Shown one piece after another: positions 1 through 64,000 of a stretch of 64,000 bases of DNA. The notes under the pieces were generated by a model that was not told where the DNA came from, did no database searches, and saw only the letters and a list, made by a program, of their open reading frames with translations. Position 1 is the first letter of the stretch, and every line of letters begins with the position of its first letter. Position numbers and translations under genes: made by a program. The stretch lies in contig CM039464.1 of NCBI GenBank assembly GCA_022414725.1, forward strand, positions 15,772,368-15,836,367, read 5' to 3'. The DNA comes from Microglena sp. YARC (taxonomy: Eukaryota; Chlorophyta; Chlorophyceae; Chlamydomonadales; Chlamydomonadaceae).

Positions 1-897
1 TGGGTGGAGTGCGGTTATTCCGATTAGACTGAAATCGGATGCTGCATGGCAGATCCAATTTACGATTAAGAAGTGGAGTGCGGAACTTTTAGGGGTAGCA
101 TTTCGAACGCTTAGGGGGACCAAGCAAAAGAGTTTTTTGGTCAAATGGTTTGTTGACTGGCTTCATGAGGTAAATGCGACGTACGAACATAGTAGCGTGT
201 ATTGCCACAGCAAAACGGGGTTGCTGAGAGGTTCAATGGGGTAGTTGCTGCTATGGCTCGTACGATGCTGATAGAATCAGGGATGAGCAAGGGTTTCTGG
301 CCCTATGCCTTCTTGACTGCTTCGTACCTTCGAAATCGGTTACCCACAAAGACGAAAGATGGAAAGACTCCGTATGAGCTTTTCTATCAGCGCGTCCCCG
401 AGGTGTCCCACCTCCGCGTCTTTGGGTGTATAGCCTATGTAACCCTACTAGATGGGAAGAAGCGGGGGAAATTAGATCCTAAGAGTATCCAGGGTAGACT
501 GGTGGGGTATAGTGTGGTGTCGAAGGCCTACCAGGTCTGGATTCCAAAGTTGCACAAAGTGATTGAGGCTCGTGACGTGACCTTTTTTGAGGGCACTGGC
601 CCAGTGCCCGTCGATGGGCAATTGGTGTATGATGGGAGTTCTTTTGCTTCTGGCTCTCCCTTGGCCGTCACTGAGGGGCGTACTGAACCGGCAGCATTCG
701 AATATCTTCTACAGGACTCAGGGCAGATGGAAACAGATGTGGGAGCAGTTTTCCATATGAACCTACGTTCTCGGCAGGCTGCTGCCCCAATGTCTCCCCT
801 GTTTTTGTGCCTGACACTAAGACTGCGGAAATTATTCCGACTCGCTGCCTTCCATTCTCTATCCTCCCACCCTCTGTCCTGGCTGTTAGTGATTTAA
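1..897 (+). pseudogene. copia A integrase, C-terminal part
   Basis: From about 202 the translation carries QQNGVAERFNG, the conserved block that holds the third catalytic acid (E) of copia integrases. It continues through FWPYAFLTASYLRNRLPT, the block HLRVFGCIAYV, and the typical GRLVGY...YQVWIP tail of the integrase C-terminal domain. Bases 1-201 hold weaker remains of the upstream core and no continuous frame. The integrase frame runs on to 897, but the hydrophilic linker after about 800 continues in another frame, so there is a frameshift near 800-810. It cannot make a full integrase as it stands. Confidence 0.8.
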
Positions 898-3050
898 GGG
901 GAGAAGGTGGAGCTAGCGGCCTAGATAAAATTGTAGAGACTCCTTTCCTTGTTAGTGGTAACCCATTGTTCGAGCCTGAGGTTCTGCAGCTTCCTATTGC
1001 TCGGGATGAGCAACTGCCTAGTGACTTAGGTAATGTTGACTCTAGTGATACAGCCAGTGATTCTACTCTAGCGTCTGCTATGAGCATGCCAGCCCCAGGT
1101 TGGATTGGGTTAGGTGATGTGGGAGATGCGCCGGACGTTCGACGTCCAGAGCTACCTCCTGGGAGAGTGATACAATCACTGCTCTCAAAGGTTACACCTC
1201 GGGAGCCTCGTCCACCCCTCTTCCTTCTGCTCTTGGAGTTAGATCAAGTGGGAGGATGCGTGGGGAGGTTCCTGAGTTTGGTTTATTAGATGAATCGGTA
1301 TTGAAGCGATACCCTTCAGTGCCAGATGTTACGGTTCCTGATGTTTTAGTTCCTTCCCCTTCTCCTTCTATTGCTGGTGATACTTCTGATGAGGTGGAGC
1401 GATCCCCTCCATCCCCGTCTGTTGATGGTTCTGCAGAAGAGGTACCAGAACCAGTTGGTGCTGCTTTTATCTCCATCCAGTGTGAGCTTTCTTATGCTCA
1501 AGCTATAGCGCTCGATAACCCTGAGAGGGAAGAGTGGCAGCTAGCAATGAGAGATGAAATCGCTTCCCTCGAGGGTCATGGTACTTGGATTCTGGAGCCT
1601 CATCCTGGGGATGAGTACAGACTTATGTCTGCCAGATGGTTATTTACTAAAAAGTTGGGTAAGGATGGAAGAGTGGAGCGCTACAAAGCGCGTTTTGTGG
1701 CTAGAGGTTACATGCAGCGTCCTGGTATTGAGTACGACCAGACTTTTGCTCCGGTCACCTCTAAAGCGACTTTGAGGGGTGTTACTTGCAGGTGTTGTTC
1801 ATCGTAAGATGTTCTCCAGGCAAATTGATGTGAAGACTGCATTCCTTCATGGAGTGATAGATCCCAACCTCAAATTGTACTTGAGGCAGCCTGACGGCTT
1901 CATCAAGGTTGGGCCTAATGGAAAACCCCTGGTTTGTCGCATTGTGAAGAGCTTGTATGGATTGAAGCAGGCCCCTAGAGCTTGGCATGACAATGTCCTG
2001 CAGGTTCTTCGCCTTGCAGGTTTCCGACCGACGCTCTCTGATCCAGCACTTTTTGTGCGCCTGGATGCTAATGGCCTGTGGTCCTGGGTCCTGACATATG
2101 TCGACGACTTTTGGATTGCTGTTGATGAGCTCGTGCTCTATGATGCACTTATTACCATCTTGCGTAATAACGGGTGGGTTATTACAGAAATGGGAGTACC
2201 TGAACAGTTCCTCTCTTTGGACTGTAATGTTACCCTTGATGATGAGGGGCGGTGTGTGAAGATTGTACTCAGTCAGCATAATGCTATTCATGGGATGGTT
2301 GAGCGGTTCAAGCTTAATGCAGGGGAAGAGAAGTTGAAGGCTACGTCTGAGGTGCCCATGGTGTCTAAGTCAGTTACAGTTCATGCCATTGGCAGTCCTG
2401 TTCTACCTAACAACACTTTGTACGCATCTCTGGTTGGTAGCCTCATCTACTTGTCCACGTGCACAAGACCTGATATTGCTTTTGCTGTTAGTCAACTTTC
2501 TAGATTCACAGCAGCACCTACTCAGGCTCACTGGAATGCAGCTCTGAGGGTTCTGGTGTACCTTCGCAAGCATACTTATATTGGTATTGCCTACACTCAT
2601 GACCCAAAATTTGAGCTCCTTGCTTACAGTGATGCATCTTTTGGTGAGGATCCGGAGGACAGGAGATCTCAAACTGGTCTTGCTTTTCTAGCTTCTGGTG
2701 GAATTGTCAATTGGGTATCCAAGCGACAAATCACCCCTGCAGTTAGTACTGGGGAAGCTGAGTATCAAGCTTTGGCTGGTTGTGCGAGGGAAGTTCAGTG
2801 GCTCAAGCATCTTAGGGTAGACCTGGGATTGCCTGTTCACTTGATTACTATCAAATGTGATGCCACGGTAGCTCTGTCCTGGACAGAGGACTACAAGCTT
2901 GAAAGCAAGGCTAAACACATAGATATAATGCATCACTACATCAAGGATTTGGTTCTAAGCCAGCGCATCGGTATTACTAAGGTGCATACCTCCTTGCAGT
3001 TGGCTGATACTTTCACTAAGCCTCTTCCGCAGAGGTTTTTTGGAGTATGA
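807..3050 (+). pseudogene. copia A linker, reverse transcriptase and RNase H, frameshifted
   Basis: A Ser/Pro-rich linker (about 807-1289) shifts frame near 1256 into the reverse transcriptase start (ARWLFTKKLGKDG, KARFVARGYMQRPG, FAPVTSKATL). A run of four G at about 1776-1779 then breaks the frame; copia B has the matching reading intact. The second half (1779-3050) holds RQIDVKTAFLHG, SLYGLKQAPRAWH and the catalytic YVDD in LTYVDDFWIA. RNase H follows with YSDASFGEDPEDRRSQTG, STGEAEYQAL, KHIDIMHHYIKD and LADTFTKPLP. All RT/RNase H motifs remain, so decay seems moderate. It belongs to a different subfamily from copia B, as Pol sequences differ throughout. Confidence 0.88.
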
Positions 3051-3736
3051 ATGGTATGCTTGGTTTGGTCAAGTACAAGCTTCTCCCTAGGTTTATTGAT
3101 TTACAGTGATTTTTCTGCAGTTCAGGTTTGTGCTCTCTGCGGGAGTCGCGGGTTTCGATGCCCACCTGCGGTGACTTCAGAATATTAATTTGCTTCAGGT
3201 CTACTGCCCCTTGCTTCACCTCGAGTGTTGTACGACTCCAATCCTGTAGCGATGGTGAATGGGTATGTAGTTTGTATAGACCTGTCGCACTGGATTTTGG
3301 GGGTTGATTTTACCTCGAGTCTCTGGTCATGACTACCTCGCTGGTAGATCTGTTTGGAATTATTATTATTTTTGTTTGATTTCCCCTCTTTTGGGTAGAA
3401 ATTGCACCTGGTTTTGGGATTGTTACACCTGCGGTCCAAGGATGGAGCCTGCAAGGTCTGAGTAACTGTTTTACCTCTTTTAGCCCTGATTGGCGTAAAT
3501 AGAGTTTGCTTCAGTTAGGTGGAGTGTGGTACTATTCTGCGCTCTTTCCCCTCCTTAGATGAACATTTAGGTTGGTTAAATCTTAGAATGATATTGGAAG
3601 TATCGGTGTCGCCCTTGAGGATGTCTCTCTCTATTAGATTTATTTTCTGCTTGCTTTTGAGTTTCAGATTTCTTTTTCGAAGTTTATTGTTAAAGGTTTG
3701 AAGGTATAATTTTCTTGACAGTTAGAACAGGTGGAG
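3051..3736 (+). other. copia A 3' untranslated segment, no gene
   Basis: Between the end of Pol and the inferred 3' LTR there is T-rich, non-coding sequence. It has GGTGGAG at about 3520 and again at 3731. I see no coding signal. Confidence 0.5.
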
Positions 3737-3933
3737 TGTCAGCTTTAGCTGTTCATTGGTTCTACCTGGCCTATTGGCTACGCAACCTATCGCGTCTGTC
3801 CTTTCCCGTAACCTAAGGGTTTTGGGGTTTGCCGTCAGGACTCCTCTCTCAAGAGGCGTCCCTCGGCTCTTTTAACTGTCCAGTTGTCTAAACACTTCGT
3901 TCCTGGTCTCCTCACGTCCCCTGAACTCTGTCA

Positions 3934-5304
3934 CCGACCTCTGATTGGTCTCATTTTTTCTGCATCAAATTATTACAACTAAAGCCAACCTTCATGTATG
4001 CTCTGCATGACAGTACAGGCAAGTTCAATACTGCTTTAAACAGCAACACTGCAAAATGTCCCTTATTTGTTTGTTTGTTACTTTGTTGTTACTTAGTAAG
4101 CAACAAGGCTACAACATAAGTACATAACCGACCGCCCATACATAAGCTTATAATTCCAAAAACCAATAGCACAGTGGGCGGTCAATATAGTTACCGCCCT
4201 CAATGTAGGAGAGACTCAAGAGTTACACCGAGTCACACAAAGTCCAGGGGGCCGACCAACTAGTGTAACAAAAACGAGTAACCGGATGAAGAGCCATGAA
4301 GAACCTAAAGGGTTCGCGTGGAAAGAACCATTCGCCGCAAGCCAACTGTCCATGCAACATGCAACATTCGCGTTTCCGTCCGACCCTGAGCCATCGCCTG
4401 CAACTCCCATCGCGGCTGGACCTGCTACTTGCGCGCAACGTGCAAATTGCGCAAATGCTAACTTCGAACTACGCAATTGAATTGAACTGGTGCTCTTCCA
4501 ACCTCTGAATCTGCCAATCTTGCTGTTAATAGCATGCCTCAGTACTGATCATTCGTTCTGCAGACCTGCGAAGCTTCAAAATTAATTACTATCAGCCCAA
4601 GTGGGTAACACCACCCTGCGAACCTGTGGAGTTTGGACCAGCGCAGCTTTGAGCTACGTGCTCTGACCTAGGGGCCCATCCCCTGCAACCTGCTGGACGT
4701 GCTACTTGCGAACGTGTAAATTGAGCATATGCTGACCTTCGAACTGTGGAATTGATAACTGGTGCACTTCCGACCCCCGTCTCAGCCAAAGTGACTTGCT
4801 ATTTATAGCTACCTAAGTACCAATCGTTCCTTCTGCGGAGCTGCGAAGCTACACAAGTAAGAACTAACTCGCTACCCAAGAAGGTGACACTAAGTACCCT
4901 GAGATGCTGCAGAGCTTCGACCAACGCAGCTTTCAGATTCGTGCTTCGACCTAGGGGGCAGCGGCGTTGCACAATGGTAGCCACTAATCCCCATTCTCCA
5001 TGGCCAGGCGCAACTCTAGGCCCAGCCATTCCAAATCATGGGCAGAGCGGCCATTGAGACCCTATGCTCACCCACGGTATTCTCCCAAAGCACATGCCAC
5101 ATGCGCTCCCAAACTGCGCTACATTCGTGTCATACCCGCACAACGCATAACCACCCGGCCAGCCCGATGCATGCCGACCCACGTTACAGGCATCCACCCC
5201 GACACACCCGACCACCCCCTCGCGTCGGGTGCAGCCCAGACCGGAACGGCTCATACTGCCCAGCCCACACATGCAACACCTTCTCAAAATCCCCTAAAAT
5301 TAAC
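3934..5304 (+). repeat. 1.4 kb tandem repeat, unit 1
   Basis: The unit begins CCGACCTC and ends CCTAAAATTAA. It recurs at 5305-6715 and 6716-7467 with only scattered changes, and a short inverted piece is at 17565-17800. Inside the unit the stretch at about 4395-4680 matches the next stretch at about 4680-4960 as an older, diverged direct duplication: CGCCTGCAAC, GGACGTGCTAC/GGACCTGCTAC, AACTTCGAAC/ACCTTCGAAC, CTTGCTAT, then TCGTTC and GAGCTGCGAAGCT. Each half has a TATA-like site. There are no convincing coding regions. Confidence 0.9.
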
Positions 5305-6715
5305 CCGACCTCCGATTGGTCTCATTTTTTCTGCATCAAATTATTACAACTAAAGCCAACCTTCATGTATGCTCTGCATGACAGTACAGGCAAGTTCAAT
5401 ACTGCTTTAAACAGCAACACTGCAAAATGTCCCTTATTTGTTTGTTTGTTACTTTGTTGTTACTTAGTAAGCAACAAGGCTACAACATAAGTACATAACC
5501 GACCGCCAATACATAAGCTTATAATTCCAAAAACCAATAGCACAGTGGGCGGTCAATATAGTTACCGCCCTCAATGTAGGACAGACTCAAGAGTTACACC
5601 GAGTCACTCAAACTCAAAAATCGTCAAATTGTCAAGAGGGGGCCGACCAAATAGCGTCACGTGAGTGTAACAAAAACGAGTAACCGGATGCGGACTCTTG
5701 GGGAACCTAAAGGGTTCGCGTAGACAGAACCGTCCTTCACGAGCCAACTGTCCATGCAACATGCAACATTCGCGTTTCCGTCCGACCCTGAGCCATCGCC
5801 TGCAAACTCCCATCGCGGCTGGACCTGCTACTTGCGCGCAACGTGCAAATTGCGCAAATGCTAACTTCGAACGAACGCAATTGAATTTAACTGGTGCTCT
5901 TCCAACCTCTGAATCTGCCAATCTTGCTATAAATGGCATGCCTCAGTACTGATCATTCGTTCTGCAGACCTTCGAAGCTTCAAAATTAATTACGGATCAG
6001 CCCAAGTGGGTAATACCACCCTGCGAACCTGTGGAGTTTGGACCAGCGCAGCTTTGAGCTACGTGCTCTGACCTAGGGGCCCATCGCCTGCAACCTGCTG
6101 GACGTGCTACTTGCGGACGTGTAAATTAAGCATATGCTGACCTTCGAACTGCGGAATTGATAACTGGTGCACTTCCGACCCCCGTCTCAGCCAAAGTGAC
6201 TTGCTATTTATAGCTACCTAAGTACCAATCGTTCCTTCTGCGGAGCTGCGAAGCTACACAAGTAAGAACTAAATCGCCACTCAAGAAGGTGACACTACCC
6301 TGAGAAGCTGAAGAGCTTCGACCTACGCAGCTTTCAGATTCGTGCTTCGACCTAGGGGACAGCGGCGTTGCACAATGGTAGCCACTAATCTCCATTCTCC
6401 ATGGCCAGGCGCAACTCTAGGCCCAGCCATTCCAAATCATGGGCAGAGCGGCTATTGAGACCCTATGCTCACCCACGGTATTCTCCCAATGCACATGCCA
6501 CATGCGCTCCCAAACTGCGCTACATTCGTGTCATACCCACACAACGCATAACAACGCATAACCACCCAGCCAGCCCGATGCATGCCGACCCACGTTACAG
6601 GCATCCACCCCGACACACCCGACCACCCCCTCGCGTCGGGTCAGGCCCAGACCGGAACGGCTCACACTGCCCAGCCCACACATGCAACACCTTCTCAAAA
6701 TCCCCTAAAATTAAC
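5305..6715 (+). repeat. 1.4 kb tandem repeat, unit 2
   Basis: Nearly the same as unit 1. It has small indels, such as an extra segment at about 5612-5660 and a duplicated ACAACGCATA at about 6541. A clear TATA-like TATAAATGG is at about 5929 and TATTTATAG at about 6205. The short frames here are shared among the units only because the DNA is repeated. Confidence 0.9.
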
Positions 6716-7467
6716 CCGACCTCTGATTGGTCTCATTTTTTCTGCATCAAATTATTACAACTAAAGCCAACCTTCATGTACGCTCTGCATGACAGTAGAG
6801 GCAAGTTCAATACTGCTTTAAACAGCAACACTGCAAAATGTCCCTTATTTGTTTGTTTTTTCTTTGTTGTTACTTTGAAAGCAACAAGGCTACAACATAA
6901 GTACATAACTGACCGCCCGTACATAAGCTTATAATTCCAAAAACCAATAGCACAGTGGGCGGTCAATATAGTTACCGCCCTCAATGTAGGAGAGACTCAA
7001 GAGTTACACCGAGTCACACAAAGTCAAGGGGGCCGACCAACTAGTGTAACAAAAACGAGTAGCCGGATGAAGAGCCATGAAGAAGCTAAAGGGTTCGCGT
7101 GGAAAGAACCATTCGCCGCAAGCCAACTGTCCATGCAACATGCAACATTCGCGTTTCCGTCCGACCCTGAGCCATCGCCTGCAAACTCCCATCGCCGCTG
7201 GACCTGCTACATGCGCGCAACGTGCAAATTGCGCAAATGCTAACTTCGAACTACGCAATTGAATTTAACTGGTGCTCTTCCAACCTCTGAGTCTGCCAAT
7301 CTTGCTATTAATAGCATGCCTCAGTAGTGATCATTCGTTCTGCAGACCTGCGAAGCTTCAAAATTAATTACTATCAGCCCAAGTGGGTAACACCACCCTG
7401 CGAACCTGTGGAGTTTGGACCAGCGCAGCTTTGAGCTACGTGCTCTGACCTAGGGGCCCATCGCCTG
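6716..7467 (+). repeat. 1.4 kb tandem repeat, unit 3, truncated by copia B
   Basis: It follows units 1 and 2 up to CCCATCGCCTG, where the copia B 5' LTR begins at 7468. In unit 2 this point is followed by CAACCTGCTGGACG, which is missing here. This shows that copia B entered, or was recombined into, an existing tandem array. Confidence 0.88.
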
Positions 7468-7830
7468 TGTCAGCATGAATTGCGGTGCTCTCACGCATTT
7501 TATGACTTGGTGACTACTTATGTACTTCCTTAGAACTATCGGCTCTGCCAGCTTCCCGTAGACTGTGTCATCCTTTGATTGACTCAGTGACAGCTTCCTG
7601 TTGGCTTCGTCACCGGTCTCACTGACACACTCTGTATAGCCGGTGCCTGGTTTAAAGATCCCTGGCTTAGGTTCTAGTCAGGTTACAGGCATCCGCCTCT
7701 CCCACCGCTGGTGTCCTTTGGCGTCCGCCTGTCCTTGTAATGCGATTCTCGTCTCCGTGTATAGATTGGCGCGTCTGTTCCGCTGCAACATCTCTGTCCA
7801 CTCTTCGGAGTGCTTACTAGCTGATAGGTT
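7468..7830 (+). repeat. copia B 5' LTR
   Basis: It starts TGTCAGCATGAATTGCGG, which recurs at 19839 after a polypurine tract. The two stay alignable through TTATGACTTGGTGACTAC, CCGCTGGTGTCC, TCTCGTCTCCG, ATAGATTGGCG and CCACTC-CGGAGTG, down to about 7830 and 20140. The exact 3' end of the LTR is not defined because the partner LTR is cut. No standard initiator-Met tRNA primer site was recognised after it. Confidence 0.82.
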
Positions 7831-7862
7831 ACTGGGCTCGTCACTACTACCACTGCTTTTCA

Positions 7863-10022
7863 ATGCAACTTCCGCGTGGGCCTGCTGCCGGCTTTGAGAA
7901 ACTCAATGAACACAATGGGATTTCTTGGTCGCGCGGCATGAGCAGCGTCATTATTAGCAATGGCTGCGACCTTATTCTTCCTCCGAAGTTTCGGGTTCCT
8001 ACTGATTGGCTTGATGATTGCGCGCCAGCGGCCTCTGCTGCCGGAGAGGAGTCTCCTTCCGCCATCGTGGAAGCCACCCCCCCCATTCATACCTCCATCT
8101 TTCCGACTTCTTCTCCTTTTGTCCAACGCCTCTCTGTTGAGGTTGAGGACGTTCTGATGAATCTTTGCTGTGTTCAGACACAGATCATCCAGTATGCTAC
8201 GGGTCCTGTTCCGGCAACTGCCCAGTTTTGGGGTGGCTGCCAGTCTGACAATTACCTGACTGAAGATGAGCAGGAGTACAAGGACTACTGTGCTGCCAAC
8301 CGTTCCGACTCTGAGGACTTGCAGAGTGCTAAGAGTGGCGACTTCGGTGAAAAGACTCCGACTACTGCTACTCGAGTCTTTGAGACTTCTCCTGTTTCGC
8401 CAGTGTTTGAGCCTGCTATTCCGTCGGCGCCTCTGCCTACGCATGCACCTCTGCTTGTGCCACTTCCACCGGTCTACCCGGAGGTGGCCAAGCCGTCTTT
8501 GCTGCAACGCTCTGCGTCCTTCACCACCACCAACCCTCTGGAGCGAGGTCTTTCTGGCTACAACACTCGTGCTCGAGAAGCTGCTGCAACGGCTTCCCGC
8601 ACTTCTGCTGCTGGCCCCTCCATGGAGCCTCCTCCTCCCCCGCCTGTGGATCTGCCCCCTCCAGGGCCCCCACCCCCTCCAGTCTTGACTTCGCGGTCTC
8701 ACGATTCTTGGGAGCATCTGCTCTCTGGTGGACCTCCTCCTGTGCTCCTGCTGCGGGACTTCCGTCTTGTCCGCCGGGCTCAATCCGAGCTTGGATCTCT
8801 GGATGGCATCTTGTACGGTAGGATGGATTATCACGCCACTCAGGCTAATGTTGATCTCAAGGGTCGTGTTCGACGTGTGATGGCATTCACTGAGCTAGGT
8901 CTCAAGTGCCGGTCGTTTCTAGGGCCTGTTCCGGAGGGGATTAGATATCCACCTCCTAATGGGGTTACGTTTGGTGGTGTAGGGCGTAGGAACAGTGATC
9001 TGAAGGGTTACCAGTGGTTTAAGGTTCCCCGTCCTCTCTGTCCTGTGGAGCCTGATTTCGAGCTGGTAGTGAGTTTTGCGCGGTCCCTGCCTGAGGTTAG
9101 GAACATAGATGACCAGCGCGCGTATGACGCTGGTCTTGCGGCTGATTATTTTCTGTCTGTTCGTAAGTCTTTAGCATCTCTCTCCCCTGCTCCTGCTGCT
9201 GGAACTTCGGCCTCTCATGGTGAGTCTCGTGTAGATCCTGCACTGTTGGGTTTTAGCGCTCTGCCCCTGGACCGTCAGGAGTTCATGTGTCTCACCATGA
9301 TGCTTGCGAACATGACGGATGCGATGGTCAAGGTGTATCAGGACTTCGCCACTCCTCGGGATATCTTTTTGCATATCCGAAGGCAGCAGTCTGATGCCCT
9401 TGCCGCTCGTGTCCCTCTCATGCTCGTCGAGCTTCAACGTGCGTCCATGAACGTTTCTGAGTCTGTGGATGATTTCTTTCGCAGGGTCCGCGGTTTGTGC
9501 ACTGACCTCCGCAGTGCTGGGTATCCACAGACTCAGCGACATGCCGTGTACACTATTGTTCAGGGCATCACTCACCCCCGCTTCGACTCTCTGCGGCTAC
9601 AATTTGGTACGTTGCTGTATCAGAAGCTGCCTGTTGATTACTGGACCTGTCTTGCAGCATATAGGTCGTTAGATTTCTTGAATGTGTCTCTCCCCAAGTC
9701 GGATCCCAGGCATCCTGGTTGGTCCCGCGACCCTCCCCATGTCCCTGCCAATGCTGCTTTCCAGCGTGGCAGGGGGCCTGGTGCTCAGGGTTCCGGGGCT
9801 ACCAAGAGGCGCCTGGATTGCGCTTGGGGCCCCTGTCCTTCCAAAACGACCCACTCGGAGGACCGTTGCTGGACGAAGCATCCGCACCTGCGAAAGACCA
9901 AGGCTGGTGTACCGGGCAGTGAACCCGTGCCCATTGCCTTGGCCCTTCCAGGTTCGCTGACTCGTAGGCAGATGTCCTCCTTGCAGGCTCAGATTGACGG
10001 GTACGCCATGTCCAAGAACTAG
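7863..10022 (+). CDS. copia B Gag polyprotein
   Basis: A 719-codon frame from an ATG just after the LTR. It encodes the capsid/nucleocapsid precursor that packages element RNA. Residues 1-150 are acidic, with a long Pro/Ser-rich section and PPPPPP clusters around residues 255-275. The middle (about 480-600) has the helical pattern of copia Gag (LSPLDRQEF-like, then VDDFFRRVRGL). Near the C terminus is a zinc-knuckle-like Cys/His cluster, C-x4-C-x5-H-x4-C (CAWGPCPSKTTHSEDRC), wider than the usual C-x2-C-x4-H-x4-C. The frame ends in TAG at 10020-10022, and Pol continues in the same frame. No other break is visible. Confidence 0.85.
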   Translation: MQLPRGPAAGFEKLNEHNGISWSRGMSSVIISNGCDLILPPKFRVPTDWLDDCAPAASAAGEESPSAIVEATPPIHTSIFPTSSPFVQRLSVEVEDVLMNLCCVQTQIIQYATGPVPATAQFWGGCQSDNYLTEDEQEYKDYCAANRSDSEDLQSAKSGDFGEKTPTTATRVFETSPVSPVFEPAIPSAPLPTHAPLLVPLPPVYPEVAKPSLLQRSASFTTTNPLERGLSGYNTRAREAAATASRTSAAGPSMEPPPPPPVDLPPPGPPPPPVLTSRSHDSWEHLLSGGPPPVLLLRDFRLVRRAQSELGSLDGILYGRMDYHATQANVDLKGRVRRVMAFTELGLKCRSFLGPVPEGIRYPPPNGVTFGGVGRRNSDLKGYQWFKVPRPLCPVEPDFELVVSFARSLPEVRNIDDQRAYDAGLAADYFLSVRKSLASLSPAPAAGTSASHGESRVDPALLGFSALPLDRQEFMCLTMMLANMTDAMVKVYQDFATPRDIFLHIRRQQSDALAARVPLMLVELQRASMNVSESVDDFFRRVRGLCTDLRSAGYPQTQRHAVYTIVQGITHPRFDSLRLQFGTLLYQKLPVDYWTCLAAYRSLDFLNVSLPKSDPRHPGWSRDPPHVPANAAFQRGRGPGAQGSGATKRRLDCAWGPCPSKTTHSEDRCWTKHPHLRKTKAGVPGSEPVPIALALPGSLTRRQMSSLQAQIDGYAMSKN

Positions 10023-13000
10023 GAGGTACACTCTGTCCTATTCTCTTGCACTACGAAGTTCTCTAACTTGTGTAGCCCGAGTCTTTCTGAGGGTGTCTGG
10101 CATGTGGACTCTGGAGCTGGAATGTCCATCACAGGTGATACGTCTTTGTTCACTGTGTATAAGGCTTCTGCTGTTGGTCCTGCAGTTCGATTTGGTGATA
10201 GGGTGGTTCAACGGTCAGAAGGTATGGGATCCATTGTGTTATGTAGTGATTGGTTACCAACATCGATCACTCTAACTGATGTTCTCTACATCCCTAACTG
10301 TCCGGTGAACCTCCTGTCAGTAAATGCTGTGGCTCATTCTCTCCACTGTCAGGTTTCTTTTGATAGTCTTAGTTGCACTGCCACTCAGGGCTCTTCTGTT
10401 CTCTGGTCTTTCCCTGCCTCCAGTGATGGTGTTTACAAGTTTGCATGTAGGCCTTGTAGCACCTCCCGTCGCTGTTTCAGAGTTGCTGACGATTATCCAG
10501 CGTTTGCACTTGATGTTGATGAGGACGGTGGAGTTGTTATCCCTACCACTCCTGCATGGCTGTGGCATAGGCGGTTGGGTCACCCCGGCTATGATGCCAT
10601 GCACAAACTTGTCAAGAAGGGTATGGTTAAGAACTTGCCCCTCACTCTCGGTCAAGTGCGGAGACTGGCTAAGATCCCTTGTGATGCTTGTCGGAAGGCT
10701 AAGGGCAAACGTCTCCCTTTTCCTAAAGAAAGCAAAACTCAGATCCGTGCACCTCTCCAACGGCTTCACTTGGATATCATGGGACCGGTTCATATTAGGG
10801 GCCTGCGTGGGGAGTTTTATATTCTGTGCCTCACAGACCAACACTCTGGCTATGCTGAGGTATTGTGCTTGAGGACCAGGGATGAAGCTCCCTTAGCAGT
10901 CCAAACTATCATCCTCAGATGGATGAATCAGCTGCATGGGTTTGCCTTTAAATGTCTGAGATCTGACAGGGCCAAGGAGTTTATTGTTAAGTGGTTCGAG
11001 GATTGGCTGATATCGGTTGGGGCAGTGCATGAGTTATCGTTGGCATACACTGCACAGCAGAATGCAACTGTGGAGAGGTACAATGGGGTCTTGCAGTCTA
11101 TAGCTAGAATCATCCACCTGGAGTCTAAACTAGCTAAGTCTTTCTGGCCCTATGCCTTCCTAGCTGCTTGTTACCTTCGTAATCGGCTGCCCAATCAGGG
11201 AGACAAGACTCCCTACGAGCTGTTTTTTGGGGTCGTGCCTGATGTGTCGTTGTTGCGTGTGTTTGGTTGCCCTTGCTACGTCACGTTAGTCAATGGGAAG
11301 AAACGCAACAAGCTAGACGAAAGGGCGTTATCTGGTAGACTGGTTGGGTATTCCCTGGTGAGTAAGGGTTATTTTGTTTGGGTTCCTAAGTTGCGCCAGG
11401 TAGTAGAGAGTCGTGATGTACTCTTCTATGAACAGTTTAGCTATAACTGTATTCCTGGGCTATCTCCCTATGACGGGTCTCCGTACGTCTCTCGCATCCC
11501 TGCCGCTATCAACGGACACATGCCTGAGTCTGCGGTTCATTCCTTAGACCCTTTGCTAACCCCAATTGTCGACCGCTGCCCTGGTCATGGGATGACCTTG
11601 CGTCCCAGGTCAGGGGCTGATGACGCTGTATTGCGTGTGAAGGCACTGGGCGGGCGGGATTCCGATGTCCTTTCAGATATGATTTTACCCGAATCTCAGG
11701 GGGTCGCCAGGCCCTCCTCTGCGTCAAGTTCCGTCGGTGAAGCTCTAGGATTAAGGCAGTCTCAGATCATAGTGGAGCCTGTTACAGGTCCATTGCCTAA
11801 TAGTCACCAACCTCCGACCACCTCGGATGACTCGCAGGTGTTGTTAATACCTTCGCCTCATGCCATCCCTGGTGGATTATTCGGGTCAAGCCCATGTGAC
11901 GATGTAGCCGTTGCCGATAGCGCAAGTGATGATCTTGATCATTGGTCTGGTTCCAATATTGCGTATGGCTGGGGTGTTCCAGTCGACCCAGGCTTCGTTG
12001 AGATAGAGGCAAATAAGGCCGGCCCTGTTCAACCAGGCAGTAGTTCTGTGCTGGGGGCTATACTACCGGTTACTTCTGATACTGCTGATATCCCCGCTGC
12101 TCATGTACAAGTAAACTGCTTGTACGTGGGGGCATATGTTTCAACCTCCACTGAACTATTCTATAAATCTGCCATGCTTCCTACCAACCCTGACAGGGAT
12201 CAATGGCTCCTTGCTATGAAGGATGAGATGGCGTCCCTTCATGCCCATGGTACTTGGGCCCTCACTCCACAGCCTCCTAAGCAGAGGATCCTGTCTGGCA
12301 GGTGGTTATTTGTGAAGAAGGTTGGGGTTGATGGTTCTCTGCGCTTCAAGGCACGTTTTGTGGTCCGTGGTTTTCTGCAGCGTCCTGGGCTGGACTTTCA
12401 TGACGTATATGCCCCCGTCTCCTCTAAAGCAGGTCTGAAGGTGCTCCTGGCTGCCATCACTCATAGGAAGATGTTTGTTCGGCAGCTGGACATCAAGACT
12501 GCATTTCTAAATGCTAAGCTTGAACCTGGTCTGGACCTGTACTGCCACCAGCCTGAAGGCTTTAAGGTACTTGGTCCTAACGGTGTTCCCCTTGTGTGCA
12601 AACTGATCAAGTCCCTTTATGGTCTGAAGCAGGCGCCCAGGGCTTGGAGTAGAGATGTCAAGCGGGTTTTGGTTGCCCATGGTTTTACTATGTGCAAGGC
12701 AGAACCTGCTCTGTATTTTAGGAGGGATTCTATTGGTGGGTGGAGCTATGTCCTGACCTATGTTGATGATTTTATCTGTGCTTTCAGTGAGATGGATAGG
12801 TATGTTTTGCTGATCAAGGCTATGGAGAAAGCTGGCTGGGAGGTCAAAGAGATGGGTGTACCGGTTCAGTTCCTCTCTTTGGACATGGATGTTACACTTG
12901 ACTCTGACGGCAGGTGTGTTCAGATCAACCTCTCCCAGCACTCTTACATTGTTGATCTGGTGGAGCAGTTTGGGCTTACTGATGCTACAAAGCCCAAGTT

Positions 13001-13532
13001 TGCTGCCCCCATGGCCAAATGCACCGTCACTGACCCTCCTGGGGACCCCCTGGTCTCCAACAGCCAGTATCTCTCTCTTGTGGGTGCTTTGCTTTACCTG
13101 GCTACTTGCACCAGGCCTGATATTTCTTTTGCTGTGAGCTACCTGTCCAGGTTTTCTGCTCGCCCTACTGCTCCCCTCTGGGGGGCGGCCAAGCGTTTGC
13201 TCTTGTATTTGAGGACACATTCCCACCTGGGGCTCACTTACACTCACAGCCCTGAGTTCTCTTTTACTGTCTTTAGTGACTCATCCTTTGCTGATGATGG
13301 GTCTGACAGGAGGTCTCAGACTGGCTTTGCTGTGCTTGATGGGGGGTGTGTAGTGAACTGGATGAGCAAGAGGCAGCCCACTGTTGCCATTAGCTCTAGT
13401 GAAGCTGAGTATCAGGCCCTGTCTCAGACTGCCAGGGAGGTGCAATGGTTGAAGAAGTTGAGGGTAGATCTGGGTCTGCCTTGTGATCTGGTTACCATTC
13501 AGGGTGACAACTTAGGGTCTCTGATCTACTAA
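10023..13532 (+). CDS. copia B Pol (protease, integrase, RT, RNase H), C-terminus lost
   Basis: This is in the same frame as Gag, directly after the TAG. Aspartic protease: HVDSGAGMSI. GAG-pre-integrase zinc site: WHRRLGHPG ... CDACRKAKG. Integrase core: LHLDIMGP, then RSDRAKEF (family usual RSDNGGEF, so the acid is kept but the neighbours changed), then QQNATVERYNG with the catalytic Glu. RT: WLFVKKVG, ARFVVRGFLQRPG, RQLDIKTAFLNA, SLYGLKQAPRAW, and YVDD in LTYVDDFICAF. RNase H: FSDSSFADDGSDRRSQTG and SSSEAEYQAL. The last ~65 residues of RNase H (the KHIDVIHHYIKE region seen in copia C) are missing. Confidence 0.92.
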   Translation, partial: EVHSVLFSCTTKFSNLCSPSLSEGVWHVDSGAGMSITGDTSLFTVYKASAVGPAVRFGDRVVQRSEGMGSIVLCSDWLPTSITLTDVLYIPNCPVNLLSVNAVAHSLHCQVSFDSLSCTATQGSSVLWSFPASSDGVYKFACRPCSTSRRCFRVADDYPAFALDVDEDGGVVIPTTPAWLWHRRLGHPGYDAMHKLVKKGMVKNLPLTLGQVRRLAKIPCDACRKAKGKRLPFPKESKTQIRAPLQRLHLDIMGPVHIRGLRGEFYILCLTDQHSGYAEVLCLRTRDEAPLAVQTIILRWMNQLHGFAFKCLRSDRAKEFIVKWFEDWLISVGAVHELSLAYTAQQNATVERYNGVLQSIARIIHLESKLAKSFWPYAFLAACYLRNRLPNQGDKTPYELFFGVVPDVSLLRVFGCPCYVTLVNGKKRNKLDERALSGRLVGYSLVSKGYFVWVPKLRQVVESRDVLFYEQFSYNCIPGLSPYDGSPYVSRIPAAINGHMPESAVHSLDPLLTPIVDRCPGHGMTLRPRSGADDAVLRVKALGGRDSDVLSDMILPESQGVARPSSASSSVGEALGLRQSQIIVEPVTGPLPNSHQPPTTSDDSQVLLIPSPHAIPGGLFGSSPCDDVAVADSASDDLDHWSGSNIAYGWGVPVDPGFVEIEANKAGPVQPGSSSVLGAILPVTSDTADIPAAHVQVNCLYVGAYVSTSTELFYKSAMLPTNPDRDQWLLAMKDEMASLHAHGTWALTPQPPKQRILSGRWLFVKKVGVDGSLRFKARFVVRGFLQRPGLDFHDVYAPVSSKAGLKVLLAAITHRKMFVRQLDIKTAFLNAKLEPGLDLYCHQPEGFKVLGPNGVPLVCKLIKSLYGLKQAPRAWSRDVKRVLVAHGFTMCKAEPALYFRRDSIGGWSYVLTYVDDFICAFSEMDRYVLLIKAMEKAGWEVKEMGVPVQFLSLDMDVTLDSDGRCVQINLSQHSYIVDLVEQFGLTDATKPKFAAPMAKCTVTDPPGDPLVSNSQYLSLVGALLYLATCTRPDISFAVSYLSRFSARPTAPLWGAAKRLLLYLRTHSHLGLTYTHSPEFSFTVFSDSSFADDGSDRRSQTGFAVLDGGCVVNWMSKRQPTVAISSSEAEYQALSQTAREVQWLKKLRVDLGLPCDLVTIQGDNLGSLIY

Positions 13533-13534
13533 CT

Positions 13535-13823
13535 TATTAAACAATAGGGATGATATTAAATGCATAGCAAGACTACGTCTTCGAGCCCACAACTTTAATG
13601 TCGAATCAGAAAGGAGTATCTCTCGTTCTGGTAGAATTTGCAGGAGCTGAGATATGGTGGTTGACGGTAGAATTGTAGTCGAAGATGAAATGCATTTCAT
13701 ATTAGAATGTCGGTTATACGCTGAGGATAGAAAACTATTTTTTGAGAAAATGAACATTGAACCTGAATTGGTGGATAAAAACTCCAGTATGAAGCTGGTC
13801 ATGAATCCTGATTCCTTTGGATA
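13535..13823 (+). pseudogene. LINE reverse-transcriptase C-terminal fragment
   Basis: Translation gives IARLRLRAHNF...GRICR, then a stop, then VEDEMHFILECRLYAEDRKLFF. This layout (RLR-hNf, a Cys, then D-e-HfLleCp-Y) is the zinc-finger-like tail common at the end of non-LTR retrotransposon ORF2 proteins. A TGA sits where a Cys is expected, and the frame ends near 13823. Only the 3' end is present, as with 5'-truncated LINE insertions. Confidence 0.65.
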
Positions 13824-14740
13824 ATAATCGCACAACTAAATTATCATCCGAGCTGAGATGATGATTGAATAATATTGTAGAATTAAATTATCACTGTAGC
13901 ACGAACTCAGGGCCCCCGTCGGTTAAACGATTGTTTGGGGCTCAGTTCATTAGTGCTTGTTCTTTTTAAGCCCTTCCTATACGGTTGGGCTAGTCCCTTA
14001 AGCCTGTTTGGCCTACCCCTGGACTGTAACATACATAAGATAGAAATACAATCATTAGCAGGAAAATGTAAACGCGAACAAATCACTTGTTTTTCTTATT
14101 CATGTTTTTATGTTTTCTACTCTTCTTCTGAACGATCAGAAACAGCACAAAATAACTAATCGTACCTATCAAAAGAGGCTTGATCTAGTCTCTTCATGCA
14201 TTCATGGATGAACAGAGGGAGCATCTCTAATAGAAAGACCTCTCAACAGACACCCATCCACCCCCTGGCTCTGAAACCCACTGTACAGCCATTATCTCAG
14301 TCACCACTTAATGTTATTGTGTCTAATTAAGCTCATTTTGTATGTAGGGTTTTAAATGCCTATCCATTGGTGTTGGTATCATAACCATTGGGAATGTTTG
14401 AAACATGGAAACATATCATCATCCATTTCCTGGTAAAAAAACTTTTTACTGCCAAAGACAGCGAGCAGCCAAATCGCTGGCTGGAGCCATGTGACCGAGT
14501 TCAATCTCAAACAATCAAGATCAACTACTATACATGTTTTGGGTCATGATCTTTGAATGTACTGATGAAGCCTTACTGAATTCGAGAATAAAGTATCATA
14601 ACCTGATTTCCCAATCTAAGAGTAAAATGATTCCTTCACCTTACCTGATGTGCAATCCAGAAGTTAAAGGGCGAGCTTAGCTGCCTCTGTTCATCCATGG
14701 ATGTATAAATATGGAGATTGGATTGTCTTTTTGATAGGCA
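13824..14740. other. AT-rich spacer with dispersed repeat fragments
   Basis: There is no gene. At about 13975-14030 the block CCTACCCCTGGACTGTAA recurs at about 26140 and about 63633 as part of a dispersed repeat. At about 14446-14510 there is a TTTACTGCCAAAGACAGCGAGCAGCC segment (repeated at 15066). Confidence 0.5.
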
Positions 14741-14744
14741 CGAT

Positions 14745-14975
14745 TCGTTTTTGGCAGAGCTCCCCCCTTCTGGGGGGCGGGAGCCCCCAGGATGACTCAT
14801 TTGTCCGTCTAACCATCCGACCGACCACCCGTGTGACTGCACTGAAGCCTGACACGTCAGCCAACGGTCTCGTAACTAACTCGCTTCCGTTGCCACCTGT
14901 CGCTCCGTCGCGATCACTCTCCGCCACTTTGTAGCGTCCCAGGCGAGGCTGCATATAACTTGTTGCACTGTTTTT
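14745..14975 (-). repeat. dispersed repeat R1, minus copy
   Basis: Reverse-complemented, this reads GCGACAGGTGGC, CTGACGTGTCAGGCTTC, GACGGACAAATG and CCTGGGGGCTCCCGCC in the same order as 45535-45715 on the plus strand. This is an interspersed family in opposite orientations, not a gene. Both copies end in a short GC-rich hairpin (GGGGGCTCCCGCC..GGGGGGAGCTC). Confidence 0.8.
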
Positions 14976-15065
14976 GTATCGTTGAGAAGAAGAAGATATA
15001 ACGAATAAATAAAAATGGAAATGAAAAAATGTTTTTTTTCATTTACATTTTCCTGATAGTTTGTT

Positions 15066-15130
15066 TACTGCTAAAGACGGCGAGCAGCCAAATTGCTGGC
15101 TGGAGCTATGTAACTAAGTTCAAGTTGCTA
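15066..15130 (+). repeat. dispersed repeat R2, second local copy
   Basis: TTTACTGCTAAAGACGGCGAGCAGCC through GGCTGGAGCTATGTAAC matches about 14446-14510. Shorter relatives containing GAAGACGGTGAGCA..CAGAGTTGGCTGA occur at about 15385, 62836 and 63496. Confidence 0.65.
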
Positions 15131-15689
15131 TACGCACTAGCAAGCTTCGGGATTGGCCCAAGGACATGGAAATAGAGCTGCCTAGAAGCTGCTACCTGTA
15201 GCCCCCAAATGAAACAGTGGAGACTCTGAAATTCTACATTTAAAGGTTTTTCAGATCATCTAAGCAGGATGCCAATCCAAATCATCCACTGCATTGCTAT
15301 AAAGGTATGTAACCAAGTTCAGGTTCAAGTTCAACTCTGGGCTGCTACCACCCGTTTCCGCCAGGGGTGGAGTGGGGTGGGGGAGATGAAGACAGTGAGC
15401 AGCCCACAGTTGGCTGAAACACATGTGCACATTACTTCTTGCAGTACTGGAAAGACAATCACCCTAGCCGAAAGGAACGGCGAAGCGCTGCCTCTAATAG
15501 GCCCACTTCAACTTATTAACACCACTTTCAACTACATTATTGCGTGTAGAACTTTCAGACTTTCCTAAAACAGGAATTGCAGTGGTAACATGTGTATCCC
15601 CAGAAGCACACGTACAGCCATGACAGCGTCTTGTGTCTCAGATGCAAATATGTGAGGGTACGTTGCGTACTTGCGCCGCATACACATAT

Positions 15690-15825
15690 TTTGGAAGATC
15701 AGATGCGTCTCAGATGCACATCTTGGAACTGGGTGCGTCTCAAGATGCACATCTTGGAACTGGGTGCGTCTCAAGATGCACATCTTGGAACTGGGTGCGT
15801 CTCAAGATGCACATCTTGGAGTCCA
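15690..15825 (+). repeat. 31 bp minisatellite, about 4 copies
   Basis: The unit GGGTGCGTCTCAAGATGCAC plus ATCTTGGAACT repeats every 31 bp. The unit has no stops on either strand, which makes spurious short frames. Confidence 0.9.
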
Positions 15826-16168
15826 CCTGAAAAACCCTGGTTGGATCCCCATATCTGAAGACAACACAACAAGGGCGTGACCGCCCTTGTGTTGGATTGG
15901 ACCAATTGGACCAAGGGATCCGCTGGGGATCACCGGCTGGGGAGTGTGTAAGTAGGGTTGTTTTGTGTGCGGTGTGAGGTGTGCGGTGTGTCTAACCTTG
16001 TTGCTGCCCTCGTGAACCTTGTTGCTGCCCTCGTGGCTGTTCTTGCGAAATGTGTGTCTCGTATACCGCGCTTTGGTACACAGTCGCGCGTTACCACATA
16101 AACTGGGGCTGTGCACCCTTCGACAGTGACTAGGCAGTCTTCTTCGGGATGACTGCCGAATTCAAACG

Positions 16169-16924
16169 TCAAGTGGTTCGGGGCGCAGGTTGACTTAAAT
16201 TGTATGATTGGAGCAGAGGGTTGTGCTCGAGGTTGAGCCCTAGGAGATGTTCAAGCTTTTCAAGCCCGTCAGGTCTGTTTTCTCTCCAATAAACAAGAGG
16301 GGCGTTGACAATGGGCTTTGGATGTAGCTGTCCTTCAGCAAACCCACACCAATGTTTCTGAAACGAGACACTGACGTCTACAAGTGATAGCTTTGGAAGT
16401 TCTTCACATGGTGTGTCAAGTAGAGCGTCTACGTAAGGCACTGGGAATACGACCACGTGTGGAGCATGCTTCGCTGGCTGATGGCTGCAGTCGGGACATA
16501 GTGCCCAACGGGTAACTTCGTCATCATCAAGCATCTCAACGCAGCCGTGCATGTGGGGATAAGCAACCCCATAGGGCGGGGGCACCTGGCCGTCGGTTCT
16601 CGAAGGTGGCTTGGGAGTAAATTTGTGATACGACTTGGGCCCACCTAAGTGCGTGGAACCGCAAATGGCGCATACAATGAGCGCGCCAAAGAACTGCGTT
16701 AGTCTGTCGGAGAATCGACTAATCATCCCGCCCACAAACTTCCAGGACGATACCGACTTTAAGAAGGGTAACACGTGGTTGGAGGGCGCTGCTTCTGCTG
16801 CCGCTGCCCTCGCTAATTCTAATCGTGCTGCTGTTGCTGCCTTCTTTAATTCTGATAGAGCTGCTGCTGCTGCCTTCTTTGATTCTAGTCGTGCTGCTGC
16901 TGCTGCCTTTTTTAATTCTAATCG

Positions 16925-16960
<36 letters not shown>

Positions 16961-17428
16961 TGCTGCTGCCTTCGATAATTCTAATCGTGCTGCTGCTGCA
17001 GCCTTCTCTAATTCTAATCGTGCTGCTGTTGCTGTTTTCGCTAATTCTAATCGTTCTGCTGCTGCAGCTGCCGCTGTCGCTGCTTCTGATGCGGCCGATG
17101 CTGTTGCTGCTGCCGCTGCTGCCGCTGCCGCTGCTGCTGCTTCCTGGCGGGCTACCGCTCTATGATCAGTCCTGGCTGTGTTAACCCTAGCAACGTCTCT
17201 GTTGCTATTGTACTCTGTGTTTGTTGGCAACCCTTCTGCTGTACGCTTTGCTCTGTCCGACGTTCTGGGTTGATTTTTCTTCCTTTTTAAGTACGGCTGG
17301 ACGTGGTGGAATGGGCAATTAAAGTCTGCTTGCTTAACGCAATGAGTACTACAGCGTTTGTTGGGACAAAGGAGAATAGTAGCAGGCGATATGATGTAAG
17401 AGCACCCTTCAGCAGAACAGGTAGTCAT
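16169..17428 (-). CDS. Zinc-binding, Ala-rich coiled-coil protein (possibly Helitron-associated)
   Basis: A 419-codon single-exon frame. Residues 1-50 hold a Cys/His cluster (CSAEGCSY, CPNKRCSTHC, CPFHH) that could bind two zinc ions. Residues about 95-220 are an Ala-rich helix with repeated ERLELxKAAAAA blocks, strongly predicted as helix or coiled coil, coded by (GCT/GCA)n DNA that is prone to length change. Residues about 245-330 hold a second Cys pair set, CAICGSTH and LCPDCSH, followed by PKLSLVDVSVSF. That pattern recalls the Cys-rich N-terminal part of Helitron Rep/helicase proteins, and a Helitron HUH exon lies 0.5 kb away on the other strand. The link is inference; function is unknown. 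Confidence 0.6.
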
Positions 17429-17564
17429 TCCACATTATGATACTCGGAGTATGTCAATTAAGGGTTAACTTGATGCGCACACATTAGAGGTGTCGCGTGA
17501 AAGCAAATATGCGCGAGTCGGGATTTGCAATTTTCACCCCGAACAAGTGGTACTTAGGAAGGCA

Positions 17565-17800
17565 TAGTAGTTGGGAACAACTGCGCTGGACGAAGCTTAG
17601 AAGTTGCGCAATTAGTACGGCTGCATACTAAGGGCACGTCCGCGATTGCAGGCGATGGGCCTTTGAACGGAAGGAAACGCTGTTGCATGTTGCAAGGACA
17701 GTTGGCTTGCCACGGATGCTTCTTTCCACGCGAACCCTTTAGGGCTAAATGGCTCTTCATCCGGTTACTCATTTTGTGTTACATTCATGTGACACTAGTT
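17565..17800 (-). repeat. inverted fragment of the 1.4 kb repeat
   Basis: Reverse-complemented, it carries ACTAGTGT, GAGTAACCGGATGAAGAGCC, AAAGGGTTCGCGTGGAAAGA, GCCAACTGTCC and CGCAATTG.. in the order seen at 4260-4490. It is 13 kb from the array and inverted, so pieces of the 1.4 kb family also move or recombine as dispersed copies. Confidence 0.85.
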
Positions 17801-17871
17801 TATGTGCATGATGACTGCAAATGCACATTTGACTATGATCATGTACATTTGCCGACGTTGCTATATTGCCA

Positions 17872-17890
17872 GCCCTTATAAATAGACTAA
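17872..17890 (+). promoter_or_regulatory. TATA-like site upstream of Helitron exon
   Basis: CCCTTATAAATAGAC lies about 65 bp before the Helitron exon. It is a good match to a TATA box. Whether it works as a promoter is not shown by the sequence. Confidence 0.35.
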
Positions 17891-17949
17891 TCATTAAAGA
17901 CAGCACAATCATTTGCTCATTTCCATCATTTCCACCATGTTCAATGCAG

Positions 17950-18530
17950 GACGCCCCGGTCGAATGTGCTGTCTTGTTCAACGAACGCGTTAAGCTTCTC
18001 ATGGAGAAGTACATCACTAACAACAAGGGAATCTTGGGGCGTGTCACTCATCACGTCATTCGCTATGAAGTTCAAAATCGTGGTTCCCTACATGCCCACA
18101 TCATTTTGTGGGTTGATCCAAAGGACATTGAGAGAATAGCATCTGAGATTTGTGACATGGTCCCTGCTGAGGTTGACCCTTCAAACTCAAGTTCTTTCAT
18201 TGAACCAGAGTGCCCAGAGCAAGCTAGGCTTCTTCACATGATCTTGAGGAAGAACATGCACACATGCGGCCAGGTATTTACAATTTGTTCCCTTTGCCAT
18301 CTCATATTGCCGGCTACTTAAAGTCTCAGTTATTAGTCACTTTAATTGACCGACTGTGAACTTTAGTGTTAGTACTGCAAGTGTATCGTCATGTTCATTG
18401 TCAACCTATTTACAACCGGACTTTGTTGATTTGGTGACTCCGGATGCAGAGAGAAAGGGAAATGCAAGTACGGGTTCCCCTTGCCCCAACAGCATAATCG
18501 AACTCCAGTCTATGATGTCTGCATAATGAC
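17950..18530 (+). pseudogene. Helitron Rep (HUH nuclease) fragment
   Basis: An exon at about 17950-18273 is bounded by TTCAATGCAG and CGGCCAG-GTATTT. It encodes HHVIRYEVQNRGSLHAHIILW, and GSLHAHIILW is the HUH metal-binding motif of Helitron rolling-circle replication initiators. Further on are EVDPSNSSS and ARLLHMILRKNMHTCG. Near 18430-18520 another frame gives CREKGKCKYGFPLP..., the next conserved Helitron block. The Tyr motif and the helicase are absent. Sequence switches to copia C at about 18536. Confidence 0.75.
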
Positions 18531-18595
18531 TGAGCTATGTCCTAACCTATGTTGATGATTTTATCTGTGCTTTTAGTGAGCTGGATAGGTATGTT

Positions 18596-19521
18596 TTGCT
18601 GATCAAGGCTATGGAGAAAGCTGGCTGGGAGGTCAAAGAGATGGGTGTGCCGGTTCAGTTCCTCTCCTTGGACATGGCTTGTACACTTGACTCTGACGGC
18701 AGGTGTGTTCAGATCAACCTCTCCCAGCACTCCTACATTGTTGATCTGGTGGAGCAGTTTGGTCTGACTGCTGCTGCCAAGCCCAGGTTTGGTGCCCCCA
18801 TGGACAAGTCCACCGTCACTGACCCACCTGGAGAACCCCTGTCCTCTAATAGCCAGTACCTCTCTCTTGTTGGTGCTTTGCTATACCTGGCTACTTGCAC
18901 CAGGCCTGATATTGCCTTTGCTGTGAGCTACCTGTCCAGGTTTTCTGCTCACCCTACCGTCCCCCTGTGGGGGGCAGCCAAGCGTTTTGCTTTTGTATTT
19001 TGAGGTCACATTCCCACCTGGGACTCACTTACACACACAGCCCTGATTTCTCTTTTACTGTCTTTAGTGACTCATCCTTTGCTGATGATGGGTCTGACAG
19101 GAGATCTCAGACTGGCTTTGCTGTCCTGGCTGGAGGGTGCATAGTGAACTGGATGAGCAAGAGGCAGCCTACAGTTGCCATTAGCTCTTGTGAGGCTGAG
19201 TATCAGGCCCTGTCTCAGGCTGCCAGGGAGGTGCAATGGTTGAAGAAGTTGAGGGTGGATCTGGGTCTGCCTTGTGATTTAGTTACCATTCAGGGTGACA
19301 ACATAGGGTCTCTGAGATGGGCCAATGACTGGCAGCTCCTCCCTCGCAGCAAGCACATTGATGTTATTCATCACTACATCAAGGAGCTGGTGGAGGACGG
19401 TTCACTAGATGTTGCCTATGTTAACACCAAGGACAACTGTGCTGACCCCTTCACCAAGCCCCTTGATCCTGCTGTGTTCTGGAGGTTTATGCGGATGCTT
19501 GGGATGACCGTTTCTTCTTAG
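18596..19521 (+). pseudogene. copia C RT C-terminal part and RNase H, one frame break
   Basis: The RT tail and RNase H are almost the same as in copia B. Extra T residues in AAGCGTTTTGC and GTATTTTGAGG (about 18980-19005), against GTTTGC and GTATTTGAGG in B, break the frame. After that the frame is open, with SDSSFADDGSDRRSQTG, SSCEAEYQALSQ, SKHIDVIHHYIKELV and CADPFTKPLDP, ending at TAG 19519-19521. It shows the complete C-terminus that copia B has lost. Confidence 0.88.
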
Positions 19522-19838
19522 TTTTTTTTTTTTTTTTGGTTACATCGGTTTCTTTGGTTATCATTGTATGGCATTAGGTTCCTATTCCCGGATCGGGTTT
19601 TCTATACCGTTGTTACCCATCTTTGATATTCGGTTTTCATCCTTTTCTAACTTGGCAAATTTTGGTTTTTTGCCGTGTTTCATTCCTTCCTATAAACCTT
19701 TGGGTTTCCATTTGAAGTTCTCTCGATTTTTCGGAGTTCTTTGATTTTTTTTTCTTTCAATCTGTTACGTATAGTTCTATGTCACCAGTGCCATAGGTGG
19801 AGAAGTAGTATTGTATGTCACCTGTGTCATAGGTGGAG

Positions 19839-20140
19839 TGTCAGCATGAATTGCGGTGCTCTCACGCGTTTTATGACTTGGTGACTACTTATGTACTTCC
19901 TTAGAACTATCGGTCCTGACAGTACTATGTCAGCTTACTGTTGACTGCGTCATCGGTTCTTCTGACACGCGCTGTCTAACCTGTACCCTGATCAGGTTCC
20001 AGGCTACCGCCCCCCTTTCCTCCGCTGGTGTCCCTTTATGGTTCCACTGTCTTTTGTAATATTATTCTCGTCTCCGCATTTATAGATTGGCGTGCTGCAC
20101 ACACTAAGTCCACTCTCCGGAGTGTTATCCAAGCTGATAT
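19839..20140 (+). repeat. copia C 3' LTR, 3' end lost
   Basis: TGTCAGCATGAATTGCGG starts it after GGTGGAG. It aligns with the 5' LTR of copia B (7468-7830) with more changes than the coding region and stops being alignable after CCAAGCTGAT at about 20140. The terminal CA and the target-site duplication are therefore not visible. Confidence 0.82.
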
Positions 20141-20741
20141 TGAGAACGTAGTACGACCAAGTCTCATTCTTTATGACTTGAAGATTGGAGTGAGCTCCCC
20201 AAATGGCCATAACGGTTGGGTGGTAAGGAACTACATTGCGATCTTCTTCGCGAGGCCTGCGTTATGAATGATCAATTGTTATGTAAGCAGGAGTCATATG
20301 AGAAGGCTAGATAAAAATCCACTAGGAAACTCCTATGCTACCTACCAGCCGCCTGACGAAGCCTACAAATACTTTGGGGTTCACATTTCACTTACCTTAA
20401 ATTGGAAAACTCAACTCCACTCTACTATTGAAACCATTCACAATAAAGGTCTGAGTATCCTCACCAAAGCTAAAAACAGGGCAACCCCCACTCAATGCTT
20501 CCGAATAATTTCACAATGTGTCAGAGCAGCTATTAAATACCCCATGATAGTAGCTCCTTTCTCACTAACCGACATTCACGTCATTGACAGAGCAGTATTA
20601 AAGACAGTCAAACTCTGCTGCTCCCTTCCCAGATCTTTTCCGACAAGAGCACTCCACCTCCCTAAAACAGAAGCAGGACTAGGGTGCCCTCTCTACTCAC
20701 TGAATATACAAATATATAAAGCCAAGAGAACACGGAAATAG
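20141..20741 (+). pseudogene. LINE reverse transcriptase, C-terminal third
   Basis: The frame 20268-20741 encodes YKYFGVHISLTLNWKTQL, then ILTKAKNR, CVRAAIKYPMIVAPF, AVLKTVKLCCSLPRSFP and LPKTEAGLG. The Y-KYLGv-is--LnW block after the RT palm, followed by helical thumb and a lPk-eGGLG-like block, is typical of non-LTR retrotransposon proteins. The catalytic palm (xADD) is missing, so it is a fragment. It starts directly at the broken end of the copia C LTR. Confidence 0.7.
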
Positions 20742-21035
20742 CTAAGTGATGCCCGAAACAGGGGCATGTGCAGAAGCAGGGCTTAGCTTGTAGTATCCAG
20801 GTTTACTGCACCTTGTACGGGTATTGGGCTGCTGTACAAACTGCGAGAGGGCTTGCGGCTTGCACACTAATGCGTGAAAGCCAAGAGAACACGAAAATAG
20901 CCAAGTGGTTCCCGAAACAGGGGCATGTGCAGAAGCAGGGCTTAGCTTGTAGTATCCAAGTTTACTGCACCTTGTATGTGCAAAAGTAGGACTGAACTTG
21001 CAGTATCTAGTTTTCCTGCACCTTGTATGGTACCG
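20719..21035 (+). repeat. 160 bp tandem duplication plus partial third copy
   Basis: AAGCCAAGAGAACACG..CCCGAAACAGGGGCATGTGCAG through TTTACTGCACCTTGTA occurs at about 20719 and again at about 20879, with a partial third copy near 20983. No gene is supported. Confidence 0.85.
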
Positions 21036-21370
21036 TGCAACCAGCATCATATGATATTGTATATAAATGGTAACTTATTCAGACTGCTGGCATCATATGA
21101 TATCATATTTCCATTCCCTAAATATAACGCATCATACTAATATAGCAGCACACACTCAACTAGCAAGATCCCTTGAAGGTCGTTCACATGAAGGCAGCTT
21201 TGGTGGTTGAAAGTTCATTGTGGTTGAAGGTCGTACACAATGACAGCAGCCTTGGTGGTTGATGTTTGCTTGGTTGTGGTTGAAGGTCGCACAGGTGAAG
21301 CAGCCAAGGTGGTTGAAGGTTGGTTGGTGGTGGTTGAAGGTCGCACTAGTGAAAGTAGCTGGCTGGATAA
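21036..21370 (+). repeat. CATCATATGATAT element and GGTGGTTGAAGGTCG repeats
   Basis: The palindromic CATCATATGATAT with TGGTAACTT..CAGACTGC.GGCATCATATGATATCAT recurs at 39120-39280. After it, imperfect units of about 45-50 bp with GGTGGTTGAAGGTCGCAC and GCAGCC(A/T)TGGTGG occur to 21365. Confidence 0.7.
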
Positions 21371-21374
21371 CCAA

Positions 21375-24300
21375 TCATGCAGCATTGGTGCTTGGTCACA
21401 ATGCAAACAAACAGGCGGCCCCCCTCAACTTCACGCCTCGTAGTAAGGCTACCAATGTATGTATTCATGTATCTATCTATCATTCAACATTGGCTCTTGG
21501 CCACAGTGCAAGCAAACGGGCGGCCCCCCTCAACTTCACGCCTCGTAATAAGGCTACCACTGCATGTGTTCATGTATCTATCTATCATGCAGCATAAATT
21601 GGCGCTTGGCCACAGTGCAAACAAACAGGCGGCCCCCCTCAACTTCACGCCTCGTAATAAGGCTACCACTGTATGTATTCATGTATCTATCTATCATGCA
21701 GCATAAATTGGCGCTTGGCCACAGTGCAAACAAACAAGCGGCCCCCCTCAACTTCACGCCTCGTAATAAGGCTACCACTGTATGTATTCATGTATCTATC
21801 TATCATTCAACATTGGCTCTTGGCCACAGTGCAAGCAAACGGGCAGCCCCCCTCAACTTCACGCCTTGTGAGAAGGCTACCACTGTATGTATTCATGTAT
21901 ATATCTATCATGCAGCATACATTGGCGGTTGGCCACAGTGCAAGCAAACGGGCTGCCCCCCTCAACTTCACGCCTCGTGATAAGGCGTTCTACTGTATGT
22001 GTTCATGTATTTATCTAGCACGCAGCATTGGCTCTTGGCCACAGTGCAAGCAAACGGGCAGCCCCCCTCAACTTCACGCCTCGTAATAAGGCTACCAATG
22101 TATGTATTCATGTATCTATCTGGCATGCAGCATTGATGGTTGGCCACAATGTAAGCAAACGGGCTGCCCCCCTCAACTTCACACCTCGTAATGAGGCGTT
22201 CTACTGTATGTATTCATGTATCTATATTGCATGTAGCATTGATGATTGGCCACAGTGAAAGCAAACAGGCTGCCCCCCTCAACTTCACGCCTCGTAATAA
22301 GGCGCACTACTGTATGTATTAATGTATCTATCTATCATGCAGCATTGATGGTTGGCCACATAAAGCAAACAGGCTGCCCCCCTCAACTTCACGCCTCGTT
22401 ATAAGGCGTTCTACTGTATGTATTCATGTATGTATCTAGCATGCAGCATTGGCGCTTGGCCACTGTGCAAGTAAGCAAATGGGATACCTCCCTCAACTTC
22501 ACGTCTCTTGATAAGGCGTTCTACTGTATGTATTCATGTATCTATCTATCATTCAACATTGGCTCTTGGCCACAGTGCAAGCAAACGGGCGGCCCTCCCT
22601 CAACTTCACGCCTCGTGATAAGGCGTTCTACTGTATGTATTCATGTATCTATCTATCATGCAGCATACATTGGCGGTTGGCCACAGTGCAAGCAAACGGG
22701 CTGCCCCCCTCAACTTCACGCCTCGTGATAAGGCGTTCTACTGTATGTATTCATGTATCTATCTATCATGCAGCATACATTGGCGGTTGGCCACAGTGCA
22801 AGCAAACGGGCGGCCCCCCTAAACTTCACGCCTCGTGTCAAGGCGTTCTACTGTATGTATTCATGTATCTATCTATCATGCAGCATTGGCGGTTGGCCAC
22901 ATAAAGCAAACGGGCTGCCCCCCTCAACTTCACGCCTCGTAATGAGGCCTTCTACTGTATGTATTCTTGTATCTATCTATCATTCAACATTGGCTCTTGG
23001 CCACAGTGCAAGCAAACGGGCGGCCCCCCTCAACTTCACGCCTCGCGATAAGGCATTCTACTGTATGTATTCATGTATCTATCCAGCATGCAGCATTGGC
23101 TCTTGGCCACAGTGCAAGCAAACGGGCGGCCCCCCTCAACTTCACGCCTCGCGATGAGGCATTCTACTGTATGTATTCATGTATCTATCCAGCATGCAGC
23201 ATTGGCTCTTGGCCATAGTGCAAGCAAACGGGCAGCCCTCCCTTAACTTCACGCCTCGTAATAAGGCTGCCAATGTATGTATTCATGTATATATCTATCA
23301 TGCAGCATACATTGGCGGTTGGCCACAGTGCAAGCAAACGGGCGGCCCCCCTCAACTTCACGCCTCGTGATAAGGCGTTCTACTGTATGTATTCATGTAT
23401 CTATCTATCATGCAGCATACATTGGCGGTTGGCCACAGTGCAAGCAAACGGGCTGCCCCCCTCAAATTCACGACTCGTGATAAGGCGTTCTACTGTATGT
23501 ATTCATGTATCTATCTATCATGCAGCATTGATGGTTGGCCACATAAAGCAAACGGGCTGCCCCCCTCAACTTCACGCCTCGTAATGAGGCCTTCTACTGT
23601 ATGTATTCTTGTATCTATCTATCATTCAACATTGGCTCTTGGCCACAGTGCAAGCAAAACGGCGGCCCCCCTCAACTTCACGCCTCGCGATAAGGCATTC
23701 TACTGTATGTATTCATGTATCTGTCCAGCATGCAGCATTGGCTCTTGGCCACAGTGCAAGCAAACGGGCGGCCCCCCTCAACTTCACGCCTCGCGATAAG
23801 GCATTCTACTGTATGTATTCATGTATCTATCCAGCATGCAGCATTGGCTCTTGGCCACTGTGCAAGCAAACGGGCGGCCCTCCCTCAACTTCACGCCTCG
23901 TAATAAGGCTGCCAATGTATGTATTCATGTATATATCTATCATGCAGCATACATTGGCGGTTGGCCACAGTGCAAGCAAACGGGCGGACCCCCTCAACTT
24001 CACGCCTCGTGATAAGGCGTTCTACTGTATGTATTCATGTATATATCTATCATGCAGCATACATTGGCGGTTGGCCACAGTGCAAGCAAACGGGCTGCCC
24101 CCCTCAACTTCACGCCTCGTGATTAGGCGTTCTACTGTATGTATTCATGCATCTATCTATCATGCAGCATACATTGGCGGTTGGCCACAGTGCAAGCAAA
24201 CGGGCGGCCCCCCTCAACTTCACGCCTCGTGATAAGGCGTTCTACTGTATGTATTCATGTATCTATCTATCATGCAGCATTGATGGTTGGCCACATAAAG

Positions 24301-24905
24301 CAAACGGGCTGCCCCCCTCAACTTCACGCCTCGTAATGAGGCCTTCTACTGTATGTATTCTTGTATCTATCTATCATTCAACATTGGCTCTTGGCCACAG
24401 TGCAAGCAAACGGGCGGCCCCCCTCAACTTCACGCCTCGCGATAAGGCATTCTACTGTATGTATTCATGTATCTATCCAGCATGCAGCATTGGCTCTTGG
24501 CCACAGTGCAAGCAAACGGGCGGCCCCCCTCAACTTCACGCCTCGTGATAAGGCTACCAATGTATGTATTCATGTATCTATCTATCATTCAACATTGGCT
24601 CTTGGCCACAGTGCAAGCAAACGGGCGGCCCCCCTCAACTTCACGCCTCGTGATAAGGCTACCAATGTATGAATTCATGTATCTATCTATCATTCAACAT
24701 TGGCTCTTGGCCACAGTGCAATCAAACGGGCTACCTCCCTCAACTTCACGCCTCGTAATAAGGTGCACTACTGTATGTATTCATGTATCTATCTATCATG
24801 CAGCATACATTGGCTCTTGGCCACAGTGCAAGCAAACGGGCTGCCCATCAACTTCACGCCTCGTGATAAGGCGCACTACTGTATTTCTGCATGTATCTAT
24901 CTAGT
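21375..24905 (+). repeat. about 107 bp satellite with higher-order repeats
   Basis: About 33 units of 106-109 bp contain CACAGTGCAAGCAAACGGGC, CCCCCTCAACTTCACGCCTCG, TAAGGC and TGTATGTATTCATGTATCTA. Units differ at fixed places (CATACATTGGCGG versus CATTCAACATTGGCTCTT; CCACATAAAGC versus CCACAGTGCAAGC). A block of 6-7 units starting near 22753 recurs near 23395 and 24147 in the same order of variants. The long open frames here are by-products of the repeat. Confidence 0.95.
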
Positions 24906-25435
24906 CTGCAGCAGCATATGCTGGGTGGATGGGAAGCTCAGCAGCAAGGGCAGGAGGTCACTCATGCAGTAACAAGCAAGCAACCCTGAAAGGAATGCTA
25001 ACCGCCCCTTGCAAGTGACCGGTGTCGGATTGGTGAACTACAGGCACACGGATGCTATATCGGCATCTAGATCTAGATACCGATATAGCATCCGTGAGCC
25101 TGTAGTTCACCATTCTGACAACCGGCTGGTTGAGCTATCTATAGGTCCCCCTTGGTGAAGGCCATACACCATGCAAGCGACCAGCTGGGTGAGCTATCTA
25201 TGAGTCCCCCTTGGTAAAGGCCATACACCATGCAAGCGACCGGCTGGGTAAGCTATCTATAGGTCCCCCTTGGTAAAGGCCATACACCATGCAAGCGACC
25301 GGCTGGGTAAGCTATCTTTATGTCCCCCTTGGTAAAGGCCATACTCCATACATAAAGCCAGTAAGGTGAGCTATCTTTAAGTCCCCCTTGGCTCTTTCGA
25401 GCGGGGGGCACATTTGGAGTCCGGTAGGGCACCAG
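24906..25435 (+). repeat. palindrome and 60 bp minisatellite
   Basis: 25032-25111 is a near-perfect 80 bp palindrome (GGTGAACTACAGGC..GCCTGTAGTTCACC). It is followed by four to five units of about 60 bp containing CCGGCTGGGTAAGCTATCTA and GGTCCCCCTTGGTAAAGGCC. No gene. Confidence 0.9.
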
Positions 25436-25740
25436 GGAAAATGTAGTCATCATCATCATCATCATGCATCATACATGCTGGGCAGATGGGAAGCTCAGCA
25501 GCAAGATCAGTAGGTCACACATGCAGTAAACAGGAAGCAACCTACAAAGGATGCCACCAGGCCCCTTGGTGAAGGCAGGCAAACGGGCTGCCCCCCTCAA
25601 CTTCACACCTCGTTATAAGGGGCACTACTGTATTTATCAATTTATTTATCCAGCATACAAGCAGCCTAAAAGGGAAAGGGAGCGAGCCCCTTGGCGAAGG
25701 CAAGCAAACGGGGTGGCCTCCTAAAGAGTTAGCAGAAACT
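25436..25740 (+). repeat. isolated relatives of the 107 bp satellite and (CAT)n
   Basis: A short (CAT)n run is at 25449-25475. At about 25575-25660 GGCAAACGGGCTGCCCCCCTC, AACTTCACACCTCG and TATTTATC mark one lone satellite-like unit, and another piece is at about 25690. The preceding TTTGGAGTCCGGTAGGGCACC recurs at about 45833. Confidence 0.75.
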
Positions 25741-25804
25741 TTGTGCTTCAGGACATGCAGGCGCCCTTGTTGCATGCTTCTCGCTGATGACTGCGGTGAG
25801 CAGC

Positions 25805-26010
25805 TCGTGATAGCGGCGCTCCCCCAGGGTAATGTTATGAAGCCCAGCGTGATAGGGGCGCTTCCCCAGTGTTATGTTATGAAGCCCAGCGTGATAGGGG
25901 CGCTTCCCCAGTGTTGTGTTATGAAGCCCAGCGTGATAGGGGTGCTTCCCCAGTGTTATGTTACGAAGCCCAGCGTTATAGGGGCGCTTCCCCAGTGTTG
26001 TGTTATGAGT
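25805..26010 (+). repeat. 42 bp minisatellite
   Basis: Units of 42 bp (GTGATAGGGGCGCTTCCCCAG, TGTTATGTTATGAAGCCCAGC) repeat about 5 times. As 42 is a multiple of three, one frame stays open as a 14-residue repeat. There is no evidence that it is translated. Confidence 0.9.
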
Positions 26011-26327
26011 ACTGTCAGGTACACCGTACAGTCAATGTTTAAGGCTGGCCGCACGCTCATCATATGATATCATCTTGCCGATTCCTACTTGATTATTGCC
26101 TTGTGGATTCGGGGATTCTTACAATTCCCTTCAGCCTATTCGGTCTACCCCTGGACTGTAATTACAAACGACATATACTACACTAATAAAGCAGCCCACA
26201 CTCGACTAGCAAGAGCCCTTGAAGGCCCTACACCACGACAGACGCCGACTGGGTGATCTATCATGCAACAGCATATGCTGGGCGGATTGGAAGCGGCAAC
26301 CAACACGGGAAATACAGCGGACGGAGC

Positions 26328-26415
26328 CCCTTTCAGTGATATACAATGGTCGAGTGGTAGACCAGATCGCTTAAGGATGAAGAGTCGGGGGTTCGACTCC
26401 CCCTTCGGTCGCTCT
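26328..26415 (+). mobile_element. SINE-like tRNA-related head, copy a
   Basis: CCCCTTTCAGTGATATACA leads into an A box-like TGGTCGAGTGG and a B box GGTTCGACTCC with a strong T-stem (GGGGG/CCCCC). The D-stem GGTC/GACC is kept but the acceptor and anticodon stems do not pair well, so this is not a working tRNA. It lacks the tail found in copies b, c and d. Confidence 0.65.
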
Positions 26416-26419
26416 TGGC

Positions 26420-26955
26420 CTTGGGAAGCGGCGACCAACACAGAAAATACGGCGGATGGGACAACCAGCCCAGAAAATACAGCGGAAGGGTCAACAAAAA
26501 AAAACCGGAAGGGAATACCAAAAAATATGCAGCGGAAGGGACAACCAGCCCAGGAAATACAGTCCAGCAGCAAGCGTACAATGTAGCAAAGCAACAACAT
26601 AAGCAGCCAACATCTATCCAAAGAGGGGCCTGAGGACTGGAAGCGGCAACAGTTGCAGGAACATCAGGTGCGGGGCAGATTGAAAGTGGCAACCAACCCA
26701 ACCAACTGTATCACGAACTGCCCAGCCAACAGGCATAGAGGGGCCTGAGGACTGGAAGCAGCAACAGTCCCACGAACATCAGGTGCATGGCAGATTGAAA
26801 GTGGTAACCAGCCAACCCAGGAACACCAAGAACAGGGCAGATTGGAAGTGGCAACCAACCCAACCAATTGCACCACGAACTGCCCAGCCAACAGGCATAG
26901 AGGGGCCTGAGGACTCGAAGCGGCAACAGTTGCAGGAACATCATGAGAATGTGCA
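26420..26955 (+). repeat. GGAAGCGGCAACCAAC repeat cluster
   Basis: Imperfect repeats of GGGC(A/G)GATTGGAAGTGGCAAC with CAACCAACCCAACCAA and CATAGAGGGGCCTGAGGACT. Two long near-identical units lie at about 26635-26755 and 26795-26945. No gene. Confidence 0.75.
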
Positions 26956-26959
26956 AGAA

Positions 26960-27152
26960 TCCCCGTTCCGGCGAATGGCTCTATGGTTGAGGTCCTAGAA
27001 AGAATGAAGAAGTTGCTGGGTTCGAAACCCCACGGGTGCGATTTAGTGTATGCGGTCACTGTCAACCGCCATGCATGGTAGCTTTGTCCAGGTAGAGTAG
27101 CAGCCCGTTCCCTACCGCCATAAGACGGGGCTCCCTTAATACCACGCCCCAC
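26960..27152 (+). mobile_element. SINE-like element, copy b (head and tail)
   Basis: The A box-like TGGCTCTATGG and B box-like GGTTCGAAACC in the head are followed by a body with GTCAACCGC, TTGTCCAGGTAGAG and the tail GACGGGGCTCCCTTAATACCA-CGCCCCACCAGG. The same tail ends copies c and d. Confidence 0.72.
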
Positions 27153-27331
27153 CAGGAAATCATTAATCATGTGCAGGGCGGAGTGGAAGTGGCAACCAAC
27201 CCTGGGACATCATGAACAGGGCAGACTGGAAGCGGCAACCAACCCAAACAACAGTATCATAAACTGCCCAGCCAACACAGCAGAAGCGGCAACCAGCCCG
27301 GCAGCAAGCATGCAATACAGCATAGCACCAA
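27153..27331 (+). repeat. GGAAGTGGCAACCAACCC repeats
   Basis: More units of the GGCGGA(T/G)TGGAAG(T/C)GGCAACCAAC family, between the two SINE-like copies. Confidence 0.6.
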
Positions 27332-27522
27332 CAGCCCCTTTCAGCGAATCAATTGGTCTAGTGGTACACCAAATCGCTTTGAGGATGCAGGGTTGGGGGT
27401 TCGATTCCCCCTCCGGTCGCCCTGAGCATTGCAGGTCGTTGTAAACTGCGATGTCCAGTTGAGGTAGAAGACAACTCTCTACCCGCGTACGACGGGTCCC
27501 TTTAATACCACGCCCCACCAGG
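27332..27522 (+). mobile_element. SINE-like element, copy c (full length)
   Basis: The head has A box-like TGGTCTAGTGG and B box GGTTCGATTCC. The body has GCAGGTCGTTGTAAACTGCGA and CCAGTTGAGGTAGAAGAC. It ends GACGGGTCCCTTTAATACCA-CGCCCCACCAGG. Length is about 190 bp. It matches copy d at 63779-63970 across its full length. Confidence 0.78.
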
Positions 27523-27889
27523 CATTATCAGTACCATAGCAACAACAGAAGCAGCCGGCAGCCAACAAGAGGCCTGAGGCGACATGAATGGCAAACATGC
27601 AAAGGCAGAGAATTGGAGGGCCCTTCAAGGCCGTACACATGACAGCAGCCGGATGGGCGAGCTATCAAGCAGAAGCATATGCTGGACAGACTGGAAGTGG
27701 CTACAATCCCAATAAATTCAAATAATGGGCGGATTGGAAGTGGCAACCAACCCAGGAACGTCAGCTGATGGGCTGATTGGAAGCGGCTACAATCCCATGA
27801 ACATCATGTGATGGGCAGACTGGAAGTGGCAACAATCCCAATAGCTTCATGTAATGGGCGGATTGGAAGTGGCAACAATCTCACTAACA
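27523..27889 (+). repeat. GGGCGGATTGGAAGTGGC tandem repeats
   Basis: About five units of 45-60 bp: TGATGGGC(T/A)GA(T/C)TGGAAG(T/C)GGC(A/T)AC..AATCCC. The last unit supplies the final codons and stop of the minus-strand SPL-like exon. Confidence 0.75.
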
Positions 27890-29806
27890 TCATGTGATGG
27901 GCTGATTGGAAGCGGCAACCAACCCACCCAACCTAGGAAATACAATAAGGGTGCAAACTAGCGCAACAATAATAGAAGCAGCCAACACCCACAGAGGCAT
28001 CTGCGGCCACACAGCCTTACACAAGAAAACGGAGAAGTGGAGGGGATATCCGATGCTGGCAGTGGTAGAGGAACGTGCCTTCTTTATGATGACAGGGGGT
28101 CGTTTATCTGAGTTTGGCTTGGCTTGGGGAGGCTTGGCTTGGCTTGGGGATTCGATCAGGGAGCTTGGCTTGGATTGAGAAGGCTTGGTTTGGCTGGGCT
28201 GGGCTTGGCTGGGGGATTTGATCAGGGAGCCTGCCATACGGGAGGGCCCCTGAGTCATGGGCTGAATGCTGGTCCCAGACCTTCCTCGCTGATTCATTTC
28301 ATCGCCAACAGCAGCCTGCATCTTGCCCATGCGCCTGCTGAAATGCTCAGGCGACTTCACACACCCCGGGTAATTACATTGCCAAGCTTGTAAGATGAAT
28401 GGATCTCCCTTGCGCAATAGGAACTTAGCCATTTTCCCCTCGTTGACCAGCACGGCAACGTGCAATGGCGTCATGCCAACTTTGTCTAGGATGCCCCATT
28501 GGCAAGGGACGCTGTATACGTCTGACCAGCGCATGACCTCGTCCACCATGGAATAGCTGCCACTCAACACAGCCAAGTGCGTGATGGTACATCCTTTGTT
28601 GTTCTGAGTCCCTCTAATGTAGTCTTGGAAGGAGGAGATGTCATCCGAGCCTTCATTGTGCTCCTTCCCACGGACACATGCACAGAGGTCAGAGGAGGTG
28701 AGGAGCAGGTCTACGACGTGTTTGGCTGAGTTCTTGCAGCCCTTGCCAACCAGAAGCATCAAAAGATGGTTCCCTGCCCTCCACATGTCTGCCAATTGTT
28801 GCGAAATCGCATTTCCCACAGTTTCTGACGCCTCCTCTTGCCTGCCATCTGCAAGCCGATGTGCATTTGTCGGTGCCAATTGTTGCAAAATCGAAATCGG
28901 TGCCGATTGTTGCAAATCCGAAATCGATGCCAATTGTTGTGAAATTGAAATCGGTGCATGTCCCACGGTGCTGTCTGACTCCTCCTCTTGCCTGCCATCT
29001 GCGAGCCGATGGGCAGTGTGTATGGCCTGTAACCACAAACCCAATGCGTACACGACTTCATCACCCCAAGGCTGATCAATGCCAGGAATTTCCAGGCTAT
29101 GGGGCATGTCCTCGGGGCGAAGGAGGCGCATAGAGCACAGCTCTGGTACCAGCTCTGCCAATGCCTCGTCAAACAGCACCATATTTCTGTCACCAATAAT
29201 GACATGGTCGTCAAGGTCCTGCACGATGACATTCAGTACCCAGCAGGAAGACTGGGACACCAGGGTGTCGGTAGGGAGCTTCATTTGTAGCGTGCTACGG
29301 CCATGCTCCTCCACCCCAGACTGGATAACATCGCACACCAAGATGTGATTCCCAAGGCTTGCATTGATTGCTACGCCACTGGGAAGTTCAGAGCACCGCA
29401 GGGGTAAGCACAAGATACGGACACCCTCCTCAGACTTGGGGAGAGGCGCAGCCAAGGGGAAGGCGGCCAGCAAGCTGGATTGGTGCTCACTCGGGATGTT
29501 CACCTTCCTGGACATGTCCATGTGTGTTGGCAGCCCAAGCCAGGCCAGCCACGATCTGCTGCTGACGTCTTCAAGCATCTGCACCACTGAATACTCCGAA
29601 GCAGCATCTGACTGCGAAGCATTGTCCGACTGGGAAGCGGCATCTGACTGGGAGCGAACACTGACACCAACCAGCAGGCTACCCCGCTGGAACGTAATAT
29701 CAGTGACAACGTATCCAAGGTGTGCAGCCTCAAACCCTTGCTTCAGCTTCAGCTTGGCATTAGGAGCCAAGTCATCAGGATCAGCGTCTGGGATTCGCAA
29801 GGACAC
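27890..29806 (-). CDS. SPL/CRR1-like C-terminal module with ankyrin-like repeats (last exon)
   Basis: 638 codons to the stop. Early residues VSLRIPDADPDDL...ITFQRGSLLVGVSV follow the pattern (V-f-KlF-kDPs ... IRPGCvvLsvyv) that opens the conserved half of plant SPL1/12/14-type proteins. A middle block with CWVLNV..HVIIGD corresponds to their CFIEVEN..FPviia block. Residues about 340-460 hold two ankyrin-like repeats (TITHLAVLSGSYSMVDEVM; VGMTPLHVAVLVNEGKMAKFLL) followed by QAWQ, in the order seen in SPL proteins. A Ser/Gln/Lys/Pro repeat and a membrane segment (WVLAASIIVALVCTLIVFP) follow. The final VAASNQPIT comes from the GGAAGCGGCAACCAAC repeat. Resemblance is at pattern level only. Confidence 0.6.
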   Translation of the reverse strand: MSLRIPDADPDDLAPNAKLKLKQGFEAAHLGYVVTDITFQRGSLLVGVSVRSQSDAASQSDNASQSDAASEYSVVQMLEDVSSRSWLAWLGLPTHMDMSRKVNIPSEHQSSLLAAFPLAAPLPKSEEGVRILCLPLRCSELPSGVAINASLGNHILVCDVIQSGVEEHGRSTLQMKLPTDTLVSQSSCWVLNVIVQDLDDHVIIGDRNMVLFDEALAELVPELCSMRLLRPEDMPHSLEIPGIDQPWGDEVVYALGLWLQAIHTAHRLADGRQEEESDSTVGHAPISISQQLASISDLQQSAPISILQQLAPTNAHRLADGRQEEASETVGNAISQQLADMWRAGNHLLMLLVGKGCKNSAKHVVDLLLTSSDLCACVRGKEHNEGSDDISSFQDYIRGTQNNKGCTITHLAVLSGSYSMVDEVMRWSDVYSVPCQWGILDKVGMTPLHVAVLVNEGKMAKFLLRKGDPFILQAWQCNYPGCVKSPEHFSRRMGKMQAAVGDEMNQRGRSGTSIQPMTQGPSRMAGSLIKSPSQAQPSQTKPSQSKPSSLIESPSQAKPPQAKPNSDKRPPVIIKKARSSTTASIGYPLHFSVFLCKAVWPQMPLWVLAASIIVALVCTLIVFPRLGGLVAASNQPIT

Positions 29807-31933
29807 GGTGTGAGTGTGAGCCTTGGCAGCATTGCGGCTGCTAGATAGGCCCCGCTGTTGACCAGGTCGATCAAGTGATAGATCTCTTGGTCACTGAAAT
29901 CACCGCCTGGGTCCCCAACAGGGGCAGCTGCGTCAGCCTCATGGGACTTGGTGGTGGTGGTGGTGGTGGTGGTGGTGGTGCAGAGCATAGCTTTGCTCAC
30001 AGACTGCTCCTCCTTGGCACTTCCAGCAAAGCCGAAGTAGCGCTTGCTGAAATGAAGTAAACCACAAGCGGGCCGCTCTACAGGACCAGGTAGCTCAGTC
30101 TCAGTGGAATTGGTGGTCTTGGTAGTTTCGATGGTCCCCGGGGTTTCGGTGGTTTCGGTAGTCTCGGTGGAATCAGTGGCGAGGCAAAACTGGTCTTTGT
30201 GGTCTTTGAATTGAGAGCGGGCTTGTAGCTCCCCGTGTAGTCGCGCAAGGGTGGGGATTACAATAGCCACCACCGGCAGCCAGGCGGGGATATCTCCCGG
30301 GCTGCGTTGTGCCACGCAAGGGGCTAGGACCAACCACATCAGGATTTGCATCAGTCCAAATTTGGCACGCACAGTAAACAAGTAGTTGACGGCAGCGATC
30401 ATGAAACTGAAGCCACACCTGGTGGGGTTGTGGTGGTGGTGGTGGTGGAATGATGGTGGTGGTGGTGGTGGTGGGATGGTGGCGGTGGTGGGATGGTGGT
30501 GGGATGGTGTGGTGGTGGATGGTGTGGTGGTGGTGGTGGTGGATGGTGGTGGTGGTGGGATGGTGGTGGGGATGGTGGTGTGGTTGGTGGTGGGATGGTG
30601 GTTGGTGGGATGGTGGTGGGATGGTGGTGGGTGGTGGGGATGGTGGGGATGGTGGTGGTGGTGGGATGGTGGTGTGGTGGTGGTGGTGGTGTGTGGATGG
30701 TGGTGGTGGGATGTGTGTGGGATGGTGGTGGTGGTGGTGGGATGGTGGTGGTGATGGTGGTGGTGGTGGGATGGTGGTGGGATGGTGGTGGTGGTGGTGG
30801 TGGGGATGGTGGTGGTGGTGGGGATGGTGGTGGTGGTGGTGGGATGGTGTGGTGATGGTGGTGGTGGTGGTGTGATGGTGGTGGTATGGTGGTGGTGGTG
30901 GTGGTGGTGGGATGGTGGTGGTGGTGGGGGATGGTGGTGGGATGGTGTGGTGGTGGTGGTGGTGGTGGTGGTGGTGGTGGTGGTGGTGGTGGTGGTGGTG
31001 GTGGTGGATGGTGTGGTGGATGGTGGTGGATGGTGGTGGTGGTGGTGGGTGGTGGATGGTGGTATGGTGGTGGTGGTGGTGGGATGGTGTGTGGTGGGAT
31101 GGTGGTGGGATGGTGGTGGGGTGGTGATGGTGGTGGTGATGGTGGTGGGATGGTGGTGGGATGGTGGTGGGATGGTGGTGGTGGTGGTGGGATGGGTGGT
31201 GGTGGTGGGATGGTGGTGGGATGGTGGTGGGATGGTGGTGGATGGTGGGATGGTGGTGGTGGTGGTGGTGGTGGTGGTGGGATGGTGGTGGTGGTGATGG
31301 TGGTGTGGGGTGGTGGTGATGTTGGAGCTATTTCCCCCCCGGAAAATTCAACCTAGATTCTAGATCCAATCCAACCTATATCCCTGGGTCCAATCCAACC
31401 TAGTTCCAATCCAACCTAGATCCCTAGGTCCAATCCAACTTATATTCCACATTCAATCCAACCTAGATCCCAAGATCCAATCCAACCTATATCCTATATC
31501 CAATCCAACCTACACACCTAGATCATATTTCCTTCCCAAGTGCATCCTAGATCCAATCCAACCCAGATCATATATCCAATCCTATCCTAGATCCTAGGTC
31601 CTAGATCCGATCCAATCTAGATCCTAGATCCAATGTAACCTACATCCAATCCAAACCACATCATATATACGATCCAATCTAGATCCAATCCAACCTAGAT
31701 CTAATACAACCTATGTCCTAGATCTGATCCAACCTAGATCCTAGATCCCTAGATCCAATCCAACCTAGATCCCTAGTACTCACCAGGAGCCCAGGGTGCC
31801 GACAGGGTCATTCATCCTCTGCACCACGGATGGCAAGGATGCCGGGTCGCACATGATCCACATTGTGATGATGGAGATCCTGCACACGGCAAGGGTGAAG
31901 GGTGAAGGGACGAGGGTCAAGGGTAAGTGGTAA

Positions 31934-31965
<32 letters not shown>

Positions 31966-34900
31966 GCATCTTCATCGAGTGCTGGATTAATTAATTTTAA
32001 CATGCACACGGCAAGGGTCAAGGGTGAAGGGACGAGGGTCATTGGTCAAGGGTCAAGGGTTAGGGGGTCAAGGGTGAGGGGGACATCAATCTAGGGCAAA
32101 GGGGGGCAGGGGGGGGAGGGGAGGGGGGGGGGCATCGTCATCTTAGTGGCGCCAACATTGGAGAGCAGCATAAGCAACTTCACAACACCATCGAACCAGA
32201 GCTTTTTCCGCTACCAGTAGCGATCGCTACCTGGGACTCTATTTTGGCCAAACCTTCCGCTACCATGAGACTCAAATCTCACCCCACCTACAGGCCGCCT
32301 ACCGTGCAAGTCCAGGACCGTCCCCACCTACCGCCCACCTACCGTGCAAGTCCAGGACTGTGCCCACATACCGCCCACCTACCGTGCAAGTCCAGGACTG
32401 TGCCCACATACCGCCCACCTACTGTGCAAGTCCAGAACCTTCCCCACCTACCATGCAAGTCCAGGACTGTGCCCACGTACCGCCCACCTACCGTGCAAGT
32501 CCAGGACTGTGCCCACATACCGCCCACCTACCGTGCAAGTCCAGGACTGTGCCCACATACCGCCCACCTACCGTGCAAGTCCAGGACCTTCCCCACCTAC
32601 CATGCAAGTCCAGGACTGTGCCCACATACCGCCCACCTACTGTGCAAGTTCAGGGCTGTGCCCACATACCGCCCACCTACCGTGCAAGTCCAGGACTGTT
32701 CCCACATACCGCCCACCTACCGTGCAAGTCCAGGAACCTTCCCACCTACCGTGCAAGTCCAGGACCTTCCCCACCTACCGCCCACCTACCGTGCAAGTCC
32801 AGGACTGTACCCACATACCGCCCACCTACCGTGCAAGTCCAGGACCTTCCCCACCTACCATGCAAGTCCAGGACTGTGCCCACGTACCGCCCACCTACCG
32901 TGCAAGTCCAGGACTGTGCCCACATACCGCCCACCTACCGTGCAAGTCCAGGACTGTGCCCACATACCGCCCACCTACCGTGCAAGTCCAGGACCTTCCC
33001 CACCTACCATGCAAGTCCAGGACTGTGCCCACATACCGCCCACCTACCGTGCAAGTCCAGGACTGTGCCCACATACCGCCCACCTACCGTGCAAGTCCGC
33101 CCCACCTACCGTGCAAGTCCAGGACCTTCCCCACCTACCATGCAAGTCCAGGACTGTGCCCACATACCGCCCACCTACCGTGCAAGTCCAGGACTGTGCC
33201 CACATACCGCCCACCTACCGTGCAAGTCCAGGACCTTCCCCACCTACCATGCAAGTCCAGGACTGTGCCCACCTAGCGCCCACCTACCGTGCAAGTCCAG
33301 GACTGTGCCCACATACCGCCCACCTACCGTGCAAGTCCAGGACCTTCCCCACCTACCATGCAAGTCCAGGACTGTGCCCACATACCGCCCACCTACCGTG
33401 CAAGTCCAGGACCGTGCCCACCTACCGCCCACCTACCGCGCAAGTCCAGGACTGTGCCCACATACCGCCCACCTACCGTGCAAGTCCAGGACTGTGCCCA
33501 CATACCGCCCACCTACTGTGCAAGTCAAGGACTGTGCCCACATACCGCCCACCTACCGTGCAAGTCCAGGACCTTCCCCACCTACCATGCAAGTCCAGGA
33601 CTGTGCCCACATACCGCCCAAATACCGTGCAAGTCCATGACTGTGCCCACATACCGCCCACCTACCGTGCAAGTCCAGGACTGTGCCCACATACCGCCCA
33701 CCTACCGTGCAAGTCCAGGACTGTGCCCACCTACCGTGCAAGTCCAGGACTGTGCCCACCTACCGCCCACCTACCTACCGTGCCAGTCCAGGACTGTGCC
33801 ACATACCGCCCACCTACCGTGCAAGTCAGGACTTCCCCCACCTACCAATGCAAGTCCAGGACTGTGCCCACCTACCGCCCACCTACCGTGCAAGTCCAGG
33901 ACTGTGCCCACATACCGCCCACCTACCATGCAAGTCCAGGACCTGTGCCCACATACCGGGCCCACCTACCGTGCAAGTCCAGGACCCCACATACCGCCAC
34001 CTACCGTGCAAGTCCAGGACTTCCCCACCTACCAATGCAAGTCCAGGACTGTGCCCAATACCGCCCACCTACCGTGCAAGTCCAGGACTGTGCCCACATA
34101 CCGCCCACCTACCGTGCAAGTCCAGGACCTTCCCCACCTACCGCCCACCTACCGTGCAAGTCCAGGAATGTGCCCACATACCGCCCACCTACCGTGCAAG
34201 TCCAGGACTGTGCCCACATACCGCCCACCTACTGTGCAAGTCCAGGACTGTGCCCACATACCAGCCCACCACCGTGCAAGTCCAGGACCTTCCCCACCTA
34301 CCATGCAAGTCCAGGACTGTGCCCACATACCGACCCAATACCGTGCAAGTCCAGGACTGTGCCCACATAGCCGCCACCTACCTTGCAAGTCCAGGACTGT
34401 GCCGCCACTACCGTGCAAGTCCAGGACTGTGCCCACATACATACGCCACCTACCATGCAATTCCAGGACTGTGCCCACATACGCCCACCTACCGTGCAAG
34501 TCCAGGACTGTGCCCACCTACCATGCAAGTCAGGACTGTACCACATACCGCCCACTACCGTGCAAGTCCAGGACCTTCCCCACCTACCATGCAAGTCCAG
34601 GACTGTGCCCACATACCGCCCACCTACCGTGCAAGTCCAGGACTGTGCCCACATAACCGCCCACCTACGTGCAAGTCCAGGACTTCCGCACCTAACCATG
34701 CAAGTCCAGGACGCAGTCCAGGACTAGTGCCCACATATTGCCCCACCTACCGTGCAAGTCGGTGGACCTTCCCACCTACGCCGCACTACCGTGCAGTCCA
34801 GGACTGTGCCCACATACCGCCCACCTACCGTGCAAGTCCAGGACTGTGCCCACATACCGCCCACCTACTGTGCAAGTCCAGGACTGTGCCCACATACCGC

Positions 34901-37900
34901 CCAAATACCGTGCAAGTCCAGGACTGTGCCCACATACCGCCCACCTAAACGTGCAAGTCCAGGACTGTGCCCACATACCGCCCACCTAATGCAGTCCAGG
35001 ACTGTGCCCACATACCGCCCACCTACCGTGCAAGTCCAGAACCTTCCCCACCTACCATGCAAGTCCAGGACTGTGCCCACATACCGCCCACCTACCGTGC
35101 AAGTCCAGGACCTTCCCCACCTAACATGCAAGTCCAGGACTGTGCCCACATACCGCCCACCTACCGTGCAAGTCCAGGACTGTGCCACATACCGCCCACA
35201 CCTACCGTGCAAGTCCAGGACCTTCCCACCTACCATGCATGTCCAGGACTGTGCCCACATACCGCCCACCTACCGTGCAAGTCCAGGACTGTGCCCAATA
35301 CCGCCCACCTACTGTGGCAAGTCCAGGACTTCCCCACCTACCGCCCACATAACCGTGCAAGTCCAGGATTGTGCCCACATACCGCCCACCTACCGTGCAA
35401 GTCCAGGACTGTTGCCCACATACCCGCCACACACTACGTGCAAGTCCAGGACTGTGGCCCACATAACGCCACCGACCGTGCAAAGTCCAGGACCTTCCCA
35501 ATACACCGTGCAAGTCCACTGTGCCCACATACCGCCACTACCGTGCAAGTCCAGGACTGTGCCCACGATATACCTCTCCATGTGCAAGTCCAGGACTGTG
35601 CCACATACCCGCCCACAATGCAAGTCGGACTGTGCCCATACCGTGCAAGTCCAGGACCTTCCCCACCTACCATGCAAGTCCGGACTGTGCCAATACAACG
35701 CCCACCTACCGTGCAAGTCCAGGACTTCCGCACTTCCCACCTACATGCGAGTCCAGGACTATACCCACATAACGCCACCTACCGTGCAAGTCCAGGACTG
35801 TGCCCACATACCGCCACCTAGTGCAAGTCAGGACCCGCACCTACCATGCAAGTCTAGGACTGTGCCCACATATTTGCCCACCTACCGTGCAAGTCCAGGA
35901 CTGTGCCACATACCGCCCACCTACCGTGCAAGTCCAGGACCTTCCCCTAACGCCCACTACCGTGCAAGTCCAGGACTGTGCCCACATACCGCCCACCTAC
36001 GTGCAAGTCCAGGACTGTGCACATACCGCCCACCTACTGTGCAAGTCCAGGACTGTGCCCACATACCGCCAATACCGTGCAAGTCCAGGACTGTGCCCAC
36101 ATACCGCCCACCTACCGTGCAAGTCCAGGACTGTGCCCACATAACCGCCCACTCTACCATGCAAGTCCAGGACTGTGCCACATACCGCTCACCACCGTGC
36201 AAGTCCAGAACCTTCCCCCCTACCATGCAAGTCCAGGACTGTGCCGCACATACCGCCACTACCGTGCAAGTCCAGGACTTCCCACCTACCATGCAAGTCC
36301 AGGACTGTGCCCACATACCGCCACTACCGGTGCAAGTCCAGGACTGTGCCCACATACCGCCACCTACCGTGCAAGTCCAGGACCTTCCCCTACCATGCAA
36401 GTCTGTGCCAATACCGCCCACTACCGTGCAAGTCCAGGACTGTGCCCACATAGACCGGCCCACCTACCGTGCAAGTCCAGGACTGTGCCACATACCGCCC
36501 ACCTACCGTGCAAGTCCAGGACCTTCCCCACCTACCATGCAAATCCAGGACTGTGCCCACATACCGCCCACTACCGTGCAAGTCCAGGACTGTGCCCACA
36601 TACCGCCCACGGCTACCGTGCAAGACCAGGACCTTCCCACCTACCATGCAAGTCCAGGACTGTGCCCACCTACCGCCACCTACGTGCAAGTCCAGGGACC
36701 TTCCCCACCTACCATGCAAGTCCAGGACTGTGCCCACTACCGCCCACCTACCGTGCAAGTCCAGGACTTCCCACCTACCGCCCACCTACCGTGCAAGACC
36801 AGGACCTTCCCCACCTACCGCCCACTCCGTGCAAGTCCAGGGCCTTCCCACCTACGGCCCACCTACCGTGCAAGTCCAGGACCTTCCCACTACGGCCCAC
36901 CTACTGTGCAAGTCCAGGACCTTCCCCACTTACGCCCACCTACCGTGCAAGTCCACGGTTCCCCACCTACGCCTCCACCTACCGTGCAGTCTGGCCCTTC
37001 AGGCCGCCTATACAAATGGCTACCAGGAGACCAACCTTGAAAAACACCAAATCCCTGATAGCTACCAGAAAGAAACCTTTCTGAATCGGAAAAAAGCCAT
37101 GCATCTATCTCCACCCGCACAAATTGTACATCACCATTCAACTCCACCCGCACAAACTGTACATCACCATAATAATACAAAAACGTCTGTGGGGGTGTGG
37201 TGTTAAGAAGAACCTCCCGTACGCCGCAGCTTGGGAAAATCACAATGGCAGACATAGTAAGTGTGACTGTCCAGGCGGGAGGGACTCCTTCATGCAACGT
37301 GTGGCAAGAATGCTGGTACAGGAGGCAATAGATTCTCTGTGCAGCTTAGAGATGAGTTTGTCTACGTGTTCGTGACTGATCACTAAGATGGAGAGCAGGG
37401 TACTTCCATTGGCCAAATTTGCCAGCGCTTTAGCGCACTTGAAAAAAAACTGCTCTGTGTAGTGCAAAAAACACAAAAATTGCTTGCTGCGCCCACAGGG
37501 GGTTGCAAAAAACTGCGCGGAACGCGCAGTCGGGCTAAAAAGGCTTGGAAGTACCCTGGTGGAGAAATTGGTAAGAGTTGTGATGGGTATGATACCAGTG
37601 GGTAGGGGGAAGCTAGCCCGGGGTTAGCCAGCCCGGGGGTTAGGATTTAGGTTTAAGGGTTTAGGGGGTTTAGGTTTTAGGGTTTGGGGGGGTTAGGGTT
37701 ACGGGGGTAACCGTTTACCCCCGGGCTGGCAAATCCCAGGCTAGCTTCCCCCCTGGAGTTGGATGGTGATTAGATACCAGTGGTATCTAATCACCATCCA
37801 ACTCCACCCGCACAAACTACACATCACCCCCCACCACCCTCCTGCTCCCCACACCCACACCTACTTGAACATGGCAAATATGAACGCTGAAGGCTCCACC

Positions 37901-40900
37901 CAACACACTAACATGCACTACACTACACCACTCCACACCTACCTGAACACGGCAAAGATGACCGCCGAGGGCTCCACCCAAAACACAAACATACACTACA
38001 CTGCACTACAGCACGCCACACCTACCTGAACATGGCAAAGATAAACGCTGAGGGCTCCACCCACTGCCACCTGTGACACACACTGCCACACCCACCCACT
38101 GCCACCTGTCACACCCACTGCCACCTGTCACACCAACTGCCACACCCACCCACTGCCACCTGTGACACCCACTGCCACACCCACCCACTGCCACTTGTCA
38201 CACACACTGCCACCTGCTCCACCCCTGCCACCTGTCACACACACTGCCACCTGTCACACACACTGCCACCTGTCACACACACTGCCACCTGTCACACACA
38301 CTGCCACCTGTCAACACACTGCCACCTGTCACACACACTGCCACCTGTCACACACACTGCCACCTGTCACACACACTGCCACCCGTCACACACACTGCCA
38401 CCTGTCACACACACTGCCAAACCCACCCACTGCCACCTGTCACACACACTGCCAAACCCACCCACTGCCACCTGTCACACACACTGCCACCTGTCACACA
38501 CACTGCCAAACCCACCCACTGCCACTGTCACACACACTGCACCTGTCACACACACTGCCAAACCCACCCACTGCCACCTGTCACAACCACTGACACACCC
38601 CCCCACTGCCACACCCCCCACTACCACCTTTCACACCCACTGACACACACCCCCACTGCCACACACCCCACTGCACCTGTCACACCCACTGCCAAACCCC
38701 CACTGCCAAACCCCCCACTGCCACACCCCCCCCACTGCCACCTGTCACACCCACTGCCAAACCCACCCACTGCCCCACCCCCCACTGCCACCTGTCACAA
38801 CCCACTGCAAACCCACCCACTGCCACACCCCCCCACTGCCACCTGTCACACACACTGCCAACCCCCCCCTGCCACACACCCCCACTGCCACCTGTCACAC
38901 ACACTGCCAAACCCACCCACTGCCAAACCCACCCACTGCCACCTGTCACACACACTGACACACCCACCCACTGACACACCCACCCACTGCCACCTGTCAC
39001 ACACACTGCCAAACCCACCCACTGCCACCTGCCACACACAGTCACCCAAACAGAGAAGATCATGGACATATACATGTAAAGGGACCAGCATATCATATGA
39101 TGTTGACCAAAGGCGAGTATGATACCATATGATATCATATACATTGCATCATATGATATTGCATACAAATGGTAACTTTGGCCTAGTCAGACTGCCGGCA
39201 TCATATGATATTGCATACAAATGGTAACTTTAGCCTAGTCAGACTGCCGGCATCATATGATATCATACGATATCATATGATGCCATGTTGCTGTTCCCTA
39301 CATATGTAAGCCCCTGTACCTCCCTGCCACACCTCCCCCTCCCCTCCAACTCTCCCCCTCCCCTCGAAACCTCCCTGACACACCTCACCCTCACCACCAA
39401 CCTCCCTGACACACCTCACCCTCACCTCCAACACTCCCCCTCACCTCCCAACTTCACCTCCAAACCTCCGTGGACACACCTCACCCTCCCCACCAACCTC
39501 CCTGCACAACCCCCCTCACCTCCAACCTCCCCCTCCCCTCCCAACCTCCGTGACACACCTAACCCTCCCAACCAACCTCCCTGCCACACCTCACCCTCCC
39601 CTCCAACCCTCCCCACCAACCCTCCCCCTCCCCTCTAAACCTCCCTGACACACCCCAACCTCCCCACCAACCTCCCAGCCACACCTCACCCTCCCCCAAC
39701 CCTCCAACTCCCCTCCAAACCTCCCCTCCCTCCAAACCTCCCTGCCACACCTCACCCTCACCTCCAACCCTCCCCTCCAAACCTCCCGTGACACACCTCA
39801 CCCTCCCTCACCAACCTCCCTGCCACACATCACCCTCCCCACCAACCCTCCCCCTTCCCTCTAAACCTCCGCGACACACCTCACCCTCCCACCAACCTCC
39901 CTGCCACACATCACCTCCCCACCACCCTCCCCCTCCCCTCTAAACCTCCGTGACACACCTCACCCTCCCCACCAACCTCCCTGCCACACATCACCGTCCC
40001 ACCAACCCTCCCCCTCCCCTCTAAACCTCCGTGACACACCTCACCTCCCCACCACCTCCCTGCCACACATCACCCTCCCCACCAACCCTCCCCTCCCCTC
40101 TTAAACCTCCGTGCCACACCTCACCCTCCCCTCCAACCCTCCCCCACCAACCCTCCCCCTCCCCTCTAAACCTCCCTGACACACCCCAACCTCCCACCAA
40201 CCTCCCAGCCACACCTCCCCTCCCCCCAACCCTCCTCCAACCCCCTCCCCTCCAAACCTCCCTGCCACACCTCCACCCTCACCTCCAACCCTCCCCTCCA
40301 AACCTCCGTGACACACCTCACCCTCCCACCAACCTCCCTGCCACACATCACCCTCCCCACCAACCCTCCCCCTTCCCTCTAAACCTCCGCGACAACACCT
40401 CACCCTCCCCACCAACCTCCCTGCACACATCACCCTCCCCACCAACCCTCCCCCTCCCCTCTAAACCTCCGTGACACACCTCACCCTCCCCACCAACCTC
40501 CCTGCCACACATCACCCTCCCCACCAACCCTCCCCCTCCCCTCTAAACCTCCGTGACACACCTCACCCTCCCCACCAACCTCCCTGCCACACATCACCCT
40601 CCCCACCAACCCCTCCCCCTCCCCTCTAAAACCTCCGTGACACACCTCACCCTCCCCACCAACCTCCCTGCCACACATCACCCTCCCCACCAACCCTCCC
40701 CCTCCCCTCTAAACCACCGTGACACACCTCACCCTCCCCACCAACCTCCCTGACACACATCACCCTCCCCACCAACTCTCCCCCTCCCCTCTAAACCTCC
40801 GTGACACACCTCACCCTCCCCACCAACCTCCCTGCCACACATCACCCTCCCCACCAACTCTCCCCTCCCTCTAAACCTCCGTGACACACCTCACCCTCCC

Positions 40901-41971
40901 CACCAACCCTCCCCCTCCCCTCTAAACCTCCGTGACACACCTCACCCTCCCCACCAACCTCCCTGCCACACATCACCCTCCCCACCAACCCTCCCCCTCC
41001 CCTCTAAACCTCCGTGACACACCTCACCCTCCCCACCAACCTCCTGCCACACCTCACCCTCACCTCCAACCCTCCCCTCCCAACCTCCGTGACACACCCC
41101 ACCCTCCCCACCAACCTCCCTGCCACACCTCACCCTCACCTCCAACCCTCCCCTCCCCTCCCAACCTTCCGTGACACACCCCACCCTCCCCACCAACCTC
41201 CCTGCCACACCTCACCCTCACCTCCAACCATCCCCCTCCCTCCCAACCTCCCCTCCAAACCTCTGTGACACACCTCACCCTCCCCCACCAACCTCCCTGA
41301 CACACCTCACCCTCCCCACCAACCTCCCTGCCACACCTCACCCTCCCCTCCAAACCTCCGTGACACACCTCACCCTCCCCACCAACCTCCCTGCCACACA
41401 TCACCCTCACCTCCAACCCTCCCCTCCCAACCTCCGTGACACACCCCACCCTCCCCACCAACCTCCCTGACACACCTCACCCTCACTCCAACCTCCCCCT
41501 CCCCTCCCAACCTCCCCTCCAAACCTCTGTGACACACCTCACCCTCCCACCAACCTCCCTGACACACCTCACCCTCCCCACCAACCTCCCTGCCACACCT
41601 CACCCTCCCCTCCAAACCTCCGTGACACACCTCACCCTCCCCACCAACCTCCCTAACACACCTCGGCCCCCCCTCCAAACCTCCCTGACACGCACACCTC
41701 ACCCTCCCCACCAATCTTCCTGCCACACCTCACCCTCACCTCACCCCGTGTCACAAACATACCTGAACGCGGCAAAGATGAACGCCGAGGGCTCCACCCA
41801 CTGCAATTTTCCATTGAGAAGCAGTAACAGGAAGAAGAAAGAAGGCACAGGACAGCCTGGCTCCAAAAGGATGCTTCCCAGCGGATTGCTGCGTGGTGGT
41901 GGTGGTGGTGGCTGGCTGGCTGGCTGGCTGGTGGATTGATGCGTGGTGGCAGAGGTGGTAGAGGTGGTGGT

Positions 41972-42006
<35 letters not shown>

Positions 42007-42398
42007 CTGGCCTCTAACAGGATGCTTCCCAGCGGATTGCTGCGTGGTAATGGTGGTGGTGGGTGAGTGGGTGGCTGGCTGGCTGGCTGGTGGATTGATG
42101 CGTGGTGGGAAGGTGGCAGAGGTGGTGGTGGTGGTGGTTGTGGTGGTGGTGGTGGTGGTGGTGGTGGTGGGGGGGGGGGGGGTCTGGCTCTAACAGGATG
42201 CTTCCAGCGGGATTGCTGCGTGGTGGTGGTGGTGGTGGTGGGTGGCTGGCTGGCTGGCTGGCTGGCTGGTGGATTGATGCGTGGTGGCAGAGGTGGAAGA
42301 GGTGGTGGTGGTGGTGGTGGTGGTGGTGGTGGTGGGGGGGGGGGGTCTGGCTCTAACAGGATGCTTCCCAGCGGATTGCTGCATGGTAGTGGTGGTGG

Positions 42399-42433
<35 letters not shown>

Positions 42434-43120
42434 TGGTTTGAATGCGTGGTGGTTGAGGTGGTGGTGGTGGTGGTGGTGGTGGGGGGGGGGGGTGGGGGGG
42501 GGTCTGGCTCTAACAGGATGCTTCCCAGCGGATTGCTTGCGTGGTGGTGGTGGTGGTGGGTGGGTGGCTGGGTGGTGGATTGATGCGTGGTGGTAGAGGT
42601 GGTGGTGGTGGGTGGGAGGGGGGTGGCTGGCTGGCTGGTGGATTGCTGCGTGGTGGTGGTGGGTGGCTGGCTGGCTGGCTGGGTGGTGGATTGATGCGTG
42701 GTGGTGGTGGTGGTGGGTGGGTGGCTGGGTGGTGGATTGATGCGTGGTGGTAGAGGTGGTGGTGGTGGGTGGGAGGGGGGGTGGCTGGCTGGCTGGTGGA
42801 TTGCTGTGTGGTAGTGGTGGGTGGGTGGCTGGCTGGCTGGCTGGGTGGTGGATTGATGCGTGGTGATGGTGGTGGTGGGTGGGTGGCTGGGTGGTGGATT
42901 GATGCGTGGTGGTAGAGGTGGTGGTGGTGGGTGGGGAGGGGGGTGCTGGCTGGGTGGTGGATGCTGCGTGGTGGTGGTGGGTGGGTGGCTTGGCTGGCTG
43001 GCTGGGTGGTGGATTGATGCGTGGTGATGGTGGTGGTGGGTGGGTGGCTGGGTGGTGGATTGATGCGTGGTGGTAGAGGTGGTGGTGGTGGTGGTGGTGG
43101 TGGTGGTGGTGGTGTGGTGT

Positions 43121-43167
<47 letters not shown>

Positions 43168-45279
43168 GGCTCTAACAGGATGCTTCCCAGCGGATTGCTG
43201 CGTGGTGGTGGAGGTGGTGGGTGGGTGGGTGGCTGGGTGGCGGATTGATGCGTGGTGGTAGAGGTGGTGGTGGTGGGTGGGAGGGAGGGTGGCTGGCTGG
43301 GTGGTGGATTGCTGCCTGGTGGTGGTGGTGGTGGTGGTGGGTGGGTGGCTGGCTGGCTGGCTGGCTGGGTGGTGGATTGATGCGTGGTGGTAGAGGTGGT
43401 GGGTGGGTGGATGGGTGGGTGGGTGGGTGGGTGGGGGGGGGGGGGCTGGCCCTAAAAGGATGCTTCCCAGCGGATTGCTGCCGTGGTAGTGGAGGTGGTG
43501 CGTGTGTGTGCAAGTGGTGGTGGACGTGGTGTGGGTGTATGCAAGTGGTGGTGGTGGTGGTGCCTAAGTGCTGACCAGCTTGCCACTGGATTGCTGCGTG
43601 GTGGTGGAGTTGGTGTGTTTGCGTGCGTGCGGTGCTGGTGTGTATGAATGGGTGGGGTGTTAGGGGTGGGTGGGGTGGGTGGGTGGGTGGGTGGGTAGGT
43701 GTGGGGGAGATTTATGCCAGGTTGACATTGCCATACTAATACCACTTAACAGTTAAGAATGCTTCCCACCGTATTGCTGCACAAGTGGTAGGGGGGAAGC
43801 TGGACAGCACTTGGGTTTGGGCGCTCGAAGTTTAGGTGATTTAGGGTTCAGGTGGTTTGCGTTTGAATTTGTTTAGGTTTAAGTGGTTTTGGTGGTTTAT
43901 ATAAGGAGTAATTCCGGTCATGGTAAAGTGTTGACGAGCAAAGTGCCGGCTCATCATCATCATCATCATCATCACCATCATTATCATCAGCTAAGTGCCA
44001 ACTCATCATCCCCATCACCATCATCACCATCAGCTAAGGGCCGACTCATCATCATCACCATCATAATCATTATCATCACCAAAGTGCCGACTCATCATCA
44101 TCATCATCATCACCATCACCATCATCATCAGCAGCAGCAGCTAAGTGCCGACTCATCATCATCATCACCTGCATAATCATTATCATCAGCTAAGTGCCAA
44201 CTCATCATCATCATCATCACCATCACCATCATAATCACCAGCTAAGGGCCGACTCATCATCATCATCACCATCATAATCATCAGCCAAGAGCCGTCTCAT
44301 CATCATCATCATCACCATCAGCAGCAGCAGCAGCAGCTAAGTGCCGACGATCTAAGTGCTGAATAGCTAAGTGCAGACCAGCTAAGTGCTGAACAGCCAA
44401 GTGCTGGTCAGCATCACACCACCTTACCACTTTACACCAGTTCTGGCACCACCACACCACCACCACACCACACACCTCATTGTGCACTTCAGGGTTCAGA
44501 AAGTGAGATTCTACCTGCTAATATTTAATTACGCCCCATTGGTTCCCCATACTTGATCCGGAGCATGGAGAAGGCATACAAAAGCATTTCCAAGGCGGCA
44601 AGATCAGCTCCCCCCCCCCCCCCCCCCCGCCCCCACCGCGCACACACACACTCACACACACACCGCCCCCTACATGAGCAAGTCCTCACTCGTCAGTATC
44701 AAATGAACACTGTGTGCCTAGGCCCCCCAAAACAAAATGATCAACCTACCTATGAAAGTCCTCACTAGTCAGCATCAACTGGACGCTGCGTGCCTAAGCT
44801 CCCACAAGCAAAATGGTCAACCGATGGCAAGGCCCCCACAAAACAAAATTGTCAACCTACCTGAGAAAGTCCTCACTCGTCAGTATCAACTGGACGCTGA
44901 GTGCCTAGGCCCCCACAAGCAAAATGATCAACCGATGGCAAGGCCCCCACAAAACAAAATTGTCAACCTACCTGAGAAAGTCCTCACTCGTCAGCATCAA
45001 CTGGACGCTGCGTGCCTAGGCCCCCACAAGCAAAATGATCAACCGATGGCAAGGCCCCCACAAAACAAAATTGTCAACCTACCTGAGAAAGTCCTCACTC
45101 GTCAGTATCAAATGGAAACTGCGTGCCAAGGCTATCACAAAGAACAAAATCAAGCCACGTAGCCGCAGCTGGATCTGCAGCCTCACAAACGTCTTCTCGT
45201 CTGCGCCATCAGCAAAGCCGAAGAAGCACTCGCGCACGCCCGCTATCAGGCTGGTCTTCTTTGCCACCTTGCCACTCAT
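27890..45279 (-). CDS. Large multi-exon gene: multi-pass membrane protein with SPL-like C-terminal module
   Basis: This gene model is assembled from exons supported by splice sites and reading phase. The exons at 44553-44607, 41763-41888, 31784-31879 and from 30418 down all join at phase 2 with GT..AG introns. A possible first exon (45080-45279) ends in phase 2, while the next exon needs phase 1, so that join is unresolved. The protein has several hydrophobic segments, a Thr/Glu-rich stretch, then a region resembling the C-terminal half of SBP-box SPL/CRR1 proteins. One frame break lies at about 29810-29900. Introns total about 14 kb and consist of satellites. No SBP DNA-binding domain was seen. 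Function is unknown. Confidence 0.6.
29749..30418 (-). CDS. Exon: membrane segments and acidic Thr-rich linker
   Basis: The acceptor CCCCACCAG at 30419-30420 joins the preceding exon in phase (TG|G gives Trp). It encodes CGFSFMIAAVNYLFTV, LMQILMWLVLAPCVAQ and WLPVVAIVIPTLARL, at least two to three hydrophobic segments. Then comes a soluble part with TETTETTETPGTIETT, an FGFAGSAKEEQ block and a (Thr)10 run coded by ACC repeats (29951-29980). The frame closes at 29749, but the SPL-like module continues in another frame from about 29806-29900, so one base is missing or a tiny intron was missed. Confidence 0.62.
30419..31783 (-). other. Intron: (GGT)n array and CCAATCCAACCTAGATC repeats
   Basis: The donor GTGAGT is at 31783 and the acceptor CAG at 30419. 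About 30420-31330 is (GGT)n interrupted by GGGAT; 31350-31780 is degenerate ATCCAATCCAACCTAGATCC. On the gene strand the first array is (ACC)n and forms a long pyrimidine-rich tract up to the acceptor. Confidence 0.7.
31784..31879 (-). CDS. Exon (96 bp) of the membrane/SPL-like gene
   Basis: It is bounded by ...CCCTTGCCGTGTGCAG and GTGAGTACT, both strong splice signals. Translation ISIITMWIMC then DPASLPSVVQRMNDPVGTLG is open only in the frame set by the upstream exon (TTC AG|G ATC) and feeds the downstream exon (TCC TG|G TGT). The first ten residues extend the hydrophobic stretch begun in the previous exon. Confidence 0.75.
31880..32280. repeat. AAGGGT repeats and poly-G tracts in intron
   Basis: GCACACGGCAAGGGT plus GAAGGGACGAGGGTCA occurs at 31881 (at the exon acceptor) and again at about 32004. 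Runs of about 28 G (31936-31963) and shorter G runs (about 32101-32135) are present. G-run lengths are likely unreliable. Confidence 0.75.
32285..36995 (+). repeat. 40 bp satellite, about 4.7 kb, inside intron
   Basis: Units of 40 bp (CAAGTCCAGGACTGTGCCCA, CATACCGCCCACCTACCGTG) alternate with a 29 bp form (CAAGTCCAGGACCTTCCCCA, CCTACCATG). The unit has no plus-strand stop in any frame, which makes false frames up to 762 codons. From about 33.8 kb single-base deletions become frequent. On the minus strand each unit holds GGGCACAG and CACG-GTAGGT, that is an acceptor-like and a donor-like site 15 bases apart. Confidence 0.95.
37186..37226 (-). mobile_element. SINE-like element, tail-only copy e
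   Basis: Reverse-complemented, it reads TACGGGAGGTTCTTCTTAACA-CCACACCCCCAC, matching the tail of copies b-d. The head is missing. Confidence 0.5.
37396..37558 (-). mobile_element. hAT-like MITE, copy 2 (163 bp)
   Basis: The ends are CAGGGTACTTCCA and TGGAAGTACCCTG, perfect 13 bp terminal inverted repeats. Flanks ATGGAGAG and GTGGAGAA match at 6 of 8 bases and look like a decayed 8 bp target-site duplication. The interior (GCGCCCACAGGGGGTTG, AACTGCGCG) is related in reverse to the MITE at 62525. Confidence 0.8.
37605..37753. repeat. 35 bp inverted repeat around TTTAGGG-like tract
   Basis: The arms GGGGGAAGCTAGCC..GCCAGCCCGGGGG (37605-37640) and CCCCCGGGCTGGC..GGCTAGCTTCCCCC (37718-37753) pair with few mismatches. 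The loop is degenerate telomere-like GGTTTAGGGTTT sequence. Confidence 0.88.
37755..37805. repeat. perfect 51 bp palindrome
   Basis: GGAGTTGGATGGTGATTAGA runs to TACCA, one central G, then the exact reverse complement to 37805. The right arm leads into ACCCGCACAAACTACACATCACC, which repeats about 37115-37165. Confidence 0.92.
37860..38060 (-). repeat. three copies of the 3' edge of the 41763-41888 exon
   Basis: On the minus strand, GGAGCC(C/T)TC(A/G)GCG, TTTGCC and GTTCA(G/A)-GTAGGTG occur at about 38020-38060, 37935-37980 and 37860-37905. They match the last 38 bases and the donor of the exon at 41763-41888. They could be alternative exon ends or dead duplicates. Confidence 0.75.
38060..39045 (+). 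repeat. about 20 bp satellite, intronic
   Basis: (CCACCTGTCACACACACTG)n with CAAACCCACCCACTG variants. No coding value. Confidence 0.93.
39100..39290. repeat. CATCATATGATAT repeats
   Basis: Two tandem units of about 70 bp (GGCATCATATGATATTGCATA, CAAATGGTAACTTT, CAGACTGCC) end in ATCATACGATATCATATGAT. They are related to 21045-21110 and 26060. Confidence 0.85.
39310..41735 (+). repeat. 82 bp satellite, intronic
   Basis: Pyrimidine-rich units of 82 bp (CCTCCGTGACACACCTCACC, CCACCAACCTCCCTGCCACA, CCCTCCCCCTCCCCTCTAAA) with shorter variants at both ends. Near-identical units in the middle (40380-41010) point to recent expansion. Confidence 0.93.
41763..41888 (-). CDS. Exon (126 bp) of the membrane/SPL-like gene
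   Basis: The acceptor CCACGCAG (41889-41890) and donor CAG-GTATGT (from 41762) enclose an open phase-2 to phase-2 exon. It encodes NPLGSILLEPGCPVPS, then FFFLLLLLNGKLQ, then WVEPSAFIFAAFR, and joins the next exon as FAAFR-ISIITMW. Its first 32 bases are repeated many times upstream (42.0-43.8 kb) and its last 38 bases three times downstream (37.86-38.06 kb), in satellites of the flanking introns. Confidence 0.7.
41889..43720 (+). repeat. G-rich compound satellite carrying copies of the exon start
   Basis: Units of about 150-200 bp with (GGT)n, (GGCT)n, poly-G and GGATTGATGCGTGGTGG. Eight or more units contain CTCTAACAGGATGCTTCCCA plus GCGGATTGCTGCG, which on the minus strand is an acceptor (CGCAG) followed by CAATCCGCTGGGAAGCATCC, the start of the 41763-41888 exon. 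Confidence 0.9.
43790..43930 (+). repeat. short TTTAGG-like degenerate tract
   Basis: GGTAGGGGGGAAGCTGG is followed by GTTTAGGTGATTTAGGGTTC and related units, resembling the left arm and loop at 37601-37700. Confidence 0.5.
43950..44340 (+). repeat. (CAT)n microsatellite with AGCTAAGTGCCGACT spacers
   Basis: Runs of (CAT)n/(CAC)n are separated by AGCTAAG(T/G)GCC(G/A)ACTCATC about every 60-75 bp. Confidence 0.92.
44553..44607 (-). CDS. Exon (55 bp) of the membrane/SPL-like gene
   Basis: The acceptor AG at 44608-44609 follows a run of about 18 G on the gene strand. The donor AA-GTATGG begins at 44552. The open frame reads DLAALEMLLYAFSMLRI, an amphipathic or hydrophobic helix, ending in phase 2, which fits the 41763-41888 exon. 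It needs phase 1 input, which the exon at 45080-45279 does not give. Confidence 0.5.
44675..45130 (-). repeat. 111 bp tandem array: 36 bp exon-like units with 75 bp GT-AG introns
   Basis: Each unit on the minus strand has GGCACGCAG, then CGTCCAGTTGATGCTGACGA-GTGAGGACTTTCTCAG (36 bases, open as VQLMLTSEDFL), then GTAGGTTGAC. The unit is a multiple of three and keeps phase 2, so any number of copies could be spliced in without a frameshift. The copy nearest 45080 is joined to the first exon; the one at about 44690 has a weak donor. Confidence 0.8.
45080..45279 (-). CDS. Candidate first exon of the membrane/SPL-like gene
   Basis: Begins ATG at 45279 (MSGKVAKKTSLIAG), continues ECFFGFADGADEKTFVRLQI and a hydrophobic LRGLILFFVIALA, and ends LTSEDFLR at the donor CTCAG-GTAGGT. 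FGFADGADEKTF recalls FGFAGSAKEEQ further down the same gene. The ATG is the first in frame after CACCCTTCACA. It could also be an internal exon. Confidence 0.5.
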
Positions 45280-45534
45280 TGTGAAGGGTGACAGGGAAAG
45301 GTCTGGGGGGTCACTGTACGCAGTACTCTAGCTTCAAGCTTGATTAAGCAGTCAAGCAAATCTCCAAAATGTGAGTACACGACACGAAGCTAAGTAGGCG
45401 CTGTACTTCTACTTCGAAGCCAAGCCTGCAGCACACGACACATTGGAAAGTGGAAACATTAGTAAAAAAGGATGCGCGTAAATAACATGCACAGGATTCT
45501 GTCTAGATTTATATACTATAACCACCGAGGGAAC

Positions 45535-45715
45535 AAGTTATGTGTAGCGTCGCAAGCGACGCTAAAAAATGGTGGAGGGTGTTCGCAACAGAGCGACAGG
45601 AGGCTGACGTGTCAGGCTTCGTCTCGGTCAGACGGTCAGACGGTTACGCAGACGGACAAATGGGTTACCCTGGGGGCTCCCGCCTCCTTGAAGAGGGGGC
45701 TCCGCCAAAAATCCA
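45535..45715 (+). repeat. dispersed repeat R1, plus copy
   Basis: It matches the reverse complement of 14745-14975 (GAGCGACAGG, CTGACGTGTCAGGCTTCG, ACGGACAAATG, CCTGGGGGCTCCCGCC) and is shorter by an internal deletion. Confidence 0.8.
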
Positions 45716-45769
45716 CTGGACCAATGGGGTACACTAATGATGCTACCCTTGACTTCCGCCAACTACTCA

Positions 45770-45870
45770 TTTAGAGTCCAGTAGGGCACATTAGGAGTTT
45801 AGTAGGGTACATTAGGAGTCCAGTAGGGCACATTTGGAGTCCAGTGGGGCACCAGGAAAATGTTATCATG
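45770..45870 (+). repeat. 25 bp minisatellite
   Basis: AGTCCAGTAGGGCACATTAGG repeats about 4 times and ends in TTTGGAGTCCAGTGGGGCACC-AGG..AAATGT, a piece also at 25405-25445. Confidence 0.85.
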
Positions 45871-46109
45871 CTAGTAATACTACCACTGCCACGGTAGTTC
45901 AACACATACACATATCTTTTATTTTCAGCTACCAGCAGTAGCTTCTGGGCAGCTCCCTGAGCCAGCCCCTGGCCCAAGCCCCAAGATGTCAACAGAACAG
46001 GAAATCTGGTTGAGTCAGCTTCAAGGTGCACTAGATTGCATCAGCTTTTGCTGATTAGCCAGTCAGGGAAGCTGCATAGAAGCTGCTGTTCGTAACTGAA
46101 AAGAAAAGC

Positions 46110-46250
<141 letters not shown>

Positions 46251-47120
46251 AGGGTAGTTCAACATATACAATCCCGAATCAACAACCACACTCCAGAGGG
46301 ATGACTGTGTTTTCTCGCACACTTTCACTGGGACGTGCGTGATTACAAACATTCATGGCACGTTTTCCAGATATTGACTATCGTGTGCTTTTTTTCTCTT
46401 TTGAACAGGTTTACATACACATTCTGACAGGAACGTGAATGACAACACACACTTATATGTGTGTGTGTGTGTGTTTGGGGGGGGGGGGGGGGAGTTGAGG
46501 GTCTCAGGTCTGTGGGTTGGTCTGGGTGTATGGTTGTATGGTTTTTTGGTTGTAGGGGAGGGGGGAGGGGAGGGGGGAGGGGGGAGGGGGAGGGGAGGGG
46601 GGGGAGGGGGGGGGGGGGGGGGCAGAGTTGAAGGTTTCAGGTCCTGTGGCCCATCCCTGTCCTTGTAGGGCGTTCCAGGTTTCATCAGTGCGTACGACAG
46701 AGGCGAGTACCAGCAGGCGTGACAGAAGTACCAGGCTAGGTAGGCGATAGGCGTGGTGTAATGCACAACAGAGAGGGAAAGAGACTTTTCCTTCTTTATC
46801 CATCTGCCAGCTCGAATGCCCAGCATTCTTCCTTACGAATCCGATGCCCCGCCCCCTCCCCTACCCCGGGTTTGGAAAACTATACCGGGGCAGCTGACCT
46901 TGGAAAACCGGGGCCAAAGGCCCCGGGGGAAATTTGTTTGGCCTGAGAATATAGGCACTCCGGGGCAACCGTGTCGGGGGCTGTTGCTAGTTGTTACTAG
47001 CCTTTTCTGAACTTTTCCACAGAATTGAACTGATTCGCACAGATTTGCACTGTTTTGAATAATATTCGACTTGACTTAATATAATATTGATATTTCCATA
47101 ACAAATCCTTCCCATTTCTG
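46251..47120. other. Non-coding stretch with G-rich runs
   Basis: (GT)n and a run of about 17 G near 46477; (GGGGA)n and poly-G at 46553-46622. No supported gene. Confidence 0.6.
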
Positions 47121-47129
47121 GTTAGTGCA

Positions 47130-48465
47130 TCAAGTTTTCCATGGGGATTGCTGCTTGACTCTCGACCTTTTCCACCAGCAAGAGAATCTAGATTGTTGTT
47201 TACTGCCATGAGTTTTCCACGAGGACTACGATTGCAGGTCTTCAGGTCGTTGTTTGCAAACGAGACTCTCGACCTTGAGAATCTAGATTGTTGTTTACTG
47301 CCATGAGTTTTCCACGAGCTACGATGCAGGTCTCCAGGTCGTTGTTTTGCAAAACGGTATCATATCCTCAACACTGGTTACATGGGGATGGCTGCTTGAC
47401 TCTCGACCTTTTCCACCAGCAAGAGAATCTAGATTGTTGTTTACTGCCATGAGTTTTCCACGAGACTACGATGCAGGTCTCCAGGTCGTTGTTTGCAAAC
47501 GGTATCATATCCTCAACACTGGTTACATGGGGATGGCTTGACTCTCGACCTTTTCCACCAGCAAGAGAATCTAGATTGTTGTTTACTGCCATGAGTTTTC
47601 CACGAGACTACGATGCAGGTCTCCAGGTCGTTGTTTGCAAACGGTATCATATCCTCAACACTGGTTACATGGGGATGGCTGCTTGACTCCCGACCTTTTC
47701 CACCAGCAAGAGAATCTAGATTGTTGTTTACTGCCATGAGTTTTCCACGAGACTACGATGCAGGTCTCCAGGTCGTTGTTTGCAAACGGTATCATATCCT
47801 CAACACTGGTTACATGGGGATGGCTGCTTGACTCCCGACCTTTTCCACCAGCAAGAGAATCTAGATTGTTGTTTACTGCCATGAGTTTTCCACGAGACTA
47901 CGATGCAGGTCTCCAGGTCGTTGTTTGCAAACGGTATCATATCCTCAACACTGGTTACATGGGGATGGCTGCTTGACTCCCGACCTTTTCCACCAGCAAG
48001 AGAATCTAGATTGTTGTTTACTGCCATGAGTTTTCCACGAGACTACGATGCAGGTCTCCAGGTCGTTGTTTGCAAACGGTATCATATCCTCAACACAGGT
48101 TACATGGGGATGGCTGCTTGACTCCCGACCTTTTCCACCAGCAAGAGAATCTAGATTGTTGTTTACTGCCATGAGTTTTCCACGAGACTACGATGCAGGT
48201 CTCCAGGTCGTTGTTTGCAAACGGTATCATATCCTCAACACTGGTTACATGGGGATGGCTGCTTGACTCCCGACCTTTTCCACCAGCAAGAGAATCTAGA
48301 TTGTTGTTTACTGCCATGAGTTTTCACGAGACTACGATGCAGGTCTCCAGGTCGTTGTTTGCAAGGTATCATATCCTCAACACTGGTTACATGGGGATGG
48401 CTGCTTGACTCCCGACCTTTTCCACCAGCAAGAGAATCTAGATTGTTGTTTACATCCACGAGTTT
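47130..48465 (+). repeat. 145 bp satellite
   Basis: About nine units with GAATCTAGATTGTTGTTTAC, CATGAGTTTTCCACGAGACT and CAACACTGGTTACATGGGGA. Units from 47613 to 48266 are spaced exactly 145 bp and are almost identical; the outer units carry deletions. One short frame per unit on both strands is repeat-derived. Confidence 0.96.
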
Positions 48466-48479
48466 TTTAGGGTCGTTAT

Positions 48480-49410
48480 TTAGCTGCCTAGAAGTTGCTG
48501 CTGGTAGCAGGAAAGAAAAGCAGTGGCAACTATCATGGTTGTTCTGGGAGCTGCCTGGAAGCTGCTGCTAGTAGCAAGAAAGGAAATCACTGGCCACTAC
48601 CGGGTTGTTAAGGGCGCTGCGTAGAACCTGCTGATGGAAGAAGGAAGAAAAAAGCAGTGCCACTATCATGTTGTTCTGGGAGCTGCCTGGAAGCTGCTGC
48701 TAGTAGCAAGAAAGAAAATCACTGGCCACTTACCAGGTTGTTAAGGGAGCTGCCTAGAAGCTGCAGCTGGTAGCAGAAATAAAACCTGTGGCCGCTACCA
48801 ATGTTGTTCAGGAGCTGCCTAGAAGCTGTAGCTGGTAGCAGGAAATAAAACCTGTGGCCGCTACCAGGTTTGACCAGGGAGCTGCCTAGAAGCTGCAGCT
48901 GGTAGCAGGAAATAAAAGCCGTGGCCGCTACCAGGTTTGACCAGGCAGCTGCCTAGAAGCTGCAGCTGGTAGCAGGAAATAAAAGCAGTGGACGCTACAA
49001 GGTTTGACTAGGGAGCTTCCTAGAAGCTGCAGCTGGTAGCAGGAAATAAAAGCAGTGGCCGCTACCAGGTTTAACCAGGGAGCTGCCTAGAAGCTGCAGC
49101 TGGTAGCAGGAAATAAAAGCAGTGGCCGCTACCAGGTTTGACCAGGGAGCTGCCTATAAGCTGCAGCTGGTAGCAGGAGATAAAAGCAGTGGCTGCTACC
49201 AGTGTTGACCAGGGAGCTGCCTAGAAGCTGCAGCTGGTAGCAGGAAATAAAAGCTGTGGCCGCTACCAGTGTTGTTCAGGGAGCTGCCTGGAAGCTGCTG
49301 CAGGTAGCAGGAAATAAAAGCAGTGGCCGCTACCTGGTTTCTTCAGGCAGCTGCCTAGAAGCTGCTGCTGGTAGCAGGAAATAAAACTAGTGGCCACTAC
49401 CCAGGATGTT
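48480..49410 (+). repeat. 67 bp satellite
   Basis: About 13-14 units with GGGAGCTGCCTAGAAGCTGC, AGCTGGTAGCAGGAAATAAA and GCCGCTACCAGG. Single relatives of the unit occur at about 15177, 45940-45970 (inverted), 46068, 54707 and 63413, so the satellite unit matches a dispersed repeat. Confidence 0.95.
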
Positions 49411-49666
49411 CAGGGGTAGCAGACTGTGTGGTAGGTGCACTTTTGATATTATACATCATGTACACCCAATCACGCAATAGCGGCAAGTCCTAAGCGCATC
49501 AGCTATCGCTTGTGTTCAATGGAACACTCAGACTTTTTTCTCAAAATGCCATGTCCCGAGCGTGGGGGATTGTTACCCTTGCCCCAGCAGCCCTTGCACC
49601 ATGTACAATTGTGGCCCTTGACAGAGACATCTACTCCCCCATGAGAAGAGCAAGGCCCACACTTGT

Positions 49667-50269
49667 TCACCCTCTTTGGGGGTTTGGACGTGCACCCCCT
49701 TTTACGGATGGCATCGCAATTCCATGAGTGGTGGCCCCTGGCCTGGATGTTGCACCTGATGTCCTTGGAGGTTCAACAACAACTGTAGGAATCTTCTGCT
49801 GAACACCTGGTAGACGATCGTCAGGGCGCTGGAAGTCATCATCCCCTTGCAACAGCAACAACTTGGCGCTTTGCGCCTGCTGCATTGTCTTGATGTTCTG
49901 CTTGACAAACGACTCCAATGTCGGCACGGTCTTGAAGGACATGCTTCTGACCTCCTGCAGTTGTACCTTGGACAAGCTGCCTACCTGGGCGTTGAATGTC
50001 CCCATGAAGGCTGTGAAGTCGTACGAGTTTCCCTTTTGGAACTGACCCTGAAGCTGCCAAAACAGCTCTTGATCACTAGGCGAGAATGTGCTGTCGTAGA
50101 AGTCAGTCATGGTAGGCTGTCGGCCGCTTAACCTGATTCGCTTCAAGAAGGCAGGTGGAGAACGATGTTCACCGCTCCGCTTCGTAGAAGCATGAGGGCT
50201 CGTCAAAATAGCAGACTTGCTGGGGCCAGCTGACTTCTTGAGGCTGCCTCGTTGTGGACTTTCTGGCAT
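49667..50269 (-). CDS. Hypothetical Gln/Ser-rich protein or C-terminal exon of the DDE/Ulp1 locus
   Basis: 200 codons from ATG (MPESPQRGSLKKSAGPSK) to TGA. The N-terminal 50 residues are basic and Ser/Pro-rich. The middle is helical with a KTVPTLESFVKQNIKTMQQA-like coiled-coil pattern, and the end is Pro/Gly-rich. No family recognised. It lies 300 bp downstream of the Ulp1 domain in the same direction and may be its last exon or a separate accessory gene of the same element. Confidence 0.45.
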   Translation of the reverse strand: MPESPQRGSLKKSAGPSKSAILTSPHASTKRSGEHRSPPAFLKRIRLSGRQPTMTDFYDSTFSPSDQELFWQLQGQFQKGNSYDFTAFMGTFNAQVGSLSKVQLQEVRSMSFKTVPTLESFVKQNIKTMQQAQSAKLLLLQGDDDFQRPDDRLPGVQQKIPTVVVEPPRTSGATSRPGATTHGIAMPSVKGGARPNPQRG

Positions 50270-50574
50270 TGTAGCAGCCGAGCTCTGTACCCTGTTGATA
50301 GGAATGAGGTCAAATCAGGGGTTATATATTGGATGGACAGGGATATGCAATATATACATAGATTGGCATTTATGTTCAGTAATAACAATCATAATTCCAT
50401 AACATGCAGAACATAATGATGATAGAAAAGCCATTAGTAAAATGCAGGTACCTTCCTCCTCCTCCTCCCTCTCGTCATCATCGTCATCAACATCATCATC
50501 ATCATCATCAAAAAGAGCGAGGACAGATCATACCAATATTGTATGATGGAACTTAGAAACCAATGCGAGTCGAC

Positions 50575-51619
50575 TTACGGGAGAGTTTGCAAGTGCCTCC
50601 TGAATTGACGCACATCGCCGCCCAATCGACGAACACTCTGCATAGCCTCCGGCACCTCCACCTTGCCAGATAACACGGCCAGAATGAGGTTGACCATCAT
50701 TAGCACCCAGACTCCACATTCTGTTGTGTCGGATCCATGTTGTAGGACAGGAGGGTCTCCAAGGGAAAGGCCCGGGTGCTCAAGGATGGCCTCCATCCCT
50801 GCATTCCATCCGACCAACCACTCGTGGATATCCAGAGATGAAAATTGGGCCTTTGTAGAGGGGTGAACAGAAAGAGTTGTGGGGCGGAGACGGGTTGAGT
50901 GGGTCAATTTCTACAACAACAAGTTTGCCGTTGGACCTCACTGTAGCGACAAACAACCAGTGATATCCGAGCTCGGGTGGCAGCTGGGTGTTCACCATGC
51001 CAAGCCTAACTGCTGGCCTCTTGCCCGCCATCAGGCCCCGACTCACGGTCGTGATGTGAGCGGCTACACCGCTGACCTCGCACATTACATAGATGAAATC
51101 TGAGATGATACCATTGGACAACCATTGACCATCCTGAAGACCCTCTGGATGCCAGGGAGTCTGGTGGGCTGATAAGTGGGCTGACAGGGATGAAGCTACC
51201 TTATCCCAGACTAACCACGAAGTCATGGGGTTGTCATGTCGCAGATCAGCCTGATTCATCAAAGGGGAGGTGGTGACAAGGGCAGCAGATTGTGAGCCGT
51301 CCTCTCTCTTGATGGCTGCAGTCGACATTCGAGGTGACAGCAATGAAATCCCCAAGGCCTGGCCAGAGAGCTCCTCTGTTGTAGATGCACGCAAGGGTGA
51401 GGTGCCACCAACAAATGGCAAGGGCACTTGATACGCGGAGTGCTCACCCACTCCCTCACTTGCTGACTCTTGCTCCGTGACATCTGTTGGATCCAATACC
51501 CCCAGGGGTTTGTCCAGCAAACCGAAAGCTCTCGTTGGGGCTTGGTCAGAGCACCCTGTTGGAGTTTTTAAGAGGTGAGGTGAAAAAAGCCTCCTCCTCT
51601 GCGTAGAAGCGTTCTTCAT
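50575..51619 (-). pseudogene. Ulp1/C48-family cysteine protease domain
   Basis: The catalytic arrangement of Ulp1-like proteases is present. His is in LGYHWLFVATV, Asp in LVVVEIDPLNPS, the oxyanion Gln in PVLQHGSDTTECGVW and the nucleophile Cys in ECGVW. Such enzymes cleave SUMO or similar proteins. About 150 residues upstream are Ser/Thr-rich and disordered. The frame changes by one base near 50880-50905, between the Asp block and HEWLVGWNAGMEAIL, so as given the protein is split. It follows the DDE exons on the same strand. Confidence 0.72.
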
Positions 51620-51765
51620 ACGCCCGCATGCTATCTGGCAGCTGGTTTGAGAACAGGTTCAGGTGGGGAGATGTCAATGCCGAGAGCTCTACATACCCAA
51701 ACTTCTCTCTTAGAGGGCCTGTTCTTGGGCGGGCTGCAGGAGGTGTGCAAGCTTGGCTACTGTCA
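51550..51765 (-). CDS. Possible exon between DDE and Ulp1 domains
   Basis: RTGPLREKFGYVELSALTSP, then HLNLFSNQLPDSMRAYEERF, then EEEAFFTSPLK reads as coding but overlaps the Ulp1 N-terminal region in another frame. It could be the true frame before a frameshift or an exon end. Confidence 0.35.
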
Positions 51766-52186
51766 GCTGTAGTTTTCTCCCTCGCGCCCTTTATGGCGTA
51801 CTGGATGACAGGTTGAACTTAGCATCAGCGGGGTGGCCTTCTACCTGCAAGCATCATTTGAACCCTATTTAGTGATACTATATGAACTCAAGAGAGTACC
51901 AAACTGGACTCAATGGCTGAGACTTTGTGTCATTGGAATAAGATTGCCGATCTGGACGATATAGGAGGATCCTGTGATATATTTGGGGATTTAGAAGGAA
52001 TCTGGGATATAATTGATAGGAAGATTAATCAATCATCATTGATCAAGATTGCTGTGGGAAGATCGAGGAAGATACATTAAGTAGACTTATCTTGATTTGG
52101 TATTGTTGACTGCCAATATCCCCTGGGTACCAAATGTAGTAAGCAGTGGTGAGAAGGATCAACAAGAAATTCAAATTGAATTTACC

Positions 52187-52397
52187 TTCTGGGACCTGGA
52201 CTTGTTGTAGTTATAGATACTGTCAGATGTCCGGAGAGTCGCCGTGTCAACATCCAGAAGACCGGTTCCGTTCTTGGTGACTGCGTTGCGGTTCAAGCTT
52301 CTGTTCACATTCTCATTCTTGCTGCTGCCGCGCTTGCTGAAGTTGTCCTCCTCGGTGGCAGTCTTCCTGGTGATGTACATTTGCATGCCATCAGGAT
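52187..52397 (-). pseudogene. DDE transposase-like exon with candidate catalytic Glu
   Basis: The acceptor TTTTTGCAG and donor AGAAG-GTAAAT bound it. It encodes DPDGMQMYITRKTATEEDNF, then KRGSSKNENVNRSLNRNAV. The G-s-xNEn-hR-LN block corresponds to the position of the last acidic residue in a family of eukaryotic DDE proteins (G-T-xNE--HR-LN). It joins the previous exon in phase (AGC G|AT). Confidence 0.58.
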
Positions 52398-52492
52398 CTG
52401 CAAAAACAAAATCACAGTTGGTTGAAATGTGACAACTATTTAGGTACCGTGATATGATACTGCACTCAAAGGACAACACAAAATAGGCTTAC

Positions 52493-52654
52493 CGCTGAAT
52501 CTTCCCTTCTGCGCTAGAGCTACCTGCTGCTCAAACACTTTCTTTCATCGTTGATTGGAACAGAAATTCCCCGCTTGCTGCATCTTTTGGCGCCCTTGAA
52601 CATGTGAAACCACTTCACGAGCGCATACGCAATCTCTTCGGGCCTCTTGTACAC
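52493..52654 (-). pseudogene. DDE transposase-like exon, frameshifted
   Basis: The acceptor CCTTGCAG and donor CAGCG-GTAAGC bound it. VYKRPEEIAYALVKWFHMFK, then RCSKRGISVPIN, is open in the first half. The second half (FEQQVALAQKGRFS) is open in another frame that fits the next exon, so one base is out near GATGAAAGAAAG. Confidence 0.55.
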
Positions 52655-52922
52655 CTGCAAGGAAAGAGCTCACATACTTTATATACTCACTTGTCGGGCA
52701 CTTGCACTACTCAGAAGGGTCCAGGGATAGGGGAATGAGGAACCAACAGACTGATTGCATACGTCAAAGTTCTTGAAATGTCTGAACAGTAGTGTGTACA
52801 GCAGTGTAGAACAGTTTTGAAGTATAAGAATTGACAGGACCCCGAACCCTACATTTGCCAGGCCCAAGATAACACTGTTCACAAGGTACCACCAGCGAAC
52901 AGCCCCCCAAAACACATCTTAC

Positions 52923-53093
52923 CCTCTTGACAACCAAGTCTGACCACAGAGAAGGTCTCAACTTTGCCCCCAGTACTTCCTCATCCGTCATCTTGCGAAA
53001 CTCCTCCCGCTTCTTCAACTGGGGCAAAAACTCGGATGCGATCACCATGGTCCCAGTGGAACATGGAGAGGGACAAGGCATTGATAGCCGGCC
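52923..53093 (-). pseudogene. DDE transposase-like exon, frameshifted
   Basis: The acceptor GTGACGTAG and donor AAGAGG-GTAAGA bound it. The entering frame reads PAINALSLSMFHWDHGD; the leaving frame reads KKREEFRKMTDEEVLGAKLR, then LWSDLVVKR. The two need a one-base shift in between. Confidence 0.55.
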
Positions 53094-53373
53094 CTACGTC
53101 ACAAAAGAGAATTGACAGCCAGGTTCAATGTTGGGCATGAGCGTGGATGGTGTTTGTGCTCCTCGAGCGCTTCTGGTTGCATAACCACAGCAATCAAGGG
53201 TTTTGAGGGAATACCCGGTGGTCATAATATAATCAGTCATCGGACTGAGTGCACTATGAGGAGTCCCAAATTAAGTTGATATCACAAAACAATACAATTC
53301 AGTTGACACGAATAGTGAGGGGGAAAAACTGGGACGAGAGCTGTAAGTGGAAGCTGGTAAATAGTTCACTCAC

Positions 53374-53551
53374 AGTACAAAGGATGCCCTTGCCTCATCG
53401 CCTTCCCAAGGCGAGCAACCACATGCAGGCAGTCTTCCCTAAGGCCGTCATCGCTTTGATTGAGGGGAGTGCGCTGGCCCAAGGTAGGAAATGCCTCCTT
53501 GAACGCGGCTCCCGCACATGCTGAGTTGTCGAGATATGCTAGAAGTGGTCC
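53374..53551 (-). pseudogene. DDE transposase-like exon with second catalytic Asp
   Basis: The acceptor TTTTTGCATCAG and donor TACT-GTGAGT bound it. GPLLAYLDNSACAGAAFKEA has the beta-strand-D-N-xx pattern of the second DDE acid. DGLREDCLHVVARLGKAM follows, in the place of the D-xFH-xxRi block of related proteins. It joins the previous exon at phase 0. Confidence 0.6.
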
Positions 53552-53756
53552 CTGATGCAAAAACAGAACACTAACGTTGACAACGTCAGTTTGATATAGT
53601 GAAAATTGGGCAGATGGGCATGGAAAGTAACTAACCCAACAAGCATATTTGCAACAAAATGCTAAGTGGTTTATAACCAGTCATGGACATACACATACAT
53701 AGATATATGCAAGAAGGATAATTAAGGCATCCTAGAGCAAGAAGTCACAGACTCAC

Positions 53757-53896
53757 CGGTACACCGAGGAGCATATGCCTGTCATGCACCTTGCGCAGAA
53801 GAGTCTTCACCTCCCGAAGGGAGCATGTCTCAGTGCCAAAGTGTCCAATGCACAGCCCCTTCTCATTGCACACAGTAAGGAGCCAGTTGAACTTCC
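53757..53896 (-). pseudogene. DDE transposase-like exon
   Basis: The acceptor ATGTGCCTTAG and donor ACCG-GTGAGT bound it. KFNWLLTVCNEKGLCIGHFG, then SLREVKTLLRKVHDRHMLLG, fits the strand-rich part between the first and second acids (an f-xlltvlNE-G-i--w--t-s--ei--ll pattern). It joins the 54046-54124 exon exactly in phase (GGA C|GG AAG). Confidence 0.6.
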
Positions 53897-54045
53897 CTAA
53901 GGCACATAAGACACAAAACTAGTTGGGCGGGAGCGGGATATGGACTTGGATGGACATCAAGCTATCATCAGAAGGAAAAGAAACCAAACAAGAAACCAAC
54001 AAGAGGGATGGAATGCATACTACTTTTGTGACACTATATACTCAC

Positions 54046-54124
54046 GTCCACGGACAAACTTGCAGACATAGGCCACGTGATCAATCGAGATGATCTCCGC
54101 TGTGTACGTTGCTTGAATGTCATC
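54046..54124 (-). pseudogene. DDE transposase-like exon with first catalytic Asp
   Basis: The acceptor TTTCTAACAG and donor GGAC-GTGAGT bound it. DDIQATYTAEIISIDHVAYV, then CKFVRGR, holds the D-H-xxxv-K block expected for the first DDE acid. Confidence 0.6.
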
Positions 54125-54274
54125 CTGTTAGAAACAAGCAAGTTGTAGTTAATTGGGATGGGTAGGAAACGTATGTAGCTCTATGTCTAGCACAGGCCAC
54201 ATGATGTGTATGAGCGCCACAAGCAAAGCCATTGGTGCAACCAGCCTTCTAAGTGCAATTCATTTGTAACATAC

Positions 54275-54460
54275 CTGCAAAGCCAGACGCTCCCTGCCTT
54301 GGTACACGTACATGTCCCCAAATTGCTTAGAGTTGGGACGCCTGAGCTTGGCTTCCTCAAAATCTGTGACTTGGGCCACATTCGGGTTTTTCTTCACCAC
54401 AAAGCGATCCATGGGGCCAGATATATGTTGTCGATCCTTGAGGAAGACATTGAACTACAG
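54275..54460 (-). pseudogene. Exon upstream of the DDE core
   Basis: The donor CTTTGCAG-GTATGT is clear. NVFLKDRQHISGPMDRFVVK, then PNVAQVTDFEEAKLRRPNSK, then QGRERLAL is open. Upstream, EGLQRTELAYL runs into TAG just before TTCAATGTC. This TAG could be a splice acceptor or a stop from CAG. Confidence 0.5.
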
Positions 54461-54734
54461 GTATGCTAGCTCCGTGCGCTGCAGGCCCTCAACCTAAGTC
54501 AATAGTATTGGGCATAGTTGTAAGTACAAGGGAATGACATGTGATCTAAATAATCATATGATATGCACAACCACCTGACATAAAGAACCACTTGATATAG
54601 ACAACCCCATGCCCAACAGCAATTCACTTGAACCCACACACAAACAATGACACCTACTTCAATACAACGGATACCAAAAACATGTTTTCTTAATACATGA
54701 TGATGATGCAGCTGGTAGCAGAAAATATAAATCA

Positions 54735-55440
54735 TCCACTATTATGGCATGTGTCCCCTCAAGTGCTACCATATGCCCATATGGCTCACCACAGTCCATG
54801 CACCCTCCCAACTTTCCACACAAACCCATGCACGAACAAGGAAAAAAAAGAACTTGCCTGAAGGGCATGGAACTTTGCTTCCAGATCATTCAGCCCTACA
54901 CCACGAGGGAACAAGAAGTTTGTCTCGTCCAATGCGGAGTGAGAGAACAAGGTGGTGCAGCCATCCACAAAGAAGAAGGGATACAGATGAAGCACCACTG
55001 CCTCAAAGTTCAGCTCAATGAAGCGACGCTCCAACGCATTGACCCCTACAACAAGACATAGTATGGTGGTTGGTACATGTACGTAAATCACATACAATAA
55101 TGGCATGTGTCCCTCAAGTGCTACCATATGTCCACATGTTACCCCACAGTCCAGGCACCCCTCCCAAGTCTCCCCCCTCCACCCACCCACCCACCCATAA
55201 TGGCATGTGTCCCCTCAAGTGCTACCATATGTCCACATGTTACCCCACAGTCCAGGCACCCTTCCCAAATCTCCCCCTCCACCCACCCACCCACCCACAC
55301 ACACTCATACCACCTCCACCCCACCTACCCACCCACCCACACTCATACAACCCCCACCCCACCCACACACACATGCCCACCGACAAACACCACCTACCCA
55401 TCATCATCATCATCATCAACCCCTAAAAAAAACCCAATAT
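54735..55440 (+). repeat. three GGCATGTGTCCCCTCAAGTG repeats and CCCACC tracts
   Basis: ATAATGGCATGTGTCCCCTC-AAGTGCTACCATATG occurs at about 54739, 55099 and 55197, the last two as a 98 bp tandem pair ending in (CCCACC)n. (CAT)n is at 55398-55418. Confidence 0.85.
54858..55045 (-). pseudogene. Exon with GC donor, first visible exon of the DDE locus
   Basis: The acceptor CTTGTTGTAG and donor CTTCAG-GCAAGT (a GC-AG intron) bound it. It encodes GVNALERRFIELNFEAVVLH, then YPFFFVDGCTTLFSHSALDE, then NFLFPRGVGLNDLEAKFHAL. No known domain. Start codon and promoter were not found. Confidence 0.5.
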
Positions 55441-55760
55441 CCAACCTGATCCTTTGCGCCTGTCGTTGGGGTTTCCAGGGCATGCCTTGTTATTGCAGCA
55501 GAAACTGGAGTACAGCGCCTTGAAAGTGGTACCATCAGTGTTGAAGCCAGGCGCAAACCGTTGTTGAACCCCTTACCCTCTAGCACACTGCGAACCCCGA
55601 TGTTGGGTCATGGCAATTAGGGCACCAAAGCTCCTTCCTCCATTTCCGTCGCTGTGGCGAATGAGGGAATAGTGGTCCACCTAGGCAGTATTTATATGTG
55701 AATCAGAGAAGGTACTCTGTAGACAAACAAAAACAAGCATTTTTCTGCATCTCATGCATG
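55441..55760. other. Non-coding or unassigned
   Basis: Cys-rich minus-strand frames are short. I see no supported feature. Confidence 0.4.
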
Positions 55761-55774
55761 CATGCCCCTCACCC

Positions 55775-56260
55775 TTTCTCATCCAGCCATGCCCATGCAC
55801 ATGCAGTCATGCCCCCGCCCTTGCTCATGCTCATGCAGTCATGCAGACATGCCCAAGCCCATGCCCATGCACTCATGCCCCTGCCCATGCTAATGCAGAC
55901 ATGCCCATGCCCATGCAGAAATGCCCATGCCCATGCAGTCATGCCCCTGCCCCTGCTAATGCAGACATGCTCATGCTCATGCCCTTGCCCATGCTCATGC
56001 AGACATGCCCATGCCCATGCAGTCATGCCCATGCCCCTGCCCTTGCTCATGCAGTCAAGCTCATACCCATACCCATGCCCATGCACATGCAGTCAGGCCC
56101 CTGCCATGCAGTCATGCAGACCTACCCCTGCCCATGCAGTCATGACCCTGCCCCTGCTAATGCAGACATGCCCATGCCCATGCCCATGCCCTTGCCTATG
56201 CTCAACCAGTCATGCCCATGCTTATGAGGCCATGCCCCCGCCCATGCTCATGCAGTCAGT
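55775..56260 (+). repeat. (CCATGC)n-type minisatellite
   Basis: GCCCATGC and GCAGTCATGCCC hexamer-based units, with GACATGCCCATG higher-order steps of about 60-100 bp. False Cys/His/Ala frames result. Confidence 0.93.
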
Positions 56261-58150
56261 CTCCTGGACGATCTATCCAGACGCACCTGAGGCGATACTC
56301 GGTAGATAGTCACTAACGAATCTTGGATCACGCTCGGGGTCGAGCGGCTTGCCAGTACGGAGAGTATATCTCATTTGGCGAGCGAGTTCTTCTTGGGGGC
56401 GCGAGTCGGGTGCAGGATAATGCTGCCATGCTTGGACTCAATCGTACGCGGGTTCTAAGCGACCTTTGCGAAGCACTGGGTACCCGCTTGTTTGCTTCCA
56501 TTGATCGCATATTGTCTTGAAGCGTCCATCGACCGCCATGTATCCCTATCTATGAGACGCGGCGTGGCGACGCCACGTGGTGACTGTAAGTAGAACAGGT
56601 ATGAAGGCTGGGAATTAGTTGGACAGCATCTTCTGAGTAGGGCTTGACGATTACATGCGCCATGCGGCAATTGCCATGCGTTTCATCACAGCGAGAGGCG
56701 GACTGGCAGTGAAATGCCAATAAGGTGTTTCCGATGAGATGCCTTAGCAGTTCGAAGTTGAAATTGAATTCATTTGAAGCAAGTTCGAGGAAACGTGTTG
56801 GACTGTGGAAAAGATGGGCCCGTTTGAAGGTTCGCAGTGGAAAAGTTTGAGGGCTTATGGAAAAGTTGCCCAGGCGGACTTTTGGCCTGGCAGTACAAAA
56901 CTTTTCCATAAACCCCGAAACTTTTCCATACCTGGAAAAGTGCCCCGGGGTGGTGCCGGAACCCCCACCCCTTTTCCTCGCTCCGCCGGTTGCCCTCGCA
57001 CCCCCTTAGTACAGGTAGCAGGCCGTAGCCCGTATTGCCCCTCACCTCGACCGGATCGAACAGGGGCAGCCTCTCACGGCTCCTCACCTGAACTACGTAT
57101 TTCGATCCCGAAGGTGCCAACAGTACGGCTGTACAACAGTGGCTCGGCAGAACAATTTAGGGGCGGGACAGCGACACAGTGACTATGGGGCGGTGGATGG
57201 AGGGGTAGACGGACGATGTTAGCAGGGTTGGCAGCAGCTCTGCTGCAACACTGGAATCTGCTGCACCACGGGAATCCGCTGAAACACGGGAATCTGCTGC
57301 AACACGGGAACCAGGGCGAATCGTGGTGACAGGAGCTAGTCTCGCAGAAATCGACGGGCTTATCAAAAAAACGCACCTTGCTTGCAATCGAGGTGAATAG
57401 GTGAGCGGCAGTAGATCCTGAGCAAAGGAGTGCTGTCTGGTCCAGTGCTATTTCGCTCCTTCACTGGTAGGCTGATTCAAGGCTGCAGACAGCTCTCGGC
57501 GGCAGAACGGCGAAAATGGCAAGCTGGGAGTAGGAAGGTGAAAGACAGACGTGAACTCCGGTACCCGTGACCGAATAGAATAGGATGAATGCCGGGCGAA
57601 TCTTAAACGAGGGAGGAAAGTCTGTAGTCAGGCGTACACGGGCGTACAGCGTACAGCCGGGAAGGCGGAGGCAGAGACACGATAACCTAAGGGGGCTTTA
57701 GGGGGTTTAGTACTCGTAACCTATCCAGCACTTGAACCCTCCAGTTGGCCGCCGCCCCCCCCCCCCCCCCCCCCCCAACCTAATCAGTTACCACGAGTTT
57801 TAGGTTGTCAATTGGCGGACCCACCTACATAGGTTATTTGTGAGCGAGTGGGTCGGTCCTTGACGGCAGACATATGCCTGCCTGTCGTCACGACAGTGTC
57901 GTGTCTACATCCTGCCTGCCTGTCGCGTCTATATCCTGCCTGCCTGCCTCTCGAGTTCCGTATCCATTCGGCGTTTGTCTGTTTATTTATTTCCTTGCCG
58001 GCATATATAGCAGATGTCGACTGGCGGCATTTCAGGTATTGCCTCTAGCGTAGCGCCTGCCGCGAAGAATCCCAAGACCCAACGATATACCAAACCAAAC
58101 CATACCAAACGACTCCATACATGTCGAGGTATGAAGTCAGTTCAGTATAG
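56261..58150. other. Mostly unassigned; short repeats and a poly-C tract
   Basis: At about 56800-56940 GGAAAAGTTT and its reverse complement AAACTTTTCC recur several times. At 57243-57310 CTGCTGCAACACGGGAAT repeats four times. A run of about 25 C is at 57750-57775. No gene is supported. Confidence 0.5.
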
Positions 58151-58229
58151 GGTCTAGGGTGTGGGGTGCACAGCAGATATAAGGCCTACGCCTACGGCAG
58201 ATGCTACCCTACCCAATGCCAATGGCAGC

Positions 58230-58320
58230 GTGGAAGTGGTGGTGGTGGTGGTGCCGTGGTGGTGGTGATGGTGTATGTGTATGTGTGTGGTGGTGGGGGG
58301 GGGGGGGGCGGGGGGGAGCA
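58230..58320 (+). repeat. (GGT)n, (GTAT)n and poly-G tract
   Basis: Simple repeat with no coding meaning. Confidence 0.9.
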
Positions 58321-58834
58321 AACCCAGGGGGCAAACCGCGACATAATAGGGACTGAAGAGTAATCTCCTGCAGTCCTGTACCCCGTAGGGACTGAAAGTG
58401 TGATACCCCGCAGGGGGATTGTTTTTCCAGGCTAGCAAGCACCCAACATCTACACTTAAACGAGCAACTTCTTTGTGCTGCAAGCAACCTCTTTGAGCTC
58501 GAAGCAACTTCTCGACTTGACACTGCTCTTGAGTGCACAAGTTCAGCTACCTCGGTTGGTCGAAGCAACCCCAACTGCCCCTTCGCATCTAAATTCGATG
58601 TTAAACCTACTTCGATGCCAGGCCTACCTATTTTAATGCCAGACCTAGCTACTTCGATGCCAGAACTATTTCGATGCGATACAACTTCGACGAAGCTTTA
58701 GGCAGGGTGCCCAACTTCGTTACTACCCGTCATCCCGCGCCTTATTTCATTTCCTGCGCTTATTCTGTTGGAGGGTGGACCTTCGATGAGAGCACTGTAC
58801 TTCTAAAAGTACTGAGCTGTATGATGAGTTTCAT

Positions 58835-60532
58835 ACATGATGAGGTTGCATGCAAGATAAAGTAGCACTTTCAGGTTGCATGCTGATGAGATTGCATACT
58901 TGCATTCAAGATGAGATAGCCTTTCAGAATGAATGATGACAAGGTTGCATGCATGATGAGGATGTACGCAAGATGAAGTAGCCCCTTGAGGTTGCATATT
59001 GATAAGGTAGCCCCTAAGTATGCATGATGATGAGGTTGCATGCAAGATAAGGTAGCCCCTTGAAGTTGCATGATGTTGAGGGAGCCCCTATAGGTTGCAT
59101 GATGTTGAGGTAGCTCCTATAGGTTGGCAGGTTGCATGATGCTGAGGTAGCCCCTATAGGTTGCATGATGTTAAGGTAGCCCCTATAGGTTGCATGGTGT
59201 TGAGGTAGCCCCTACAGGTTGCATAATGTTTAGGTTACCCCCCTACAGGTTGCATAATGTTTAGGTAGCCCATATAGGTTGCATTATGTTGAGGTAGCCC
59301 CTATAGGTTGCATGATGTTGAGGTAGCCCCTATAGGTTGCATGATGTTGAGGTAGCCCCTATAGGTTGCATGATGTTGAGGTAGCCCCTATAGGTTGCAT
59401 GATGTTGAGGTAGCCCCTATAGGTTGCATGATGTTGAGGTAGCCCCTGTAGGTTGCATGATGTTGAGGTAGCCCCTATAGGTTGCATGATGTTGAGGTAG
59501 TCTCTATAGGTTGCATGATGTTGAGGTAGTCTCTATAGGTTGCATGATGTTGAGGTAGCCCCTATAGGTTGCATGATGTTGAGGTAGCCCCTATAGGTTG
59601 CATGATGTTGAGGTAGCCCCTGTAGGTTGCACGATGTTGAGGTAGCCCCTATAGGTTGCATGATGTTGAGGTAGTCTCTATAGGTTGCATGATGTTGAGG
59701 TAGCCCCTATAGGTTGCATGATGTTGAGGTAGCCCCTATAGGTTGCATGATGTTGAGGTAGCCCCTGTAGGTTGCATGATGTTGAGGTAGCCCCTAAAGG
59801 TTGCATGATGTTGAGGTAGCCCCTATAGGTTGCATGATGTTGAGGTAGCCCCTAAAGGTTGCATGATGTTGAGGTAGCCCCTATAGGTTGCATGATGTTG
59901 AGGTAGCCCCTGTAGGTTGCATGATGTTGAGGTAGCCCCTATAGGTTGCATGATGTTGAGGTAGCCCCTATAGGTTGCATGAGGTTGAGGTAGCCCCTAT
60001 AGGTTGCATGATGTTGAGGTAGCCCCTATAGGTTGCATGATGTTGAGGTAGCCCCTATAGGTTGCATGATGTTGAGGTAGCCCCTATAGGTTGCATGATG
60101 TTGAGGTAGCCCCTATAGGTTGCATGATGCTGAGGTAGCCCCTATAGGTTGCATGATGTTGAGGTAGCCCCTATAGGTTGCATGATGTTGAGGTAGCCCC
60201 TGTAGGTTGCATGATGTTGAGGTAGCCCCTATAGGTTGCATGATGTTGAGGTAGCCCCTATAGGTTGCATGATGTTGAGGTAGTTTCTATAGGTTGCATG
60301 ATGTTGAGGTAGCCCCTATAGATTGCATGATGTTGAGGTAGTCTCTATAGGTTGCATGATGTTGAGGTAGTCTCTATAGGTTGCATGATGTTGAGGTAGC
60401 CCCTATAGGTTGCATGATGTTGAGGTAGCCCCTATAGGTTGCATGATGTTGAGGTAGCCCCTATAGGTTGCATGATGTTGAGGTAGCACTATAGGTTGCA
60501 TGATGTTGAGGTAGCCCCTATAGGTTGCATGT
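58835..60532 (+). repeat. 29 bp satellite
   Basis: GATGTTGAGGTAGCCCCTAT plus AGGTTGCAT repeats about 50 times in 59060-60532. Longer, diverged forms (TGATGAGGTTGCATGCAAGAT) lie at 58835-59060 and may be the older edge of the array. It ends at a poly-G run. Confidence 0.97.
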
Positions 60533-60893
60533 ATTAGGGGGGGGGGGGGGGGCTAAACCGGGGGGGGTTAAAGTTTAGTTCTGGTCTAATGAAACTGCTA
60601 ACCTTAGGTAAAACTATCGTGTGTCCACACTAGAAAAGGGTCCACGGTTTCGTTTTACCCGTGATAGAAGGCTAAACCTTAAACCAAAACCGGCTCGTGT
60701 GGTCGACACCTTAGTATTTAGAGGTCGTTCGCACGAGACAAGTTTGGTTTTGGGTTACATGTTGGTTTGGCGTTTCTGTCGTTAACCCAAACTTACTTTG
60801 GGTTCACACGGGACAAATAAAGTTGACGCGTTTGGGTCAAATTCGGTAACAAAATGCTAAACAAACCCAACACCCATACGTGCCCCCCCCCCC

Positions 60894-60928
<35 letters not shown>

Positions 60929-61640
60929 ACACACACACGTTGGGGTTATGGTTATGGTTACGTCGCACACGTGTTGTTTGTTGTTTCTGTTGCGATAAAT
61001 TTTGCCACATTTCCTTCTGCTGCACTTGTCACTATGGAAACAGGGTTGGACGTTAAAAGGAGGCACCGGTATAAAAATTAACTATGTACGTTTATGACGT
61101 TGAATAACGGGCGACATTTGACGTTAAATAGCGTTGAATAACGTGTGGTCACGTTCAGGGGACGTTAAATATATGCCAAACGTTGCACCCCCCCCCCTAA
61201 ACAAGTTATGGAAACGATAACTAACGTAAGTTAACGCAAGAAACGTTATAAACTTGATAACTTTATATTTGAGAACGTTATATTTGTGTCATGGGAACGT
61301 TATAAAGGCGTAAATGGGTCTGACGAGCGGCACTGATGTCTTACGATGTTTGTTGATTCATACAGTATTTTATGCATTATATAATACGGTGATTACGTTT
61401 TGTACTCAGCTTTACATATATAGGACTACCCCCCCCCACACACACACACACCCCACCCCACCCCCACCCCCCCCACCCCACCCACCCACCCACCCACACT
61501 CAAACAAAGCAAGCACACGTCACCAGCCCCAATATATAGCAACCTCATCAACACCAGCCCCAACCCTCCAAGTCTCCAACTATATATGTGGCAACCCTCA
61601 ACTGCATATACCTACCATACACGTATGTTTTCATATGTAT
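60533..61640. other. Unassigned; (AC)n, poly-C and AACGTTA-rich sequence
   Basis: (CA)n at 60895-60930; ACGTTAAATA/ACGTTGAATAACG repeats at about 61095-61170; C-rich tract at 61428-61500. No gene. Confidence 0.6.
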
Positions 61641-61643
61641 GGT

Positions 61644-61960
61644 GATCACAAGATGCCTCCCGCGGGTATCGCAAGGGCGGGCTGGGGCCGTCCCTTACTT
61701 ACTTGATTGCAATGGGAAGACGGCGAGCTCAAGCAAATCGAGTGTCAACTGAAAGGAACATGAAACAATTGAAACTAAAATTAAAACACCTCTATCTAAA
61801 CATAAATAGATAGGATAGAGGTGTTTTAATTGTATTTCATCTACATGGTATATATATGGTGAATGAGGATTATGTATTGTAATCACAAGCAAGCAAGATG
61901 CCTCCCGTGGGTATTGCACGGGCCCGTCTCTTACTTGCAATGGGAAGACGGTGATCAGAC
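61644..61960 (+). repeat. direct duplication flanking a hairpin
   Basis: ATCACAAGATGCCTCCCGCG..CAATGGGAAGACGGCGA (61644-61733) recurs at about 61881-61960. Between them, 61779-61797 and 61813-61831 are a 19 bp inverted repeat (AATTAAAACACCTCTATC). Confidence 0.85.
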
Positions 61961-62524
61961 CCAGACATGCTAAGTATCCCTATATATAGGGGGGGGGGGG
62001 GGGGTATATGTACGTCTTAGCCTCTTAGGTGGTTGCTTGTGGTCAAAGTAAGTGGTTCCTGAAAGGCACATTATATTTTGAAAATGCCAACTTCCCCCTC
62101 GCTTCCCCCTCGTGGAGCCCAGGGGGTCATGGGGTACCCATATAGGCTAAGGGGACTTGCCCTCCCTTTTTTCTATTTTTGAGAGGTCAGGGGAGCTGGA
62201 CGGACTCCCTGCACTTCGACAATCGAGACACGAGTTTAGAGATCTCGCCTGAGCTAGGCAGATTAGTTTTTAAAAACAGGAACGGCAGTTAGAAAAACAA
62301 GCCACTCGTGAACTTACCACCAACGAATCGTAAACAGGGTACTTCCAAGGTGTATTGAAGTGAACCCCGCCACAATGTTGGCGGACGGCCCGAGTTCCAG
62401 GGGCTCCCTGTTTTGGCCTAGGCCCCAAGCCCCACCAGAATTGGTGAGACCCATCCGCCAAAGTTTACGCCAAACTCTTGGGCGCATACGGGTAGTAGCT
62501 GGCAGCACCTGCTCATGACCATAC

Positions 62525-62719
62525 CAGGGTACTACAAAGCGCGCACGGCAGCGCGATTTCGCGCACGCTTTTTGAGCCCCACTGTGCGTTTCACGCAGAT
62601 TTTTCAACCCCCTGTGGGCGCAGCGCGCAGTTTTTGCGCTTTTTGCACTACAAAGCGCCGACCAATTTGACGTTTGTGCACTTCATGCGCCGACCAATTT
62701 GACAAAATGTAGTACCCTG
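62525..62719 (+). mobile_element. hAT-like MITE, copy 1 (195 bp, intact ends)
   Basis: CAGGGTACTACA at the left and TGTAGTACCCTG at the right are perfect 12 bp terminal inverted repeats. GACCATAC flanks both sides (62517-62524 and 62720-62727), an exact 8 bp target-site duplication. The CAGGG terminus and 8 bp duplication are hallmarks of the hAT superfamily. The interior is GCGC-rich with no coding capacity, so it must be moved by another element. Confidence 0.92.
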
Positions 62720-63144
62720 GACCATACAAGTAATGCCTTTATTTCTCAGCGAGTCCCACCTCCTGAATTATAATTCGCATAGTAGGCTCTCTGGTTTCCG
62801 TGGATATCGCACGAGGGGGACATGGAATTCGAAGACGGTGAGCATCCCAGAGTTGGCTGAGAGACCATGTTACAGTCCAATCAAAAATCAGCTCATCACC
62901 ATGTTTTTCATGACAACATATAACCATGCTCATGCATTGGTACCAAATCTTGGCTGCTGCGATGCTGGTTACTAGAGTCATGCGCACGCATGGCCTGAGC
63001 CAAACAGCTGAAGGACAGACAGACACAGACACACAGACAGACACACAGATAGACAAATATACAGACAAACAGACAGGCACACAGGCATGGGTCGACGGGG
63101 GGGAAAAGTGTTGCATTCTGCGCTCATGAGTGCGGCGTAATAGT

Positions 63145-63258
63145 CAGGGTACTACAAAGCGCGCGCAGCAGCGCGATTTTGCGCACGCTTTTTGAGCCCC
63201 ATTGCGCGTTTTGCACAGTTTTTTCAACCCCCTGTGGGCGCAGCGCGCATTTTTGCGT
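63145..63258 (+). mobile_element. hAT-like MITE, copy 3, right end lost
   Basis: CAGGGTACTACAAAGCGCGC begins it and follows copy 1 through TTTTTGAGCCCCA and CAACCCCCTGTGGGCGCAGC-GCGCA. It then breaks into a (GTACA)n/(GTGCA)n microsatellite. Confidence 0.85.
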
Positions 63259-63345
63259 ACAGTACAGTACTGAGTTACAGTACAGTACAGTACAGTACAG
63301 TACAGTGCAGTGCAGTGCAGTGCAGTGCAGTTTTTGCGTACAGTA
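63259..63345 (+). repeat. (TACAG)n/(TGCAG)n microsatellite
   Basis: GTACAGTACAG then GTGCAGTGCAG runs directly after the MITE fragment. Confidence 0.93.
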
Positions 63346-63404
63346 CTGAGAAGCTAATGCTGTCAGCTCCCATATGCACTACTCTGTTTTAGGCTCGGAT
63401 GGGA

Positions 63405-63550
63405 ACCAAGCCAGGGAGCTGCCTAGAAGCTGCTGCTCGTCGCGCGGAAAATAAAGCTATGGTTTCTTGGGCACGCACGCTGGACTTGGACTTGGATGAT
63501 GGTGAGCCCAGAGTTGGCTGAAAAACCATGTAACAATCCAATAAAATAAA
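63405..63550 (+). repeat. dispersed GGGAGCTGCCTAGAAGCTGC repeat plus R2 piece
   Basis: A single unit related to the 67 bp satellite is followed by GATGGTGAGCCCAGAGTTGGCTGA, as in 62836-62880. Confidence 0.7.
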
Positions 63551-63629
63551 AATCCTGCCTTTGGCCCAGATTAGCCACCCCTTACATCTAGAACTGATCT
63601 CGATTGTTTGCCAAGTCCCTGCGGCCACA

Positions 63630-63765
63630 GTGGCTACCCCTGGACTGGAACACACATACAATCGGTGGTTGGACCCAGTGCAAGCAAACTGGCTAGCCCC
63701 CTCAACCTCAAGCCTCGTAATAAGGCAAACTATTTATTTATTTATTTGTAAACATACAGCGTCTG
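63630..63765 (+). repeat. lone diverged unit of the 107 bp satellite
   Basis: GGCTACCCCTGGACTGGAAC is followed by CAGTGCAAGCAAACTGGC, CCCCCTCAACCTCAAGCCTCG, TAATAAGGC and (TTTA)n. Confidence 0.75.
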
Positions 63766-63778
63766 TAATGATAACGCC

Positions 63779-63970
63779 TGGTGGGGTGTGGTGTTAAGGG
63801 AGCCCGTCGTGCGCGGGTGGGGAGCGGTCTCCTACCTCAACTGGACAAGCTACCATCGCGGTTGACGACGACCTGCAACGCCAAGGGCGTCCAAGGGGGA
63901 GTCGAACCCCCGACTCTTCATCCTCAGGCGATCTGGTCTACCACTAGACCATTGTATATCACTGAAAGAC
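63779..63970 (-). mobile_element. SINE-like element, copy d (full length)
   Basis: On the minus strand: TTTCAGTGATATACAATGG, A box-like TGGTCTAGTGG, B box GGTTCGACTCC, GGCGTTGCAGGTCGTCGTCA, CCAGTTGAGGTAGGAG and the tail GACGGGCTCCCTTAACACCA-CACCCCACCAGG. It matches copy c over its full length, 36 kb away. Confidence 0.78.
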
Positions 63971-64000
63971 AGCGTCTTGTACAAGGATCACGCATTTCTC

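Follow-up and report, generated by a model that had tools for sequence, protein, structure and literature searches.

Local duplications straddling exon-intron junctions as one source of intron length in the green alga Microglena sp. YARC

The locus and its gene

The window, i.e., the whole stretch of 64,000 nucleotides that was analyzed (C3:15772368-15836367), contains a minus-strand gene of four exons (Table 1), whose junctions are all AG/GT and all in phase 2. The boundary of exon 1 was set by its GT donor, by conservation in paralogues, and by the aligned read-through in intronless paralogues. These relatives upheld the gene model of an earlier sequence-only reading, apart from the end of exon 1, which had been placed at 45080 and thus 3 nt too far. 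They also agree with its claim that the exons form one gene, as the paralogues C2, C1116, and C4 each consist of one open frame aligned over all three junctions. A shorter exon 2 (41800-41763, 38 nt) with a good pyrimidine tract upstream was rejected because it breaks the frame and the extra residues are present in intronless relatives.

Table 1. Coordinates of the exons, repeat arrays, and satellites of the gene (positions in the window)
Feature	Position	Strand	Remarks
Exon 1	45279-45083	-	ATG 45279; donor GT from 45082
Exon 2	41888-41763	-	126 nt
Exon 3	31879-31784	-	96 nt
Exon 4	30418-29749	-	frame closes at 29749
Continuation of the family coding region in another frame, ankyrin repeat match	27890-29890	-	
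Array at the start of intron 1, four copies of exon 1 end and donor	45082-44669	-	50-58 exonic nt
Exon 2 acceptor array, second half of intron 1	43780-42007	-	weaker matches include CGCATCAATCC units
Satellite in intron 2, G-rich on the gene strand	39318-41742	-	from ~20 nt past the exon 2 donor
Three copies of exon 2 end and donor	38067-37856	-	~3.7 kb into intron 2
Intron 2 satellite	32282-36988	-	periods 40, 109, and 149 bp
Copied flank of the exon 3 acceptor, without exonic sequence	32067-32003	-	64 intronic, 0 exonic nt
Intron 3: GGATCTAGGTTGGATT-type satellite, then (CCA)n to the acceptor	31783-30419	-	

In the paralogue C1 the frame is still open over 1058 aa, unlike the exon 4 frame of the window gene, and comparison of the two places a frame change near 29.80 kb (29740-29900) in the window copy, which may on this account be a pseudogene. 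Pfam matches comprised ankyrin repeats in the C-terminal frame of the window, weak ankyrin repeats in C2, and a mucin match below threshold. A protein search with the intronless copy C2 returned one relative, EukProt P0001, with 40% over 21% of the query, and the read-through of the window gene found no relative among 7995 candidates scored. P0001 carries a 20-residue block four times in tandem; these blocks are perhaps a repeat array annotated as protein.

Tandem-repeat coverage is 86% in the introns of the gene, 10% in the exons, and 23% in the remaining window. Outside the gene, tandem arrays of 106 bp x33, 145 bp x8, and 67 bp x14 occupy 21374-24913, 47277-48466, and 48482-49415, respectively, and reading frames of Copia-type retrotransposons were recognized by eye from translations at 196-3050, 7821-13532, and 18530-19521.

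Copies of exon edges within the introns

Three clusters of copies described in the sequence-only reading were recovered. The end of exon 1 recurs with its donor beside the exon in four copies (45029-44902, 44918-44791, 44807-44720, and 44723-44669) with start spacings of 111, 111, and 84 bp. The first 32 bases of exon 2 and the acceptor, for which eight or more copies had been claimed, occur eight times with 16 or more exonic nt (32 in six cases) and additionally in 14 weaker matches with 2-8 exonic nt. The last 38 bases of exon 2 and the donor were found three times, as claimed (38067-38017, 37980-37934, and 37902-37856), with 38-42 exonic nt. Local duplication across splice sites on the same strand is hence real at this gene and contributes to intron length.

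Two further claims did not hold. The weaker case proposed for the exon 3 acceptor at 32004 contains no exonic nucleotide and is not an exon copy, and the statement that such copies occur at every intron was too strong, since exon-bearing copies lie at three of the six junctions, only the intronic flank recurs at the other three, and no exon copies were found in intron 3. Intron 2 holds only three exon-bearing copies in 9.9 kb; its G-rich satellite yielded none in a search for exon copies of at least 12 nt, and no exon-edge copy was found in its satellite at 32282-36988. The stretch 37000-37830 of this intron, outside the satellites, has an inverted TGGTGATTAGATACCA / TGGTATCTAATCACCA pair and CCCTAAA-like repeats and is possibly a mobile element. 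Past the exon 1 donor the frame meets an immediate stop (AG|gtag, phase 2), so that a downstream donor copy, if used, would truncate the protein.

Paralogues and history of the arrays

Exon 1 matched eight places elsewhere in the genome, and the regions around all eight were compared. The same three introns occur at the same positions in C5, C6a, and C1, C6b has the second intron only, and all three are absent from C2, C1116, C4, and C1b, the last of which is covered by a single aligned segment (residues 62-212) that crosses all three junctions, the first by only about four residues. The intron-poor copies lie at C6:3005.9 kb (C6b), C2:2374.5 kb, C1116:30.3 kb, C4:13811.6 kb, and C1:108113.5 kb. 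Lacking introns 1 and 3 or all three, they could serve as a small natural set with which to date the gain or loss of introns. The family tree separates the four intronless copies from the five intron-bearing ones, with the window copy, C5, and C6a grouped; as it is unrooted, intron gain and loss are indistinguishable.

The missing introns could be read as the mark of mobile introns (introner-like elements) or of intron birth by tandem duplication, with the repeats as traces of insertion. We regard this as very improbable, since loss is as possible as gain on the unrooted tree, the copies are not common to the kinesin and CCT families treated below, and the intron 1 start (gtaggttgacaatttt) is by eye unlike the exon 2 start (CAATCCGCTGGG), whereas birth by tandem duplication needs the two to be alike.

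Exons 1-3 of four gene copies yielded 16 copies of three-prime edges, all in the downstream intron, and 14 of five-prime edges, all in the upstream intron; two matches were classed as interior (downstream) and none lay on the opposite strand. When these 12 exons were dinucleotide-shuffled 300 times each, no match was found at the same threshold. Copy C1 showed no edge copies of exons 1-3 at the exon-only threshold, and the junction-level search recovered short copies there, 12 with 16 exonic nt and two with 36.

The window copy and C6a, which lie on different chromosomes, have the intron-to-exon fusion TGTGGGGGCCT[A/T]GGCAC in common in their exon 1 arrays, so the founding duplication is probably older than their split. 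For the exon 2 end array the unduplicated state is preserved: the start of intron 2 is single in C1 and C6b, and the final unit of both the window copy and C5 continues into that sequence. The ten bases GTGGGTGGAG occur by eye in exon 2 of C1 and again ~54 nt into its intron, and the window gene likewise has GCCTTG in its first exon and first intron. The GTGGGTGGAG repeat fits a possible microhomology-mediated or slippage event, a reading that concerns two arrays; the breakpoints are illegible at most loci.

C5 and C6a contain stops or frame shifts, and together with the window copy they look degenerate from their frames, so selection on them may be relaxed. At the start of intron 2 in C6a (L012, C6:4164.4 kb downwards), the array units alternate between two forms of the exon 2 end, and the exon 2 ends of the gene copies vary in the same manner as the array units. 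This may hint that array units replace the exon edge itself.

Recurrence in unrelated genes

A kinesin search of the genome gave 128 matches, of which 113 were kept and 15 spanning more than 190 positions were left out. Among the 113, 15 neighbor pairs overlap in the model, and eight loci have partial copies sharing an exon edge. The opposite edge, which had not been used for selection, was duplicated as well at all eight, and one locus (L024) carries nine upstream copies. The 15 over-long matches (e.g., C505:20564, C1:73349473, and C1:766488) were mostly weak; long open frames enclose many of them, and some resemble one repeated element.

Exons chosen by rank were used for prevalence. For kinesin these were ranks 1-13 without rank 4 (C2:15919754), which belongs to the selected set. 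Exon-edge copies were present in 9 of 12 kinesin exons and 8 of 20 CCT/Cpn60 exons, together 17/32, and in none of the three light-harvesting exons (LHC matches of ranks 2-4), which results in 17/35 over the three families. These exons are partly non-independent, as some come from the same gene (L032/L042, L046/L058, L048/L057, L050/L053/L060, and L052/L061), overlapping stretches cover L050, L053, and L060, and the 20 CCT loci include no fewer than two intronless frames (L044 and L049). The 118 LHC matches contained one clear and one possible edge-sharing neighbor pair. One LHC exon was assigned to the chlorophyll a/b-binding proteins by comparison with solved structures. For an intronless CCT-beta, an identical protein exists in EukProt, and the best named algal relatives are from Chlamydomonas eustigma (87%) and C. 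chlamydogama (86%). On C3, a CCT-type gene copy with a stop and a frame break has edge copies at four of six exon pieces, with up to six at one edge.

Of the 72 copies at the rank-chosen loci, all 38 five-prime-edge copies lay upstream and all 34 three-prime-edge copies downstream, every one on the same strand, and none elsewhere. An assembly artefact, in which repeats were misjoined or falsely expanded, is hardly credible given the expected side and strand in 72/72 copies. One stretch (L063) does contain a run of N; the copies, however, are mostly 75-97% identical to the exon (one 46-nt match reached 100%) and are therefore not the same sequence placed twice, and a breakpoint is common to paralogues on different chromosomes.

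Comparison of the exon-edge copies, rather than whole introns, of the 12 kinesin exons against the 20 CCT loci and vice versa gave one 23-nt simple repeat only. A cross-locus control inside one family was rejected, as 16 of 32 exons matched and paralogues and neighboring exons confound it; only the cross-family part was used. At the rank-chosen loci, junction-region copies cover on average 33% of the flank between 0.2 and 1 kb on 13 acceptor sides and 22% on 12 donor sides, and thus account for part of the intron length, not all.

Layout of the copies and their decoy splice sites

Repeat units that carry exon sequence and the splice signal over the boundary were found at 46 of 64 edges, a set that includes the eight loci selected for copies and four copies of the window gene, and they amount to 152 spanning copies. 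Both 5' and 3' exon boundaries are affected, with up to 12 spanning copies at one edge and start-to-start spacings mostly of 57-210 bp, a few being longer. The nearest copy lies head-to-tail with the exon edge at 13 of the 30 edges with a junction-crossing self-match (40 tested). At the other 17 it does not, so loss, insertion, or a non-tandem step must occur too.

AG or GT is intact in 138 of the 152 decoys. Relative to their own true donor, 48 of 67 decoy donors agree with the consensus equally well or better, and over all donor decoys the mean is 0.37 of 9 consensus positions fewer. The pyrimidine content of 85 acceptor decoys is the same as that of their true sites. From copy to copy, retention per base was 125/130 for AG and 94/100 for GT, compared with 88-94% at neighboring positions. 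As these counts derive from loci with assignable splice sites, most of which bear copies, they do not express prevalence. There is no sign of decoy purging.

Undegraded decoys with AG/GT retained at least as well as neighboring positions might suggest that the copies are in use as alternative donors, acceptors, or optional exons, selected for isoforms or for gene shut-off via premature stops. We consider such use decidedly unlikely. The same retention is expected under neutrality when the reference site is constrained, the copies consist of a partial exon with a single splice site, and read-through of the exon 1 donor stops at once.

Duplication at junctions and elsewhere

In 32 loci, only 9 of 176 points in exon interiors had a copy in the flank, and selection probably shields these interiors from duplication. 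At 13 of the 32 rank-chosen loci, 16 of 25 junctions were duplicated, which is not clearly different from the 26 of 49 points 150-300 nt into the intron; at 450-600 nt the count was 2 of 16. The four family members that carry all three introns have straddling copies, within 700 nt, at 10 of 24 junctions vs. 291 of 370 intron points, although the interior figure is inflated by simple repeats. Like the decoy counts, the junction and intron-point counts of the 13 loci come mostly from copy-bearing loci and do not express prevalence.

The sequence-only reading had cast exon edges as the special seeds of the satellites. As active seeds, junctions would provoke duplication (e.g., through an R-loop or a G-rich donor/C-rich acceptor structure) and the bulk would grow outwards. 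Repeats of the junction flank do adjoin every one of the six junctions in the window gene, with exonic bases included at three, and junctions and near points are duplicated more often than points at 450-600 nt. In the 600-nt flanks of L024-L059, GC skew was negative on the acceptor side in 19 of 20 cases and positive on the donor side in only 12 of 20, and from this polarity the intron ends could pair. Against seeding, the junctions of the gene family are duplicated less often than the intron interiors, the far points number only 16, and the intergenic DNA of the window likewise holds large tandem arrays. Duplication thus appears general in introns, a seeding role of the edge is unsupported, and we hold it to be unlikely.

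Proposed explanation

The explanation that we consider probable is frequent local duplication within introns, with units that often straddle junctions and are tolerated since the site attached to the exon is still used. Introns would grow via local duplication of pieces of ~60-200 bp, which would then amplify and decay like minisatellites. Many of the founding duplications would straddle a junction, giving units that join an exon edge, with a complete splice site, to one end of the intron. The founding step may be slippage or microhomology-mediated duplication.

In exon definition, acceptor and donor are paired across the whole exon. A copy of a 5' edge brings an acceptor that lacks its donor, and a copy of a 3' edge a donor that lacks its acceptor; a complete exon would thus be formed only with the site on the exon itself. 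Junction-straddling duplications would survive because the spliceosome still pairs the acceptor and donor on the whole exon; decoys with only one site would be silent, and duplications inside exons would be removed by selection. From this arrangement we infer that the decoys are unused by the spliceosome. Points that count against local duplication as explained here include the 0/3 of the light-harvesting exons, the few edge-sharing LHC pairs vs. the eight loci of 113 kinesin matches, the 17 edges whose nearest copy is not head-to-tail, the partial coverage of the flanks, and the broken frames of the window gene, C5, and C6a.

More tentatively, and with somewhat less than even expectation, boundary-straddling duplication may be a genome-wide engine of intron growth, with about half of the kinesin- and chaperonin-type exons flanked by decoys whose match to the true site extends over tens of nucleotides in either direction. 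Site choice would then follow from position relative to the whole exon, not from sequence. If so, the genome would be a natural library for testing exon definition. The question of how true sites are distinguished from decoys of equal quality is an old one, and here near-identical decoys adjoin the true sites in conserved genes. The arrays also point to duplication over boundaries as a contributor to intron length, and they may mislead gene prediction.

Comparison with known systems

The sequence-only reading knew of no described system of this kind. The mirage minisatellites of amphioxus, however, span exon boundaries in Adh3, the globins BflGb6 and BflGb9, troponin C, and PGBD5, with units from tens of bp to ~160 bp, and these reports describe regular splicing as undisturbed (PMC3087553, PMC3902484). 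Among the literature matches listed, none reports such arrays in algae, most subscription journals being outside the coverage.

Further systems share single features with the algal arrays. Intron gain by tandem genomic duplication in the potato RdRp gene reportedly likewise involves local tandem duplication with splice signals, but there the duplication is tied to a new intron, whereas in the alga existing introns are enlarged and no intron birth is shown (PMC4974935). Introners also cause large changes in intron content; they reportedly insert copies of themselves in many genes, while the algal copies lie beside their own exon and are not shared across gene families (PMC9860276). Ordinary intronic minisatellites resemble the arrays in period, decay, and, in part, tandem layout, but in the alga coding sequence and a complete splice site form part of the unit.

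The closest likeness is to the mirages, with repeated units of similar size, in the alga only in part head-to-tail, over 5' and 3' boundaries and AG/GT in many copies. The alga is set apart by copies that often occur at both edges of one exon, with up to 12 spanning copies per edge, and by 17/35 rank-chosen exons vs. a few named genes in amphioxus. The amphioxus cases are backed by RT-PCR and haplotype data, while the algal arrays are known from the sequence of one assembly alone. The arrays are the same kind of object as the amphioxus mirages, and what is new is their lineage, a green alga near Chlamydomonas, and their prevalence.
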